Assembly: GCA_023014365.1 (NCBI GenBank) | Contig: JAEBUN010000012.1 | Coordinates: forward strand, 744,001 to 808,000 | Length of the DNA stretch: 64,000 bases | DNA from: Lepiota brunneoincarnata | Taxonomy: Eukaryota; Basidiomycota; Agaricomycetes; Agaricales; Agaricaceae | Reading direction: 5' to 3' | Part shown: one piece after another, positions 1 to 64,000 of the stretch | Layout: the number at the start of each line of letters is the position of its first letter | Numbering within the stretch: the stretch's first letter is position 1 | Program-made: the position numbers and the translations under genes | The notes under the pieces: model-generated | The model's database searches: none | The model's input: the letters and a program-made list of their open reading frames with translations, nothing else | What the model was told of the DNA's origin: nothing

Positions 1-771
1 AGGATCTCTGTCTGATATGATTTTGTCAGGGAGACCATATCTTGTGAATACTTTTTCAATAAGAAGTCTTCTGATGTCATTGGCTGTGGTGTTTTCTGAT
101 GTAGGGATGAAAATTACCCCCTTCATAAGGCCATGGTCCACCATGGACAATATGGCATTGTTTCCCATGGATGGCAGGAGACCAGTGATTAGATCCCAAG
201 AGATCTGACTAAATGGGTGTAGTGAAGATGCTGGTTGGATGGGTTGGATAGGGATGTGATCTGGTTGTCAGATAATTTTGTGTTGTTGGTGTTCTGGACA
301 GTCTTTAATGTAGTTCTTTATGAATGTTGACATTCCTGGCCAATATACTTCTTTCTTGGCAAGGTGGTATGTTTCTTGTTCTCTAGGGTGGCCACATGTA
401 GGGTGGTCATGGTATCTTGCAATGACATTGTGTCTGAGTTGGAGGTCTTCTGGAATGATGACATGTTCTTGGAATGTGAGGAGTGGATCATTTGAGGTCG
501 GGACTGTTCCGAAGTCTTCATTGGCAGTGTTAGGGTGGGTTTCCTTCAGGAGTTTGAATGCTTCAGTGGTTCTAGCATCATATTTGGGCAATTCTGTGAT
601 TCTTTCTTGGAGTTCCATATCAATAGTGGCAATAAAGAGGTTTTCTGGAAGTACTGTGATTAGGTTTTGATCTTCTATGTCAGCTGATGCAACGAAAAGG
701 TTGTCTGGAAGCATGGTGATGTCTTCGTTATTGTTATCTTTATTGGGGATGTGGTCTGGACATCTTGATAG
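1..771 (-). pseudogene. Element B pol, 3' part: RNase H tail, H2C2 zinc domain, integrase core (partial)
   Basis: The minus strand reads from an RNase H/linker tail (SRCPDHIP, 725-771) into an integrase H2C2 region and then the core, which leaves the window at SDRDP, the second catalytic Asp. H2C2 is seen as RYHDHPTCGH...KDCPEHQ; the last Cys is His here, so zinc binding is probably lost. One in-frame TGA follows the zinc domain. The reading frame continues exactly at 9758 once the intervening element A and one copy of GATAG are removed, so this is the distal part of a single Gypsy pol. Decayed and truncated by the window edge. Confidence 0.85.
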
Positions 772-775
772 TGAT

Positions 776-1822
776 ATGAACAGCCCAGACCGAGAGGAAC
801 AGGAACAGCTATTTGACTTTATGTTAGAGCCGGTGCGGGTCGGGACCGAAGCGGAGGGTCGGGGTGGTATCCTTGGTATAAGGTAACCGGGGGACAGGGC
901 GAAGTCAGTACGTAGACTTCGGGACCGAGGCGGAGTACGTCGGGCGGGGGGTTGGACTTGCGGCCTCAGCTTATGTGCTGTGCCCTCCTACTGTCCGAGT
1001 CCGTATTTCAGGAAGTCGGGGCCGAAGCGGAGCGAGGCAGAGAGAGAGGAGAGGATGTGGAACAGGGAGCTGGTCCGCTGCTCGATTCGATTATCAGACT
1101 GAGGAGTACAAGCCAAGTGCCTACGGTATATATACTACTAGCTCGACGAATTATGACTCGTACTGACTACGTGCGGAGCAAAGCGGAAGCCCATATGGTT
1201 ACAAGCGGATTACGAATAATTTCGAATGGAATGGAGACCGGTACGGGTATGGAGACTGGTAACGTATTCTGATTACGGACGGAGAATGGAGAACTGGACA
1301 ATGGGAGCACCGAGGGTCAGGTGATCGTGGCACGTGTAGAGGTAGGTCGCGTGATCGGGGCGAAGGGTTGCGGTCGGAGCCAGTCGGGGCCGAGTCGGAG
1401 GGCATAGGGTTGTCGTGTGGAGCACACGTGGAGTCGAGAAGCCGAAGCCTAATGGTTAAGCTCTAGGTTTGGTGTGGATATGACACTTTACAAGATGGGT
1501 ACAGGAAACTACAGACCAGTTGTGAGCACAGGAATATGAAGACAAAGAAGGGGAATATTACAATGCCATGCAGGACTTGGCAAGAGAAGCAGGAATGGAG
1601 ATAACTCTGGAGGATATTCTGGAATACCCCAAGGACAAAGAAGACAGCCATGGATCAACCGATCCAACCTCCAATACAGATGGAAGCACCGAGAGAATGG
1701 AGAGCGAGAATGGAAGAGAATCCATGGAGATAAAATTGGGAGAAGAGAATTATGAGTCAGAGGACAGCGATGGAACATCACACAGCAGTGGAATGAAGAA
1801 CAAGGACACTGACTCATTGTAA
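776..1822 (+). pseudogene. U3-encoded acidic ORF of the A-family LTR (interrupted copy)
   Basis: The frame opens with an ATG at LTR base 5 (MNSPDREEQ...) and would continue through ...DTDSL to a stop at 1822. It is split after FDF by the solo LTR at 822-1485 and also has a TGA replacing a Gln codon near 1532. The same ORF is open in the copies at 3884-4255 and, on the minus strand, 48859-49236. The predicted product is about 124 aa, very acidic, with no domain I recognise. Confidence 0.65.
822..1485. mobile_element. Solo LTR (664 bp) inside the 5' LTR of element A
   Basis: It begins TGTTAGAG and ends GATATGACA, with a 5-bp target duplication CTTTA (817-821 and 1486-1490). Comparison with the uninterrupted LTR at 3880-4581 shows that excision restores DFTRW in the U3 ORF. 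It is more GC-rich than its surroundings and has a TATA-like TATATATAC near 1127-1135. No internal element sequence remains, as expected after LTR-LTR recombination. I saw no second copy of this family in the window. Confidence 0.9.
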
Positions 1823-1933
1823 GATATAAATAACAGTAGGATGCCATCAGCTAGGATACACATCATGGTCAAGACTGCGCAGGACAAGTAGAACAGCCCA
1901 GTAACCTATAACAAGTATATAGCATCTCATAGG

Positions 1934-1980
1934 TATATAAGGCCTGTACAAGTAGAGATTAAAGCCTCAAGCTTTAATCT
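1934..1980 (+). promoter_or_regulatory. LTR promoter: TATA box and presumed start of R in element A
   Basis: TATATAA at 1934-1940 is followed 29-35 bp downstream by AAGCTTTAATCT (1969-1980), the sequence complementary to the primer-binding site just after the LTR. That spacing fits a transcription start at about 1965-1970. Confidence 0.6.
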
Positions 1981-2152
1981 TGTTAATAGCGGTTGTTAAC
2001 CCTCTCTGCCTTAACTCGGTGTGTTCTCTCGTTATTTCATTGAGTGCAATCCACTAAGCTCTGCAAGGCCAACCATCTTGGACACCTTGTAGAGTGATTG
2101 AAGGCCGTCTCCAGTTATCCTTGGATACAGAAGGAGCACAGATCATAACATT

Positions 2153-2164
2153 AGATTAAAGCTT
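2153..2164 (+). other. Self-complementary primer-binding site of element A
   Basis: AGATTAAAGCTT lies 2 bp after the 5' LTR end and is the exact 12-nt reverse complement of 1969-1980 in the LTR R region. There is no TGG start as expected for a tRNA primer. This is the self-priming arrangement known for Tf1/sushi elements. Confidence 0.7.
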
Positions 2165-2629
2165 CCTTTGGACAACCTCCATTGTACACCCTGTGGTATT
2201 GGTACACCTTGTCACTACCCTTCCACACCGGCAGACAATACACTTTATCGCTATCTGAGTGCCAACCATATCTGACAACATGCCTTGTTGCTGTCTGGTG
2301 ATACACCCCTGTAGAGCAGGCCACCATACCCTCTACACCCTTGGTCAGATGCACCAAAAGCGTTGATAGGTCATCCACACCTTTAAGTGTTGATTGGGAT
2401 AATGCACCCATAAGTGTTGTTATAGGTCATCTGCACCTTCAAGCATTGATTGGGATAATGCACCTGCAAGCATTGTTTATTCACCTTCAACCCCACCTTC
2501 ACCTTCAACTTCTTCCCTCTACACCCTGTCTACAAATCAAAATGACCCCCTCACCACCGACTACAAAGAATCTAACAGTTCTGACTGGTCAACAACTGAC
2601 TCTGAACCCGACTTCACACCCCCTCCACC
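2165..2629 (+). other. Element A leader with a 56-bp tandem duplication
   Basis: Untranslated leader between the primer-binding site and the gag ATG. Two imperfect 56-bp units lie at about 2368-2423 and 2424-2479, each containing GATTGGGATAATGCACC. No ORF of note. Confidence 0.6.
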
Positions 2630-3879
2630 ATGGACCATAAAAAGAAAACAAAACCTATACCTCTCACTTGTTCACCCTCTGGTTCTGCACCATACCCTAC
2701 ACAACCTACTGAGAGAGTTCAATGTCGAACAGAAGACCCAGGATACCCAACACCCCCAGCATCAGTTCTTCAATCCCTACCCAAACAACCACCACCTGAA
2801 AGAACTGCCACCTCTACCCGCTCAAAGCTCGGGGAGCTGATTCATAGAACATCTACCCCATCCTCCGGTCCTCAACCCTCAACAAGTACAAGAACTCATG
2901 ACAACACTTCACAACAGGAACCCCCAAGAACATCTTCACCCCTCATATCACCACTTGGATCACTGGTACACTCACTGCCTCAATCCAGTTCCCCTGTACA
3001 ATCTGAATCATCTGAAGCTAGCCCCACTACCAGGTCTATTCACACTTCCAACAAGGAATCCACAACCTCTGACATTAACGATATGGCCTCCTCCACAAAG
3101 ATCAATACACCCCCAACCTTTAATGGAGAGACTGACTACTACTGCCTCTGGAAGGATGCAGTACAATTATACATCAATGCAAAGCCTGGTGCCATTTCCA
3201 GTGACAAGACCAAGATACAATTTGCCCTTTCATACATGTCCACCAGCCCTGCCACAACATGGAGAGGAGCATTCTTGGAATCAAACAAGGAACTTGATGG
3301 AAGCCAGAACCTTCCAACATGGAAGAAATTCCTGGAAGGACTTGATACATCCTTTGCCCTAAACAATGTCCCTGCAGATGCAATGGACAGAATTTGCCAT
3401 CTCAAACAGAATGGATGATATATCGATGATTACATATCCCAGTTCCAGATACTTGCCTATCAGGCCGACCTTGGAGATGGAGTGGTGGCAGTCAACTATT
3501 TCAAGAACAGGCTGGATCGCCCCGTCGCAATCAAAACAATTAGCCTCAATCCAGGAAACAAACTCAACAACTGGTTCAAACAAGCTCAAACAGCATATCA
3601 AATACTACAAACTCAACGCAACTATATGCAAACTTGAGGAACTCCCTCGTTTCCAATGACTTCATGCCCTCACTCATTTAAAGGGAAAAGAAATGCTTTT
3701 ACGTGTCATGTCCCACTCCCCTATCAAAGAAATGCTTTTACGTGTCATGTCCCACTCCCCTATCAAGCGACAGACCCTAATGCAATGGATATTGACCAAC
3801 TCGCCAAAGCAGTCTACAACCTCGACTTTGAGGAAGAGCCAGATCTACTCACCAAGGAAGCTGATGAAGACAAGGAGAC
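2630..3879 (+). pseudogene. Element A gag, N-terminal and central part
   Basis: The ATG at 2630 opens a Pro/Ser/Thr-rich N-terminus of about 160 residues, followed by a retrotransposon-gag-like helical region (PTFNGETDYYCLWKDAV, then ATTWRGAFL). A TGA at 3416-3418 and another near 3636 interrupt the frame, which otherwise continues to ...KEADEDKE at 3877. The solo LTR at 3880-4581 splits the gene here; after its removal the frame runs on as TEEDRLHQL. A 39-bp tandem duplication (3689-3727 and 3728-3766) doubles the peptide RNAFTCHVPLPYQ. Confidence 0.85.
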
Positions 3880-4581
3880 TGTTATGAATAGTCCAGATCA
3901 AGAGGAACAGGAACAACTATTTGACTTTACAAGATGGGTACAGGAGACCACAGACCAGTTACAAGCACAAGAGTATGAAGACAAAGAAGGGGAATATTAT
4001 AACGCCATGCAGGACCTGGCAAGAGAAGCGGGAATGGAGATAACTCTGGAGGATATTCTGGAATACCCCGAGGACAAAGAGGACAGCCATGGATCAACCG
4101 ATCCAACCTCCAATGTAGATGGAAGTACTGAGAGAGTGGAGAGCAAGAATGGAGGGGACTCCATGGAGATAGAATCAGGAGAAGGAGATTATGAGTCAGA
4201 AGAAAGCAATGGAACATCGCACAGCAGTGAGAATGAGGACACTGACTCATTGTAATATAAATAACAGTAGGATGCCATCAGCTAGGATGCGCATCATGGT
4301 CAAGGCTGCGGACAACCAGTAGAACAGCCCAACTACCTATAACAAGTATATAGTGTCTCATAGGTATATAAGGCCTGTACAAGTAGAGATTAAAGCCTTA
4401 AGCTTTAATCTTGTTAACAGCAGTCATTAACCCTCTCTGCCTTAACTTGGCATGTTCCCTCGTTATCTCATTGAGCGCGATCCACTAAGCTCTACAAGGC
4501 CAACCATCTCGGACACCTTGCAGAGTGATTGAAGGCTGTCTCCAGTTATCCTCGGATACAGAAGGAGCATGGATCATAACA
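3880..4581 (+). mobile_element. Solo LTR of the A family inside element A gag
   Basis: 702 bp with perfect 8-bp inverted ends TGTTATGA/TCATAACA and a 5-bp target duplication GAGAC (3875-3879 and 4582-4586). Excision restores the gag frame KEADEDKE-TEEDRL exactly. It has the family TATA box and the AGATTAAAGC hairpin at about 4360-4415 and a complete U3 ORF. It belongs to the same LTR family as its host element. Confidence 0.95.
3884..4255 (+). CDS. U3-encoded acidic protein of the A-family LTR, 123 aa
   Basis: Open from the ATG at LTR base 5 to TAA at 4253-4255. The product begins MNSPDQEEQEQLFDF and ends NEDTDSL; it is rich in Glu, Asp, Ser and Gly, with a predicted helical N-terminal half (TRWVQETTDQLQAQEYEDKE) and an acidic Ser-rich tail. 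I recognise no domain. Compared with the copy at 48859-49236, differences are mostly amino-acid-conservative and the one length change near the end is 6 nt, so the frame is kept. In a complete element the 3' LTR copy would lie at the end of the genomic RNA. Confidence 0.55.
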   Translation: MNSPDQEEQEQLFDFTRWVQETTDQLQAQEYEDKEGEYYNAMQDLAREAGMEITLEDILEYPEDKEDSHGSTDPTSNVDGSTERVESKNGGDSMEIESGEGDYESEESNGTSHSSENEDTDSL

Positions 4582-4950
4582 GAGACTGAAGAAGACAGAC
4601 TCCACCAGTTGGTACAGGAGTGCACCTGTGAAGCCCTCAACGCAATCCTCACAGATGCCCAGAGAAGGGATCTCAAGGAGAAGAGATGCTTCAACTGCCA
4701 CAAGACTGGACACTTCACCCACGAATGCCCCACCAAGACTATATATTGCCGATCCGAATTACCCTGCAATTTGGATGCCAGAAACTGGTCAAATGCAATA
4801 TCCAGAAGAAGACAAGCAAGTTATAGGAAGAAGAACTCCCTATACAACATATTAGAAGATGCAACCAACGAAGAAGTTGAGGACATTTATGAACACTTTG
4901 CAAATGAACCCAACCACCCAGACACCCCTCTGGTTAAGGATTTTGCCTAA
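4582..4950 (+). pseudogene. Element A gag, C-terminal part with CCHC zinc knuckle
   Basis: Continues gag after the nested solo LTR. It carries a CX2CX4HX4C knuckle (CFNCHKTGHFTHEC at about 4687-4728), the nucleic-acid-binding motif of nucleocapsid. The frame ends TPLVKDFA with TAA at 4948-4950. This segment is open; the gene as a whole is broken upstream. Confidence 0.85.
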
Positions 4951-4999
4951 GGAGACTAGCCACCACATCTAGCCCTCCACAAAGACCCCCTTCCTTTCC

Positions 5000-5687
5000 T
5001 TATCCACACAATGATATTAATGTTGTAAAACTACAGGAATCGTCAGCATGTGTAATACATCTACCTTGCCAAATCCAAAAACACAAAATCACTAAGGAAG
5101 GACCCGAAAGTGTGGAACTACTCACCCTACTTGACTCAGGAGCAGCAGGAAATTTTATCAACCCTGGAATGGTCAGACAACACTCATTCAAAACAATACC
5201 CCTTGATCAACCCATCAAAGTACAAAATGCCAATGGATCCGTTAATGAAAATGGGACAGCCATCCATTATACAACCCTCAACCTAACGGTTAACAGAAAG
5301 GATATGGAGATCAAACCAAAAGTAGTCTCCCTTGGAAGCCCAAGACTCATCCTTGGATTCCCTTGGCTTGTGGAACATAACCCAGACATTGACTGGGATG
5401 CCAAACAATTACACTGGAGAAACAAACATTGGGACAACACTATCTTCCAAGAACTCATCCAATCTATGGAACCTGATTGGATCTACAACGACCAACTCAA
5501 CCACATCTCTACCCTCGAGCCTACAAGCTTTGAAGAAATCAACTTCAAAGCCTCAGCATCACAATTCCTTGCCATACAATATGGAAAAAAGAAGAACAAC
5601 AACCCAAGAAAAGTTGTACCCACAGAATTCCACAAATACCTCCCAGTATTCAGCAAGAAACAAGCCAAACAATTCCCCCCACAATGA
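5000..5687 (+). pseudogene. Element A aspartic protease region
   Basis: A retropepsin-like domain starts with LLTLLDSGAAGNFI (catalytic DSG) near 5115-5155, and ILGFPWL follows near 5350-5370 as in other Gypsy proteases. The frame is open to a TGA at 5686-5688, just before the RT region, where related elements read Arg (QFPPR). Confidence 0.8.
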
Positions 5688-6960
5688 CCATGGGATCACA
5701 AGATCAAACTCAAAGAATCATTCAAACCAATTGCCATGAAATCCTACTGACTCTCCCTTAATGAAGAAAAGGAACTCAACACATTTCTCGAAGAAAACCT
5801 TCAGAAAGGATACATTCAACCATCTGAATCACCAATGGCCTCACCTTTCTTCTTTGTAGAAAAGAAAGACGGAAAGCTACGCCCCTGTCAAGATTACAGG
5901 TACCTCAACAAGCATACTATCAAGAATGCATACAACCTTCCCCTCATCTCACATATTCTCAACAAACTCCAAGGATCAAGATATTTTACCAAACTTGACA
6001 TACAAGCAGGATACAATAACATCCGTATACGCAAAGGAGATGAATGGAAAGGAGCCTTCAGAACACCCCGAGGATTATTCAAACCTACAGTCATGTTTTT
6101 CAGAATGTGCAACTCCCCAGCAACCTTCCAAACCATGATGGACTCATTATTCCAAAAACTCATCAATAATGGAGGAGTAATCATTTACATGGACGACATC
6201 CTCATTCACACAAAAACAAAACAAGAACTCCAATGTCTTACAAGAGAAGTACTCAAGATACTTAAAGACAACAATCTATACCTCAAGACTGAGAAATGCG
6301 AATTTGAACACCAATGACTTGAATATCTAGGAGTTATCATCACTCCGGACTCAGTCTCAATGGACCCAGCAAAGCTCAAAGGCATTGCTGAATGGCCAAC
6401 ACCAACTACCCCATGCGATGTACGCAAATTTATAGGATTTTGCAACTTCTACCAGAAGTTTATACATCAATACGCCACATGGGCCAAACCCCTCAATGCC
6501 TTGATGTCCAAAACCAAGAAATTCAAATGGACAGAAGAATGCCAAAATGCTTTCAATACCCTCAAGAGAAAGTTTCAAAGTGAACCGGTACTAATGGTAC
6601 CAGACCAAGACAAGCCCTTCAAAATTGAATGTGACGCATCCCTATTTGCATCAGGAGCAGTCCTCCTTCTATGCAATAATAATGGAGTTAAACACCTGGT
6701 CACATACTTCTCAAAAGGATTCTCACCAGCTGAATGCAACTATCATTGCTCCAAACAAGAACTCTTCGCCATAATCCAAGCACTCAAGGAATGGCGCCAC
6801 CACATAGAAGGATCATCTCACAAGACCATTGTATGGTCAGATCACGATAACCTTTACCACTGGAGAAAACCCAAGGATCTCAGCAGAAGACAAGCTTGAT
6901 GGATTGCCTATATGCAATGATTTGACATTGAAATCCAGCACATCCCTGGAAAGAAAAATG
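5688..6960 (+). pseudogene. Element A reverse transcriptase and RNase H
   Basis: The RT shows [32 protein letters not shown], and the catalytic YMDD in [10 protein letters not shown] near 6180-6205. RNase H follows with IECDAS (first Asp), KQELFAIIQALKEW (Glu) and SDHDNLYHW. In-frame stops occur after the protease, in MKSY-LSLN, at EHQ-LEYLG, at RRQA-WIAY and nearby; most are TGA where related copies have CGA. Dead copy. Confidence 0.9.
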
Positions 6961-8238
6961 GACCAGCAGATGCTCTCTCAAGACGACCTGACCATGAACC
7001 CAAGACAAAGGACAACAAACAGATCATTGCCCTACCTGATAAATTCTTCACCCCAGAACGACCACAGCACATCCATATTATTGACAAAACTACAAAGCAT
7101 GAAATAAAGGAGCTGTGGAAGAAGAAGAAACAAACTGACATTGCCCAAGAAGATGACTCAGGACACCCACGTGTTCATGGAAAACTATTTATACCTCAAG
7201 ATCTACATCTCAGATGCCACTTACTGCAAAGAGTACATGACTCACCAACTGCAGGACACCCTGGAATCGCAGAAACCACCAGAAAACTCCAGGAGTACGC
7301 CTATTGGCCCGGGATGCGATCATTTGTCAAGAACTACATCTGAGGATGTGGTGCTTGCCAACAATACAAGATCAATCACCACCCCCTGAAGCCACTGCTT
7401 CAGCCTATCCCTGGACCCTGCTCTACCCGTCCATTCTTGAATATCTTGATGAATCTTATCACAGACCTACCCCTGGATGGACCCCATGATTCTATACTGG
7501 TCATGGTTGACCAGCTTACAAAGGGAATAATTCTAGAACCTACTGCAAAAACTGCCAATGTGGCCAAGATTGCCAAAATTCTCATCAAATGGCTATTCTC
7601 TAGATTTGGCCTTCCTGAAAAGGTTCTCAGCGATTGCGACCCCAGATTCGCCACCAAATCTATGAAAGAATTCTATAAACAACTTGGAATCAAACAAGCA
7701 CTCTCTACTGCCTACCACCCGCAGACAGACGGACAAACAGAGCAATTTAATCAAGAAATAGAACTATACCTTGGCATCTATTGCTCATCAAACCCAAACA
7801 AATGGGTAAAAGCACTCCCACTCCTAGAATATGTATGTTCACAACTCGAAAACACATGCCGAACGCCAACATACCCCATTTAAACTCCTCTATGGATCAA
7901 CCCCCAAAGGATTTCCGACCTCTGAGGAGCCAACAAACATTCCAGCAATAGGAGAGAAGTTTAAATACCTTACCAAGATGTGCCAAGAAGCTCAAGCTGC
8001 ACATGAACAAGCCAGACTAAAAATGGCTGCAAGATATAATTGGCCAGATATCAATCTAAAAATTGGACAAAAGGTTTGGCTAGACAACCACAACCTCCCA
8101 ATTCGGTACACCTCAAATAAACTGGCCCAACGCTGAGAAGGTCCCTTCACCATAACAAGAAAACTCAGACCTGTTACCTATGAACTAAAATTACCCATCA
8201 AATGGAAGATCCACAACAAGTTTCATGCAAGCCTCCTA
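6961..8238 (+). pseudogene. Element A integrase
   Basis: H2C2 zinc domain RVHDSPTAGHPGI...GCGACQQYK (about 7225-7370), then the DDE core: the first Asp in LITDLPLD, the second in SDCDPRF (about 7630-7650) and Glu in TEQFNQEIE (about 7738-7765). A TGA lies before GCGACQQ. A frameshift near 7830-7880 moves the frame from LLEYVCSQLEN to NSKTHAERQHTPF. A GPF/Y-like module (EGPFTITRKLRPVTYEL) lies at 8139-8190 after another TGA. Confidence 0.9.
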
Positions 8239-8610
8239 ATGCCTGCAGAAGAGAACAACACACATGGGGAATACAACACAGCCCCGCCTCCTGACCTTGT
8301 CAATGGAGAAGAAGAATACGAGGTTGAGTCAATACTGCACCACAGAAGATTCCAGAACAAGCACCAATTCCTAGTCAGATGGAAAGGATACCTTCCCACT
8401 GAGGACTCCTGGGAGCCAGAAGCAAACCTGGAGAACACCAAGGAAATCATTGAAGAATATAAAAGGGCCCACAAACTAAACAGCCCCACCAATGACCCAA
8501 CCACCCAACACTCAAGCAACCACTCCAGACCTCCCAGAGCCAGACAACGATGGATGCCTTCTCATCCAGGAAAGAATCATATCCCTGGCGAACTGCATCA
8601 CAGGAAATAG
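8239..8610 (+). CDS. Element A integrase C-terminus with chromodomain
   Basis: An open stretch contains a chromodomain: YEVESILHHRR, FLVRWKGY and SWEPEANLEN (about 8317-8450), with the aromatic residues Y, W and W of the methyl-lysine cage. This marks the element as a chromovirus; the domain is expected to target integration to histone-methylated chromatin. The frame ends at 8610 and overlaps the third ORF, which starts near 8492 in another frame. Confidence 0.85.
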   Translation: MPAEENNTHGEYNTAPPPDLVNGEEEYEVESILHHRRFQNKHQFLVRWKGYLPTEDSWEPEANLENTKEIIEEYKRAHKLNSPTNDPTTQHSSNHSRPPRARQRWMPSHPGKNHIPGELHHRK

Positions 8611-9738
8611 CCAACCTGGCCCTGCTGCCGATACCATTGACAACCAACCAGACAGGACCAACAGTCCTTATATCATCCAGCATACCTTCCTTCCCTCCAA
8701 TCAACCTGAAATACAATCCATCCTTTTAAATGAAGTTCCCTTTCATATTACTGGAACCTGTCTTAAATGCAGTCCAGTGATGGTCCCCCTGGTCGACACC
8801 TGCTGGAAGACATTTACTGCTCTTCTGTATCACAAGCACCTCGTCTACAACCAAACAACAGAATTCCAAGAACTATGCACCACTATTCTTTCTAGTGCAA
8901 CAGAGGAACAGGACTGCACTATCATTTCTGCCATGTTATCAACCACTCTCACCAAATTCCCATTTGAGAGTCCAATCCCAAGCCCAAGCAATGGAAGCAG
9001 AAGTCAGGACTGCCCTGTCCTACCTATCGGGACTGCCACCCAATCTTCCAACCCTCCCATGGTGGATACAAATAACCAACCACCAAGTGCTATACAAGTA
9101 ATATCTGCTTCTAATGATGCCCCCACCAGGACTACTACCAATCACTTATCCAACACCAGAACTTGCTGCAATTGCTGCCATCAATTTGGCCATATCAAGG
9201 CAGGATGCCCATGCTACCAATGTCAATATGGTCGAAAGATTGCCCCCAGCCATTACGAGAAGCACTATGAAAGAAACCCTTACCAGCATCAACCCACAAG
9301 TATGGTACCTGGCTTGTATCGCCACCCACGAGGAATACCAAGCAGAGCTTGATCCCTCACACGTGAAACCACAAACAACAATATTCAACACATTATTGCA
9401 AACACTGAGTAGCACCCTGCCTCAGCCAGACCCCTCTGCACCCAAATTCAAGGTGCCCCTGTCATCATTCTGGCCACCAATGCCACCACCACATCTACTG
9501 GCAGAAGCCACTGACTTTCTGAATCAGTCCTTCAATGCACCCATCACCACTCGCTCCAGAGAACCCCTTGTCATCGACCTCACCCAAGACCCGCCATCCC
9601 CAGGCCACCAAGTTATCAAAGCAACTCTCCAGAACCTGACCCCTACTATGACTGGGACCCCGTTGCCAAATCAAACATCACAGGTGAGCCTGTCAGACTA
9701 TATTGAGGATATGTCTGATGAGGACATCAGACCTTATG
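8492..9738 (+). pseudogene. Element A third ORF with zinc-knuckle region
   Basis: Downstream of the chromodomain, in the position env would occupy, one frame is open at 8492-9352 and a second at 9114-9755. The first has a Pro/Ser/Thr-rich N-terminus, a helical Cys-containing middle and, near 9150-9275, a CX2CX4HX4C knuckle (CNCCHQFGHIKAGC) followed by CYQC and APSHY. The same C-terminal layout is found in the third ORFs of elements F and D2. I see no signal peptide or membrane segment, so an envelope protein is unlikely. The overlap of two frames points to a frameshift in this copy. Confidence 0.6.
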
Positions 9739-9757
9739 AGGAGCACAGATCATAACA
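9739..9757 (+). repeat. Residual 3' LTR end of element A (19 bp)
   Basis: AGGAGCACAGATCATAACA equals the last 19 bp of the 5' LTR and is directly followed by the GATAG target duplication. The rest of the expected roughly 700-bp 3' LTR is missing. Confidence 0.75.
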
Positions 9758-10250
9758 GATAGAGTGTCTGGTGCAGGGATCTTTGATCCTGGGATGTGTT
9801 CTAATTTAAAGTTGTAGTTGGCTGGGGTCTGGACCCATCATGCTTGTCAGTGGTTGATTTTCTGGGGTTTACACCAATATGTGAGGTTCTGGTGGTCCGT
9901 TCTGATGTGGACAGTATGGGGGCTGCCAAGAAGGTAGTGGTGCCATTCTCAAGGGCTTGGATAATAGTGAGGAGTTCCCTGTCATAGATGTCGTAGTTGT
10001 GTTCCACTAGTCCAAATGTTTTTGAATAGAATGATACAGGTTTCTGTATTCCGTTGATATTGTGTTGATATAAGACAGCTCCTGATGCAAATTTGGAAGC
10101 ATTGGCTTCTATTTCGAAGGGTTTTGTGGAGTCAGGCATGAGGAGTACTGGTTCCTTTAGGAATTTATTTTTGAGCATTTCAAATGCTTTCTGTTGTTCT
10201 TCTTTCCATTCAAATTTGTTTGATTTGGATAGGAGTTGGTTAAGGGGTTT
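9758..10250 (-). pseudogene. Element B RNase H region
   Basis: On the minus strand: FEIEANASKFASGAVLYQ (the usual first Asp of IECDAS is Asn here), [12 protein letters not shown] with the catalytic Glu, and HIPGSKIPAPDTLS at the insertion point of element A. The frame is shifted near 9930-9950, where the usual TDHxNL motif is out of frame, and stops are present upstream. It continues at 771 and below. Confidence 0.85.
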
Positions 10251-10850
10251 GGTGTGGTGGGAGTAGCTGCAGATGAACTTCCAGTAGAAGTTACAGAATC
10301 TGATGAATTTCCAAATGTGTTAGACTGTTTTTGGCACTGGCCAGTCTTCTATTCCCTTAAGTTTTCCAGGATCCATCTTGATTTCATTAGGTGTGATGAT
10401 CATGCCTAGATATTCAAGTCGTTGTTTGTTGAACTTGCATTTCTCCATTTTGAGGTATCGGTTATTCTCCTGCAGGATTTGCAGTACTTTTTCTGTAAGT
10501 TGGTTGGTTTCTTCCTGGGTTTTACTGTAGATTAGGATATCATCCATATAGATGATGATTCCTCCTTTCTCCATTATTTCAGAGAATAGCATGTCCATCA
10601 TATGTTGGAACGTTGCGGGACTGTTGCAAAGTCCGAAAAACATCACAGTTGGTTTGAAAAGACCTATAGGAGTCTTGAATGCTGCTTTCCATTGATTGCC
10701 ATCTTTGATTCTGATGTTATTGTATCCTAGGTGAACATCAAGCTTAGTGAAATACTTAGCTCCTTTGAGTTTATCCATGGTAGAGGAAATCATGGGGATT
10801 GGGTAGGCATTTTTGACAGTGTGATCGTTTAGATAATGATAGTCTTGCCA
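10251..10850 (-). pseudogene. Element B reverse transcriptase
   Basis: Minus-strand frame with [27 protein letters not shown] and the catalytic YMDD in [15 protein letters not shown] (near 10540). It ends at VRHIWKFIRFCNFYWKF-type sequence with a TAG/TAA near 10320. The palm motifs are intact but the N-terminal part is missing: protease sequence runs directly into [16 protein letters not shown], so about 50 codons including MASPFFFV are disturbed. Confidence 0.85.
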
Positions 10851-11470
10851 GGGTTGGAGGTCTCCTCCTTTCTTGGCAACAAAGAAGAATGGGGGAGCAT
10901 TGTGGCATGTGTTGCTTTGGCATTTACTTCTAATGGGGTTAGAAGCATCAGGTTCATTTCTCTTTCTAAAGAGAAAGTGTCAAAGTCAACATTTGACAAG
11001 TTGACATATTCTTCTGGGTTGTCTTTAGGTTGAGAAGTTTTTCCTACCATAATGTTCATGGCAATGGAGTTGAGTTTGACAGGTTGTTGTTGGGTTCTGA
11101 GGAGTTTGGAAAAATCTTGGTGATTGATTTGGGGTTTCCAAGAGAATGTCTTGGTTTTCCAGTTGATGTTGGGGTTGTACTGTTCCAACCAGGGAAATCC
11201 GATGATGAGATCTTTCTCACCAGTGTTTGTGACATATGCTTCTAGCATACAATCTCTTCCATCAATGATGGTTCTGATTATGATATATTCATGGATTTTG
11301 CCATGTTGATTGTCAGTTCTGTCAACGTTGCTGAGAGGGATTGGTTGGTCCAGCTGTTTGGTTTGATAACCATGTCATTCAATGACTTTGTGGGAGATAA
11401 AGTTCCCTTGGGCTCCTGAGTCTATCAGGGCAGTGATGGCCACGGGTTTTGATGTCCATTCACTCCAAAT
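10851..11470 (-). pseudogene. Element B protease region
   Basis: A retropepsin-like region near 11380-11440 (DSGAQGNFIS), then DLIIGFPWLEQYNP and the linker LNSIAMNIMVGKTS. A stop follows KVIE (GYQTKQL downstream). About 90% like the corresponding regions of elements C (46192-46812) and E (47586-48000) by eye. Confidence 0.8.
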
Positions 11471-12265
11471 CTTGATGGGTAGGAAAAGGGATCATTTATT
11501 TGGGGAAAGTCATAATTGTACAGAGTTTATTGAGAAAATGTCCTTCTGGGAGTGAGAGTAAGAAATGTCCTTCTGAGTTCTGGAATGTGCAGGGGCACAT
11601 CAATCAACAGTGTTCCTTTTTAAAAATCCTGGAATGGACACATCTCTGGATCCTTGGCTAGCACAGAGTGGAGTTCTTGTTGTAATTCAGGATCAAGTTC
11701 ATCAACCATTTGGCACATTTGGGATGCGACTTCTGCAACAGCAAGGGAATACTTGCATTGTTGGGGTTTAAAGCCAGGGTTAGGCTTATTTCCTTAGAAG
11801 GGAGGACAGTTTGGATTTCTGGCCGGGCTGCAGCAGATTGGTACACATTCCTGGGAAGCATCTGGCAGGTGGTGAATGTGGGCATTTACTAACCCAATGA
11901 TCATTTGCTCCACATTGGAAGCATTCTTGCTTCTGATAAGCCTTCATTTGTTGTTCTGTGACAACTGCATCTATCTCCAATGGTTCTTGTGCAGAGTCTT
12001 CTTCAGTGTGTTCCAGTTGTGGGATTTCAGGGTAAGGATCTTCATATCCTTCTTCTACTATGGCATGGTCTATTTCCATGGTGTGTGGGTCTTGTGGTGT
12101 GAAACATGGAGCATTGCTCCTTTGGTAAAACTGTGCATAGGGCACATTGTTGTTTGGGTGGCTTGGTCCACAGTTAGGTTGGTATTGGTTCCTTTGAGGG
12201 AACATGTTTCTGGGGGTGCTGTCCAGGGCATTGATACAACAGAAGTTGTCATTGAGTTTGTTTGC
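11471..12265 (-). pseudogene. Element B gag C-terminal part with zinc knuckle
   Basis: The minus strand reads MFPQRNQYQPNCGP, an acidic linker (EEGYEDPYPEIPQLE) and a CCHC knuckle CFQCGANDHWVSKC (about 11890-11935), then decays through a frameshift near 11790. It corresponds to 48174-49571 of element E, which lacks the second Cys. Confidence 0.8.
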
Positions 12266-13071
12266 TCAGGTATACCAAGCAGTGATAGTTGTCAGTGGGT
12301 TTTCCAATTCATCAATCTTTATTGCGATTCTGCGATTGATTGCTTTTTGATATAGATCAATGAGGGCATGATCTTCAGTAAGTCCAGACTGGTGGATGAG
12401 TTCTTTAAACTGAGCATTGAATTCAGTCATTGGTTTGCCTGCTTGATGCAGGGTCTGAAGTTTGGTATGTGCATATGCATGTTCATCTGCTGGGGTGAAG
12501 TCAGTTCTGAGTTGGGTGGTGAAGTTGTCCCAAGTTTCCATGGCTATGGATTGTCCAGCCTGGGTTTGGGCATTCCCCTTGTGGAGGTATTGTCTGGCCC
12601 ATGCTCAGGCATCTCCTGATTGCATCATTGATAAAACAAACAGGGTTTGGGTGAGGTCAGTGTTGTAGGTGGTCACATTGGCAAGCATGTAAACTTCACA
12701 TTGGAAGATCCAATCTTCAAAGAGTCTTCTGGTTCCATCAAAGGCGATGGGTTTGAGGAGTCCTAACTCCTTTGGGGTTTGTGCAGCAGCCATTTGTAAT
12801 TGTCCTGGTGGTGGTGATAGTGGAGGTGGCATGGGTGGTGCTGGTAGGGCTAAGGGTTGTTTATCAGGTTCTGATTCATTATTGTCTGTGATGTAGACAT
12901 CCAAGTCATTGTCTGGGATTTTTCCTGGGTTGAGTTCAACAAAAACAAAGGCTTCATGTCTTGAGAGAAGGTTTTCTTTGGAACCTGTGAGTTCTCTTGG
13001 TTGTTGTACAGCTCATTGGAGTTGTTTAAGTTCTTGTTCAGAGAGTTGGTCTGCAATGATATCGTGTTTTT
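12266..13071 (-). pseudogene. Element B gag, central part
   Basis: The minus strand shows LLKPIAFDGTRRLFEDWIFQCEVYML and LRTDFTPADEHAYAHTKLQTL...FNAQFKELIHQSGLTEDHALI, the conserved helical gag domain of this family. In-frame stops (after QSGDA, WYT and in ELKQLQ-AVQQ) replace CGA, CAA or CAG codons. It joins the N-terminal piece at 13403-13619 once the solo LTR is removed. Confidence 0.85.
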
Positions 13072-13397
13072 TGTCAGGGGAAGTAAGAGCACTGGAACCA
13101 AGTTGATATTCGGGTGGTGAATACAATCAACACCCACACTACTTACATATATACATAGAGGTCTGCGCACAGACCGGGTAGCCAAACACTATGTAGCTAC
13201 TAGAATATAATGTATGCAAACAATATACAAACAACATTAGTTGTACATAGATCAGACTTGGGGATGGGGGTGGCCAAAGGCTGAGGCCAGGCTTAGGCAT
13301 CAGGCATCAGGCTAGAGAGGCCGAGCCTGGACACCCAACCACAGACCCCTAGACATACCTTGCATAAGGGGGTGCACATAATGCTAGTCCCCTTACA
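13072..13397 (-). mobile_element. Solo LTR (326 bp) in element B gag
   Basis: On the plus strand it starts TGTCAGGGG and ends CCCCTTACA, with the target duplication TTTTT (13067-13071 and 13398-13402). On the minus strand it reads TGTAAGGGG...CCCCTGACA, the same ends as the solo LTR at 52044-52342, including the internal AACTTGGTTCCAG. A truncated copy of the same insertion, at the same gag position, is at 46813-46970. Confidence 0.9.
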
Positions 13398-13402
13398 TTT
13401 TT

Positions 13403-13619
13403 CTTGTTCTTTGCATTGTCTTTGTCTTTTGGCTAATGTGGTGGAGACACTTAATGAAGTTGGGGTTCTTGTGACAATTTGGGTAGATGTTGATGCACAT
13501 GGAGTTGGTGAATCAAATGGGGATGGAGGATAGAATGGCAATGGAGTTTGTGTGGGTGTGGGATTTCTTCTTGGATCAGGGTTTGGGATTCCTGGTCCTG
13601 AGATTCTGGTTCTTGATTT
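13403..13619 (-). pseudogene. Element B gag, N-terminal piece
   Basis: The minus strand reads SRTRISGPGIPNPDPRRNPTP..., matching the gag N-terminus of element E (KLRNRISGPGIQNPD at about 50860-50910). Unlike E, the frame runs straight into the LTR (MLLKSKPLTQVT is LTR-encoded) with no leader. Confidence 0.8.
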
Positions 13620-14004
13620 TGTTACCTGGGTTAGGGGTTTGCTCTTGAGTAGCATGGAGTTCAACACAGGATGTCTATACAGACTTGGTCCTGTCCTACT
13701 AGGTGTGACTTGGAGACAACAGAGCACTACAGTCCAGCCAGTTTAGAGGCAAAGAGTTATAGGAGGCAAGAACTTTATAACACTAAGATAAGGATACAAG
13801 GTAATGTACTGTATCCTTATATACTTCTAAGTGTGGCTATACTCCTACTATAATAGTCCAGACCAGTGTAACTATGAGTCAGAGATAAGGAACATGAGGT
13901 ATAAACTAAGAATAGTCCTTCTGATGTACACTACTGATGGTTTCATAGTGACATGGGAATGTAGACTAAAAATAACTGTCCTTCTGATAAGACTTCTGAT
14001 AACA
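13620..14004 (-). repeat. B/C/E-family LTR bordering element B
   Basis: 385 bp; minus strand TGTTATC...GGTAACA. It carries the family promoter (TATATAA near 13815-13825, minus) and the R-start sequence ATCTTAGTGTT (near 13780). It directly abuts gag on one side and the third ORF of element F on the other; the flanking 5-mers (GATTT and TTAGG) do not match. It is either the 5' LTR of B or the shared LTR of a tandem pair. Confidence 0.8.
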
Positions 14005-14818
14005 TTAGGTCCATTTCTAGAGTTGTTTTCCATTACAACTCATTAGTTTCCTTCTTCTGGGTATTTGGCTAGGTAATCTGGTTTGTAGTAATCAACTTGA
14101 GGTTGGTTGGTGGAGTCTGGTCAAGGGGGAATGATGGGAGAAAAGGTGGGGGTAGGAGTTCTGTGGAGATCGAGTATGGTGGCAGTTTCTGGGGAAGAGG
14201 GTTGTCCTGGATAGAAAATGTCATATAGGAGGTGTCTGAATTGAGGGCTTTCTATCCTTTCCTCTGGTGGGGTGGTTGGGTCTTCTTCAGAAGTAACCAC
14301 ATGGTTCTCCTGTAATGTTTGATTCAGCAACCTCATTGTAGCATTCCTCATAGTAGTCATCATTGGTAAGGTTGATGTATTGACTATGAGTCATGGGAGT
14401 GGTTGAGGGATGGGTTGCTGAATTTCTGGAGTAGGGGGTGTGTCGGGTCTTCTGAGCTGGACATTCAGTCTGTTTATGTCAGGGTTGGAAAACTGCACAG
14501 TGGGGGCATTGGTACTTGATACAGTCATAAGAGTAATGCCCTGGGGCATATTGGGGGCAGTCCATGGCCCAGTGTCTGGTATGTCTGCATTGGATGCAGA
14601 CTGATCTGTTGGTGGTTTGGGGGTTGGTTCGTGAGTGAACGGGATTGGGGGAGTTCCAAACTGGGATGTGATTATTGGTGATGGTGTGGGTGGTGTTCCC
14701 ATTGGGGGTGAGATGTCTGAAAGGGTTTCTGAGATTGGCGGGCTTCTTTCCCTTATTGGGAGTGGTGGTGGTGATAGTGGTGGGGGTTGTCATGGCAATG
14801 GGGATGATGGTTGTGGTC
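14005..14818 (-). pseudogene. Third ORF of a minus-strand Gypsy element (F)
   Basis: Minus-strand frames 14793-14479 and 14363-14121, with an out-of-frame link, encode a Thr/Pro-rich N-terminus, a CX2CX4HX4C knuckle (CIQCRHTRHWAMDC, about 14575-14620), APGHY, and a second Cys pair (CPHC), then an acidic helical part and a C-terminus YYKPDYLAKYPEEGN ending near 14048. Layout and the AP[GS]HY motif match the third ORFs of A and D2. Pol of this element is absent; the fragment abuts D1 at 14818/14819. Confidence 0.6.
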
Positions 14819-15803
14819 CAACATCTATAACACCGATGACAAGAAGATTGTATTCTTCTTATCCCTGCTCAAAACCGGCAAAGCCAGCAACTGGAAAAAC
14901 CAGTACTTTCAGTCGAAGCAAGTATGGGGAGAATTCACCCCTGGATCTTATGACGAACTTGTTGAAGAATTCACCGAAGCATTCTCACCCGTCGACATCC
15001 CTTCCCAAGCATTCCACAATCTAAACACCCTCCATCAAGGATCTCGCAACGTCGAAGATGTTATCGCAGAGTTCAAAACTCTCGTCCACCATTCAGGACT
15101 CACTGAAAATTGCACCCTCATAGAAAAATTCCAAAACGTTATCAACTGGAACCTCACCTACAAAATCCTCACCAATCCGAACCCACCCAACACCATAAAC
15201 AAATGGTATTGCCGCGCTATCCAGATCGACCATAACTGGTGCACCGCCTCCACAATCCTCAGACTGCATCCAGGATTCTGTCCATGTCCCACTCCTGCTA
15301 ATAATTACCACCATATGCAACAACCATATCGCCGACAGCAACAACAATCATCCTACACTGGACCAAACCGCCATTATCAATTCCGCCCATCGTGTGATCC
15401 AAATGCTATGGAGATCGACAACACGTACCTTAATGAAGGTCCCAAATATTACCCTTCTTTTAATATCCCCGGTGATCTGCACCCCAATCAAGAAGAAGTC
15501 GAAGAAGATCAACTGGATCATTTCCCCCACAATGATGACATCAATATCAATGCTGTCTTTACACCCGAAGAGAAACACACCTACGAGAAAGGCTTGTGTT
15601 TCTGCTGCTTCAAACCTGGCCACATCTCCCGCATCTGTCCCAACGTCGCCCAACCACAACCAAAAATCGATAAAGCAACCAACATACAAAACACTTCCCT
15701 TAAAATCCATTCTATAATCGAATCTATTCCCGAAACTGAAGCCATTGAAGTCTACGAGACTTGGTCCAAAGACCCAACTATGCAGCTGTTCGCAAATTTT
15801 TAA
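14819..15803 (+). pseudogene. Element D1 gag (5'-truncated)
   Basis: Open frame homologous to D2 gag from NIYNTDDKKIVFFLSLL onward; about 190 N-terminal codons are missing at the junction with element F. It includes the helical gag domain (GSRNVEDVIAEFKTLVHHSGL) and a knuckle CFCCFKPGHISRIC (about 15595-15640). Many Arg codons of D2 are Cys, His or Trp here (for example NWNLTYK against NRNLAYK), a CpG-decay pattern. It ends at 15803 with TAA. Confidence 0.85.
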
Positions 15804-16500
15804 TTCAGAGGTTCTGTTTGACGCCAGCCCCTCCCAGTTCCCCTCTCTCTTGTAATGTTGTAACTCTCACATCTACCTCAAACAATAAATCCATATATCT
15901 TCCTTTAAAGGTGCAGAGCCTGAGAGAACAGAAAGATGTCCCACTTATCGCCCTCCTTGACTCTGGAGCTCAAGGAAATTTCATATCTGACAACTTTGTC
16001 ACCGAGCACTGTCTATGGAAGCAAGCACTTCCCTGAGCAATCAACATGCGTAATTTCAACAGATCAGACAACCTAAATGGAATGATCACTCATTATTCTA
16101 CCTTCCGAACAATAATCGATGGTCGATTAACTCCTATCACTGCCTACAGTCACAGCAACAGGATTGAAACCAATGGTCCTTGGTTTCCCATGGCTTAACA
16201 AAGTCAACCCGAAGATCGATTGGAAATGCTGCACGTTCCAATGGAGAAAAGAGAAGAAGTGCAACCATCACCCCAAATACTTAATGTACAACAACTGCCC
16301 AATCGATATTGCTACCCTCGCTATGGACTGATTAAACACATTCGACCCTGAAGGAAAGTTTTCCTACACCCCGCATGAACCAATCTATGAACCTCTCCTC
16401 AATGAGGACTATGAAGAGTTCTCTCTAGAGTCCGAGATGCGTCAGATCATCAGTACGCCCATTGAACTCGCTCACGTCGAGCTTGAGATCAATTGAACCA
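15804..16500 (+). pseudogene. Element D1 protease region
   Basis: DVPLIALLDSGAQGNFIS at about 15935-15985 is the retropepsin active site. Stops follow at ALP-AIN (TGA where D2 has CGA), at AMD-LNTF (TGA, shared with D2) and near 16494. A frameshift lies near 16145-16150 (TAYSHSNRIETNG against TAYVTATGLKPM in D2). Confidence 0.85.
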
Positions 16501-17489
16501 GTCAGGCTACAGAACTTGCAATTAAACATGGAGACAAAAAGGTCGATGACCCCGTCATTAAAGTTCCCTGCCAATTCCACCGATGGTTGAGTTGTTTCAG
16601 CAAGAAAGCTGCTGAACGATTCCCTCCCTGACAATCCTATGACCATGCTATAGAGTTAAAACCCGAATTCAAACCTGTCGCAATGAAAGCTTACAAGCTT
16701 TCTCCAAACCAGGACGACTCCTTGAAGGAGTTCATTTCTGACAACCTCTGTAAAGGTTATATCTGCCCATCAAAATCCCTGATGGCATCCCCGTTCTTTT
16801 TTGTCAATAAAAAGGATGGCTCGCTATGCCCCTGTCAAGACTACTGCTATGTCAATAAGCATACAGTCAAAAATGCATACCAAATCCCGATGGTTACCGA
16901 GATTATGGATAAGCTCAAAGGAGCCCATATATTTTCCAAACTTGATGTCCATGCCGGATACAACAACATTCATATCAAGAAAGGAGATGAATGGAAAGGT
17001 GCATTTAACACCCCACTTGGATTATTCGAACTGACCGTCATGTTCTTTGGAATGTGTAACTCCCCTGCAACTTTCCAGGCATTCATGGATGACATCTTGG
17101 TGTCCCCAATCCGCAAAGGAGGAATCATCATTTACATGGACGATATACTCATCTTCGCCTGCAACCAGGAAGAACATAACCGCATTATGGAAGAAGTTTT
17201 TGAGTGTTTGGCCCTGAACAACATCTATCTCAAGACCAAGAAATGCGAATTCTACCACAATCACATGGAATACCTTGGAATGATCATCACACCCAACAAA
17301 ATTGAGATGGATCCTGTCAAACTAGCCAGAATTGCCCAATGGCCCATACCGAAATGTACCAAAGACATCCATAAATTTATAGGATTCTGTAATTTCTACT
17401 GGAAGTTTATCCACGGCTATTCCGCTATCGCCCAACCCCTTAATGCCCTCATGTCGACCAAGCGACTATTTGAGTGGACCAACAAATGA
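16501..17489 (+). pseudogene. Element D1 reverse transcriptase
   Basis: Open from about 16630 to 17489 with [40 protein letters not shown] and the catalytic YMDD ([11 protein letters not shown], about 17130-17160). Arg positions conserved in D2 are changed through CpG mutation (QDYCYVN against QDYRYVN; NFYWKF against NFYRKF). At 17487 the frame ends and about 75 nt present in D2 (LFDALKLRFSKQPVL) are deleted. Confidence 0.9.
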
Positions 17490-17890
17490 TGCCCGACCAA
17501 TCAAAACCGTTCAAAATCGAATGCGACGCCTCGAAATATGCTACTGGAGCTGTACTTTATCAAACTAACATTAATAATCAACATCACCCTGTGGCTTTCC
17601 TATCGAAAACCCTCACACCTGCCAAACGAAACTACAATATTCATGACTGCAAATTACTTGCCATTATCCACGCCCTCGGAGAATGGCATCATTATCTGGA
17701 AGGAGGACCCTTCCCCATTAAAGTTCATACCGATCACCAAAATCTCACTTACTGGAAGAAACTGCAGGACATAAACTGACGTCAGGCCTGCTGGCATCAA
17801 TTCCTCTCCCACTTCAATCTCCAAATCGAGCATGTACCTGGTACAAAGATACCTGCCACCGACACCCTCTCCCGACATCCTGATCATATT
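17490..17890 (+). pseudogene. Element D1 RNase H
   Basis: FKIECDASKYATGAVLYQ, CKLLAIIHALGEW and THQNLTYW-type sequence ([12 protein letters not shown]) show the catalytic Asp, Glu and Asp. A TGA at 17778 replaces Arg of INRRQA. It ends around HVPGTKIPATDTLS. Confidence 0.85.
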
Positions 17891-18990
17891 CCCGATGAAG
17901 ACAAAGACAACAAATCTGTAACGGTATTACCTGAAACCATATTCATCAACACCATCAATCAAGAAACCTGTGATGATATACTCCGCCACAATAATTACGA
18001 CCCACATACCACCAAACAGATCACCGCTCTCATGACCGCCCCATACATTCCAACGGATTCCTGATATTTGGTAACTTGAACCCCAAAAGGTCTTATTGTT
18101 ACCTATGATGGTAGAACTGTCCCACCTGAAAACCTCAAACTCCGCTGACACATCATACGGAAATATCATAATTCCCCCACCGCAGGTCACCCCGGTATTG
18201 ATCCAACCCTTCATGCATTAGAGCATGATTTCTACTGGCCTGGTATGGCCAGTTTCACATGTGATTATGTCAAAGGATGCACCGACTGTCAACAGTTTAA
18301 AATTAACTGTCACCCTGCCAAGCCTGCCTTTACCCCTATCCCAGCACCCAAGTTGAACTGCCTGTTTGCTCAGATTGCAATGGATCTCATCACCAACCTT
18401 CCTCCCTCTGCAGGTTTTGACTCGATTCTGTCCATTGTGGACCATGGACTCTTGAAGGGGGTAATTCTCACTGCTACCAACAAAACTGCGACTGCCAATG
18501 ACATCGCTGATATCATTCTAAATAAAGTCTACCCATGCTATGGCCTACCCAAACGTATCATATCCGACTGCAACCCACGCTTCACCGCACATTCATTCCA
18601 GAAATTGTTAGAATGACTTGAAATAACCCCTGCAATGACCACAGCCTACCACCCTGAAGCAGATGGAGCAACCAAACGTTCTCACCAGGAAACCCAAGCA
18701 TATCTCTCCATTTTCTGCTCGCATCACCCCGAAAATTGGTTACAAGCCCTCCCTCTTCTTGAATTTGCCTACAATAGCCAACCACATGCCCTACGAAAGC
18801 AAATGCCATTCGAAATTATTATGGGAATACAACCAAAAGCACTTCCCACCATCCTCCTTGAAACCAAATCTCCCACTGTCAACAACCGCATGGAACTAAT
18901 TGACCTATACTGCCAAAACGCTAAAACTGCACACAAGACCGCCATGAAACACATGGAAAACTGACATCAATCAAAGTTCACCCCGTTCCA
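17891..18990 (+). pseudogene. Element D1 integrase
   Basis: H2C2 domain (KYHNSPTAGHPGI...GCTDCQQFK, about 18160-18295), core with MDLITNLP, SDCNPRF (about 18565-18590) and DGATKRSHQE. Stops occur near 18062, 18147, 18614 and 18961, mostly TGA at former CGA. Residues at the second catalytic region are altered (SDCNPRF against SDRDPRF in D2), so the protein would be inactive even if read through. Confidence 0.88.
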
Positions 18991-19407
18991 CAAAAATCAA
19001 ATGGTTTGGCTCGACACCTGGAACTTAAATACCCCATATGTCACACACAAAATGGCCCCCAAACATCTCAGACCATTCTGTATCCTTGACGTTTTATCCC
19101 CTGTTTCATATCGACTTGAACTCCCCAAACATTGGGAAATCCACCCCGTATTCCACGCCCAACTCCTTATGCTGTATACTGAAACTGAAACGTATGGACC
19201 CAACTACGTTCGACCCCCATCCCTAACCATTGAAGGCGAAGAAGTGTACGAAATCGAAGCCATATTAAACCACTGAAAACGACGAAACCACCTTGAATAC
19301 CTAGTCAAATGGCTCGGATGGCCCAAATCCGAAAATACCTGGGAACCCGAATCTCATTTTAAATCAGTTCCTGATGAAATCAGACCTGAAACTCTGGATG
19401 GAAAAGT
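18991..19407 (+). pseudogene. Element D1 integrase C-terminus and chromodomain, truncated
   Basis: QMVWLDTWNLNTP...KMAPKHLRPF (GPF/Y-like position) leads to VYEIEAILNH, a TGA, then EYLVKWLGW and [10 protein letters not shown], a chromodomain. Homology with D2 stops at LDGK near 19405, where the Copia LTR begins. Confidence 0.85.
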
Positions 19408-19797
19408 TGTAGAACAATATAAGATATATTCAGTCGCGACGTGCAAGCTGACTATTTACCTGTAGAACAATATAAGATATACTACAAACAAGTTAGTACA
19501 GTAATTAGTAGTATGAATAAGGTACTCACTTCAGTCGCAACGTGCAAGCTGAAGTGCGACTACATATTGTTTGCTATTTATAAAATACTACGGTACACAC
19601 GCTTGTCCAAAGACAATAAGCACAATATCATGTAGATAACAGACAGAGCAAGACAGTAAAGGCATAGTAGAAGTGGTACAAACAGTAGAGACCGTGCAAA
19701 AGGAATGGAGCGCAGGATAGAGGACAAAAGCGGAGGGTGCGAAAGGAATGCCAGCGAAATGGAGATCGGAACTCAGCATGCGTTTGCAAGCCCGACA
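19408..19797 (-). repeat. Copia 3' LTR
   Basis: Minus-strand TGTCGGGC...TTCTACA, 390 bp, preceded on the minus strand by the purine run GAAGGGGAG. Inside, TGTAGAACAATATAAGATAT occurs at 19408 and again at 19461, and CAGTCGC(G/A)ACGTGCAAGCTGA occurs at about 19431 and 19533, so the outer edge is ambiguous by one 53-bp unit. Confidence 0.75.
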
Positions 19798-19804
19798 CTC
19801 CCCT

Positions 19805-21401
19805 TCAAACTGGAGCAAGTCCAAGTTCTCGTGCGAAATGCTTGACTTTCGGCGAGGGGAGCGCTTTGGTGAAGATGTTGGCTACCATGTCCTTAGTGGG
19901 GCAATAAACAAGCCGGATTTTGCCTTCTTTGACGATCCAGCGAATGAAATAATAGTGAACATCGATATGTTTCATTCGCACGTGGTACTGGTGGTCTTTA
20001 CTGAGTGCAATGGCGGATTGGTTGTCCGAAAAAATTGTGGTGGAGGGGACGGCAGTGTCGAAAATCTGTGAAATAAGCGAACAAAGCCACAGGGCTTCCT
20101 TTGAGGCGTGAGTAGCAGCTACGTACTCAGATTCTGCCGTGGATAAAGTGACAATTTCTTGTCGCTTGGCACTCCAAGAAATGGCCCCACCATTGACGAG
20201 GAACGCGTACCCGGAGGTAGCTTGGCGATCCTCTGCCATGTTGCCATCGGCATCAGCGTAGCCTTTGAGGCCTTCCCCAGTGCCTCTGTAAGTCAGCCAT
20301 AGGTCCTGTGTACCCTTCAGGTACCGAAAAACTCACCTAACCGCTTCCCAGTGCGCTTCTCCAGGGTTCTTCGTGAATTTCGAGAGAACTTGGACAGCAT
20401 ATGCTATATCCAGTTGCGTTCCGAGGGCGGCATACATAAGCATGCCAACGGCCTCTTGATAAGGCTTCCGGGCCATGCAAGCAATGTCCAAAGTTGTTTG
20501 AGGCGATTGCTCACTTGTTAGGCGGATGGCGGGATCCATGGGGGTGCTAACCGGTTTCTCGTTGTCGAAACCATAACATCTGAGCAAAGCATCGACGTAG
20601 GAACGTTGGGATAGCATGAGCTTACCCTGTTCCTTATCCCTCTTCACTTCGATTCCCAAGAGCCAGTGGATCTCTCCCAGATCCGTAATTTTGACAAATT
20701 TTCGCACTCCATCCTTCACCCAGTCAATCAGCAAAATAGTAGATGCGACGAGAGTACAGTCATCAACGTGCACCAGGATTATGGTGAGATCTGGCACCAC
20801 GATCTTGAAGAATACGCTCTGGTCAACCTCACAGCTGTGAAAAGCCCAGGTGATCGACCAAAATCTCGCATAAACGTTGGTACCATCGTCGGCTGGACTG
20901 CTTGAGACCGTAGAGGGTCTTCTTGAGGTGGCAAATGTGACGTGGGTGGGTGGTGGATGTGAAACTGGGTGGTTGCCACATGTAGATCGTCTCACCAGGG
21001 CCTAATTTCCCATTTAGGTACACACCCTTGATATCGATCTGATGGATCTCATAGTTACGAGCGGCGGCAATTGCTAGGACTGTCTGGATAGATGCAAGTC
21101 GTGCCACAGGTGCAAAAGTGTTGAAATAATTGACTCCAGGGACTTGAGAAAATCCTTGGGCGACGAGACGGGCCTTGTAACAGACAACATTGCCAGCAGC
21201 ATCCTTTTTAGCTTTAAAAACCCATTTCAAGCCGATGATGTTAGCTCCGATCGGTGGATCAACAAGTTCCCACGTTCCAGCATCACCCAACATGGCAAGT
21301 TCTTCCTCTATGGCCCTTTTCCACAACTCCCAGTCTGCTCGTTTCCTCGCTTCCTGCAGGCTCCCTGGCTCCAGGCCCTCTGTTTCCTCAATATCGGCCA
21401 C
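19805..21401 (-). pseudogene. Copia reverse transcriptase and RNase H
   Basis: Starts after a linker at DAGTWELVDPP; RT motifs IIGLKWVFKAK, YKARLVAQGF, FAPVARLASI, DIKGVYLNG and the catalytic HVDD in IILVHVDDCTL (about 20765-20800). RNase H shows YADADGN, STAESEYVA and KHIDVHYYFIR. Breaks: a frame change near 20830-20860 (HLGFSQL against WAFHSCEVDQS) and a TGA after AHWEAVR. The C-terminus GLAPV ends at 19805. Confidence 0.88.
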
Positions 21402-22903
21402 CAGGACATGTACATCTGCCCAGTCCAGTTCTTTGGCTAGGGTGACTGCTCGCCCTTCTAGGATGTCTCTTGCCTTGGTGCTTGGGTTTTGAGCTCGTTG
21501 AGGTTGTTGGGGGTGTAGGTCGCCCTCACTAGGTGTCTCCTCAGGGCTAGCATCGTTTGGAGTGCTGTTTTTGGCAGGATTGACTATAGGCTTGGTGGGA
21601 TCGGCTGGATGCTGGTCTGGTGCATCTAGTGTCTCGTTTGGGGGGTTTGCTGGGGTGTTGGGGCTGTGTGGGGGGTTGTTTTGAGGCTCGCTCGCAGGTG
21701 AATGCTCCCCTTCGAGCCCAGGACAACCTGTGTTAATAAACCGAAAATTTCATTCAATTTTTACAGCACCTATGTCCAGAAAATAAATGCGGGAGCCATT
21801 GCTCTTGGCATCATATCCCACCCATCTCCCCTTCTTCGCTCGTCCTCCGAGCTTGTCCCCACCTGCCTGGTGTACCCATACCTCTTCACCCCACTTACGT
21901 ATCGCCCTTAGGTCCGGTTTACAACTGTACAACACCTCGAAAGGTGTTTTGCCCTTGACTGCTCAAGTGCCTGTCCTATTCATCAGCCAGGCAACATGGG
22001 CAACAGCTTCTGCCCACAACAATTTCGGGAGACAGCTAGCATGCAGTAGTACACGTGTATGTTCGACGATTGTACGATTTTGGCATTCAGAAACACCATT
22101 GTGTTGGGGTGTATCGTGTACTGTGAGTTTGGTCTCCGTGCCTTGGGATTTCAAGTAGGACTGAAATTCGGTCGCAGTGTACTCCCCTCCCCTATCCGAA
22201 TGCAATGCCTTAACTCGGGTACTGAATTGTGTCTCGCACCATGCATCAAAATTTTGGTAGGCATCAAAAACATCGGATTTGTTGGAGAGAAAGTCAACAT
22301 GTGTCCACCTCGAAAAATCATCGATAAACATTACATAGTAGTGCTTTCCCCTCTTTGTCTCTACTCGTGCAGGCCCCCATACGTCAGAGTGAACCTCCTG
22401 TCCAAAAGTGGATGCTCGTTTGCCCTCCTGTGCCTTCGAAATTGGCAGCTGAGTTGCCTTGCCATAGGCACATGACTTGCAGAAGAAATCAATGTCAGCT
22501 CCGTCCTCTAGCCTCAGGCCAGCCACCAGACCATCACGGACAAGTTTCCAGGCTGCACCAGCAGCGATATGGCCCAGCCGTCGGTGTAACATGTCTAAGC
22601 TAAGTGGTTCAGCCACCACATTTGCTTCCTCCGCTTCTTTGACTAGTTTGTATAGACCCCTTCTGGTCCTTGGAATCTCGGCAATCTGGGTGCCACTAGT
22701 GTCTCGAATTATACATTTGCCATTTGCGAATGTGGTCATGAAGCCAGCATCGTCAAGACAGCCGATTGATACAAGTGTATAGCCTGCCTCTGGTGAGTAT
22801 AGGACTTCACTCAGGTGGAGTTGTGATGAGGTGGCACCATTTGGCAGCTCGAGGACTACTTCGCCTTTTCCAATGGCATTGAATGCTTTCTTATTTGCGG
22901 CGC
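21402..22903 (-). pseudogene. Copia integrase with GAG-pre-integrase domain
   Basis: HRRLGHIAAGAAWKLV...CKSCAYGK is the HHCC zinc domain (about 22430-22600); the DDE core has SDVWGP, SDRGGEY and the Glu of VSECQNRT (about 22090-22380). Upstream, FSAANKKAFNAIGKGEVVLELP lies at the truncation point. Stops: TGA after MNRTGT (about 21964) and TAA after GAVKIE (21748). A long Pro/Asn-rich linker leads to the RT. Confidence 0.88.
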
Positions 22904-24188
22904 TGAAAAGGTAGAAACGTTCGTATGTTTTAATATGGATAGTGGGCTTGTTTTCACTAAGCTTAGCCGAAATTCGATAAGCTTAAGCTAATACAAGTGG
23001 AATGAGATAGATAAGGAACAGTTTCGTCTTTTAGGGTGTTCTGGGGGTGCGTTCTGACAGCGAAATTCAAGAGAGTAGTGTTTTAGAGGTTAACGAACAG
23101 CCGTTGAAGTTATCTTAGCCGTACGGTGCAACAATGAAAGGACAATCCCTGTCAATTCAAAGCGCGGGGTCTCTAGTCTCTGGTCTCTGGTCTCTGTCTC
23201 TGTCTCTGTCTCTAGCACTCTGGAACTCTAAACTCTGAACTCTGGTCTCTGTCTCTGTCTCTGGGTTGGTCGACGACCGAAGAATTCACACTTAACGACG
23301 CACACTAAATAGCCCTCTGAAACCGTTCTTGATCACGGCTCGCAGACTTGCGTGTGGAAGCGGGGGTGAGACCTCTTGCTTCTCCACGAACAAGTGCGAC
23401 CGTATTTATATTGTTTAGATACATACGAGAGATAGTAAATATGAAATAGAAAACAATAAGCTTAATTGTTACAGGCACTGTAGAACATTTTGGAAGGTTC
23501 GGCAGCATTTCTACCTTGCCCTGGGTTATGAGTTTTTCTCTGATTAATGAATGGCAATCCAGCCAGACGTGTTTCGTGCTCGTCTGCATTATTCTGCATC
23601 CACGCGAGCGCGTTAAGACTCCGGATCAATTATGATCGGAATGTATAGCGGATGGACAGTCCCTTGATCCGTTGTAATTAATCTCAGTTAAGCAATAGGC
23701 CGAGGTGCCAGGACCCACAAAGCACTCGTTAATTAGGAGTCTTTGATATTTCTAGGGTTTTGGGCATCGGGTGTCGCCTCCCGAACGTTGAACGTTCCAT
23801 TCCGTGGTCCGGTCATCATTATTGGGCTCGCTTTTGACGTAATACTCCTGCGACAGCCGCTAGGTACATTCTTTATATTCAAACGCATCCGGGTTCATCA
23901 GAAAACTGCTCGTAAGGTCCCTTGATGCGACCGGAGTATACTCGATAGACTATGTAGAGTCCTGAATCCCTCTGGAAAGTGTTCCGATAGTTTGGTTCAC
24001 TAAGCTTAGTGATAATGAACTGGTTTGAACACTTCCAAGGCTCGAATATCCTCAATTCGGTCGAACTGGCTACTACGGGACATAGTACCAATCCTCTATA
24101 GAGTTCTTTAATGATATAGCCAATGATTCTATGTAGAGAATCGTTCCGGAGTACGGAATTCATGTATAGGCGTGAAATCGGCGTATCA
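22904..24188 (-). repeat. Element G 3' LTR
   Basis: 1285 bp; minus strand TGATACGCC...CCTTTTCA. It holds four TAAGCTTA palindromes and a simple TCTCTG/GTCTCT repeat tract (about 23167-23262). Nearly identical to 35546-36845 and 42419-43719. Confidence 0.9.
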
Positions 24189-24199
24189 TCTCCCCCTAA
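24189..24199 (-). other. Polypurine tract of element G
   Basis: The minus strand reads TTAGGGGGAGA immediately before TGATACGCC, the first bases of the 3' LTR; the position and composition expected for plus-strand priming. Confidence 0.75.
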
Positions 24200-24513
24200 C
24201 CAATTGCTGACTGTCCTCAGTCATTATCTCCTTCAAATTCGCAGTATCTGAGTCTCTCTGACGCGCTCTATGGTCTAGAACGTTCACCAGCTTCGAGGGT
24301 AGCGCACTTTCGCTAAGCTTATTCCAAATGATGTCATGTCACCGAGTTTAAATGTATAGATCAACTTCTTGTTGCTATAGCTTAAATTTTTATCTCTTTA
24401 TTGGGTCTTTTAAATGTCCCAAGGTCTCGTTTCCTCTCTTTCGTTCTCCCTCTCACTCTTTATTCGTTTTATCCTGCTCGCAGATCACTCCTTAACGCCC
24501 ACTTCTATCAACA

Positions 24514-26552
24514 ATGGACCGAAACACGCGCAGCAGCAAACGTGCCCGATACGAAGTAGACACGGACTCCTCCTCTGGTGAGTAGAGTTCGTGTTACAAT
24601 CATCTTTGTTTTTCCTCACACTGTCCTCAGACTACGCTGGGCCTAGCACTGCCCCTCCGGCCTCTCAGGACGCGCCCTCTTCGTCGATTGCGCAACGTAA
24701 GTCTCTTTTCTCTCGCTCTCGTTGTTTTCCTCATGCTTTCTTTGTCCTTAGGTCTCACTATTCGCCTCCCGGCGCGTCGCAACCTCCTTCCTCAATGGGA
24801 ACCACCAGCACCATGTGTTAGGAGAGCTAGAGGAGGGTGAGTGGGACGAGGAGCTCGCGGAAATCGCCAGGGAGGTGTGGATAGGACCCCTCCCCCACCG
24901 TACTCGCCGCCCCGCGAACCAACCCCTCGGCCAGCCACTCCCCTGTCCACTCCTGTGCCGCGACGCGTCATCTCGATCGCGTCACTGTGCAATCCAACTG
25001 ACGAGAGTTCTGCCGGATTGTCCGCAGAACTTTCGTTAGGTATCCCTGTCGGCGGGCCCTCTGGTGGATTATCCACAGAGGCTCCGTCCAGTTCAATGTT
25101 GCTGCCCCCTCTCGCCGTCTCTCTGCGCACCCTGGACGGTGAAGGCTCGCTGGTGCTCCCTCCCCTGGGTATTGCGTCAGGTTCAGAGGTGCCGGGCCCT
25201 TCAACAAACCGCCCCTCCTCTCCTGTAGCCTCTTCGGCTACTTCTATGCGTAAGCTTAAGCCTTTTTCTGCTTATTTCTCCGCTCCTGCTAATAGTGTGC
25301 CTCATAGCTCGTATCCCTGCCGCTCTCAAAGGCAAGCAACGTGCACAGTCATCTGCGCCGCCCCCGTCGCCTCTGTTCCTGGCGAGTTCAAATTCGCCAT
25401 CGCATTCTCCGGTCCCAGAGGTCTCCCAAGAAGACCTCTTCAAAATTTTTAACTGGTCCTCTACCCTGGTCGAGCGGAACGCATTGGCCTCTCCCAGGTG
25501 TCCTACGCCCTCGCTTCCTCACTTGGCTTCTGCTTCAGTCGAGTCTCTCCCAAGTCCCGCGGAGGCTTCGCCTTCTCCAGATTTGGAGCTCCTCTTGGAG
25601 CCTTCGCCTGTTCCCCAGGAGCCGGCGTTCGTTTTTCAAGACTCATTCTTAGCTTCTCCAACCCCCGTCCCCTCTCGTTTGCCGAGCCCAGTGGTCCCAG
25701 ACACATCCCAGTCCTTGCCTCCCCAAGCCGGACCTTCAGGGTCGCGTCGCGCGCGCGTAACCCTACCGAAGAAAAGCTCTAACATGCGCCCAAAGAAATA
25801 TACTCCCCAGGCGCGCATCCGACGTTCTGAAGCCGAAATAATCCGGGATCATGGATACCGGCACCCAGTCCCGCTCTTTTGTGAGGACTTTTCTAGGCTG
25901 CTGGCAGCTAGCCAGCTTTCGGTACGTTCTACAAGTTTTTCTCGTGTTTCCTTATTAACTGTTTTGCCCCTTCCCTAGTACGTGCCGCCTCGGTCTCGGT
26001 GCACTACTTGCGCCGCTCGTAAGTTGGAGTGCGAGCCTCTGGGCAAGGGTAAGAAGTGTCACAGCTGCGACCTGTACAACTACCCCTGTACCTTCGCAGA
26101 CCATCCGCGAGTCTCGGCTGGCGTTGCGAACGCCCTGGTCACGTCCTCACTGACCAGTGAATACCGTAAGTTTCTCTGTTCACTGTTTTTCCCATTTATT
26201 CACTTTTTATTTCCCAGATCTTGCTGCCTTCGCATGTGTTGCGTCCTCCAGCTTGGTCAGTCTGGAGGCCAATCGTGTTGCCTACGAGGCATCGGCCTTC
26301 CACCACCGCCGTGTAATCTACCAGTTCGTCCAGGAGATGCAAGCTACCAGGACGGCCTTGGACGGTAACGACGTGGCGTTCGTGGAGATGGGTATGGCCG
26401 AGTCCCTCGAAGACGTCCAGGCGTTCTTCGAGTTTGCTGACAACTTTCCGGGGGTCCCGACATACGAAGAATTCGAGGAGCTCAAATCGCTCCTCTTCCT
26501 CGCTTTCCCGATGACTCAGGATCCGGAGTCTGTCTTGGAGGACTTGAACTAG
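24514..26552 (+). CDS. Cargo gene 1 of element G: Zn2Cys6 cluster protein, 571 aa, seven exons
   Basis: Exons 24514-24577, 24631-24696, 24752-24836, 24885-25249, 25308-25921, 25979-26165 and 26218-26552; all six introns are GT-AG, 48-58 bp, and phases join without error to 572 codons including stop. The N-terminal 400 residues are Pro/Ser-rich and end in a basic stretch (SRRARVTLPKK...RPKKY). Residues 406-435 give C-X2-C-X6-C-X8-C-X2-C-X6-C, the fungal binuclear zinc cluster that binds DNA. The C-terminal 110 residues are acidic and helical. Antisense to the host element, which preserves its introns during retrotransposition. Target genes unknown; DNA binding is inferred from the cluster only. 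One TAAGCTTA sits at the donor of intron 4. Confidence 0.75.
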
Positions 26553-26811
26553 TGCCTGCTTCCCTTTCCTCTCTTGAATGTAATATATCCTCTTGTCCTG
26601 TATATAGTTACATTTCACTTAACGATTCTTGTCTCTTGGTATCTTTCTGAGTTAAGCTTAAGGCCCTTCTGGAATATCCCAAGCTAAGCTAAGGCTTCCA
26701 GCCGCTTATACGCTCATCAGATATTTCTCTGATACTTCTGCGATGTTTATTGACATCTCAGCGCGCCACGATTCGCCATGTGTAGTGAACCGGTCATCCG
26801 TTCCGGCTTCA

Positions 26812-26903
26812 TTTACAAGCCCGAACCCGAACCAGCCTGTACACGGGGTTTGACGCGTTTACAAGCCCGAACCCGAACCAGCCTGTACACGGGGTTTGAC
26901 GCG
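26812..26903 (+). repeat. Two 46-bp tandem repeats between the cargo genes
   Basis: Units 26812-26857 and 26858-26903 are identical (each starts TTTACAAGCCCGAACCC and ends GGGGTTTGACGCG). They lie in the spacer between cargo gene 1 and the promoter of cargo gene 2. Confidence 0.9.
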
Positions 26904-27168
26904 CCATTTGCGCCACTTGGGGCCCGTCTCCCCCTAGCCAAATTGAAATCGGTGCCCTCACCGTTCCATCCGAATCCCTGTGCACACTGATAACCGCGAG
27001 ACCCTGGCGACCTGCTACCCAATAAGGCAACTGTGGTTCAGCTAGTCTGTCGAAGGCTGGCTACTCAAGATTACAGGTTTCCTAGGCCTCTCAGGTCATA
27101 AGCTTAGGGTGGAGGGTGCTCTTTATCCACTCGTCATGATTCGTCATCACTGCCGACAGCCTTTTCTT

Positions 27169-27176
27169 ATAAAAGC
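27169..27176 (+). promoter_or_regulatory. TATA box of cargo gene 2
   Basis: TATAAAAG lies 44-51 bp upstream of the gene 2 ATG at 27220; a TAAGCTTA palindrome (27099-27106) is 63 bp further upstream. Confidence 0.5.
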
Positions 27177-27219
27177 GAGGGAGCGACGTCTCATTCTAGC
27201 AGACACTCTTCGTAAGAAA

Positions 27220-28567
27220 ATGGCTTCTTCAATCCCCAACCTTCAAGTCAAGCTCGACGATCTCATCAGCAACGCCAAAGGTCGTCTTCAGCGCCTGCAA
27301 AACGGTCAAGTCGCTCGTCCCCTCGTCGAGAAGGCTCTCCTCGCATTCGACGCCCCTGGGGTATGTCTATTCTTTTCATGCTTCTCTCGCTGTTCCTCAA
27401 TCATTTCTAGTCTGCTTATATTGAAGTGTTATCGGAGGATAATGAAGCTATCAAGCTTCATGTCAACCAAGACTACGTCTTCCGTATTCGCAAGCTCTAC
27501 GAAATTTACCAAAACAACTACCATTCGTCTTATGAGATGCCCGCGATCTATAAGGCGCTCTCTGAATGCTGTAGCCGCATTAATCGCGTCCGCTCTGAAG
27601 AATCCCACAAAACCCGTACCGAAGAGGCTCAGAACCCGTCGTCCACGACTGGCTCTACTTCCTCCAACGTTGCCGAAGGCTCTGCTGTCCCCAAACGCGT
27701 AAGCTTAGCGTTCTTTTGGCTTCAAATCGTCTTCTCATGCATAAGCTTAGCCTCGCAAGGGTCGCAAGGCCCCTATCTCTGCTGCTGTTGTGGTAGACAC
27801 CGATACCGAGCCTGCGGAGAGTATGAATAGTGCCTCCAACTCCCGAGCAACTGGTGCTGACACGGTAATCTAGCTGCTTCTCAACCTATTACATTGGCTG
27901 AGATCATCGCTCGCCTTCAGGACATGATGGTCGACGAGGAGGTCTCTCAAGCTATCGTCGAAGAGGTTCGTGTAGTTCCGCCTTATCGCAAGCGTCGTTT
28001 GTCTACCTCCGACGTGGTGCGCCAGCTCCACTCCCCCCAACCACTGATTCTGACTTCCTCTCTCTCTAGGAGACTGTCAAAAAGTCCTCATCGTCTAAAG
28101 GCTCTGTCCGTCTTCTTCCCTATTGTCAAGTTCCCAATATGAACACTAAACACTGCTGTTATGTCCGGGCTGAACAGGTTCTAGCCAAAGCCAGCGCCAA
28201 TACTGCCAAACGCGCCTGTACCGAGTCTGCTTCTGATGAGCGCACCTTCGCAGGCTTATCCGGTGGGCAATTTCTCACTTCTGTTCGTTAAGCTTAGCGG
28301 CTCTGACACTTTTCCCGGGCAGCTCGTTTGCTCCAGGAACTCCAAAACCTCCTGTCTCACTCTCGCGACGAGTACGAGTCTGAATCTCGCAGTGACGACG
28401 CTCGGTCTGTCAAATGCGACCTCAATTCGCTCAGCCGGGACTTCATCGAGGCTATTCCCTCGCTCGAAGCTAACTTAAAGAGGTTCCAATTCCTCATTCA
28501 AGAGCGCATCCGTCTCAAAAGTCTTTTGCGCAACCTCTCCGACTTGGACAAGCCCCTCCCCACTTAA
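27220..28567 (+). CDS. Cargo gene 2 of element G: nuclear-type helical protein, 358 aa, six exons
   Basis: Exons 27220-27360, 27411-27698, 27751-27820, 27874-28013, 28070-28262 and 28323-28567; five introns of 50-60 bp join in phase to 359 codons including stop. Splicing of intron 2 creates VPKRPRKGRK, a nuclear-localisation-type basic run. The N-terminus (KLDDLISNAKGRLQRLQNG) and the C-terminus (ARLLQELQNLL...RFQFLIQERIRLK) are helical and may form coiled coils. No enzymatic motif or known family recognised. Intron 2 begins GTAAGCTTAG and ends ATAAGCTTAG, intron 5 contains another copy, and one overlaps the stop codon. It converges on pol with 76 bp between the stops. Confidence 0.7.
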
Positions 28568-28643
28568 GCTTAACGCTTTTACAGTCCCTAGGATAGTTTT
28601 CCGTCGATAAGTAGATAGTTCTGTCCACAATATCAGGTTTTTT

Positions 28644-31600
28644 CTATCCTTCCAACTCTTCCGGCTCCCATCTGTCACTAGGCTCATCCTCAGTAGTCTC
28701 CTCCAGGGTCTTCAGTCCCTCTGGCGACAGATCTATCAACTCTTGTAATTCCGGCGGCAACGGTATATGTTTCCTGGCTAAGTAGGGAATTACTCTGAAC
28801 GCCGCCACTTTATTCTGCCATACCGAACCGTCCAACTCTGCCAGGATATAAGATCCTCCCTTTGATCTAGATATGACCACCATGGGTCCTAGATACCTGG
28901 GTTTCATCTTCCTGTCTGCTGAGCTCTCTATAGCCGTATTTCTCACTAATACTAAATCTCCCGCGCCGAAGCGATAGTCTTTTATCTTATGCGCTGCTTG
29001 CCGTTCCATTTCCCAAGCCTTGCTAAGCTTAGTGTCTGAAACACGCTGACGCATCTCCTCAACATGCCGAACATGTTTTGCCAAAGCCTGAGCTCGATAT
29101 CCTATCAACTCGGCCGTGGTCAAGTACTTATTCGGTAGCTGCACCAGCCAAGTGGCCTCTTTGACATCCAAAGGTAGCGTCGGGTGCGCTCCGGTTACCA
29201 AAAAGTACGGGGAACACCCCATTCCTTTTCTAATGGTGATCCGATCTGCCCACATAACGTGCGGTAGGTGCCAATACCACTTTTTGACGTCTCCATCTGT
29301 AGCTTTGTACAACATTTGTCGCACATCCCAGTGGGGTCGCTCAATAATCCTGTTCGCTTTGGAATTGTAAGGAGATATCGTTACTCCCTTTATCCCATAT
29401 TTTTCTTCCAGCCATCGAACAGCTTTCTTAAATGGAGAACCGTTGTCCGTGACAATCTTCACTATACAGCCCCATCGGCAAATGATATCTTCGAATAACC
29501 ACTGCGCGATCGAACTGGCGTTCTCTTTTCTCAACGCTTTTGCCTCCATCCAAGATGACAGTCCACACCTTCCATGCACAATATAACTACACCCATTAGA
29601 ACTTGGCGTCATATGTAGTGTGTCCACATGTAGCACTTGGAATATCGACGGCGTGGGCGTTACTATTGGCGGCGTCTCGATGATCACCTTTTGCCGTTGC
29701 TGGCATAGATGGCACGATTGCACATACCAAGCTACGTCTCCTTCAACTTCCGGCCACCAGAACCTCTGCGTTATAAGCTTAGTGGTTGCGTATATTCCTC
29801 TGTGTCCTAGGAAGTCGTGGCTGGCTTGCAACATATACATATGTTGCTCCTTATCCACTACTAGCTGATGCTGACCGCTAGGACTCGTCCTATACAGCCT
29901 CCCCTCTTTATCCAAGAAGAAATGCTCTACCATATGCTTAAGCTTACGCAGATCTGGCTCATCCAAGCCTTCAGCTGCACTACTGCCCCCTGTTTTCAGG
30001 TATTCCCTGACTTTGGGTATCCTTTCATCTTGTATTCGCGCTGTATCTGTCCTGCGCGACTCATCATATGTTTCCTCTATCTCGGCCGACTTTTCCTCTT
30101 CGAAATCTGGCACTAGCCTGACATCCGTCATTAAGCTTAGTACTTGTCGATGGTTTTCTGGACAGGCTGGGTCTTCTATAACCCTAAGCTTAGCCTGTTG
30201 TTCATCCAAGTACTCTTCCCGGGCTTGATCCAGCTCATACTCAAAATCATACACATCACGCACCAGACCCTGGTTGAAGCCAGAGCGACTGTCGATCTCA
30301 TCGCAGAAGGCTTCCAAGGGTAAAGGATCTGCAGCCCCTGGATCTTCTTTGATCAGTTCGAACTCCTCTCCTTCATCCTCGGATCCATCGTCGAAGCGAC
30401 GGGCTGTCTCATCACCGGGATAGTAGCGTCGCCTGGACAGTCCGTCCGGTCCAAAGTTCTTCCCTTCTTTGTGTACTAGCGTGAAGTGGAACGACCTAAT
30501 GAAGTCCACCCAGCGGTTTACTGTGGCGTTCGGGAGCTTCCCTGGGTTGTTTAACATCCCAAAGAGAAACTTCGCATCCGTCTCCACCACTAAGTTTCTT
30601 GATCCCCACAGTAAATATTTCTCTTGTTCCAGCACCATTCTTAAGCCGCATAGCTCTCGCTTGGGCTGAGAGTATCTCTGCTGTCTTTCATCCAATAATA
30701 TTGACCCAAACTTCACATAATGTATAAGCTTAGCGTCTTCTCCATCTCTCTGATATATGTAGTATCCCACCGCCCTCCATGAGGTATCCACGGCTACTAC
30801 TATGGGTTGTTTACTCGGAAATTCGGGGTTCCTGGTCGGGAAACAGCGCTGAATCGCATCTTTCAGCTCCTGCTGCGCTTTCCGTTCGTTTTCTCCCCAC
30901 TCAAACTCTTGCCCTTTTTTAAGCTTTTCGTACAGAGGTGCCGCTATGGCTATGAACTTTGGGATATGATTCCTGCAGCGCGTAGCTGTTCCTAGAAAAC
31001 CCCTTAGCTCGGAGACATTCTCGCAATCCCCCCATCTTAATATCTTCCCAATGGTGTCTGTAGCAGGCAACCGTCCTTTATATGAGCATTCAAAACCCAC
31101 CACGGTGATTTCATCAGCGCAGATAGTCGTCTTGGGCCCAGAGAAGGTCCCTCCTACGTATTTCATCCTCTGTAGAATCCTATTGACGGTCTGCATGTGT
31201 TCCCATACAAATCTTCGGATCCCTGGGTTCTCTTTCAACGTCTCTTCCGTGCCATCTGGCAACTCATATCTAGTTTTCGGCCCTCTGATAGGTACATCAT
31301 CTATGTACGGCATCGTGTATTCTGGTATCTCACTGGCTAGGATCGCTGTTACATCCTCATGGAATATAGGCACTGAGTTGGTCCATCCCATGGGTAATGT
31401 CACTAAGCGTAGCGCTCCAAAAGGCATCTGGAACGTTGTTAAGTCCCGAGACGACTCAGCTAACAGTCGCTCGTCATAGCCAACATATAGATCCAGAATG
31501 CCTCCGCAAGCTCTGCCTGCGAAGTGCATCGCCAAATCTTCTGTTGCTGGCGGCAGTCCTGAATGCGCTATCGTCACTCTGTTCAGCGGCTCCAAGCTGT

Positions 31601-32416
31601 GTACCAGTCTCAAACTTTTCCCATCTTTCTTCACCACACAGAACCATCGGGATCTATAGGATGAGTTCGACGGCTCGTATACACCAGCACTAATCTTTCT
31701 CTTTATAATGGCACAGACTTCATCATAGATCGCTGGTGGAATCGGAATGGGCTTCTCCACCCACGGAGTATGTTCTACCGTCGGTATCTCGATCGGCGGG
31801 AAGAAGTCTTCCCTAAAACATCCCCTCTCCTCATCTGTCCATGCGAATGCCCTTTCTTGAAGCATCATGACTTGGTGCATCAGCTTTCTTTCTTCTGGCC
31901 ACAAGAAATCCCCTGCATGGGCTTCATCCAGCTTAAGCTTGCGCTCCTCCGTATATCTGCCTGTCGGGACAAACTCTGGAGGATGCATGCTAAGCTTAGG
32001 CATTTCTGCCAGCGGATCCCCTTTTATTTCTCGTTTTATCCTGAATTTCTCCGGTAAATCACCTAACACTGGCCTCACTTTTAAAGCGACTGGTTTATAT
32101 TTCTTCCCAGCCAGGCATTGTACAATATCTTCGTCATCCCCTTCAGTTTCGAAGACAGTTATTCCCTGACCCTCCGTATCCTGTGCGTTGGCGATGCGCC
32201 CTAGGCACGATAACGCCGTTGCTCTATCTTCCTGTGGGCAGTCCTCATCGCGTATGACTCGGTCAATGAACATTAGCTGTAGCTCGGCCTCTGAGAAGCT
32301 TCCTTTTGCTAAGCTTAGTGTTTGTGCGACGACAGGGCCCTTCTCATCATCATAGTCTATTATACAAGCCACCTCTCCTTGTCCCTCAGTCAACTCATCG
32401 AGGTTTCTTGAAAATT
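28644..32416 (-). CDS. Element G pol: RT, RNase H, integrase
   Basis: The frame is open for about 1255 codons. RT motifs: [49 protein letters not shown] and the catalytic YIDD (MPYIDDVPI, about 31295-31315). RNase [21 protein letters not shown] and [11 protein letters not shown]. Integrase: H2C2 (HDFLGHRGI...CHLCQQRQ, about 29680-29860), DDE core [17 protein letters not shown] and ERPHWDV, and a GPY/F-like LGPMVVISR. No chromodomain. There is no ATG at the 5' end; the frame overlaps pro by 27 nt in -1 and is most simply reached by frameshifting at 32411-32417. All catalytic residues are present. Confidence 0.9.
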
Positions 32417-33508
32417 TTGACTGTTTTCCCTAAGCTTAGGAGGATTACACTCTCCTCGAGCATAAGTTGGTAACACAGCCCGTTCTCTGGTATTTGGGTC
32501 CGTAATAACCAAGGTTTGCTCGCCACTGGTGCTATTCCTGACTTCGCTAGCCGTCATTACATCAAAGGGTCGTCCCAAGAGTACTCGATACGTGGGGTTA
32601 CGAACGATGTGAACTTGCAAATAGATTGTGACTCCCCCGCAGGTAAAGCCTACGTTCTTTGCCAGTCCACAAGTCTTTTCAACCTGCCCATTCGCACTCT
32701 GCAAACTTATCGTAGTATCTGGATCCCAAGAAACTTGACATGCAATCGCCGCTTCCTGACTCATGGAGACGATCTGTGACCCGCTATCTAGCAAGGCCTC
32801 TTCCTGCCGAATCCCATTTATCAGAGTTGGCACTACTCTCAACGGCTCGCATTCTTTCGCAATAAACACTTGCCGTCCCCTGTCTCTTCGAGGAAGTGAC
32901 TCCAAGTACTGCATGATTGGATCCTGCGCTACCCAGGCTTGGGTTGCCGAGCCTTCTCGGAGCACTGTATCATACTTCCGAGTGCCGTCTGCTAGCTCCG
33001 TTATCATGACTTGTACTGGCCCACTATTAATCTCTATATCTTCTGTATCATCGTCCCAGGGCCCTACTCCTGCTATTAAGCTTTGACTTGTGGGTACCCG
33101 TTTTCTCATAATGCGCTCCCTATAAGCGTTCCTGTATATCGGTGACAATGCCAAGAGTTCTCCATGCGATACTGAGGCTTCTCGCTTCAATACCCTGCTG
33201 AGTACTTCCTCCACATCGACACTCCTCTCTATAGGGGCCTGGTGCTTATACGCAGGCTCCTTCTTAGATGGTTCCATCCTTCTGACAGGCAACGGTGGCA
33301 CCTCAACGACCGGGCGCAGTGGTTTCACATTTCTATATGGTAATTCCCCTGCTGCGGCACGCACTGGTTCCTCCGTTGTCTGCCCTATTTCCTCATTTTC
33401 TGATTCTTCTGATCGCTCGGAATCCGACGCGTCCTCAGGAGTCTGTCCTCTGGCGAAGGCGACCTTCTTCTTCAGAGCCGGCTCCTTCCTCGAACCCTTT
33501 AGAAACCC
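32390..33508 (-). CDS. Element G pro: aspartic protease ORF in -1 frame
   Basis: An open frame of about 377 codons between gag and pol. The N-terminal half is charged ([14 protein letters not shown], later [20 protein letters not shown]). The protease active site is [14 protein letters not shown] (about 32760-32800), followed by [11 protein letters not shown] as in pepsin-like retroviral proteases. It overlaps gag by 10 nt and pol by 27 nt, each time in -1. The first codon read after the slip replaces an ATG start. Confidence 0.85.
32411..32417 (-). promoter_or_regulatory. Candidate -1 frameshift site, pro to pol
   Basis: On the minus strand A_AAT_TTT fits X_XXY_YYZ in the pro frame, six codons before the pro stop (32390-32392). 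A -1 slip leads directly into the pol frame. Confidence 0.6.
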
Positions 33509-35511
33509 GACTCCGAGTTCCAAGTCTTCGCGCCACTCCTGGTGTCCAAATACTGGCTTGCCGAGGGCGTACCATCCGTCAGACCACTAAGCTTAGCCTG
33601 TATCTGGGCCAATTGCTCGGCCAAAGACTGTATCTCGACGTTATCATCCTTTCTTGTCATAAGCTTAACCTTTGGGGTACTCCCAGCGTGGATGGCAGCT
33701 GTCTCCAACATTTCCATGCGCTGCTTCAGACGGCGGATTTCTTCTTCCGCTGGCGACCTTTGGTTTTCTGACCTCGGGAACGCTCTCTGTGCAAACACTG
33801 CTGACGTTGGTACTTGCGGTAACTCAGGCTCAACCTCCGGCAGTTCTGGTATCTGAACGAAGAGTTGTCCCTTTGTCGCATAGTACTTTGCCACTTTCTC
33901 TTTAATAGGCCCTTCTCCTCGAGGGATACTCGAGCCGTCTCCCATATATATTTTGTTCCCTTCGACTCTAATTCGGCCGGCTTGTTTATCCGCCTCCATG
34001 TCCGGGCAGAATAACCAACTATGCCCTAATAACCAGCAGTAGAAACACTTGCGATCGGAAAGCGACCCTGCCGGCCCACTTCCAGTATTCCTCTGGGCGT
34101 GATTATAACCGGCATGATTATGTCCGTCTTTCGCCGAGCTCTCTAAATATGTTTTTAAGGTATGCCCCTGGATATTCATGAGGTCCTTAAGCTCAGCGAG
34201 GCCACCTGCCATCTGCGAGACTTCATCCTGAAATTTCTGCTTTAAGCTTTGCAGTTCTCGCTTTACCACCGGGTCATAAGTCCCTGTTCCGGACGTCGCA
34301 GGTGGATGGCTCATCGATGCCGAGTTTACCGGCCTCAAATCCTGATGAAGGGATCGCATAAGTGTTTTGCCAATCGAAATTTCGACAGCTTTATCCACGA
34401 CAATCCTCCAATCATAGGGGTCCTCTTCGCGTAAATCCTTCGCAGTCAGTGCCGACCCATCACTTGTGGTTCTACGCGCCCCGGTGATCGCTAATCTCGC
34501 ATTGAGCACATCCTGGAACACCGAGTCCAGTGCGCTCGTAAATAACTCGACTAGCTCTCGGTTCGAGACTACCGCCGGCGACTTTAGACACTTCTCTGCT
34601 TCGAGAATGAATCGCCTTTTAAAGTCCAAGACTTTATGCTCCTCATTCATCGCAATGCCTCTACTCTCTGCGCAGAGTTCCCTCAAGCGTCGCACTGAGC
34701 CCTGCTCGGCTGCCACAGCCTCGGGATACTCTTTCTTTAATCTCTCTACAAAGCCTGTCCAGCTTCCTGCTAAGAACTCCGCAAAACTCATCCACTCTTC
34801 ACGGATATCCTGGTCCACATATGACACCGCCCAATTTATTCTTTCTGCCTCGTCCGTCGTCTTCGTTATCGTGAAGAGACGTTCCAGCGTCCAGAGATAA
34901 TTTCTCAATGTCTGTGGTTTTGATGCATCCCACCTGGGAGCATTATTGCTAAAGGGAATTGGCATACGCTCGTGTCCCATTTTTCTAGCTGTAGTCGTCG
35001 TCGACGGCGTAGTTTGGTTTGTCTGTACAGTCGGAGTTGACTGTGATATCTGTGGTACCGTGGGGGCACCAAAAGGGTTCGTATGAAACGAGTTTTGGTT
35101 TGGTAACGCTAAGCTTAGCGTAGGAACGGTCTGACCGTCCTGGTTTTCGGTGTGCAGAATATGCGCTATGTTGCGAGCTGAGGCTGGAAGCCTTATAGTA
35201 ATTCTGGGAGCAGTAGAGATCGGTGGTACAGCTTCTCTCAATACTGCAACTGCTGAACCACTCGCTGTGTTCGCAGCTAAAGCGCTAACGGGATCTTTTC
35301 GCTTTCGAGAGGTACTAGCGGCGATGAGGCCTTCAGAACCTTCTGGACGATTGGAATTCCTAGTAGTTCTCTGTTTTGGTGGGTCGACCTTCCTGAGACT
35401 GCTCTCGAAGGACGTTTTGGGTGACTTTACGGTCTTTGCTTGAACCTTTTTCTGCTTCGCAGGTGAAAGGCGGGCCAGTGTCCAAGTCTTTTGGTGTTTG
35501 TCTCGTGAAAT
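33499..35511 (-). CDS. Element G gag with zinc knuckle
   Basis: Open from a TGA at 35512-35514 down to TAA at 33499-33501. No ATG occurs until MGHERMPIPF at 34980, so either that Met starts a protein of about 494 aa, or a non-AUG start or upstream exon supplies the basic N-terminal part (KQKKVQAK..., SRKRKD). Domains: retrotransposon gag (WDASKPQTLRNYLWTLERLF...ERLKKEYPEA), a knuckle CFYCWLLGHSWLFC (CX2CX4HX4C, about 34015-34060), then a helical C-terminus (EEEIRRLKQRMEMLE). Ends at a G_GGT_TTC slippery heptamer. Confidence 0.85.
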   Translation of the reverse strand: MSRDKHQKTWTLARLSPAKQKKVQAKTVKSPKTSFESSLRKVDPPKQRTTRNSNRPEGSEGLIAASTSRKRKDPVSALAANTASGSAVAVLREAVPPISTAPRITIRLPASARNIAHILHTENQDGQTVPTLSLALPNQNSFHTNPFGAPTVPQISQSTPTVQTNQTTPSTTTTARKMGHERMPIPFSNNAPRWDASKPQTLRNYLWTLERLFTITKTTDEAERINWAVSYVDQDIREEWMSFAEFLAGSWTGFVERLKKEYPEAVAAEQGSVRRLRELCAESRGIAMNEEHKVLDFKRRFILEAEKCLKSPAVVSNRELVELFTSALDSVFQDVLNARLAITGARRTTSDGSALTAKDLREEDPYDWRIVVDKAVEISIGKTLMRSLHQDLRPVNSASMSHPPATSGTGTYDPVVKRELQSLKQKFQDEVSQMAGGLAELKDLMNIQGHTLKTYLESSAKDGHNHAGYNHAQRNTGSGPAGSLSDRKCFYCWLLGHSWLFCPDMEADKQAGRIRVEGNKIYMGDGSSIPRGEGPIKEKVAKYYATKGQLFVQIPELPEVEPELPQVPTSAVFAQRAFPRSENQRSPAEEEIRRLKQRMEMLETAAIHAGSTPKVKLMTRKDDNVEIQSLAEQLAQIQAKLSGLTDGTPSASQYLDTRSGAKTWNSESGF
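33502..33508 (-). promoter_or_regulatory. Candidate -1 frameshift site, gag to pro
   Basis: On the minus strand G_GGT_TTC immediately precedes the gag stop TAA and fits X_XXY_YYZ in the gag frame; a -1 slip enters the pro frame ([10 protein letters not shown]). Confidence 0.65.
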
Positions 35512-35527
35512 TCAACTGAAAACCCCC

Positions 35528-35543
35528 CTCGCGGTGGGCTCCA
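35528..35543 (-). other. Candidate primer-binding site of element G
   Basis: The minus strand reads TGGAGCCCACCGCGAG starting 2 nt after the 5' LTR end, the usual TGG start of a tRNA-type primer-binding site. I could not assign the tRNA. Confidence 0.5.
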
Positions 35544-35545
35544 GA

Positions 35546-36845
35546 TGAAAAGGTAGAAACGTTTGTAGGTTTTAAATATAGATCGTGGGCTTGTTTTCAC
35601 TAAGCTTAGCCGAAGTTCGATAAGCTTAAGCTAATACAAGTGGAACGAGATAGATAATGAACAGTTTCGTCTTTTAGGGTGTTCTGGGGGTGCGTTCTGA
35701 CAGCGAAATTCAAGAGAGTAGTGTTTTAGAGGTTAACGAACAGCCGTTGAAGTTATCTTAGCCGTACGGTGCAACAATGAAAGGACAATCCCTGTCAATT
35801 CAAAGCGCGGGGTCTCTGGTCTCTGGTCTCTGGTTTCTGAACTCTGGTCTCTGTCTCTGTCTCTGTCTCTAGCACTCTGGAACTCTAAACTCTGAACTCT
35901 GGTCTCTGTCTCTGTCTCTGGGTTGGTCGACGACCGAAGAAATCACACTTAACGACGCACACTAAATAGCCCTCTGAAACCGTTCTTGATCACGGCTCAC
36001 AGACTTGCGTGTGGAAGTGGGGGTGAGACCTCTTGCTTCTCCACGAACAAGTGTGACCGTATTTATATTGTTTAGATACATACGAGAGATAGTAAATATG
36101 AAATAGAAAACAATAAGCTTAATTGTTACAGGCACTGTAGAACATTTTGGAAGGTTCGGCAGCATTTCTACCTTGCCCTGGGTTATGGGTTTTTCTCTGA
36201 TTAACGAATGGCAATCCAGCCAGACGTGTTTCGTGCTCGTCTGCATTATTCTGCGTCCACGCGAGCGCGTTAAGACTCCGGATCAATTATGATCGGAATG
36301 TATAGCGGATGGACAGTCCCTTGATCCATTGTAATTAATCTCAGTTAAGCAATAGGCCGAGGTGCCGGGACCCACAAAGCACTCGTTAATTAGGAGTCTT
36401 TGATATTTCTAGGGTTTTGGGCATCGGGTGTCGCCTCCCGAACGTTGAACGTTCCATTCCGTGGTCCGGTCATCATTATTGGGCTCGCTTTTGACGTAAT
36501 ACTCCTGCGACAGCCGCTAGGTACATTCTTTATATTCAAACGCATCCGGGTTCATCAGAAAACTGCTCGTAAGGTCCCTTGATGCGACCGGAGTATACTC
36601 GATAGACTATGTAGAGTCCTGAATCCCTCTGGAAAGTGTTCCGATAGTTTGGTTCACTAAGCTTAGTGATAATGAACTGGTTTGAACACTTCCAAGGCTC
36701 GAATATCCTCAATTCGGTCGAACTGGCTACTATGGGACATAGTACCAATCCTCTATAGAGTTCTTTAATGATATAGCCAATGATTCTATGTAGAGAATCG
36801 TTCCGGAGTACGGAATTCATGTATAGGCGTGAAATCGGCGTATCA
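35546..36845 (-). repeat. Element G 5' LTR
   Basis: 1300 bp, minus strand TGATACGCC...CCTTTTCA; near-identical to 22904-24188 with an extra segment in the TCTCTG repeat tract (about 35813-35922). Four TAAGCTTA copies at the same relative positions as in the 3' LTR. Confidence 0.92.
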
Positions 36846-37977
36846 GCGGGGTACGGGCGTCGGGTATGGGTTGTGGAGGTAGTTGTTTCTAGTCGTAGCC
36901 GTGACCATCGTAGGTGTAGTTGTAATCGTTGTATTGGCCGTCGCCAATAATATCGTACATTCGTCCAAAGGTATAGGGATAGTGTTGTGCCGTCCTTTCG
37001 AGTGCGGCATTGCGTCGGTTTTGATGGTAGACGGGGCATGTGTGCATGTAGTGACCGGGTGCGGGGCGATTGCAGTGGTGGCAGGTATAGAGGGGGCAAC
37101 TATGAGCCCAGTGACCTTCTTGGTGGCATTGGAAGCAACAATTTCTTCCAACATCATACGAGCGGACTGTTGCGGTTTGGGGTGTGGGGGTGGGGTTGGT
37201 GCGATGTTGGGGTGGTCGTTGGGGTAAGGGGTGGGTCTCTTGTTGTTGACAGGCTTCCATTCGGCGGGTGAAGTCATCCACTGTTTGTTGTCGAGTTCAG
37301 GGTGGTGGTGCAGAGGTGGGGGGTACGATAATAGGCGAGGTAGTAGGGCTTGGAGGTTGTTCAGGTCGAACTTGTCGGTGGGTAGAGTGTACAGGGACTT
37401 GTCGGGCCGGTCTGTCAGTTGGCGTAGGTTGAATCATACTAGGGATTGTGGGTGCAATCCGTATACTGGTTGTGGAGCTGCAATGCTCGGTGAAGATTCG
37501 GCGGAAGGTGGGGTCGGCCCACAGGCGGTTGAACGTGTTTTGATTTGCTTCTTTGACTTTTTCAACGCTTTGTTCGAGACCGCGGAGGCAGAGGAGGTTT
37601 TTGTGGAGTTGGAAGAAGCCATCACAAACTTCTGTTGATACTGCTGGCATTGGTGCGATAAGAAGCAAAAAGACGAGGGTAGAGGCACTGTCGACTTCGT
37701 TAATATAGTCGCTAACAGAAGCGACGAGCGGGGGAGTGGGGACGGTGGTTGGCGTTTCTGTGACGGGTGGAATGGGACTGGGGGGAGTGGTCTGTCGTGG
37801 TATGCAGTGTGGGGGCGGTGTGTCTTCAGTGGTATTAAGAGTGCTTTCGACGAGGAATTGATATAGGATGTGGTTGGAGTCAGGTTGTGCGGACGAGGAT
37901 CTGGTTGTTCCATCTAACATAGGTGGAGTAGAAATAAGGGCAGATTCGGATGGGAGTGAACGGACGGAAGAAGGCAT
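36846..37977 (-). pseudogene. Element D2 third ORF with tandem zinc knuckles
   Basis: ATG at 37977; the frame is interrupted only by one TGA (about 37297, a likely former CGA) and ends at 36889 (DGHGYD), about 360 aa. The N-terminus is Pro/Thr/Ser-rich, the middle helical (GLEQSVEKVKEANQ...), and the C-terminus holds CFQCHQEGHWAHSC (CX2CX4HX4C) and CHHCNRPAPGHYMHTC (CX2CX6HX4C). It starts 110 bp downstream of the chromodomain ORF. No signal peptide or membrane segment. Homologous layout in elements A and F. The 3' LTR of D2 is missing; element G follows at 36845. Confidence 0.65.
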
Positions 37978-38087
37978 TGTGCTGTTAACTGAGGCGATGT
38001 GATTTATTTACGGTAAGGGTGGCGGCGAGAACAACGTGGTTTCTTTGTGGCTTTAAGAGAACGAATGACAGGCGTGTTTTCGTTGTT

Positions 38088-38606
38088 TCAGTCGAGTCCT
38101 TTGAGTTGTTTGTACTCCATCAAGAATGCTACTGCATCTCCTTCATCTTCCATTTCGGGGATAACTTGTCCATCCATAGTTTCGGGTCTGATTTCATCGG
38201 GTACCGATTTAAAATGGGACTCGGGTTCCCATGTATTTTCAGATTCGGGCCATCCGAGCCATTTAACTAGGTATTCAAGGCAGTTTCGTCGTTTTCGGTG
38301 GTTTAGTATGGCTTCGATTTCGTATACTTGTTCGCCTTCGACTGTGAGGGGTGGTGGTCGAATGTAATTGGGTCCATACATTTCAGTTTTGGTATACGGC
38401 ATGAGGAGTTGGGCGTGGAATACAGGGTGGATTTTCCAACGTTTGGGAAGTTCGAGTCAATATGAAACAGGGGATAAAATGTTGAGAATGCGGAATGGTC
38501 TGAGACGTTTGGGGGCCATTTTGCGCGTGACATATGGGGTATTTAAGTTCTGGGCGTCAAGCCAAACCATTTGATTTTTGTGGAATGGGGTAAACTTTGA
38601 TTGACG
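38088..38606 (-). pseudogene. Element D2 integrase C-terminus and chromodomain
   Basis: The minus strand reads NQMVWLDAQNLNTP, KWPPNVSDHSAF (frame-shifted GPF region near 38400-38530), then [26 protein letters not shown] and [10 protein letters not shown]: a chromodomain (about 38160-38330). A TGA lies near 38458 (SS-YETGD region). The ORF ends at 38088 with KQLKGLD. Confidence 0.85.
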
Positions 38607-39478
38607 TCAATTTTCCATGTGTTTCATGGCAGTTTCGTGTGCGGTTTTGGCGTTTCGGTGGTATAGATCGATTAATTCCATGCGATTGTTGACAGTGGGG
38701 GATTTGGTTTCAAGGAGAACAGTGGGAAGTGCTTTCGGTTGTATTCCCATAATGATTTTGAACGGTGTTTGTTTTCGCAAGGCATGCGGTCGGCTATTGT
38801 ATGCGAATTCGAGGAGGGGGAGAGCCTGTGACCAGTTCTCGGGGTGATGCGAACAAAAGATGGAGAGGTACGCTTGGGGTTCCTGGTGTGAACGTTCAGT
38901 TGCTCCATCTGCTTTGGGATGATAGGCTGTGGTCATTGCGGGGGTTATTTCAAGTCGTTCTAACAGTTTCTGGAATGACTGCGCGGTGAAGCGTGGGTCG
39001 CGGTCGGATATGAACGTTCGGGTAGGCCATAACATGGGTAAACCTTATTTAGAATGATGTTGGCTATGTCATCGGCGGTTGCGGTTTTGTTGGTACGGGT
39101 GAGAATTACCCCCTTCAAAAGTCCATGGTCCACAATGGACAGAATCGAGTCAAAACCTGCAGAGGGAGGGAGGTCGGTAATGAGATCCATCGCAATCTGG
39201 GCAAATGGGCGGTTCGATTCAGGTGCAGGGATAGGGGTAAAGGCAGGCTTGGCAGGGTGGCGGTTAATTTTAAACTGTTGACAGTCGGCGCATCCTTTGA
39301 CATAATCATGTGTGAAACTGGCCATACCGGGCCAGTAGAAATCACGTTCCAATGCATGAAGGGTCGTATCGATACCGGGGTGTCCCGCGGTGGGGGAATT
39401 ATGATACTTCCATATGATACGTTGGCAGAGTTCAAGGTCTTCCGGTGGTACGGTCCTACATACCATTGTAGGTAACAA
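38607..39478 (-). pseudogene. Element D2 integrase core
   Basis: H2C2 (KYHNSPTAGHPGI...GCADCQQFK), MDLITDLP, SDRDPRFTAQSF and DGATERSHQE give a complete DDE set. A 1-nt deletion relative to D1 near 39015 shifts the frame (GLPERSYPTATH against GLPKRIISDCNP), and four extra bases near 39462-39470 break the link to RNase H, so the copy is not autonomous. Confidence 0.88.
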
Positions 39479-40193
39479 TCAGACCTTTTGGGGTTCGTGT
39501 CACGGAATATCGGGAATCCGTTGGGGTGTAAGGGGCGGTTAAGAGGGTGGTAATTTGTTCGGTGGTATGTGGGTCATAGGTATTGTGGCAGAGGATATCG
39601 TCACGTGTTTCTTGGTCGACGGTATTAATAAATATAGCATTGGGCAACATGGTTACGGATTTGTTGTCCTCGTCCTCATCAGGGATGTGATCGGGACGTT
39701 GGGAAAGAGCGTCGGCAGCAGGTATTTTTGATCCAGGGACATGTTCAATTTGAAGATTAAAGCGGGAGAGAAATTGATGCCAGCGGGCCTGGCGTCGGTT
39801 TATGTCCTGCAGTTTCTTCCAGTAAGTAAGGTTTTGGTGATCGGTACGAACTTTAACGGGGAAAGGTCCTCCTTCTAGATAATGATGCCATTCTCCTAGG
39901 GCGTGAATAATAGCAAGTAGTTTGCGGTCGTGAATATCATAATTTCGTTCAGCGGGTGTGAGGGTTTTCGATAGAAAAGCCACAGGATGATGTTGATTAT
40001 TAATATTGGTTTGATAAAGTACGGCTCTGGTTGCGTATTTTGAAGCGTCGCATTCGATTTTGAACGGTTTTGATTGGTTGGGCATTGTAAGCACGGGTTG
40101 CTTTGAAAACCGAAGTTTCAAAGCATCAAACAAGTCTCGACATTTGTCAGTCCATTTGAACAGTCGTTTGGTTGACATAAGAGCATTAAGGGG
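39456..40193 (-). pseudogene. Element D2 RNase H
   Basis: Open frame with FKIECDASKYATRAVLYQ, DRKLLAIIHALGEW and [10 protein letters not shown], then HVPGSKIPAADALSQRPDHIPDEDEDN. Separated from RT by a TGA at about 40186. Confidence 0.88.
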
Positions 40194-41045
40194 TCAGGTA
40201 ATAGCAGAATAACCGTGAATGAACTTCCGATAGAAGTTGCAAAATCCTATGAATTTACGGACGTCCTTAGTACATTTCGGTACGGGCCATTGGGCGATTC
40301 CGGCTAGTTTGACGGGGTCCATCTCAATTTTATCGGGCGTGATGATCATACTGAGGTACTCCATGCAGTCGCGATAGAATTCGCATTTCTCGGTCTTGAG
40401 ATAGATGTCGTTCAAGGCCAAACACTCAAGAACTTCTTCCATAATGCGGTCGTGTTCCTCTTGGGTATGAGCAAAAATGAGAATGTCGTCCATGTATACG
40501 ACAATTCCTCCTTTACGGATCGGGGACGCCAGGATGTCGTCCATAAATGCTTGAAAAGTTGCGGGGGAATTGCACATTCCAAAGAACATAACGGTTGGTT
40601 CGAATAGTCCAAGTGGGGTGTTGAACGCTCCTTTCCATTCGTCTCCCTTTTTGATACAAATGTTGTTGTATCCGGCACAGACATCAAGTTTGGAAAATAT
40701 GTGGGCTCCTTTAAGTTTATCCATAATCTCGGTAACCATCGGGATTCGGTACGCGTTTTTGACCATATGTTTGTTGACATAGCGGTAATCTTGACAGGGG
40801 CGAAGTGAGCCATCCTTCTTATCGACAAAGAAGAACGGGGAGGCCATTGGGGACTTCAACGGGCAGATGTAACCTTTTCGGAGGTTTTCGGATATGAACT
40901 CTTTCAGAGAGTTGTCCTGGTTTGGGGAAAGTTTATAGGCCTTCATTGCGACGGGTTTGAATTTGGGCTTTAATTTGATAGCATGGTCGTAAGATTGTCG
41001 GGGGGGAATCATTTGGCAGCTTTCTTGCTGAAATGACTCAACCAT
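40194..41045 (-). pseudogene. Element D2 reverse transcriptase
   Basis: An open frame with all RT motifs: [52 protein letters not shown] and the catalytic YMDD (VVYMDDILIF, about 40480-40510). The domain is intact, but pol is broken downstream. Confidence 0.9.
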
Positions 41046-41823
41046 TGGTGGAATTGACAGGGAACTTTCATAGCGGGGTCGTCGACCTTTTTGTCTCCGT
41101 GTTTAATTGCAAGTTCTGTAGCCTGGCTAGTTCGGTTGATCTCGAGCTCGACATGAGCGAGTTCAGCGGGCGTACTAATGATCTGACGCATCTCAGACTC
41201 TAGAGAGAACTCTTCATAGTCCTCATCGAGGAGAGGTTCATAGATCGGTTCATGTGGGGTATAGGAGAATTTTCCTTTGGGGTTGAACATGTTTAGTCAG
41301 TCCATGGTGAGGATAGCAATGTTGATTGGTCGGTTGTTGTACGTCAAGTACTTGGGGTGGTGGTTGCACTTCTTTTCTTTTCTCCATTGGAACGTACGGC
41401 ATTTCCAATCGATTTTTGGGTTGACTTCATTAAGCCACGGGAAACCAAGAACCATTGGTTTCAATCCTGTTGCTGTGACATAGGCGGTGATGGGAGTTAA
41501 TTGACCATCAATTATCGTGCGGAAGGTAGAGTAATGGGTAATCATTCTGTTCAAGTTGTTTGATCCATTGCAATTGCGCATACTGATTGCTCGGGGAAGT
41601 TCTTGCTTCCATAGATGGTGCTCGGTGATGAAGTCGTCTGATATGAAGTTTCCTTGAGCTCCGGAGTCAAGGAGGGCGATAAGCGGGATGTCTTTTTGTT
41701 CTCTCAGGCTCTGCACCTTTAAGGGAAGATATATGGATTTATTGTTTGACGTAGATGCGAGAGTTACAACATTACAAGAGAGAGGGGAACTGGGAGGGGC
41801 TGGCGTCAAACAGAACCTCCGAA
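41009..41823 (-). pseudogene. Element D2 protease region
   Basis: DIPLIALLDSGAQGNFISDD (about 41650-41700) is the active site; KPMVLGFPWLNEVNP follows. A TGA after LTMD (41296) is shared with D1 at the same codon. The RT linker (YEPLLDEDYEEFSLESEMRQII) continues to 41009. Confidence 0.85.
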
Positions 41824-42418
41824 TCAAAAATTTGCAAATGGTTGCATAGTCGGGTCTTTGGACCAAGTCTCGTAGACTTCAACGGCTTTGGTTTTGGGAA
41901 TAGATTCGATGATAGACCGGATTTTAAGGGAAGCGTTTTGTATATTAGTCGCTTTATTGGTTTTCGGTTGCGGTCGGGCGATGTTGGGGCAAATGCGGGA
42001 AATGTGGCCGGGTTTAAGGCAGCGGAAGCATAAGCCTTTCTCGTAGGCACACTTTTCTTCGGGTGTAAAGATGGCATTGATGTCAATGTCGTCATTGTGG
42101 GGAAAATGATCTGGTTGGTCTTCTTCGGCTTCTTCATAATCGGGGTGTGGATCACCGGGGATATTAAAAGAAGGATAATATTCAGGACCTTCATTAAGGT
42201 ATGTGTTGTCGATCTCCATAGCGTTTGGATCACGTGATGGGCGAAACTGATAATGGCGATTTGGTCCAGTATAGGACGATTGCTGTTGCAGTTTACGGTA
42301 CGGTTGTTGCATACGATGGTAGTTATTGGCAGGAGCGGGACGTGGACGGAATCCTGGACATGGTCCGAGGATTGTAGAAGCGGTGCGCCAGTTGTGGTCG
42401 ATCTGGATAGCGCGACGG
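41824..42418 (-). pseudogene. Element D2 gag, C-terminal part with zinc knuckle
   Basis: From RRAIQIDHNWRTAS at the solo LTR junction through MQQPYRKLQQQSSYTGPN to the knuckle CFRCLKPGHISRIC (about 42000-42040) and the end NF at 41824. Joins 43720 after removal of the solo LTR. Confidence 0.85.
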
Positions 42419-43719
42419 TGAAAAGGAAGAAACTTTCGTAGATTTTAATATAGATAGTGGGCTTGTTTTCACTAAGCTTAGCCGCAATTCGATAAGCTTA
42501 AGCTAATACAAGTGGAATGATATAGATAATGAACAGTTTCGTCTTTTAGGGTGTTCTGGGGGTGCGTTCTGACAGCGAAATTCAAGAGAGTAGTGTTTTT
42601 AGAGGTTAACAAACAGCCGTTGAAGTTATCTTAGCCGTACGGTGCAACAATGAAAGGACAATCCCTGTCAATTCAAAGCGCTGGGTCTCTGGTCTCTGGT
42701 CTCTGGTCTCTGAACTCTGGTCTCTGTCTCTGTCTCTGTCTCTAACACTCTGGAACTCTAAACTCTGAACTCTGGTCTCTGTCTCTGTCTCTGGGTTGGT
42801 CGATGACCGAAGAAATCACACTTAACAACGCACACTAAATAGCCCTCTGAAACCGTTCTTGATCACGGCTCGCAGACTTGCGTGTGGAAGCGGGGGTGAG
42901 ACCTCTTGCTTCTTCATGAACAAGTGCGACCGTATTTATATTGTTTAGATACATACGGGAGATAGTAAATATGAAATAGAAAACAATAAGCTTAATTGTT
43001 ACAGGCACTGTAGAACATTTTGGAAGGTTCGGCAGCATTTCTACCTCACCCTGGGTTATGGGTTTTTCTCTGATTAACGAATGGCAATCCAGCCAGATGT
43101 GTTCCGTGCTCGTCTGCATTATTCTGCGTCCACGCAAGCGTGTTAAGTTTCCGGATCAATTATGATCGGAATGTATAGCGGATGGACAATTCCTTGATCC
43201 GTTGTAATTAATCTCAGTTAAGCAGTATGCCGAAGTGCCGGGACCCCCAAAGCACTCGTTAATTAGGAGTCTTTGATATTTCTAGGTTTTTGGGCATCGG
43301 GTATTGCCTCCCGAACGTTGGACGTTCCGTTCCGTGGTCCGGTCATCATTATTGAACTCGCTATAGACGTAATACGCCTGCGACAGCCGCTAGGTACATT
43401 CTTTTATGTTTAAACGCATTCGGGTTCATCAGAAAACTGCTCGTAAGGTCCCTTGATGCGACCGGGGTATACTCAATAGGCTATGTAGAGCCCTGAATCC
43501 CTCCGGAGAGCATTCTGATAGCTTGGTTCACTAAGCTTAGTGATAATGAGCTGGTTTGAACACTTCCGAGGCTCGAATATCCTTAGTTCGGTCGAACTGG
43601 CTACTACGGGATATAGTACCAATCCTCTATAGAGTTCTTTAATGATATAGCCAATGATTCTATGTAGAGAATCGTTCCAGAGTACGGAATTCATGTATAG
43701 GCGTGAAATCGGCATATCA
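42419..43719 (-). mobile_element. Solo LTR of the element G family in D2 gag
   Basis: 1301 bp, same ends and internal features as the G LTRs (four TAAGCTTA at 42473, 42493, 42987 and 43532). Flanked by ACGG (42415-42418) and ATGG (43720-43723), a 4-bp target duplication with one C-to-T change at CpG; excision restores NKWY-RRAIQI as in D1. It has more differences from the two G LTRs than they have from each other, so it is older. Confidence 0.9.
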
Positions 43720-44742
43720 ATGGTACCATTTGTTTATGGTGTTAGGCGGGTTCGGGTCGGTGAGAATTTTGTAGGCGAGGTTCCGGTTAATGATGTTTTG
43801 GAATTTTTCTATAAGGGCGTGATCTTGCGTAAGTCCTGAATGATGGACGAGAGTCTTGAACTCTGCGATAATGTCTTCAACATTTCGGGATCCTTGATGA
43901 AGGGTATTGAGATCGTGGAATGCTTGGGAAGGGACATCGACGGACGAGAACGCTTTGGTGAACTCTTCGATGAGTTCTTCATACGATCCGGGGGTGAATA
44001 CGCCCCAAGTTTGTTTGGACTGAAAGTATTGGTTTTTCCAGTTGCTGGCTTCTCCGGATTTAAGCAGGGATAAGAAGAATACAATCTTCTTATCGTCGTC
44101 GTAATAGATGTCGGCGTTACCATAGAGGTAGAGTGCTACGGAATTAATGAACTCTTGAAAGTTCTTGCGGTTGCCGTTGAATGGTGTCGGTTTCTCAAAC
44201 GATAGTTCTTTGTAGCCGTTATGCTGCGGTTGTGGTGATGGTGGACGGGGTGGACCTTGTGGTGGTCCAGGCGATCCTGGTGGTCCTCCAGGTGGTCCTG
44301 GCGGTGGCTGATTGGCCGGCGGGTCTCCCATAGTTTCGGACATGGATTCAGAGGGAGGGAAAGGTGGTGGGAAGGGTTGCAGGTTGCGGGGAAGTTGATA
44401 CTGTCCGGGTTCAATCTGACGGATAGGAAAGCATAAGGGACTTCCTGTACTTGTGGTTGCTTCTAGCAGACCAAAGGGGAGTCGAGGTGGTTTAACAGGT
44501 GACAGTTCAGTAATCTGGGTGGCTACCTGAAGGGTGGTATCCACTGGTTCGGGCGGGGTTGCGTATACGGGTTGGTCGGACTCAGGAGAAGACGAAGGCA
44601 CGCGAAAAGAAGGAGTAGGGCGAGGAGTAGATGGAATGGCACGTGGGGTAACAGACGGTTGAGAGGGTCCTGGAGATCCAGAACCAGTTTGGGAAATGCG
44701 GGGGTTAGGACGATCTGTCCTGGACTTGAAATAACTACCCAT
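43720..44742 (-). pseudogene. Element D2 gag, N-terminal part
   Basis: ATG at 44742 (MGSYFKSRTDRPNP). A Pro-rich N-terminus includes a collagen-like run of PPG/GPP units (about 44225-44330), then the gag helical domain (FNGNRKNFQEFINSVALYL...GSRNVEDIIAEFKTLVHHSGL). Open to the junction with the solo LTR. Confidence 0.88.
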
Positions 44743-45033
44743 GATGGGCAACAATGTCTTTTCTGGTAAAGAGAAACCTCTGAGAATTTAAGATCCACTA
44801 AGACGTTCGACAAGACGAACGAGGAATCCGAGAACCTATAGAGACGCTGGGGTGCGAAGGTTCAGAAGAACAACAGCCGGAGTTCTTCGGGGTGAGGACC
44901 GTGTCAGACGCTTGAATAGACAAGCGATGATCCTCAACAGATTATGGTTCTGTCTAGACCTCACAGTTAACGGTACTGTGCAAACCAAGGAGGGCAAGAA
45001 GAGAGAAGAGAGGCAACGAGTAGCTTTGTCTTT
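44743..45033 (-). other. Element D2 leader with self-complementary primer-binding site
   Basis: Untranslated leader. On the minus strand AAGACAAAGCTA (45032-45021) begins 1 nt after the LTR end and is the exact complement of TAGCTTTGTCTT at the predicted transcript start (45161-45150), the Tf1-type self-priming arrangement. Confidence 0.65.
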
Positions 45034-45368
45034 TGTTACGCTGGTTAGGCGTCTGCAAGGCTCAATGCGATTAACGACAAGTTAACCATTGAGTAATGCG
45101 AGCAAGTTTAAGGCGATGCCAAAGAACAGGAACAAATACTGTGTATAATAAGACAAAGCTAAGGATTACAAGTAATACTTAGGTCTATATATACTGTTGA
45201 GGTGACTGGCATGTGATAAAAGGAAGAATCACATGCGAACGGGTGGAAATCACAGGCCAAAGGCGAACTAACTATAGACGGGCGGTGACATGTGATAAAT
45301 AAATATAACCGGGTGTTGACAACGGGCGGTGGCATGTGATAAGTAAAAATAGACGGTCATGCGTGACA
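45034..45368 (-). repeat. Element D2 5' LTR
   Basis: 335 bp; plus-strand ends TGTTACGC and GCGTGACA (inverted). The TATA box TATATATA is at about 45186-45193 on the minus strand, 25-32 nt before the R start. The outer flank is the RT of element C, so D2 inserted into C. Confidence 0.85.
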
Positions 45369-46812
45369 AATTCTGGTAGAAGTTGCAGAATCCAATAAAT
45401 TTCCAAATGTATCGGACTGTTTTCGGCACTGGCCAGTCTTCTATTCCCTTGAGCTTTCCAGGGTCCATTTTTATTTTGTTTGGCATGATGATCATGCCAA
45501 GATATTCAAGTCATTGTTTGTTGAACTCACATTTTTCTGTTTTGAGATAGAGGTTGCTTTCCTGTAGGATTTGCAGTACTTTTTCTGTAAGTTGGTTGGT
45601 TTCTTCCTGGGTTTTACTGTAGATTAGGATATCATCCATGTAGATGATGATTCCTCCTTTCTCCCTTATTTCAGAGAATAGCATGTCCATCATATGTTGG
45701 AACGTTGTGGGACTGTTGCAAAGTCTGAAAAACATTACAGTTGGTTCAAAAAGACCCATAGAAGTCTTGAACACTGCTTTCCATTGATTGCCATCTTTGA
45801 TTCTGACGTTATTGTATCCTAGGCAGATGTCAAGCTTAGTGAAGTACTTAGCTCCTTTGAGTTTATCCATGATGGAGGAAATCATGGGGATCAGGTAGGC
45901 ATTTTTGATGGTGTGATCATTTAGATAATGATAGTCTTGGCAGGGTCAGAGATCTCCTCCTTTCTTGGCAACAAAGAAGAATGGTGATGCCATAGGGGAT
46001 TTTGAGGGGCAGATGTACCATTTTCGGAGGTTTTTGTCTATGAATTCTTTTAGTGCTTTTTCTTTGGCAGGTGCCACTTGGTCAGGTTTCATTGATTTTG
46101 CTTTGAATGTTGGTTTTAGTTCAATTTCATGATCAAACATTCTTGATGGTGGGAATTGTTCGGAGGCTTTCTTGTTGAATATTTTAGCCCATCAGGCAAA
46201 TCTCCAAGGAATCTTGGGTGGTTCCTTGTTTGATTCCAGTTGTTTTCCTTTTTGGTTTGCTGATTTTGTCGGGTTATGTTGCTCATTGTGGAGCATTGTG
46301 GCATGTGTCGCTTTAGCGTTTACTTCTAATGGGGTTAGAAGCATCAGGTTCATTTCTCTTTCTAAAGAGAAGGTGTCAAGGTCAACATTTGACAGGTTGA
46401 TGTATTCTTCTGGGTTGTCCTCGGATTGAGAGGTTTTTCCAGCCATTATGTCCATGGCAATGGAGTTGAGTTTGACAGGTTGTTGTAAGGTTCTGAGGAG
46501 TTTGGAGAAGTCTTTGTGATCGATTTGGGGTTTCCAAGAGAATGTCTTGGTCTTCCAGTTGATGTCGGGATTGTATTGTTCCAACCAGGGAAATCCAATG
46601 ATGAGATCTTTCTCACCAGTGTTTGTGACATACGCTTCTAGCATACAATCTCTTCCATCAATGATGGTTCTGATTATGATATATTCATGGATTTTGCCAT
46701 GTTGATTGTCAGTTCTGTCAACATTGCTGAGAGGGATTGGTTGGTCCAGCCGCTTGGTTTGATAACCATGCCATTCAATGACTTTGTGGGATATGAAATT
46801 CCCTTGGGCTCC
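45369..46812 (-). pseudogene. Element C protease and reverse transcriptase, truncated
   Basis: Protease GAQGNFISHKVIEWHGYQ (about 46760-46810), IIGFPWLEQYNPD; RT with [32 protein letters not shown] ([13 protein letters not shown], about 45625-45650), ending FIGFCNFYQN at the D2 insertion. Frameshift near 46290 (MPQCSTMSNITRQ) and a TGA near 45508. The DSG Asp-Ser codons are lost at the deletion junction 46812/46813. Confidence 0.85.
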
Positions 46813-47192
46813 AGTTGTACATAGATCAGACTTGGGGATGGGGGTGGCCAAAGGCTGAGGCCAGGCTTAGGCATCAGGCATCGGCTAGAGAGGCTGAGCC
46901 TGGACACCCAACCACAGACCCCTAGACATACCTTGCGTAAGGGAGTGCACATAATGCTAATCCCCTTACATTTTTCTTGTTCTTCACGTTGTCTTTGTCT
47001 TTTGGCTAATGCGGTGGAGACACTTAATGAAGTTGGGGTTCTTGTGACAATTTGGGTAGATGTTGATGCACATGGAGTTGGTGAATCAAATGGGGATGGA
47101 GGATAGAACAGCAATGGAGTTTGTGCAGGTGTGGGATTTCTTCTTGGATCAGGGTTTGGGATTCCTGGTCCTGAGATTCTGGTTCTTGATTT
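46813..47192 (-). pseudogene. Element C: solo-LTR remnant plus gag N-terminus
   Basis: 46813-46970 is the distal part of the 326-bp solo LTR seen at 13072-13397, ending CCCCTTACA and followed by TTTTT as there. 46971-47192 is the gag N-terminus (RTRISGPGIPNPDPRRNPTPAQ). A deletion has fused the LTR interior to the protease, removing the gag body; a chimeric ORF of 227 codons runs across the joint by chance. Confidence 0.8.
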
Positions 47193-47585
47193 TGTTACCT
47201 GAGTTAGGGGTTTGCTCTTGAGTAGCATGGAGTTCAACACAGGATGTCTATACAGACTTGGTCCTGTCCTACTAGGTGTGACTTGGAGATGACAGGGCAC
47301 TATAAGTCCAGCTGGTTTAAGGGCAAAGAGGTATAGGAGGCAAGAACTGTATAACACTAAGATAAGAATACATGGTAATGTACTGTATCCTTATATAATA
47401 CTAAGTGTGGCTATGCTCCTACTATAACTAGATGGACCAGGGTAAGTATGAGTCATAGATAAGGCAATGAGGCATAGGTTAAATATAGTCCTTCTGATGT
47501 ACACTACTGATAGTTTCATAGTGATATTTGACATGAGAGAGTAAACTAAATATAACTGTCCTTCTGATATGGAATTCTGATAACA
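47193..47585 (-). repeat. B/C/E-family LTR, 5' LTR of element C
   Basis: 393 bp, minus strand TGTTATCAGAATTCC...TCAGGTAACA. It abuts gag with no leader, as in element B, and on its other side interrupts the protease of element E after IMAGKTS. Matching LTRs at 13620-14004 and 51319-51715. Confidence 0.85.
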
Positions 47586-48173
47586 GGGATGTTTTTCCTG
47601 CCATTATGTCCATGGCAATAGAGTTGAGTTTGACAGGTCATCAAAGGGTTCTGAGGAGTTTGGAAAAGTCTTGGTGATCAATTTGGGGTTTCCAAGAGAA
47701 TGTCTTGGTCTTCCAGTTAATGTCAGGATTGTATTGTTCCAGCCAGGGAAATCCGATGATGAGATCCTTCTCACCAGTATTGGTGATGTACACTTCTAGT
47801 GTGCAGTCTCTTCCATCAATGATGGTTCTGATTTTGATGTATTCATAGATCTTGCCATGTTGATTGTCAGTACTGTCAACATTGCTGAGGGGGATTTGTT
47901 GGTCCAGCCATTTGGTTTGATAACCATGTTGTTCAATGACTTTGTGGGAGATGAAATACTGTTGGGCTCCTGAGTCTATCAGGGTGGTGATGGTCATGGG
48001 TTTTGATGTTCATTCACTCCAAATCTCAATGGGTAGGAAAAGGGATCTTTTATTCAGGGAGAGTCATAATTGTACAGAGTTTATCAAGAAATTGTCCTTC
48101 TGGGAGTGAGAGTATGTAGGGTCTTTCTGAGTTCTGGAACATTCAGGGGCACATTGATCAACAGTGTTCTTTT
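47586..48173 (-). pseudogene. Element E protease region
   Basis: MTITTLIDSGAQQYFISHKVIEQHGYQTKWLD (about 47900-48000) with DSG intact, IIGFPWLEQYNPD, to a TGA at about 47638 and the junction with the element C LTR at 47585. 48010-48173 links to gag through several stops. Confidence 0.8.
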
Positions 48174-48549
48174 TTAAAAATCCTGGAATGGATACATCTC
48201 CAGATCTTTGGCTAGCACAGAATGGAGTTCTTGTTGCAATTCTGGATCAAGTTCATCAACCATTTGGCATATCTGAGATACTACTTCTGCAACAGCAAGA
48301 GAGTACTTGCATTGTTGGGGTTTAAAGCTGGGATTAGGCTTGTTTCCTTGGTAAGGGGGGCAGTTCAGGTTTCTAGTTGGGCATGGTGGATTTGTATGCA
48401 TTCCATGGAACCATCTGGCTGGCAGTGGTTGTGGGCATTTGCTAACCCAATGATCATTAGCTCTGTATTGGAAGCATTCCTTTTTTTGATATGCCTTCAT
48501 CTGTTGTCTGGTGACAACAGCATCTAGCTCCAATGGTTCTTGGGTGGTG
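48174..48549 (-). pseudogene. Element E gag, C-terminal part with defective knuckle
   Basis: ELDAVVTRQQMKAYQKKECFQYRANDHWVSKC: the second Cys of CX2CX4HX4C is Tyr (element B has CFQC), so this knuckle cannot bind zinc normally. Ends near 48174 (LEMYPFQDF). Confidence 0.8.
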
Positions 48550-49240
48550 TGTTACCAAAGATAACTGGAGAAGGCCTTCAATCACTCAACAAGGTATCCA
48601 AGACAGTTGGCCTTGTAGAGCTTAGTGGATTGTGCTCAATGAGATAATGAGGGAACATGCCAAGTTAAGGCAGAGAGAGGTTAACAACCACTGTTAACAA
48701 GATTAAAGCTTAAGGCTTTAATCTCTACTTGGACAAGTCTTTATATACCTATGAGATGCTATATACTTGTTGTAGGTTATAGGGCTATTCTACTTGTCCT
48801 GCACAGCCTTGACCATGATGTGCATCCTAGCTGATGGCATCCTACTGCTATTTCTATCTTACAATGAGTCACTGTCCTCATTCTCCATTCCACTGCTGTG
48901 TGATGTTCCATTGCTTTCTTCTGACTCATAATTCTCTTCTCCTGATCCTATCTCCATATATTCTTCTTCATTCTCAATCTCCACTCTCTTGGTGCTTCCA
49001 TCCATGCCAGAGGTTGGATCAGTCAATTCATAGCTATCTCCTTCCTCCTTGGGATATTCTAGAATATCCTCCAAGGTGATCTCCATTCCTGCATCTCTTG
49101 CCAAGTCCTGCATGGCTTTATAGTACTCCTCCTCTTTGTCTTCATACTCCTGTGCCTGTAGCTGGTCTGTGGTCTCCTGTACCCATCTTGTAAAGTCAAA
49201 TACTTGTTCCAGCTCCTCTCTGTCTGGACTGTTCATAACA
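48550..49240 (-). mobile_element. Solo LTR of the A family in element E gag
   Basis: 691 bp, minus orientation, TGTTATGA...TTGGTAACA, target duplication TGGTG (48545-48549 and 49241-49245). Carries the family hairpin and TATA region at about 48700-48750 and a complete U3 ORF. Confidence 0.92.
48859..49236 (-). CDS. U3-encoded acidic protein of the A-family LTR, 125 aa
   Basis: ATG at LTR base 5, MNSPDREELEQVFDFT to MENEDSDSL, stop at 48859. About 75% identical by eye to the copy at 3884-4255, with one 6-nt in-frame length difference and mainly conservative changes; the 5' quarter (TRWVQETTDQLQAQEYEDKE) is unchanged. Function unknown. Confidence 0.55.
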   Translation of the reverse strand: MNSPDREELEQVFDFTRWVQETTDQLQAQEYEDKEEEYYKAMQDLARDAGMEITLEDILEYPKEEGDSYELTDPTSGMDGSTKRVEIENEEEYMEIGSGEENYESEESNGTSHSSGMENEDSDSL

Positions 49241-50238
49241 TGGTGTCTTCTTTGGCATATTCTGGTTGGGGTATTTTGGGGTAAGGATCTTCATATCCTT
49301 TTTCCATTGTAGCATGGTCTATTTCCATGGCATGTGGGTTGCATGGTGTGAATCTGGGAGTGTTGCTCCTTTGGTAAAATTGTGCATATGGCACATTGTT
49401 ATTAGGATGAGTTGGTCCATGGTTGGGTTGGCATTGGTTCCTCTGAGGGAATGTGTTCCTGGGAGTGCTGTAGAGGGTGTTAATTTGGTGGAAATTATCA
49501 TTGAGTTTATTGGCTTGGGTGTACCAAGTGGTGATAGTGGTAGGAGGGTTTTCTGATTCATCAATTTTCATAGCAATTCAGCAATCAATTGCTTTATGGT
49601 ATAGATTGATTAGGGTATGATCTTCTGTAAGTCCTGATTGATGGACAAGTTCTTTGAACTGGGCATTAAACTCAGTCATGGGTTTTCCTACTTGATGCAG
49701 GGTTTGAAGTTGTGTATGTGTATATGCATGTTCATCTGCAGGAGTGAAATCAGTTCTAAGACAATTTGTGAGTACATCCCAAGCTTCCATTATGGTAGTT
49801 TGGCCTGCTGGGGTTGCAGCATTTCTTTCATAAAGGTGTTGTCTGGCCCAAGCTTGGGCATCTCCTGATTGCATCATTGATAGGATGAACAGGGTCCTGG
49901 CAAGGTCAGTATTGTACATGCTTGAATTGGCAAGCATGTAAACTTCACATTGGAAGATCCAATCCTTGAAAAGTCTTCTGTTTCCATTGAAGGTGATGGG
50001 TTTAAGGAGGCCAAGTTCTTTCGGGTTTTGAGTGGCCATGTGTATTTGTCCAGGGGGTGGTGCTGGTAGGGCTAAGGGTTGTGTGGGTGCAGGTAATGTG
50101 GGTGGTTGTGGATCAGGTTCTGATTTGTTGTTGTCTGTAATGTAGATGTCTGAGTCATTTTCTACTGGAGGGGGATTTCCTTGATCTACAGCAAATTCAT
50201 GGCATATGAGTAGGTCGTCTTCTGATTTGATGAGTTCT
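49241..50238 (-). pseudogene. Element E gag, central part
   Basis: NPKELGLLKPITFNGNRRLFKDWIF, AWARQHLYERNAATPAGQ, LRTDFTPADEHAYTHTQLQTL and FNAQFKELVHQSGLTEDHTLI. A TGA at about 49575 interrupts where element B has CGA. It continues to MKIDESENPPTTIT and the acidic EEDTM at the solo LTR. Confidence 0.85.
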
Positions 50239-50555
50239 TGTTATCTGGGCAAGGGATCATCACTTAGTGGCAATACCTCTTACTCTCTACAGGCATCTAT
50301 ACAGACTTATTCCTGGAGATATTCAGAGGTTAACTTGTAAACACAAACACTTAGCAATAGCTGGAAGAGCAAAGGCAAGTGTATAGAACAAACTACACTG
50401 TACTGGAGTACAATAGTAATTCTACTGTGTTTATATAATGTTCTACAGTGGCTGTGCTACTGCTGTGTTGGGGATCAGATAATTGGGGAATGTTCTACAA
50501 ATAGAATGTTCTGGAATATTCAATGTACAGAAGGTTCTGGAAGGTTCTGATAACA
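50239..50555 (+). mobile_element. Solo LTR (317 bp) in element E gag
   Basis: TGTTATCTGG...TCTGATAACA, target duplication GTTCT (50234-50238 and 50556-50560). Excision restores KQPRE-LIKSEDD in gag (minus). A TATA box TATATAA at about 50431-50437 gives the plus orientation. Confidence 0.92.
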
Positions 50556-50952
50556 GTTCTCTTGGTTGTTTTAATGCAAATTTAAGTCTTGCAAGTTTGT
50601 AGTTGTTTAGTGGGTGTACTTTGGCTCAGTATTCTTCAGCTTTTTGGCATTCTTGTTCTTCTTGTTCTTCAAATTCTTTTAGTTCTCATTCTTTTTGTTG
50701 TCTTTGTCTTTCAGCTAATTCAGTAGCAAAACTTGATGGTGTTCATGGGACAATTTGAGTGGATGTGGATGTTTGTGGAGTGGGTGAGTCAAATGGAGAT
50801 GGGGGATAGAACAGGAATGGTGTTTGAGTGGGTCACAGTGTGGGATTTCTTCTGGGGTCAGGATTCTGTATTCCTGGACCTGAGATTCTGTTTCTCAATT
50901 TGGGAGGAGGGGGTGATGGAGTTTCTTGGGCTGAGAACTTCTTGGGAGGCAT
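50556..50952 (-). pseudogene. Element E gag, N-terminal part
   Basis: ATG at 50952: MPPKKFSAQETPSPPPPKL, then RNRISGPGIQNPDPRRNP and FATELAERQRQQKE. This is the only copy of the B/C/E family here with a normal leader and gag start. Two or three stops are present (TLWPTQ region and near 50690). Confidence 0.8.
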
Positions 50953-51318
50953 GGTGGTAGTTGTCTAGCAATCAATTATTGCTAGAAGAATGAAGAATTG
51001 AGTTGCAATGATGGATATCCCAGAGTATAGGTTCCACAATCTGACAACACAGTAGTGGCAGGGACATGTGATGCATCTGAGTTCTAGGGTTATAATTTGG
51101 TAGGTGATGAGGGTGGTAGTGGAGGTGAAGACAAAAATGAGTAAGTAAGCCAGGTCTTCTGGCAAGAAGGGGTTTAGAGATGTAGCAATAGCTACATAGA
51201 GGGGTGGTTTCTTTTTGCACACCATGTTGGATGACCAGAGTACCTTGATGTGTTCAGTACATTGGCAGAGCAGAGTAGAGGGCAAGCCAGAGATAAGCAG
51301 CAGAGTATCTTAGTGTTT
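50953..51318 (-). other. Element E leader with self-complementary primer-binding site
   Basis: 366 bp between LTR and gag. On the minus strand AACACTAAGAT (51317-51307) starts 1 nt after the LTR and is the exact 11-nt complement of ATCTTAGTGTT (51489-51479) at the predicted transcript start. Confidence 0.65.
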
Positions 51319-51715
51319 TGTTACCTAGGTTAGAGGTCCACTCTTGAGTAGCATGGTGTTCAAGGCAAGATGTTTATACAGACTTGGTTTTGTCCTACTA
51401 GGCACAACTTAGAGACAATGGAGCACTATAAGTCCAGCCATTTTAGAGGCAAAGAAGTATAGGAGGCAAGAACTGTATAACACTAAGATAAGGATACATG
51501 ATAATGTACTGTATCTTTATATGTATACTACTTGATGTGGCTATGTTCTTACTATAAATATCTGGACCAGAGTAACTATGAGTCATGGTGGAGTTAGTGA
51601 GTCATAATCTAAATATAGTCCCTCTGATGTACACTACTGATCATTTCAGAGTGACATATGACATGAGAAATTGTACTAAATATAACTGTCCTTCTGATGT
51701 GGAATTCTGATAACA
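51319..51715 (-). repeat. Element E 5' LTR
   Basis: 397 bp, minus strand TGTTATCAGAATTCC...TAGGTAACA. The TATA box CATATAAAG is at 51523-51515 (minus), about 30 nt before the R start at 51489. Confidence 0.85.
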
Positions 51716-51857
51716 CCCATACCTCTTTGCCATAACTAGCTGGACTTATGTGCTCTGTCATCTCTAAGTCATGCCTAGTAGGACAAGACTAAGCCTGTAT
51801 AGACATCTTGCCTCAAACACTGTGCTACTCAAGAGCAAACCCCTAACCTGGGTAACA
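51716..51857 (+). repeat. Inverted partial copy of the B/C/E-family LTR
   Basis: 142 bp matching, in plus orientation, the distal part of the LTR (through TAGTAGGACAAGACTAAG to CTGGGTAACA). It lies head-to-head with the element E LTR, so an LTR of opposite orientation was cut by the E insertion or by recombination. Confidence 0.75.
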
Positions 51858-52562
51858 ATAACCAACACCCCAGAGAAAAATATAAAACCAGTAACAACTC
51901 ATTCTCAACATCCTAGCCAACACCTGAGCAAAGTGTCAAGGCCACCAAGTACTCATTTGAACTCTCTGGACATCAGGCACCTTGGTTTGGCTGAGTACCC
52001 AACTTTTGATAGTAACAGGATTCCCATAAAACCAAATGGTTAGTGTAAGGGGACAGCTGGATAGCCAGATCCCATTCCTAGTGAGCTTAGCATACCAATC
52101 ACCTGGTATATATAACTGTTGTAATGGGTTGCTGCTCATCTATTCTTACTCTTCTTCTGATGTAGGTTGCCTGATGGATATTCTTAAACAGAACTCAATC
52201 TTGTTGCTGTAAGTAGTAGTTCTCTGATGTTCTCTGACATTCTGTAGTATTTATAGCACTGTCTGTAGTATATAGGCAGGTTGAGGGGTGAAGCTCCTCA
52301 CTTGATTATCAACTTGGTTCCAGGCCCCTTATTCCCCTAACAGTTAGGTACATAAGTGCAATACAATCCAACTCCACAGTTATTGCATGGTTGTTTCTTA
52401 TCACACTTTTTGTGTGTCCTCTGCCACTCAGCATCATTTATCTTCCCTGGGAATACATGGATTATCACTCATCATCAACAAAAAGTACCAGCAGCATGTG
52501 ACAAAGTAGAACTTACCCTTACAAGACCTGCATTCCTCCCGGGCTGGTGGAGCAATAGCCAT
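51858..52562 (-). pseudogene. Zn2Cys6-type gene remnant broken by a solo LTR
   Basis: ATG at 52562; exon 1 52562-52517 (MAIAPPAREECRSCK), GT-AG intron 52516-52447 (70 bp), then HKKCDKKQPCNNCGVGLYCTYVPN up to the solo LTR at 52342. After the LTR the frame continues as HLVLWESCYYQKLG to a TGA at about 51980. The Cys pattern resembles a fungal zinc cluster, but 15 residues separate the second and third Cys instead of the usual six, so the splice model or the gene is abnormal. Confidence 0.45.
52044..52342 (+). mobile_element. Solo LTR (299 bp) in the zinc-cluster gene remnant
   Basis: TGTAAGGGG...CCCCTAACA, target duplication GTTAG (52039-52043 and 52343-52347). Shares its ends and the AACTTGGTTCCAG segment with the 326-bp solo LTR at 13072-13397 (reverse there). 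Confidence 0.92.
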
Positions 52563-54149
52563 GGAGTTCCCTGTACTGATAATTAGTGCAAAGTCTTGAG
52601 GTAAATCTAAAAAATTTATACTTGTTTGGTATGAGTTATCTGAGGGTTTGCAGGATGCAGGATCTTAAAAAGGGTGTTACTGAAGCACTCACAAGATGTC
52701 CTGGCTTATATATGGATCAGCTGGAATATCCCCATGTAAGCTGGATCTGGAATTAACCAACTTTCGGATTTTTCCTCAGACCTTCAGCCACGTCTCCGAC
52801 TTGGAGCCGAACAAACTGATGATGCCCGCGGAAACAGCGGTACCGGCGCTGTGGAGTTTCAGGCCCCAGGACCCATAACCAACTCCCCAGGGTGTTTCAG
52901 CTAACTTGAAGCGTGCTGAGACCCGACCCCTTCATATTTCAACGGACCTGGATGATGATGGTGGCACTATGGGCGCTGCTACCCTGCCACCGGGATGCCA
53001 CCCGTGGTTCAAACGCATTTAGGGCACTGCGATCACATATACACCCTAAACGCCAATTTCTCCTGAACCCGGGCCGAGCCACTGGAAAAACCCCTGGCCA
53101 CATCAGCCCCGACCATAAGTACAGAACTTCCTTGCACACCCACTCGCCCATAACCCCTTGATCCTGGGCATGGTGATGCCGTCCAGTCCATTAATAACCT
53201 TTTCTCCGAACTCCATGCTTGGGGGTTCATCCAGTATTCGACATCCATATGCCGTTACTCTAAATATGTCATAGAAGCATCGAGCCGAATAAATTATTCA
53301 TCAGAAGTAGCCACAGGGCACCTCCCCAGTTCGTCCCCAGCTGTTTCGAGTCACAGCTGGTGCGGAAATCTTCAATATCCGATTTTAGCGTCATCTGCGA
53401 CGAGGTTGAGCTTGGCCAATATTGTGAGTATATCGGTAATGCCGAATACGCAGATCCACAAGTTCGGCCCAGTCTTTTTGTCCTTCATGAGACACTCACA
53501 CGATGTTGGTGGGGTTGTTCTTTGGGGGCGCTCGGTCGGCCGGGTCTCCGTTGATGCGCTATGCGAGGTCCTCCCAACCAGGGCTGATACTTTCCCACCA
53601 GGCACACACGCCAAGCCTCGCACTCGTTTTCGCCCAGGACGAGCGCTCTGTACTCTCTTACATCCCGACCAGGTATTCTCTACCGAGTGCCATAGTCCAT
53701 CACATCTGGAGCATGCCAATACGCTCGACATAAACACCGTCGTCTTCATCAATATACTCGAAAAGCCCAACCCAACACGTCCACGCGCCATTATCCAAAA
53801 AAATCCACGTACGAGTTGCTCCGTGTTATACAATTCAGACAATTATCAGGTACAGATCCGAGATGGCCCTGGCCATGATGCGGGGACGTGAAACGAGAGG
53901 GATAGATTCTAAACCCATGCAATCGCCGACAAGAAACACGGGTGAATAAGTTGCATGTCGTTTTTCGGGGGGGGAAGGAGGAAGACATTACCAGGAGGAG
54001 GGCTGTCCAGTGCACAAGAAAGAGCTGTAGAAGGCATCATTATGACTCAAGCAGAGATAACTGCTTGGAGTAGAAGACGCAGAAACCAAAAATACGTATT
54101 GCCGTTGGTGGAGTGAGGAATGTCAGAAGGGACTTGCCTGAGAGAAGAT
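52563..54149. other. Host-like region without an assignable gene
   Basis: Composition shifts to higher GC from about 52740. Overlapping open frames of about 160 codons exist on both strands at 53372-53891, but neither has a domain I recognise, and splice signals do not settle which is real. 54016-54149 shows nothing clear. Confidence 0.4.
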
Positions 54150-55140
54150 ACAGATTATGCAGCGGACTGAGAGCCCAGAGCCTCCGTTGGACCCCGCACT
54201 ACTAATAAGTTTCAGAATGACTTCCAGTTGAGACTGCGGACTACTGCGGGCTACTGTAGAGCCGGTCATCAATGAATCTGAGAACAGCCGAGGCGAAAAT
54301 GAACAAACCTGATGTCGCGTCCGAAAGTCGCAGCAACTGCATCATTGATAGCTATACTTCGTCCTCTCCGTAATAATGTACCAGTACCGCTTATGAATAT
54401 CATCAGGGCCACCGCAAAAGAGAGACGGGCGTCCCCATTTGGGGTCACCGAAAGTCAGGTCCTCCCGTCTACAGTTGACTTTGAAGCCTGCTCTCCGAAG
54501 CAGGCACGTTAGGTACCATTCTGGTCAGCTGCAGACCATCAGAAGGAGAGGAAATATATCAACTAGCCGGGAATGCTCATTGATGAGTTCAATAAACTCA
54601 CATTGTGCATCCTCGCCATTGTATCCGTCCAACCTGTCCAAAGCGATGTCAATTGGTCGGTCACCACTAAACAACCGACATGCCTTCAAGGTGATGAATG
54701 GCTCAATGATGGACTTCTTGAACTGAGAACGCAGGCCCTTCTCGGAAGTGATCGAACCCTCCACAAGCATTCGTGTCATCAAATGTCTATAGCTGGGAAA
54801 CTCGACAGCGAATTAGTAGGAGAGGGAAGGAATAACACGGAGTAGATCGTTACGGTTGTTTAGTTTAGAGAAGAAGAAAGCAGCGCCAGGCTGACCCATC
54901 TCCTGACCGTGGTCACCAATAGTTTGCGTGAGTGCCAACTCGCCAACGCCAGCAGGACCGATGAGTCAGAGCATGCTCCAATATCGCCCGGTATCAATGA
55001 GCCATGTCGTGACCTTCCCCCTGAGCTCCACGCGAGGCTTAGGGTAGCATTTAGGTGAGGGATACCGAGCCGAGGAATCCATCTCTGCACCATATATTCC
55101 TCGGCGTTCGAGTAATTGTATTCTTATGACCGATAATGCA
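54150..55140 (-). pseudogene. NACHT-type STAND NTPase pseudogene fragment
   Basis: Reading the minus strand: KCYPKPRVELRGKVTTWL, then LIGPAGVGELALTQTI where the Walker A GPAGVGKS/T is GPAGVGEL, FFFSKLNNRNDLLRVIPSL, a Walker-B-like IDIALDRLDG, QCEFIELINEHSRL and LMVCS-PEW. This order is typical of the NACHT proteins expanded in Agaricomycetes. Stops interrupt at WSML (about 54972), PSLSY and MVCS; similarity fades after CRRED near 54460. Loss of the Walker A Lys plus stops makes it a pseudogene. Confidence 0.75.
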
Positions 55141-56750
55141 ACAAATTGAAGTGGCACGAACTCGGCCACCTACTACTGACCTACATTGCCAGTTTTGATG
55201 GAGTGCTCAATCGTAGTTCTTGATCATGCTGAGCACTGGCAAGATGAGCACTGGAGTCTGGCAAGAAGTCCGAGCCATGTTGCTGAGTTTGCGGACCCAT
55301 AACATATAACAGTGGGATGCGTGATGCCAGGTTTTCGTTCGGATATGTACCAGCCGCCGGTGTGTCGGTCGCTTTCCCTGCACGAGCAGCATTAGGCACA
55401 GCGTTGAGTGCCGTAGCGAAAACATAATGATGTAGAGGTGACCGTCCGGTTGCTGTGCTCTCCGTGATGGACTCGAGCAACACTCCAACGCCCACCGGTT
55501 CATAATGGGCCAACCCTTCGGATCAGTCCACCCCGGATTACCTATCTCCCCCTCCTGACTCGACACTCCCCTCGGACTTGCCATAAAATACCTGGTAATG
55601 ATAAGACTGTAAAAATGAATGTGAACAAATAAGAATAAAATAGGAATGGAGATGAAACAATACTCGAGGACCCACACCAGCGGAACGCTCGATATTTCCA
55701 ACGGTGAAAACGGTGCCATTTATTTTGCCTGTTTGACGACACTGTCCATCAGGGTCGGAGGTTCCACCCATGGGGACAGTTATCGGACACACAACCAGTG
55801 AAATGTCATTGGAAGGCAACGATTCAGGCAAATTTCCCACCCTTGTTCGCCCGGAAGTACTTTGACTTTACCCCACCTCTGAACTACGCGTGAACATTAT
55901 TTAGAGCCAATCCTCCCAGCTGAGGATGGTAAGAAGACGATCGAAGTAGTTGGCCACCGCGCTCGAAAACCCGCGAAATTGAATAGCCGGCCCGCTACAA
56001 AATCAATGATACGGTTATGAACTTGGAAATGCATCTGTATCCGGATGCCAGCCAGTGACACCTACTGCAAATCAGATATACCCCTATGGAAAGAGCAAGC
56101 TCAGCACTTCACCCTGCAAGATAGCGCAGTAGCGTGGACAATGGAATCAGGCTCGGAATCTCGGCCTCGAATCCTACGCCCTCCACCAAGGTAGGCGTCT
56201 CTACAGCTCTATAACGGATTGTTATGTTTACCTCACAACATTTTCCCTCCCTCTCTATCTGCTACCTCCCCCAGATTTGAAACCCATCGACAGATGGACA
56301 ATGTCACACTTCATCAATCATCACCTCCTGCGTATCAGTTGTTCAGTTGGGCCTGGGGACATCAAACAATCGGAAGGATTCATGTCCTGATTGGCTTGAC
56401 GATTGTCTGTGCCAGTTTTAGTATCGAGTGAGTATCACAGTATACTAGTGCGCGCATACGTATTCTCAGCATGGCTGTGTCGTGGTGTGTCGGTGTGAAC
56501 ACCATGTCCGAATCCGTATATATTAAATATGCCTCAGTGATTTGGCGTGAGGATTGCCACGCATTGACACTGCGTTTCTTTGCACCCTACCAAGTACCCA
56601 ATCCCTCGATTATCCAAGAACAGAACATACGCCGGCCTAGCAGCAAATTGTACCATATTTTTATTAGGTTTAGTTGAACATCCCTCGTTAAAACTCACCA
56701 TCGTTGACACAACTGAGTGAAGCTAACAAGTATCTCCTGGCCAAGGTGAA
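55141..56750. other. Spacer upstream of the TPR-CHAT gene
   Basis: Minus-strand open frames at 55181-55840 with GT/AG signals could be a small decayed gene, possibly the N-terminal exons of the NACHT remnant, but I find no recognisable domain. 55860-56750 shows no convincing coding region; it should hold the TPR-CHAT promoter. Confidence 0.4.
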
Positions 56751-59700
56751 ATGGCAGGGACACAGTCGGGCGACATCAGTAAGTACGGGACTGTGTGCCC
56801 CATAGACCAAGACATAACTGAACTAAATTTTCCTAAACCACTAGGAGATATTAATTATATTCGACAAGCTATCCCTGCAATACAGAGGGGTGTTGACCTT
56901 ACCCCGTTTGGCAACCCAGACCTACCTGGCATGCTCAACGCCCTCGGATACTTGTTCGTACTTCGGTTCGAAATCACAGGAGATGCCGTAGATATTCGTC
57001 AGGCAATATCTACACTGCAGAGAGCCGTTGAGCTCCTTCCTTCCACCCATGCTCTTCTGCCTGCCACACTCAGCGTTCTCGGAAATTCATTCCGAGCTTG
57101 GTTTTCTCTCACAGGAGACGCTGCATATATCCGGGTGGCGATATCCGTACAGCAGAGAGCCATTGAGATTGTTCCTCCTGGCCACGCGGACCTGCCGGAC
57201 GTGCTCACGGAGCTTGGAAGCTCATATCGAGCTCTGTTCGAGCGTACAGGAGACCTTGCGATCATTCAGGAAGCAATATCCACAATGGAGAGAGCAATTC
57301 AGCTCACTCCGCCTGACCATCCAGACTTACCTAACAGGTTGCAAAAGTTAGGAAATTCAATTCAAAGTCGGTTCAATTGTACGGGAGATCTTGCAGATAT
57401 TCAGGAGGCAATATCTGTACAACAGAGAGCTCTTGCGCTAACTCCTCCCGAACACGCACATCGGTCTGCCATACTCGGGAATCTTGGAATATTCTTTCGA
57501 CATCGCTTTGAATGCACGGGAAACCTAGCAGATATCAAGGAAGCAATATCTGTGCAGCGGGAAGCCATGGAGCTTGTTCCTGCTGGCCATCCTGACCTGC
57601 CCCGCACGCTCACCAATCTTGGAAATTCGTTCCAATCTCAGTTCGAACGCACAGGAGATCTTGCAGATGTCCAGGAGGCAATATCTGCAGTCCAGAAAGC
57701 AATCGAACTCACCCCTCCTGATCATCCATTCGTACACAGCATGCTCAACAATCTTGGTATCTCGTTCCGAACTCGATACGAGCACACAGGAGATCCCGAA
57801 GATATTCAAGAGGCGATAGCTACACTGCAGAAGGCCGTTGACTCTACTCCGCCCCAACATCCAGAGCTGCCTCACCGTCTTACCAATCTTGCAAATTCAT
57901 TCCAAAATCTGTTTGAACGTACAGGAGACCTTGCAAATATTCAAGAAGCAATATCTGTGCAGCACAAAGCTATCGAGCTCACTCCTCCTAGTCATGCGGA
58001 TATGTCACGCATGCTCAATGGCATCGGGGTTATGTTACAAGCTCGGTTCGAACACACGGGGGACCTTGCCGATATTCAAGAGTCGATATCTGCAAGGCAG
58101 AAAGCAGTTGAACTCACTCCTGCCGGCCATGCAAGTTTGGCTGGCAGGCTCTCCAACCTAGGGAATTCACTCAGAACTCGGTTTGTATGCACAGGAGATC
58201 TCGTAGATATTCAGGAGGCAATAATCACGCTACAAAAGGCAATCGATCTGACCCCTCCCGACCATGCAGACCTACCCAACAGACTCACCAATCTCGGGAT
58301 TTCGTTCGCAACTCGGTCAGAGCGTACGAGAGACCTAGCAGATGTTCTGGAAGCAATATCTGCGCTACAGAAAACGGTTGAGCTCACTCGCCCTGACCAT
58401 GCGGACCTGCCCCGCAGACTCACCCACGTTGGAGTTGCATTTGGAATGCGGTTCAAATACACGGACAACCTTGCAGATATCCAAGAAGCTATATCTACAC
58501 TGAAGAAAGCCACTGAGATCACTCCTCCTGATCATCCGCATCTCCCCAGTAGGCTCAGTGCTCTTGGAGCTTTTTGTGAAACCCAGTTCAATCGGACGGG
58601 AGACCCCGCCGACATTCAAGAGGCAATAGCCGCTCAGCAGAAGGCTGCCGAACTCGTTCCCCCCGACCATACAGACCTCCCCAGCATCCTCAGTAATCTT
58701 GGAACTACATTACAAACTCGGTTCAAACACACGGGAGACGTTGCAGATGTTCATGAGGCGATATCTGTGCTGCACAAAGCCGTCGAACTCACACCTCCTG
58801 ACCACTCTGACCTTCCTGGTAGGCTCGGCGAACTTGGAATTTCACTTGGAACTCGGTTCAACGTCGCCAAAGACAATAAAGACTCAACTGAGGCCCTTGA
58901 CTGCTTCCGCAGGGCGGCCAATGCCTCCACTGGGGATCCTTCTGATCGTCTACGTGCTGCTCGGTCATGGGCTAGCCTCTGTCGGTCGTTGGACCCACAA
59001 CAATCATTGAGCGCGTATGCCAAAGCCATTGAACTTCTCTCGCTTGTTGCTGGCTTGGAACAAATGGTGTACAAACGCCATCAGAATCTCGCTGATACAA
59101 TGGACCTTCCATTGGAGGCCGCCGCCACTGCGTCCAAACTAGGAGCGCCGGACAAGGCCCTCGAGTGGCTTGAACAGGGTAGATGCATCGTTTGGACCCA
59201 GTTAAACAACCTACGCACTCCATTTGATTCTCTTCGTGTCCACGATAAAGCCCTTGCAGATCGCATTCTGGATGTATCAATATCCCTTGAGATGGCAGGT
59301 TCTCGCACCCGATCACAGATGATCAACTCGGAGGCGACTCAGGGGACAAAGGTGTCCTTACAGCTCGAAGCAAAGCGACACGTTGAACTCGCAAGGGAAT
59401 GGGAACGACTCCTTACGACTGTACGAGAAATCCCAGGTTTCGGGACATTCCTTCTCCCGACACCAGCACCCGTCTTGCTCAACGGCCTGCCCGATGGTGG
59501 GGTCGTAGCCGTCATAAACATCGATAAGGAACGATGTGATGCTCTCGTACTCTTTTCCAGGCCCCGCGACTCTATTCACGTTCCGCTACCTCAATTTTCC
59601 TATACCAAAGCATCCAACCTTCACAAGCGCTTGCGGAAAGCCCTTGTCGATGAAAATGTCAGAGCGCGGGGGTCTGAGCTGGAACCTAGCAACAAAGGAG

Positions 59701-60760
59701 GAAAGCAAACTGATGTCGCAACCGATACTGAAACGACGGCTGAGCACGGAATTCAAGGCTTGAACAGCCGAGGAGGCCGTCCTTCAACGCAAGTTGCAGT
59801 TGGTCTCAAAGCAGTTTTGCGGGCCTTGTGGGTCGATGTAGTGGAGCCAATCATTAAATGTCTGGAGTATTCGGTGAGTATGGATCAATGTCGATATCAT
59901 ACTCGACGCTGAAAACACGAATCATTGCTTGGCAGGCTTCAGCTCTCCTATCCGAGAGACCGAGGATCTGGTGGTGTCCCACGGGTCCCCTTACATTCTT
60001 GCCACTTCATGCAGCAGGTATCTATGACAGCTCAACTGGTCCCAAAGTCTCCGACTTCGCAATATCCTCTTATACCCCTTCTGTCAGCGCCCTCGTTCAA
60101 CTTGTAAACAACCCTCCTGTGGTTGGTGATGGGATGGGAATGTTCTTGATCAGCCAGCCCGATACCCCAGGCCTACCCCCAATCCCCGCCACAACCGATG
60201 AAATTCGGATAATTAAGGAGCGACTCGCTGAGTATGAAATACCCTACTTTACTTTGGAAGGGGAGCATGCAAGCGTCGAGAAAGGGATGGGGGGCATAGA
60301 AACACACCGCTCTGTTCACTTCGCATGTCATGCATCGCAGAACGTTGATGATTCCCTTCAAAGTGGTTTCTTCCTCCATGATGGCACGCTCGACTTGTCA
60401 ACAATCATCGGAACTAACTTGAAGAATGCGGACCTCGCCTTCTTGTCTGCTTGCCAGACAAGTCGGGGCGATGAAAAACTCTCAGAAGAGGCTGTCCACC
60501 TAGCAGCTGGGATGTTAGCGGCCGGATATCACGGTGTTATCGCCACAATGTGGTCAATTCGAGATGATTGTGCTCCTATGATTGCAAATCTATTTTATAA
60601 GGAGCTTTTGACTCGTGAAGTCCGGGCTGGAGGTAAAGGAATTGATGGATCGCATGCAGCTTACGCACTTCAACATGCCATTGAGGAGTTTCGGAAGACT
60701 CTCCCTGACACAGATTCTGCTCTCCTGGCCTGGATTCCTTATGTACACTTCGGGTTGTAA
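56751..60760 (+). CDS. TPR-CHAT protein, 1315 aa, two exons
   Basis: Exon 1 56751-59873, intron 59874-59935 (GTGAGT...GGCAG, 62 bp), exon 2 59936-60760; phase 0. Residues 32-706 are 15 tandem repeats of exactly 45 residues (consensus GDLADIQEAIS-QKA-ELTPPDH-DLP-L-NLG-SF-RFERT), an extended TPR array. A helical linker follows, then a CHAT domain (caspase-like, HetF-associated with TPRs) from about 940 to 1315: PRIWWCPTGPLTFLPLHAAG, catalytic His1173 in HFACHAS, Cys1214 in LSACQTS, and ending AWIPYVHFGL. Both catalytic residues are present, so protease activity is plausible. In this class CHAT proteins are abundant and are suspected in self/non-self responses; the substrate is unknown. A NACHT remnant lies 1.6 kb upstream. 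No stops or frameshifts. An upstream exon cannot be excluded. Confidence 0.92.
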
Positions 60761-61847
60761 GCGTCCTAGGGTCTTTACATGGACGTATAAGCATTTTAAC
60801 CCTCTTTCTTCCAATATATATGCGTAGGTACTCCTTTCTGTTATCGAAGTATTACACCCGTCATTCAGACATTTATTCTATCGGTGCCTTTCAATACCGG
60901 TTCCTGGAACCAGCTAGATGGACCCTGGTTCGGCCAGGCCGATTGGTCATCATGAAGGTGGCACCCTCGAAATCAACGGCCGCTGCCGTTAAAACAACGG
61001 ATTATCTTGCGTATCGGGCCATGCCCCCCAAGATGAGCTTAAAAATCGAAAATACGAGCAGAGCATCTCTCGCTGGGTCTAGCCCGGCGTCAGCTTTCTG
61101 GTGATTGTCAGTTGTAGATACCTGCAGTCTTGTTTGCAGAGAAAATCGCGGTTCGCCATTGCAATGCAGCATATCAACCTGGACTCCCCCAAATCTACCC
61201 AGACGGCAAAATGAGAAGGATGGTCGGGGGTCCTCCGTTCCTTCGATATATCTTTCAACTTCGCAGAGCACTCGTGGATTTATTGGGTTGCATTGAAATC
61301 CGTCACAAAGACTCTCCCATAGGCATCCATGGATAACGACCACCAGAACAACTGGGCAGTGATTTGGTGGCTTAAATGAAAGTTGTTGGAACCTCGGAGT
61401 ACGGGGAGTGCCCCATGCCTGTAGAACTCTGTGGGCACAGAACTCGGTTCTCCAGTTCCTCGACGGTATAGTCTGAAAATGATTTCTCAATTATAGAGAC
61501 ACCTGGTGCACGGTATAACGATCCAGCATATCTTTCAAATATTAAGCTCACAGACACGACCCACCAGCTGGACATCGAACAAGGATTCAGGGTCAAGCGC
61601 GTTCAGAACCTCGTTGAAGATCTCAGGAGGAAGATTAACGATCGAAAGGGTCGGCTCCGGTCAGATGTACGGGTTCACATGTTTCGTGATGTCAGAAATC
61701 CCCAATAATGAAGGCGTGCTTTGAAGAAGAATGTTGAGTGTGAGGAATATGCAGGTGAGTCGGAGGATCAGGTCCAACATTGACCAAGTTTGATTCTCAA
61801 CAACGCAAACTCTTGGATACAAATTGTTCCCACACTTCTTTCCAGCG
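60761..61847. other. Spacer between TPR-CHAT and 7-TM gene
   Basis: Open frames up to 162 codons (61490-61002, minus) have no recognisable domain or splice pattern. Nothing else supported. Confidence 0.4.
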
Positions 61848-63197
61848 CTAGTGGCATAGCACAGTCTTTTCCTGCAGAACTACAATTCTATCAAAGGTCG
61901 AACCAGTCAATTCTATAGGCTGATCAGGCCTTGCGGCGACAAATGGCACTGTTACATCGAATCGAAGTGCAGAGGTACGTTCACCGCTCGAATGCACCTC
62001 TGTTGCAAACGAGTTGGCGAAGCCACTGTTGACAGCCATAACGATGGACGTTGGACAGATACCCTTCCAGGAACGGCTTTGCGTCAGCATACGGTGGGTT
62101 TTGAGTGAACACCAGCAACTCACCATGATCTGGGGCATGGCAGATATGGGGACATACAAAGCCCAATTACCGTTGAATCCATCTGCGGTTCGGTACAGGA
62201 CGAACTCGATTATTTTGCAAATGGTCACAATGAGTCCCGATTCGATGATCAAAAGAACAACTCGATGGTATTTCGCTTGAGAGGAAAATCCAGCCAATCC
62301 TCGTGACAAATACCTATTGATTAGTCTACCCTCAGCGCAGTTACATTGATTCTGAGCTTGAAAGAACACAGACCAGATCCTCCCAGCAGTGAGCAGTGTC
62401 ACAAAAGCATTGATGGCAATCGACGTAGCAAATGTTGCGATGCCCCAGCGAACCTGTAAGCTCTCCGGGGCTGAGGTTTTGAAGAAAAAACTATCTGCGA
62501 CAAATCCTGTGACTGCGAAGAATTGCCAGAGGATCTGGGATGAGGGGTGTGTGTCTAGGGGGAGAGGTTATGTGCTCACTGGTACTCCCTGCCAACATCA
62601 TAGCAGGAAAAGCAATAACATACAAATTCCCGTTCCAGATCGCATAGCATCGCCATAAGAGAACGAAATCTCCCAAAACAAACTTTGAACAGCAACCGCG
62701 GCCAAGAATGATGAGTGCCCAAGAACCTAGAGAAAACTCCTGGAAACTCACCGTGATGACATATAGCAACACTACTCCATGACCGAGGGGACTGTTTAAC
62801 TCTGTCAGATAGGGTTTGGTACCGACGCCTCCAGCATGTGTGATAAAGGCTTCCACGGTCCTCGCCAACACCAGAGCGCAGTGTACTGTTGCCAAGCCAT
62901 ACCTATATTCAACCCCTTAAGCATATGCATGATGTACTTAGAGGACAAAGAAGGCGGACAATGTAATAACAAGGAATATGTTCCATTTTATAGCTCTGGT
63001 GGACTTCACACTTTTACCATCTTCAGTTCTACGGGTGAACGTAGAGATCATACAGGCGATGAAAACGACGGTGAACACACCTATTGCAATGCGGTTAGAA
63101 CTAACTATAGGCAATATGAGCTGTCCACTGTACCCCAGAGCACGCCTGCAAGCCAAGTGCCCACGAGATATGCTTTATCGATACCAAAGTCCGGCAT
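61848..63197 (-). CDS. Multi-exon 7-TM integral membrane protein
   Basis: Minus strand. Probable ATG at 63197 (MPDFGIDKAYLVGTWLAGVLWG). Clear exons: part of 63150-62950 (IGVFTVVFIACMISTF, KWNIFLVITLSAFFV), 62895-62760 (LATVHCALVLARTVEAFI, GVVLLYVIT), 62690-62580 (LGDFVLLWRCYAIWNGN, VIAFPAMMLAG), 62512-62124 (RWGIATFATSIAINAFVTLLTAGRIW, VVLLIIESGLIVTICKIIEFVLY) and 62063-61848 (GICPTSIVMAVNSG). The last two introns, 62579-62513 and 62123-62064, are GT-AG and phase-correct. The two 5' junctions (near 63160 and 62940) do not resolve cleanly, so a frameshift or unusual splice is possible there. Seven hydrophobic segments and the LLWRCY...W and ESG motifs match an Agaricomycete membrane-protein family of unknown function. 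Confidence 0.7.
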
Positions 63198-64000
63198 GCT
63201 GGTGGCGAGGAAGAATATTTCTTAGATCATCGAGGGGCGCCCTCACCATTAAATAGGTATGGTTTCCGGAAACAGAGGCATTGCTGGGATCATACCTGCA
63301 CTGCCAAAGAAGCTGTTGAAATGATTCGAAGTACTTTGTATTTGCCGACGGATGTGGCATTCAACACGAGCGAGCGGGGCCCGTCACCATGTCGGGGGAT
63401 TCTGCCCCAGCGTAAATAATGAATATCTTCACACACCATGATTTTCGATCTGCTCCACTCGCTGTGAAGACATCGATGTTTGTCATCGTTCCGGACTATT
63501 TAAACACCACGTTCGAGAGTGCAATCAATATGCCAACATCGGTGATATCCTAGCCTCGTGAACTTGTTCAAAGTGGCTATCCAAATGATGTGCGGGTGAC
63601 GGGAAGATGCATGTGAAACCTCCTATGCCAATCAGGAGGTGTATGGATCTTGTTGGGCACCCACATAATGTTCACCCGCTCGTTCTGCGCTGCCTATGTC
63701 GAGTGAGGTAGATAGATCCGTGAGTACCATCACCATCCGACGAGGTTTCAAGTTTTCAACTCTCACAACACGCACTGTCAGGCATAAAACCGCCAATAAA
63801 CGATCACTTACACCCAGCAACAGGCACTATCAACCACGACATCCAGGCAGAATCATTCATCCATCTCGTAGACCCCCACGCCCGCATCCGTTCTTTCTGC
63901 GAAAACGCATCCTTCGTCGATAGTGCAGTCTGCGCTGCTTTGAGCGTAAGAACAACCTAGACAAAGGCTTCTCAGCTTTTTGGAAACTGTCCGGAACGCG
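63198..64000. other. Region upstream of the 7-TM gene
   Basis: No gene supported. It presumably contains the 7-TM promoter. Short frames at 63632-63923 are unremarkable. Confidence 0.4.

Follow-up and report, generated by a model that had tools for sequence, protein, structure and literature searches.

Two antisense genes inside a Gypsy-type element

The stretch of Lepiota brunneoincarnata DNA analysed here (the window, 64,000 nucleotides) carries on its minus strand a Gypsy-type (Ty3) LTR retrotransposon with two LTRs of 97.5% identity, a polypurine tract (PPT) and gag-protease-pol, with RNase H before integrase; a target-site duplication was looked for around the element and none was found. 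Two plus-strand spliced genes, antisense to the element, sit in the interval from the pol stop to the PPT/3' LTR, just where the original prediction had placed them, and the LTRs, frames and purine run on which that placement depends were all located:

22904..24188, minus strand: 3' LTR, from comparison of the LTR pair
24189..24198, minus strand: polypurine tract adjoining the 3' LTR, minus strand TAGGGGGAGA, from the sequence
24514..26552, plus strand: cargo gene 1, 587 codons, 6 exons (24514-24577, 24631-24696, 24752-25249, 25308-25921, 25979-26165, 26218-26552), from copy comparison
24838..24840, plus strand: premature in-frame stop (TGA) at codon 73 of gene 1 in the window copy, from the sequence and copy comparison
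26000..26089, plus strand: six-cysteine Zn2Cys6-type signature in exon 5 of gene 1, by motif
27220..28567, plus strand: cargo gene 2, open, 359 aa, 6 exons (27220-27360, 27411-27698, 27751-27820, 27874-28016, 28070-28262, 28323-28567), from copy comparison
27693..27768, plus strand: basic stretch KR/PRKGRK of gene 2 (slash, splice junction), across intron 2 (27699-27750), from joining exons 2 and 3
28644..32429, minus strand: pol frame, stop at 28644, with RNase H and an integrase zinc-binding domain by Pfam and RT by homology
32390..33586, minus strand: aspartic protease frame, from the frame and Pfam
33499..35511, minus strand: gag-like frame, assigned by position, with no Pfam gag match
35546..36845, minus strand: 5' LTR, from comparison of the LTR pair

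Rfam at gathering scores returned no match, and a search of viral contigs with pol found nothing. All cargo introns in the window are GT-AG and 50-60 bp long. The original prediction had counted seven and six exons and eleven introns, but our models give six exons in each gene and ten introns. We rejected the seventh exon of gene 1, as that stretch is an open exon in other copies; presumably it would splice past the in-frame TGA at codon 73, which falls where other copies have open exon. We set intron 3 of gene 2 to 27821-27873 because the intervening sequence varies in a coding-type manner, and dropped a version of this intron ending CAG/GACATG. The claim that both genes are intact thus holds for gene 2 and fails for gene 1 in the window copy, although gene 1 is open to codon 588 in 14 of 18 close copies, 12 of which also have every splice site. 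Transcription of both genes is predicted, and may start from a promoter of their own.

The same arrangement recurs through the genome, as the original prediction had proposed should be checked. Gene 2 lies on the opposite strand beside all of the best 40 pol matches listed (95-100% identical), at 3586-3594 bp from pol in 35 of them; this pairing used the 47 of 150 gene 2 matches on or near contigs with pol matches. None of these 40, which are the closest copies, lacks gene 2. When copies were retrieved through gene 1 instead, a piece of LTR lay beside it in 20 of 20, gene 2 came next in 19 and pol was found in 17, with no pol inside the retrieved stretch for L022, L023 and L026. (Copy counts exclude the short duplicates L001-L008; the partial copy L033 is in the copy list but enters neither the rate nor the motif tables.) A second family, whose pol is 63-76% alike, has the same gene pair in the same order beside an antisense pol. 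In Agaricus bisporus, an annotated member of the Agaricomycetes, pol of the same clade is present at 75-76%. Nor does the locus fit the capture of two host genes that might have undone the prediction: a gene 1 relative (60-68% by exon) does exist at two loci, L037 and L038, where neither the LTR nor gag or pol of the element has a match, but exon 2 of gene 2 by itself is near-complete at 118 genomic places, and the cargo is therefore not a one-off capture.

Substitutions between copies are of the coding type in both genes. Among the cleanest pairs, dN/dS, another check that had been proposed, was 0.14 for gene 1 (L010/L031, dS 0.57) and 0.15 for gene 2 (L010/L029, dS 0.13); the pairs were hand-picked (7 for gene 1, 9 for gene 2), and several others gave higher values, 0.27-1.56. 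Judged from these substitutions, both genes are under purifying selection, and because it extends over such distances they exceed what chance frames would give. That the two cargo genes are present, have this structure and are conserved is well supported. The observation of an antisense spliced gene pair in an LTR element accordingly stands, across copies, whereas the number of exons it gave and an intact gene 1 do not.

Both genes have features of the nuclear type that had been expected of them. Fungal Zn2Cys6 regulators follow the spacing C-x2-C-x6-C-x5-12-C-x2-C-x6-8-C. Like them, gene 1 has six canonically spaced cysteines (C-x2-C-x6-C-x8-C-x2-C-x6-C) and basic residues, and all six cysteines are invariant in 7 of 7 aligned members; unlike them, it scores under the Pfam Zn_clus cut-off of 21 (18.6 bits on the exon, E 0.002; 13.6 bits on the whole protein), and residues 360-587 have no homologue among 1450 candidate proteins at E 0.001, a search that is probably uninformative for spliced genes. 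The predicted zinc cluster was thus found in its spacing but not at the Pfam threshold. Zn_clus matches at E<=1 in 5 of 7 gene 1 family members. Two structure models were made (pLDDT 51 and 62), that of the Zn exon being the poor one at 51; a PDB profile search with this exon gave a weak haemoglobin stretch alone, which we judged to be chance. From its Zn2Cys6-like six-cysteine cluster, the gene 1 product is a predicted nuclear protein. In gene 2 the basic stretch KR/PRKGRK does arise by splicing, from exons 2 and 3, and this candidate NLS likewise predicts a nuclear product. Gene 2 has no homologue among 3915 candidates in the protein database at E 0.01, again probably uninformative for spliced genes, and a weak Med28 match (E 0.041) was put aside.

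A palindrome dispersed through the element

The palindrome TAAGCTTA occurs at the following sites in the element, found by motif scan (with the gene model where a donor, acceptor or stop codon is named) and given without strand:

22958..22965: 3' LTR
22978..22985: 3' LTR
23457..23464: 3' LTR
24001..24008: 3' LTR
24314..24321: upstream of gene 1
25251..25258: gene 1 intron 3, overlapping the donor
26653..26660: between the genes
27099..27106: between the genes
27700..27707: gene 2 intron 2, donor
27742..27749: gene 2 intron 2, acceptor
28289..28296: gene 2 intron 5
28565..28572: starts at the gene 2 stop codon
29024..29031: pol
29774..29781: pol
29939..29946: pol
30132..30139: pol
30185..30192: pol
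30725..30732: pol
31991..31998: pol; by copy comparison lost in L027/L028, there present 57 bp off
32310..32317: pol
32431..32438: protease frame
33588..33595: gag frame
33660..33667: gag frame
35110..35117: gag frame
35601..35608: 5' LTR
35621..35628: 5' LTR
36114..36121: 5' LTR
36658..36665: 5' LTR

This palindrome was not part of the original prediction. It is spread over the LTR, gag-pol, cargo introns and spacers, with 24 sites in 12.6 kb of element against 0.2-0.5 expected; the next palindromic 8-mer has 4. The 64-kb window beyond the element holds just 4 sites, at a spacing near that of the LTR, and genome-wide CTAAGCTTAG occurs 2011 times against 39 for the reversed control. By part, cargo exons (2845 bp) contain 0 sites, cargo introns (543 bp) 4 and gag-PR-pol (6868 bp) 12.

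For site retention we looked at five of the 18 close copies. In L028, 20 of 21 sites are intact as compared to at most 58% of 8-mers (P 2e-4), and the one loss has a compensating gain at a distance of 57 bp. Of 8 sites, the decayed copies L034-L036 keep 5-6, no more than the strictest null allows for (P 0.18-0.32). This comparison indicates that in better-preserved copies TAAGCTTA persists longer than its flanking sequence. Agreement with 60 homologues is 0.35 for the pol residues beneath the motif (30 residues) and 0.58 overall, the 60 having been picked by length and order from 120 listed proteins. The palindrome is unlikely to have been inserted as an 8-mer unit: when the pol sites are aligned to these homologues, 7 of the 8 show 0-4 gapped rows, and only 30725 falls at a gap column, in 59 of 60. 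The one second-family copy examined (1 of 11 loci) has neither TAAGCTTA nor a comparable dispersed word over 9.5 kb, so such a motif does not accompany the cargo in every case.

What the genes and the palindrome may do

TAAGCTTA looks like a self-recognition mark of the element. On the reading we think best, which we hold as a serious possibility short of a probable one, the region between pol and the 3' LTR would be a resident accessory module of two spliced genes laid out against gag-pol, with at least one predicted nuclear protein acting on its own element. Genomic RNA, of the gag-pol strand, would hold the cargo introns as antisense, and we propose that they survive because their splice sites are unread there. 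The protein of gene 1 and/or gene 2 would act on element DNA through TAAGCTTA, which selection would have spread across the whole element and maintained; the likeliest purpose would be open chromatin over the element, or control of its transcription, in the face of CpG-directed silencing by the host. For this reading count the CpG decay of old copies (CpG transitions 33-44% against about 10% elsewhere; CpG o/e 0.11-0.46), taken as silencing pressure, the constancy of gene 2 beside pol, the lowest dN/dS values, the gene pair of the second family, the density of TAAGCTTA and its retention in L028, and the low agreement of the pol residues beneath it with homologues. Against it count the lack of TAAGCTTA in cargo exons, unexpected if a protein simply bound DNA, the sub-cut-off Zn_clus score, the poor exon structure model, the motif-free second-family copy, the retention in L034-L036 and the higher dN/dS pairs; the motif might also be read by a host factor.

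Alternatively, one could envision that the conserved genes serve another nuclear step, such as bringing the pre-integration complex into the nucleus or controlling integration, roles guessed for plant antisense ORFs in the available text of PMC7264820 and PMC11963269, and that TAAGCTTA is unrelated to them and read by a host factor, as it could be. The second-family copy, with genes and no motif, is what one would expect under such circumstances; however, it would be left unexplained why a host-factor site should recur about twice per kb in coding sequence as well as in the LTRs, and the window beyond the element has just 4 sites, at LTR-like spacing. We consider this account rather doubtful. 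Less likely again is that TAAGCTTA works in RNA, marking genomic RNA for dimerisation or packaging, and that cargo mRNAs must be free of it. This would account for its absence from cargo exons, set against the sites in cargo introns and gag-PR-pol, but some cargo mRNA would still keep it (28565 overlaps the gene 2 stop, and 24314 may be 5' UTR), and packaging signals are usually local rather than spread over 12 kb.

Two further explanations bear on the genes themselves. If the antisense transcripts were the product, as double-stranded RNA for silencing (proposed for plant elements in the part of PMC7264820 available), the proteins would be incidental, but the lowest dN/dS values, which lie between sub-families, and the mostly kept splice sites argue that selection acts on proteins, and we regard this as improbable. 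It is hardly credible that host genes were captured just once here, or that the antisense frames are due to chance: the gene 1 relative outside any recognisable part of the element is in its favour, but the constancy of gene 2 beside pol refutes it for close copies, and both the purifying selection and the recurrence of the pair in the second family stand against it.

Relation to known systems

Plant Gypsy elements carry antisense ORFs between pol and the 3' LTR, including Grande gene23, RIRE2, Retand TRP28 and PvRetro13, and as far as the consulted text of PMC7264820 and PMC11963269 describes them they resemble the present genes in position, orientation and presence in most copies, with some products nuclear or DNA-binding. 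Their proteins are different ones (TRP28, SMC domains); neither paper uses the word "intron", whereas the cargo here is spliced, and those parts of the papers do not mention a dispersed palindrome such as is present here. The window genes fall in the class of antisense additional ORFs termed aORF-3R (pol-3' LTR), being coding genes antisense to gag-pol in most copies. The original prediction had named plant Gypsy elements as carriers of such genes, but they are not confined to plants, and a fungal LTR element with one has been described before: Boty/BcGypsy1 of Botrytis cinerea, also a Gypsy element, carries an extra antisense gene, brtn (Zhao et al. 2011, as reported in excerpts of PMC7264820 and PMC8365987), one gene being named there against two here in a comparison by description only.

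For the preferred reading, in which element proteins act through TAAGCTTA, the closest parallel would be the action of VANC on VANDAL elements of Arabidopsis, an analogy alone, with no kinship claimed. VANDALs are DNA transposons related to Mutator. Their motif, too, is short, dense in one TE family, rare elsewhere and enriched in introns and spacers, and is tied to an element-encoded protein with host methylation as the pressure (PMC5735166, in part), whereas here we infer the binding. TAAGCTTA is likewise enriched in its element family and conserved, except in the decayed L034-L036; VANC motifs form directional tandem arrays, mainly non-coding, in contrast to a dispersed palindrome that includes gag-pol (PMC5735166, in part). 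It is conceivable, though we lean against it, that a VANC-like anti-silencing system arose independently in retrotransposons and in fungi, the element's own proteins reading some 24 palindromes, at a cost in pol residues, and thereby shielding or activating its copies.

With two conserved genes and a candidate DNA target, the question of what antisense genes do in LTR elements, in plants as in fungi, can here be reduced to a simple test of binding. Should the link be true, motif-guided self-recognition by transposons would not be peculiar to Arabidopsis DNA transposons, and elements would pay in protein sequence for their own address label.

The element and its antisense cargo

The element is a Gypsy-type LTR retrotransposon on the minus strand; in its own direction, the cargo region and then a purine run precede the 3' LTR.

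Features of the element and its cargo (window coordinates)
35546-36845, minus strand, 5' LTR
33499-35511, minus strand, gag-like frame
32390-33586, minus strand, protease frame
28644-32429, minus strand, pol
27220-28567, plus strand, gene 2, six exons, from alignments of copies
24514-26552, plus strand, gene 1, six exons, from alignments of copies
22904-24188, minus strand, 3' LTR

The two LTRs share 97.5% identity across 1300 alignment columns, and no target-site duplication was found with the ends tried. Pfam domains detected in the element's frames were an aspartic protease, RNase H and an integrase zinc-binding domain; the named relatives of pol among the 120 matches listed are Agaricus bisporus proteins, sharing 75-76% identity over residues 150-650. 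A Copia-type remnant (rve, gag_pre-integrs and RVT_2; 20333-22739, minus strand) directly adjoins the 3' LTR, and a second, broken retroelement lies at 14600-19400 on the plus strand, with RVT_1 at 16683-17489.

All ten cargo introns are 50-60 bp long and GT-AG throughout in the window. The original prediction described both cargo genes as looking intact; this is wrong for gene 1 of the window copy, which is interrupted by an in-frame stop at codon 73, although open copies exist elsewhere. Among the 18 close copies (L009-L026), gene 1 is open up to codon 588 in 14 (the exceptions being L018, L019, L020 and L025), and 12 of these 14 also carry GT and AG at each of its five introns; gene 2 is full length in 13 of the 17 close copies having it (not in L016, L020, L022 and L023). 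Within the four copies of class B, two have an open gene 1 (L031, and L029, in which one donor is altered) and three, all but L031, have a full-length gene 2. Gene 1 is broken in all of the older copies (L027, L028 and L034-L036), of which only L027 has a full-length gene 2. Between the cargo genes lies a 46-bp perfect tandem duplication (26812-26903), and this spacer is 46 bp shorter in most close copies. Judging the alignment by eye, introns 1 and 5 of gene 2 differ more from one sub-family to another than intron 4 (28017-28069) does.

Conservation and exchange of the cargo genes

Constancy of the cargo was assessed starting from pol, so that copies were not chosen by their cargo. The best 40 of 198 pol candidates, all 95-100% identical, each have an opposite-strand gene 2 match beside them, at 3586-3594 bp from pol in 35 and at 5.1-11.8 kb in 5, the latter being as expected if insertions lie between pol and gene 2. 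The second exon of gene 2 has at least 150 matches, from 162 candidates of which 150 were scored; by our own count, at least 118 of the matches listed span 88 or more of its 96 residues, with identities of 79-100%, and 3 of these 118 contain stops.

Comparison of L010 (class A) with class B copies gave a dN/dS of 0.14 for gene 1 (dS 0.57 and dN 0.08 against L031; the ratio against L029 is likewise 0.14) and of 0.15 for gene 2 (dS 0.13, dN 0.019, against L029). Ratios were higher for gene 1 pairs with L034 (0.27-0.30), for gene 2 pairs with the CpG-decayed or frameshifted L027, L031 and L036 (0.28-0.68), for gene 2 compared with that of the truncated L023 (0.87) and for near-identical copies (0.43-1.56, resting on 6-31 differences). 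Purifying selection on the cargo genes is therefore visible between lineages and blurred among recent or decaying copies.

Divergence between sub-families, scored in 300-bp bins for eight pairs among L010, L027-L029 and L036, was 8-41% in gene 1 bins (24514-26600) versus 3-17% in gene 2 bins; between L010 and L029, the difference is 12-24% in gene 1, 4% in its upstream flank and 3-6% in gene 2. Because synonymous divergence in gene 1 is raised too, the simplest reading is that gene 1 is a block of old variants shuffled between sub-families, rather than one undergoing rapid adaptive change. A gene-1 relative also occurs at two further loci (L037, about 1583-3140, and L038, about 1618-3175), neither of which matches the element's LTR, gag or pol. 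Beside it is an ORF that we take to resemble a HAMP-repeat histidine kinase, the first part of which has no Pfam match. These loci are 97.5-98.7% identical across 8.6 kb and are perhaps two haplotypes or a duplication.

In a second family (L039 and L040), gene-1-like and gene-2-like genes lie in the same order beside an antisense pol whose two pieces share 63% and 76% identity with that of the element. Loci of this family were found genome-wide by the second exon of gene 2 (31-35% identity, E 6e-9 to 5e-7); in a very small database only, gene 1 exon 6 matched at E 0.002 and gene 2 at E 1e-10 and 5e-8. Individual cargo matches between the two families are weak; order, strand and six cysteines in a matching place agree. 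A Tc1-like transposase insert (HTH_Tnp_Tc3_2, DDE_3; L040 3505-4578) interrupts the pol of this second family.

A palindrome dispersed over the element

The palindromic 8-mer TAAGCTTA occurs 24 times in 22904-35545, and 28 times once the 5' LTR is included, versus a Markov expectation of 0.2-0.5 for the 24; the runner-up among the 256 palindromic 8-mers has 4 occurrences. Outside the element, the window contains 4 further copies, at 42473-43540, spaced much as in the LTR, and this stretch is probably a solo LTR of the same family. Across the 55.6 Mb assembly, CTAAGCTTAG was counted 2011 times versus 39 for its reversed control. No TAAGCTTA was found in the 10, 10 and 9.5 kb scanned of L037, L038 and the second-family copy.

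Distribution of TAAGCTTA within the element
Cargo exons (24514-28567): 0 in 2845 bp
Cargo introns: 4 in 543 bp
Cargo spacers: 4 in 1067 bp
3' LTR: 4 in 1285 bp
gag-PR-pol: 12 in 6868 bp

Were the 24 sites evenly spread, the chance of none falling in exons would be about 0.002, by a hand calculation made after the pattern was seen. Three of the four intron sites (25251, 27700 and 27742) overlap splice sites.

All 21 of 21 sites are kept in five close copies, 20 of 21 in L028, which is 87% identical overall (P 2e-4 under the strictest null), and 17 of 21 in L027 (P 0.015). The site at 31991 is lost in both L027 and L028, and both have one at 31934, 57 bp away. Seven of 8 sites are kept in L029-L031, and 8 of 8 by column in L032, 7 of them as uninterrupted words. 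In L034, L035 and L036, which are decayed, 5, 6 and 6 of 8 are retained, or 5, 5 and 5 under another alignment (P 0.18-0.32). Beneath the eight pol sites, agreement of pol residues with 60 homologues is 0.35 versus 0.58 for all residues (30 residues; P 0.014 by random placement, a rough test). The palindrome is therefore preserved at the nucleotide level, in part at the expense of the protein.

CpG decay and possible protection of the element

Antisense ORFs are known from plant elements (PMC7264820 and PMC11963269), and a fungal example, the antisense gene brtn carried by Boty (Botrytis cinerea), is cited in PMC7264820 and PMC8365987. Neither a spliced antisense cargo of two genes nor a palindrome dispersed over a fungal LTR element turned up in the part of the open-licence literature searched.

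Relative to L010, the older copies carry transitions at 33-44% of CpG sites versus about 10% of other C/G sites, and their observed/expected CpG is 0.11-0.46, as compared to 0.93 for the window element and 0.98-1.01 for L029 and L031. CpG methylation and subsequent decay leave this kind of pattern, which would give the element a reason to need protection.

The nearest working model is the action of VANC on the Arabidopsis VANDAL elements, whose motif has 9 bases, is concentrated in one family and scarce outside it, and sits chiefly in introns and spacers (PMC5735166, PMC10398659). This Lepiota family has two conserved, intron-containing antisense genes, an exon with six cysteines, a dispersed palindrome under selection and CpG decay of its old copies. 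We infer that both cargo genes are transcribed and translated, that their proteins would act in the nucleus, and that the product of gene 1 or gene 2 would recognise TAAGCTTA and may thereby protect the element from silencing.
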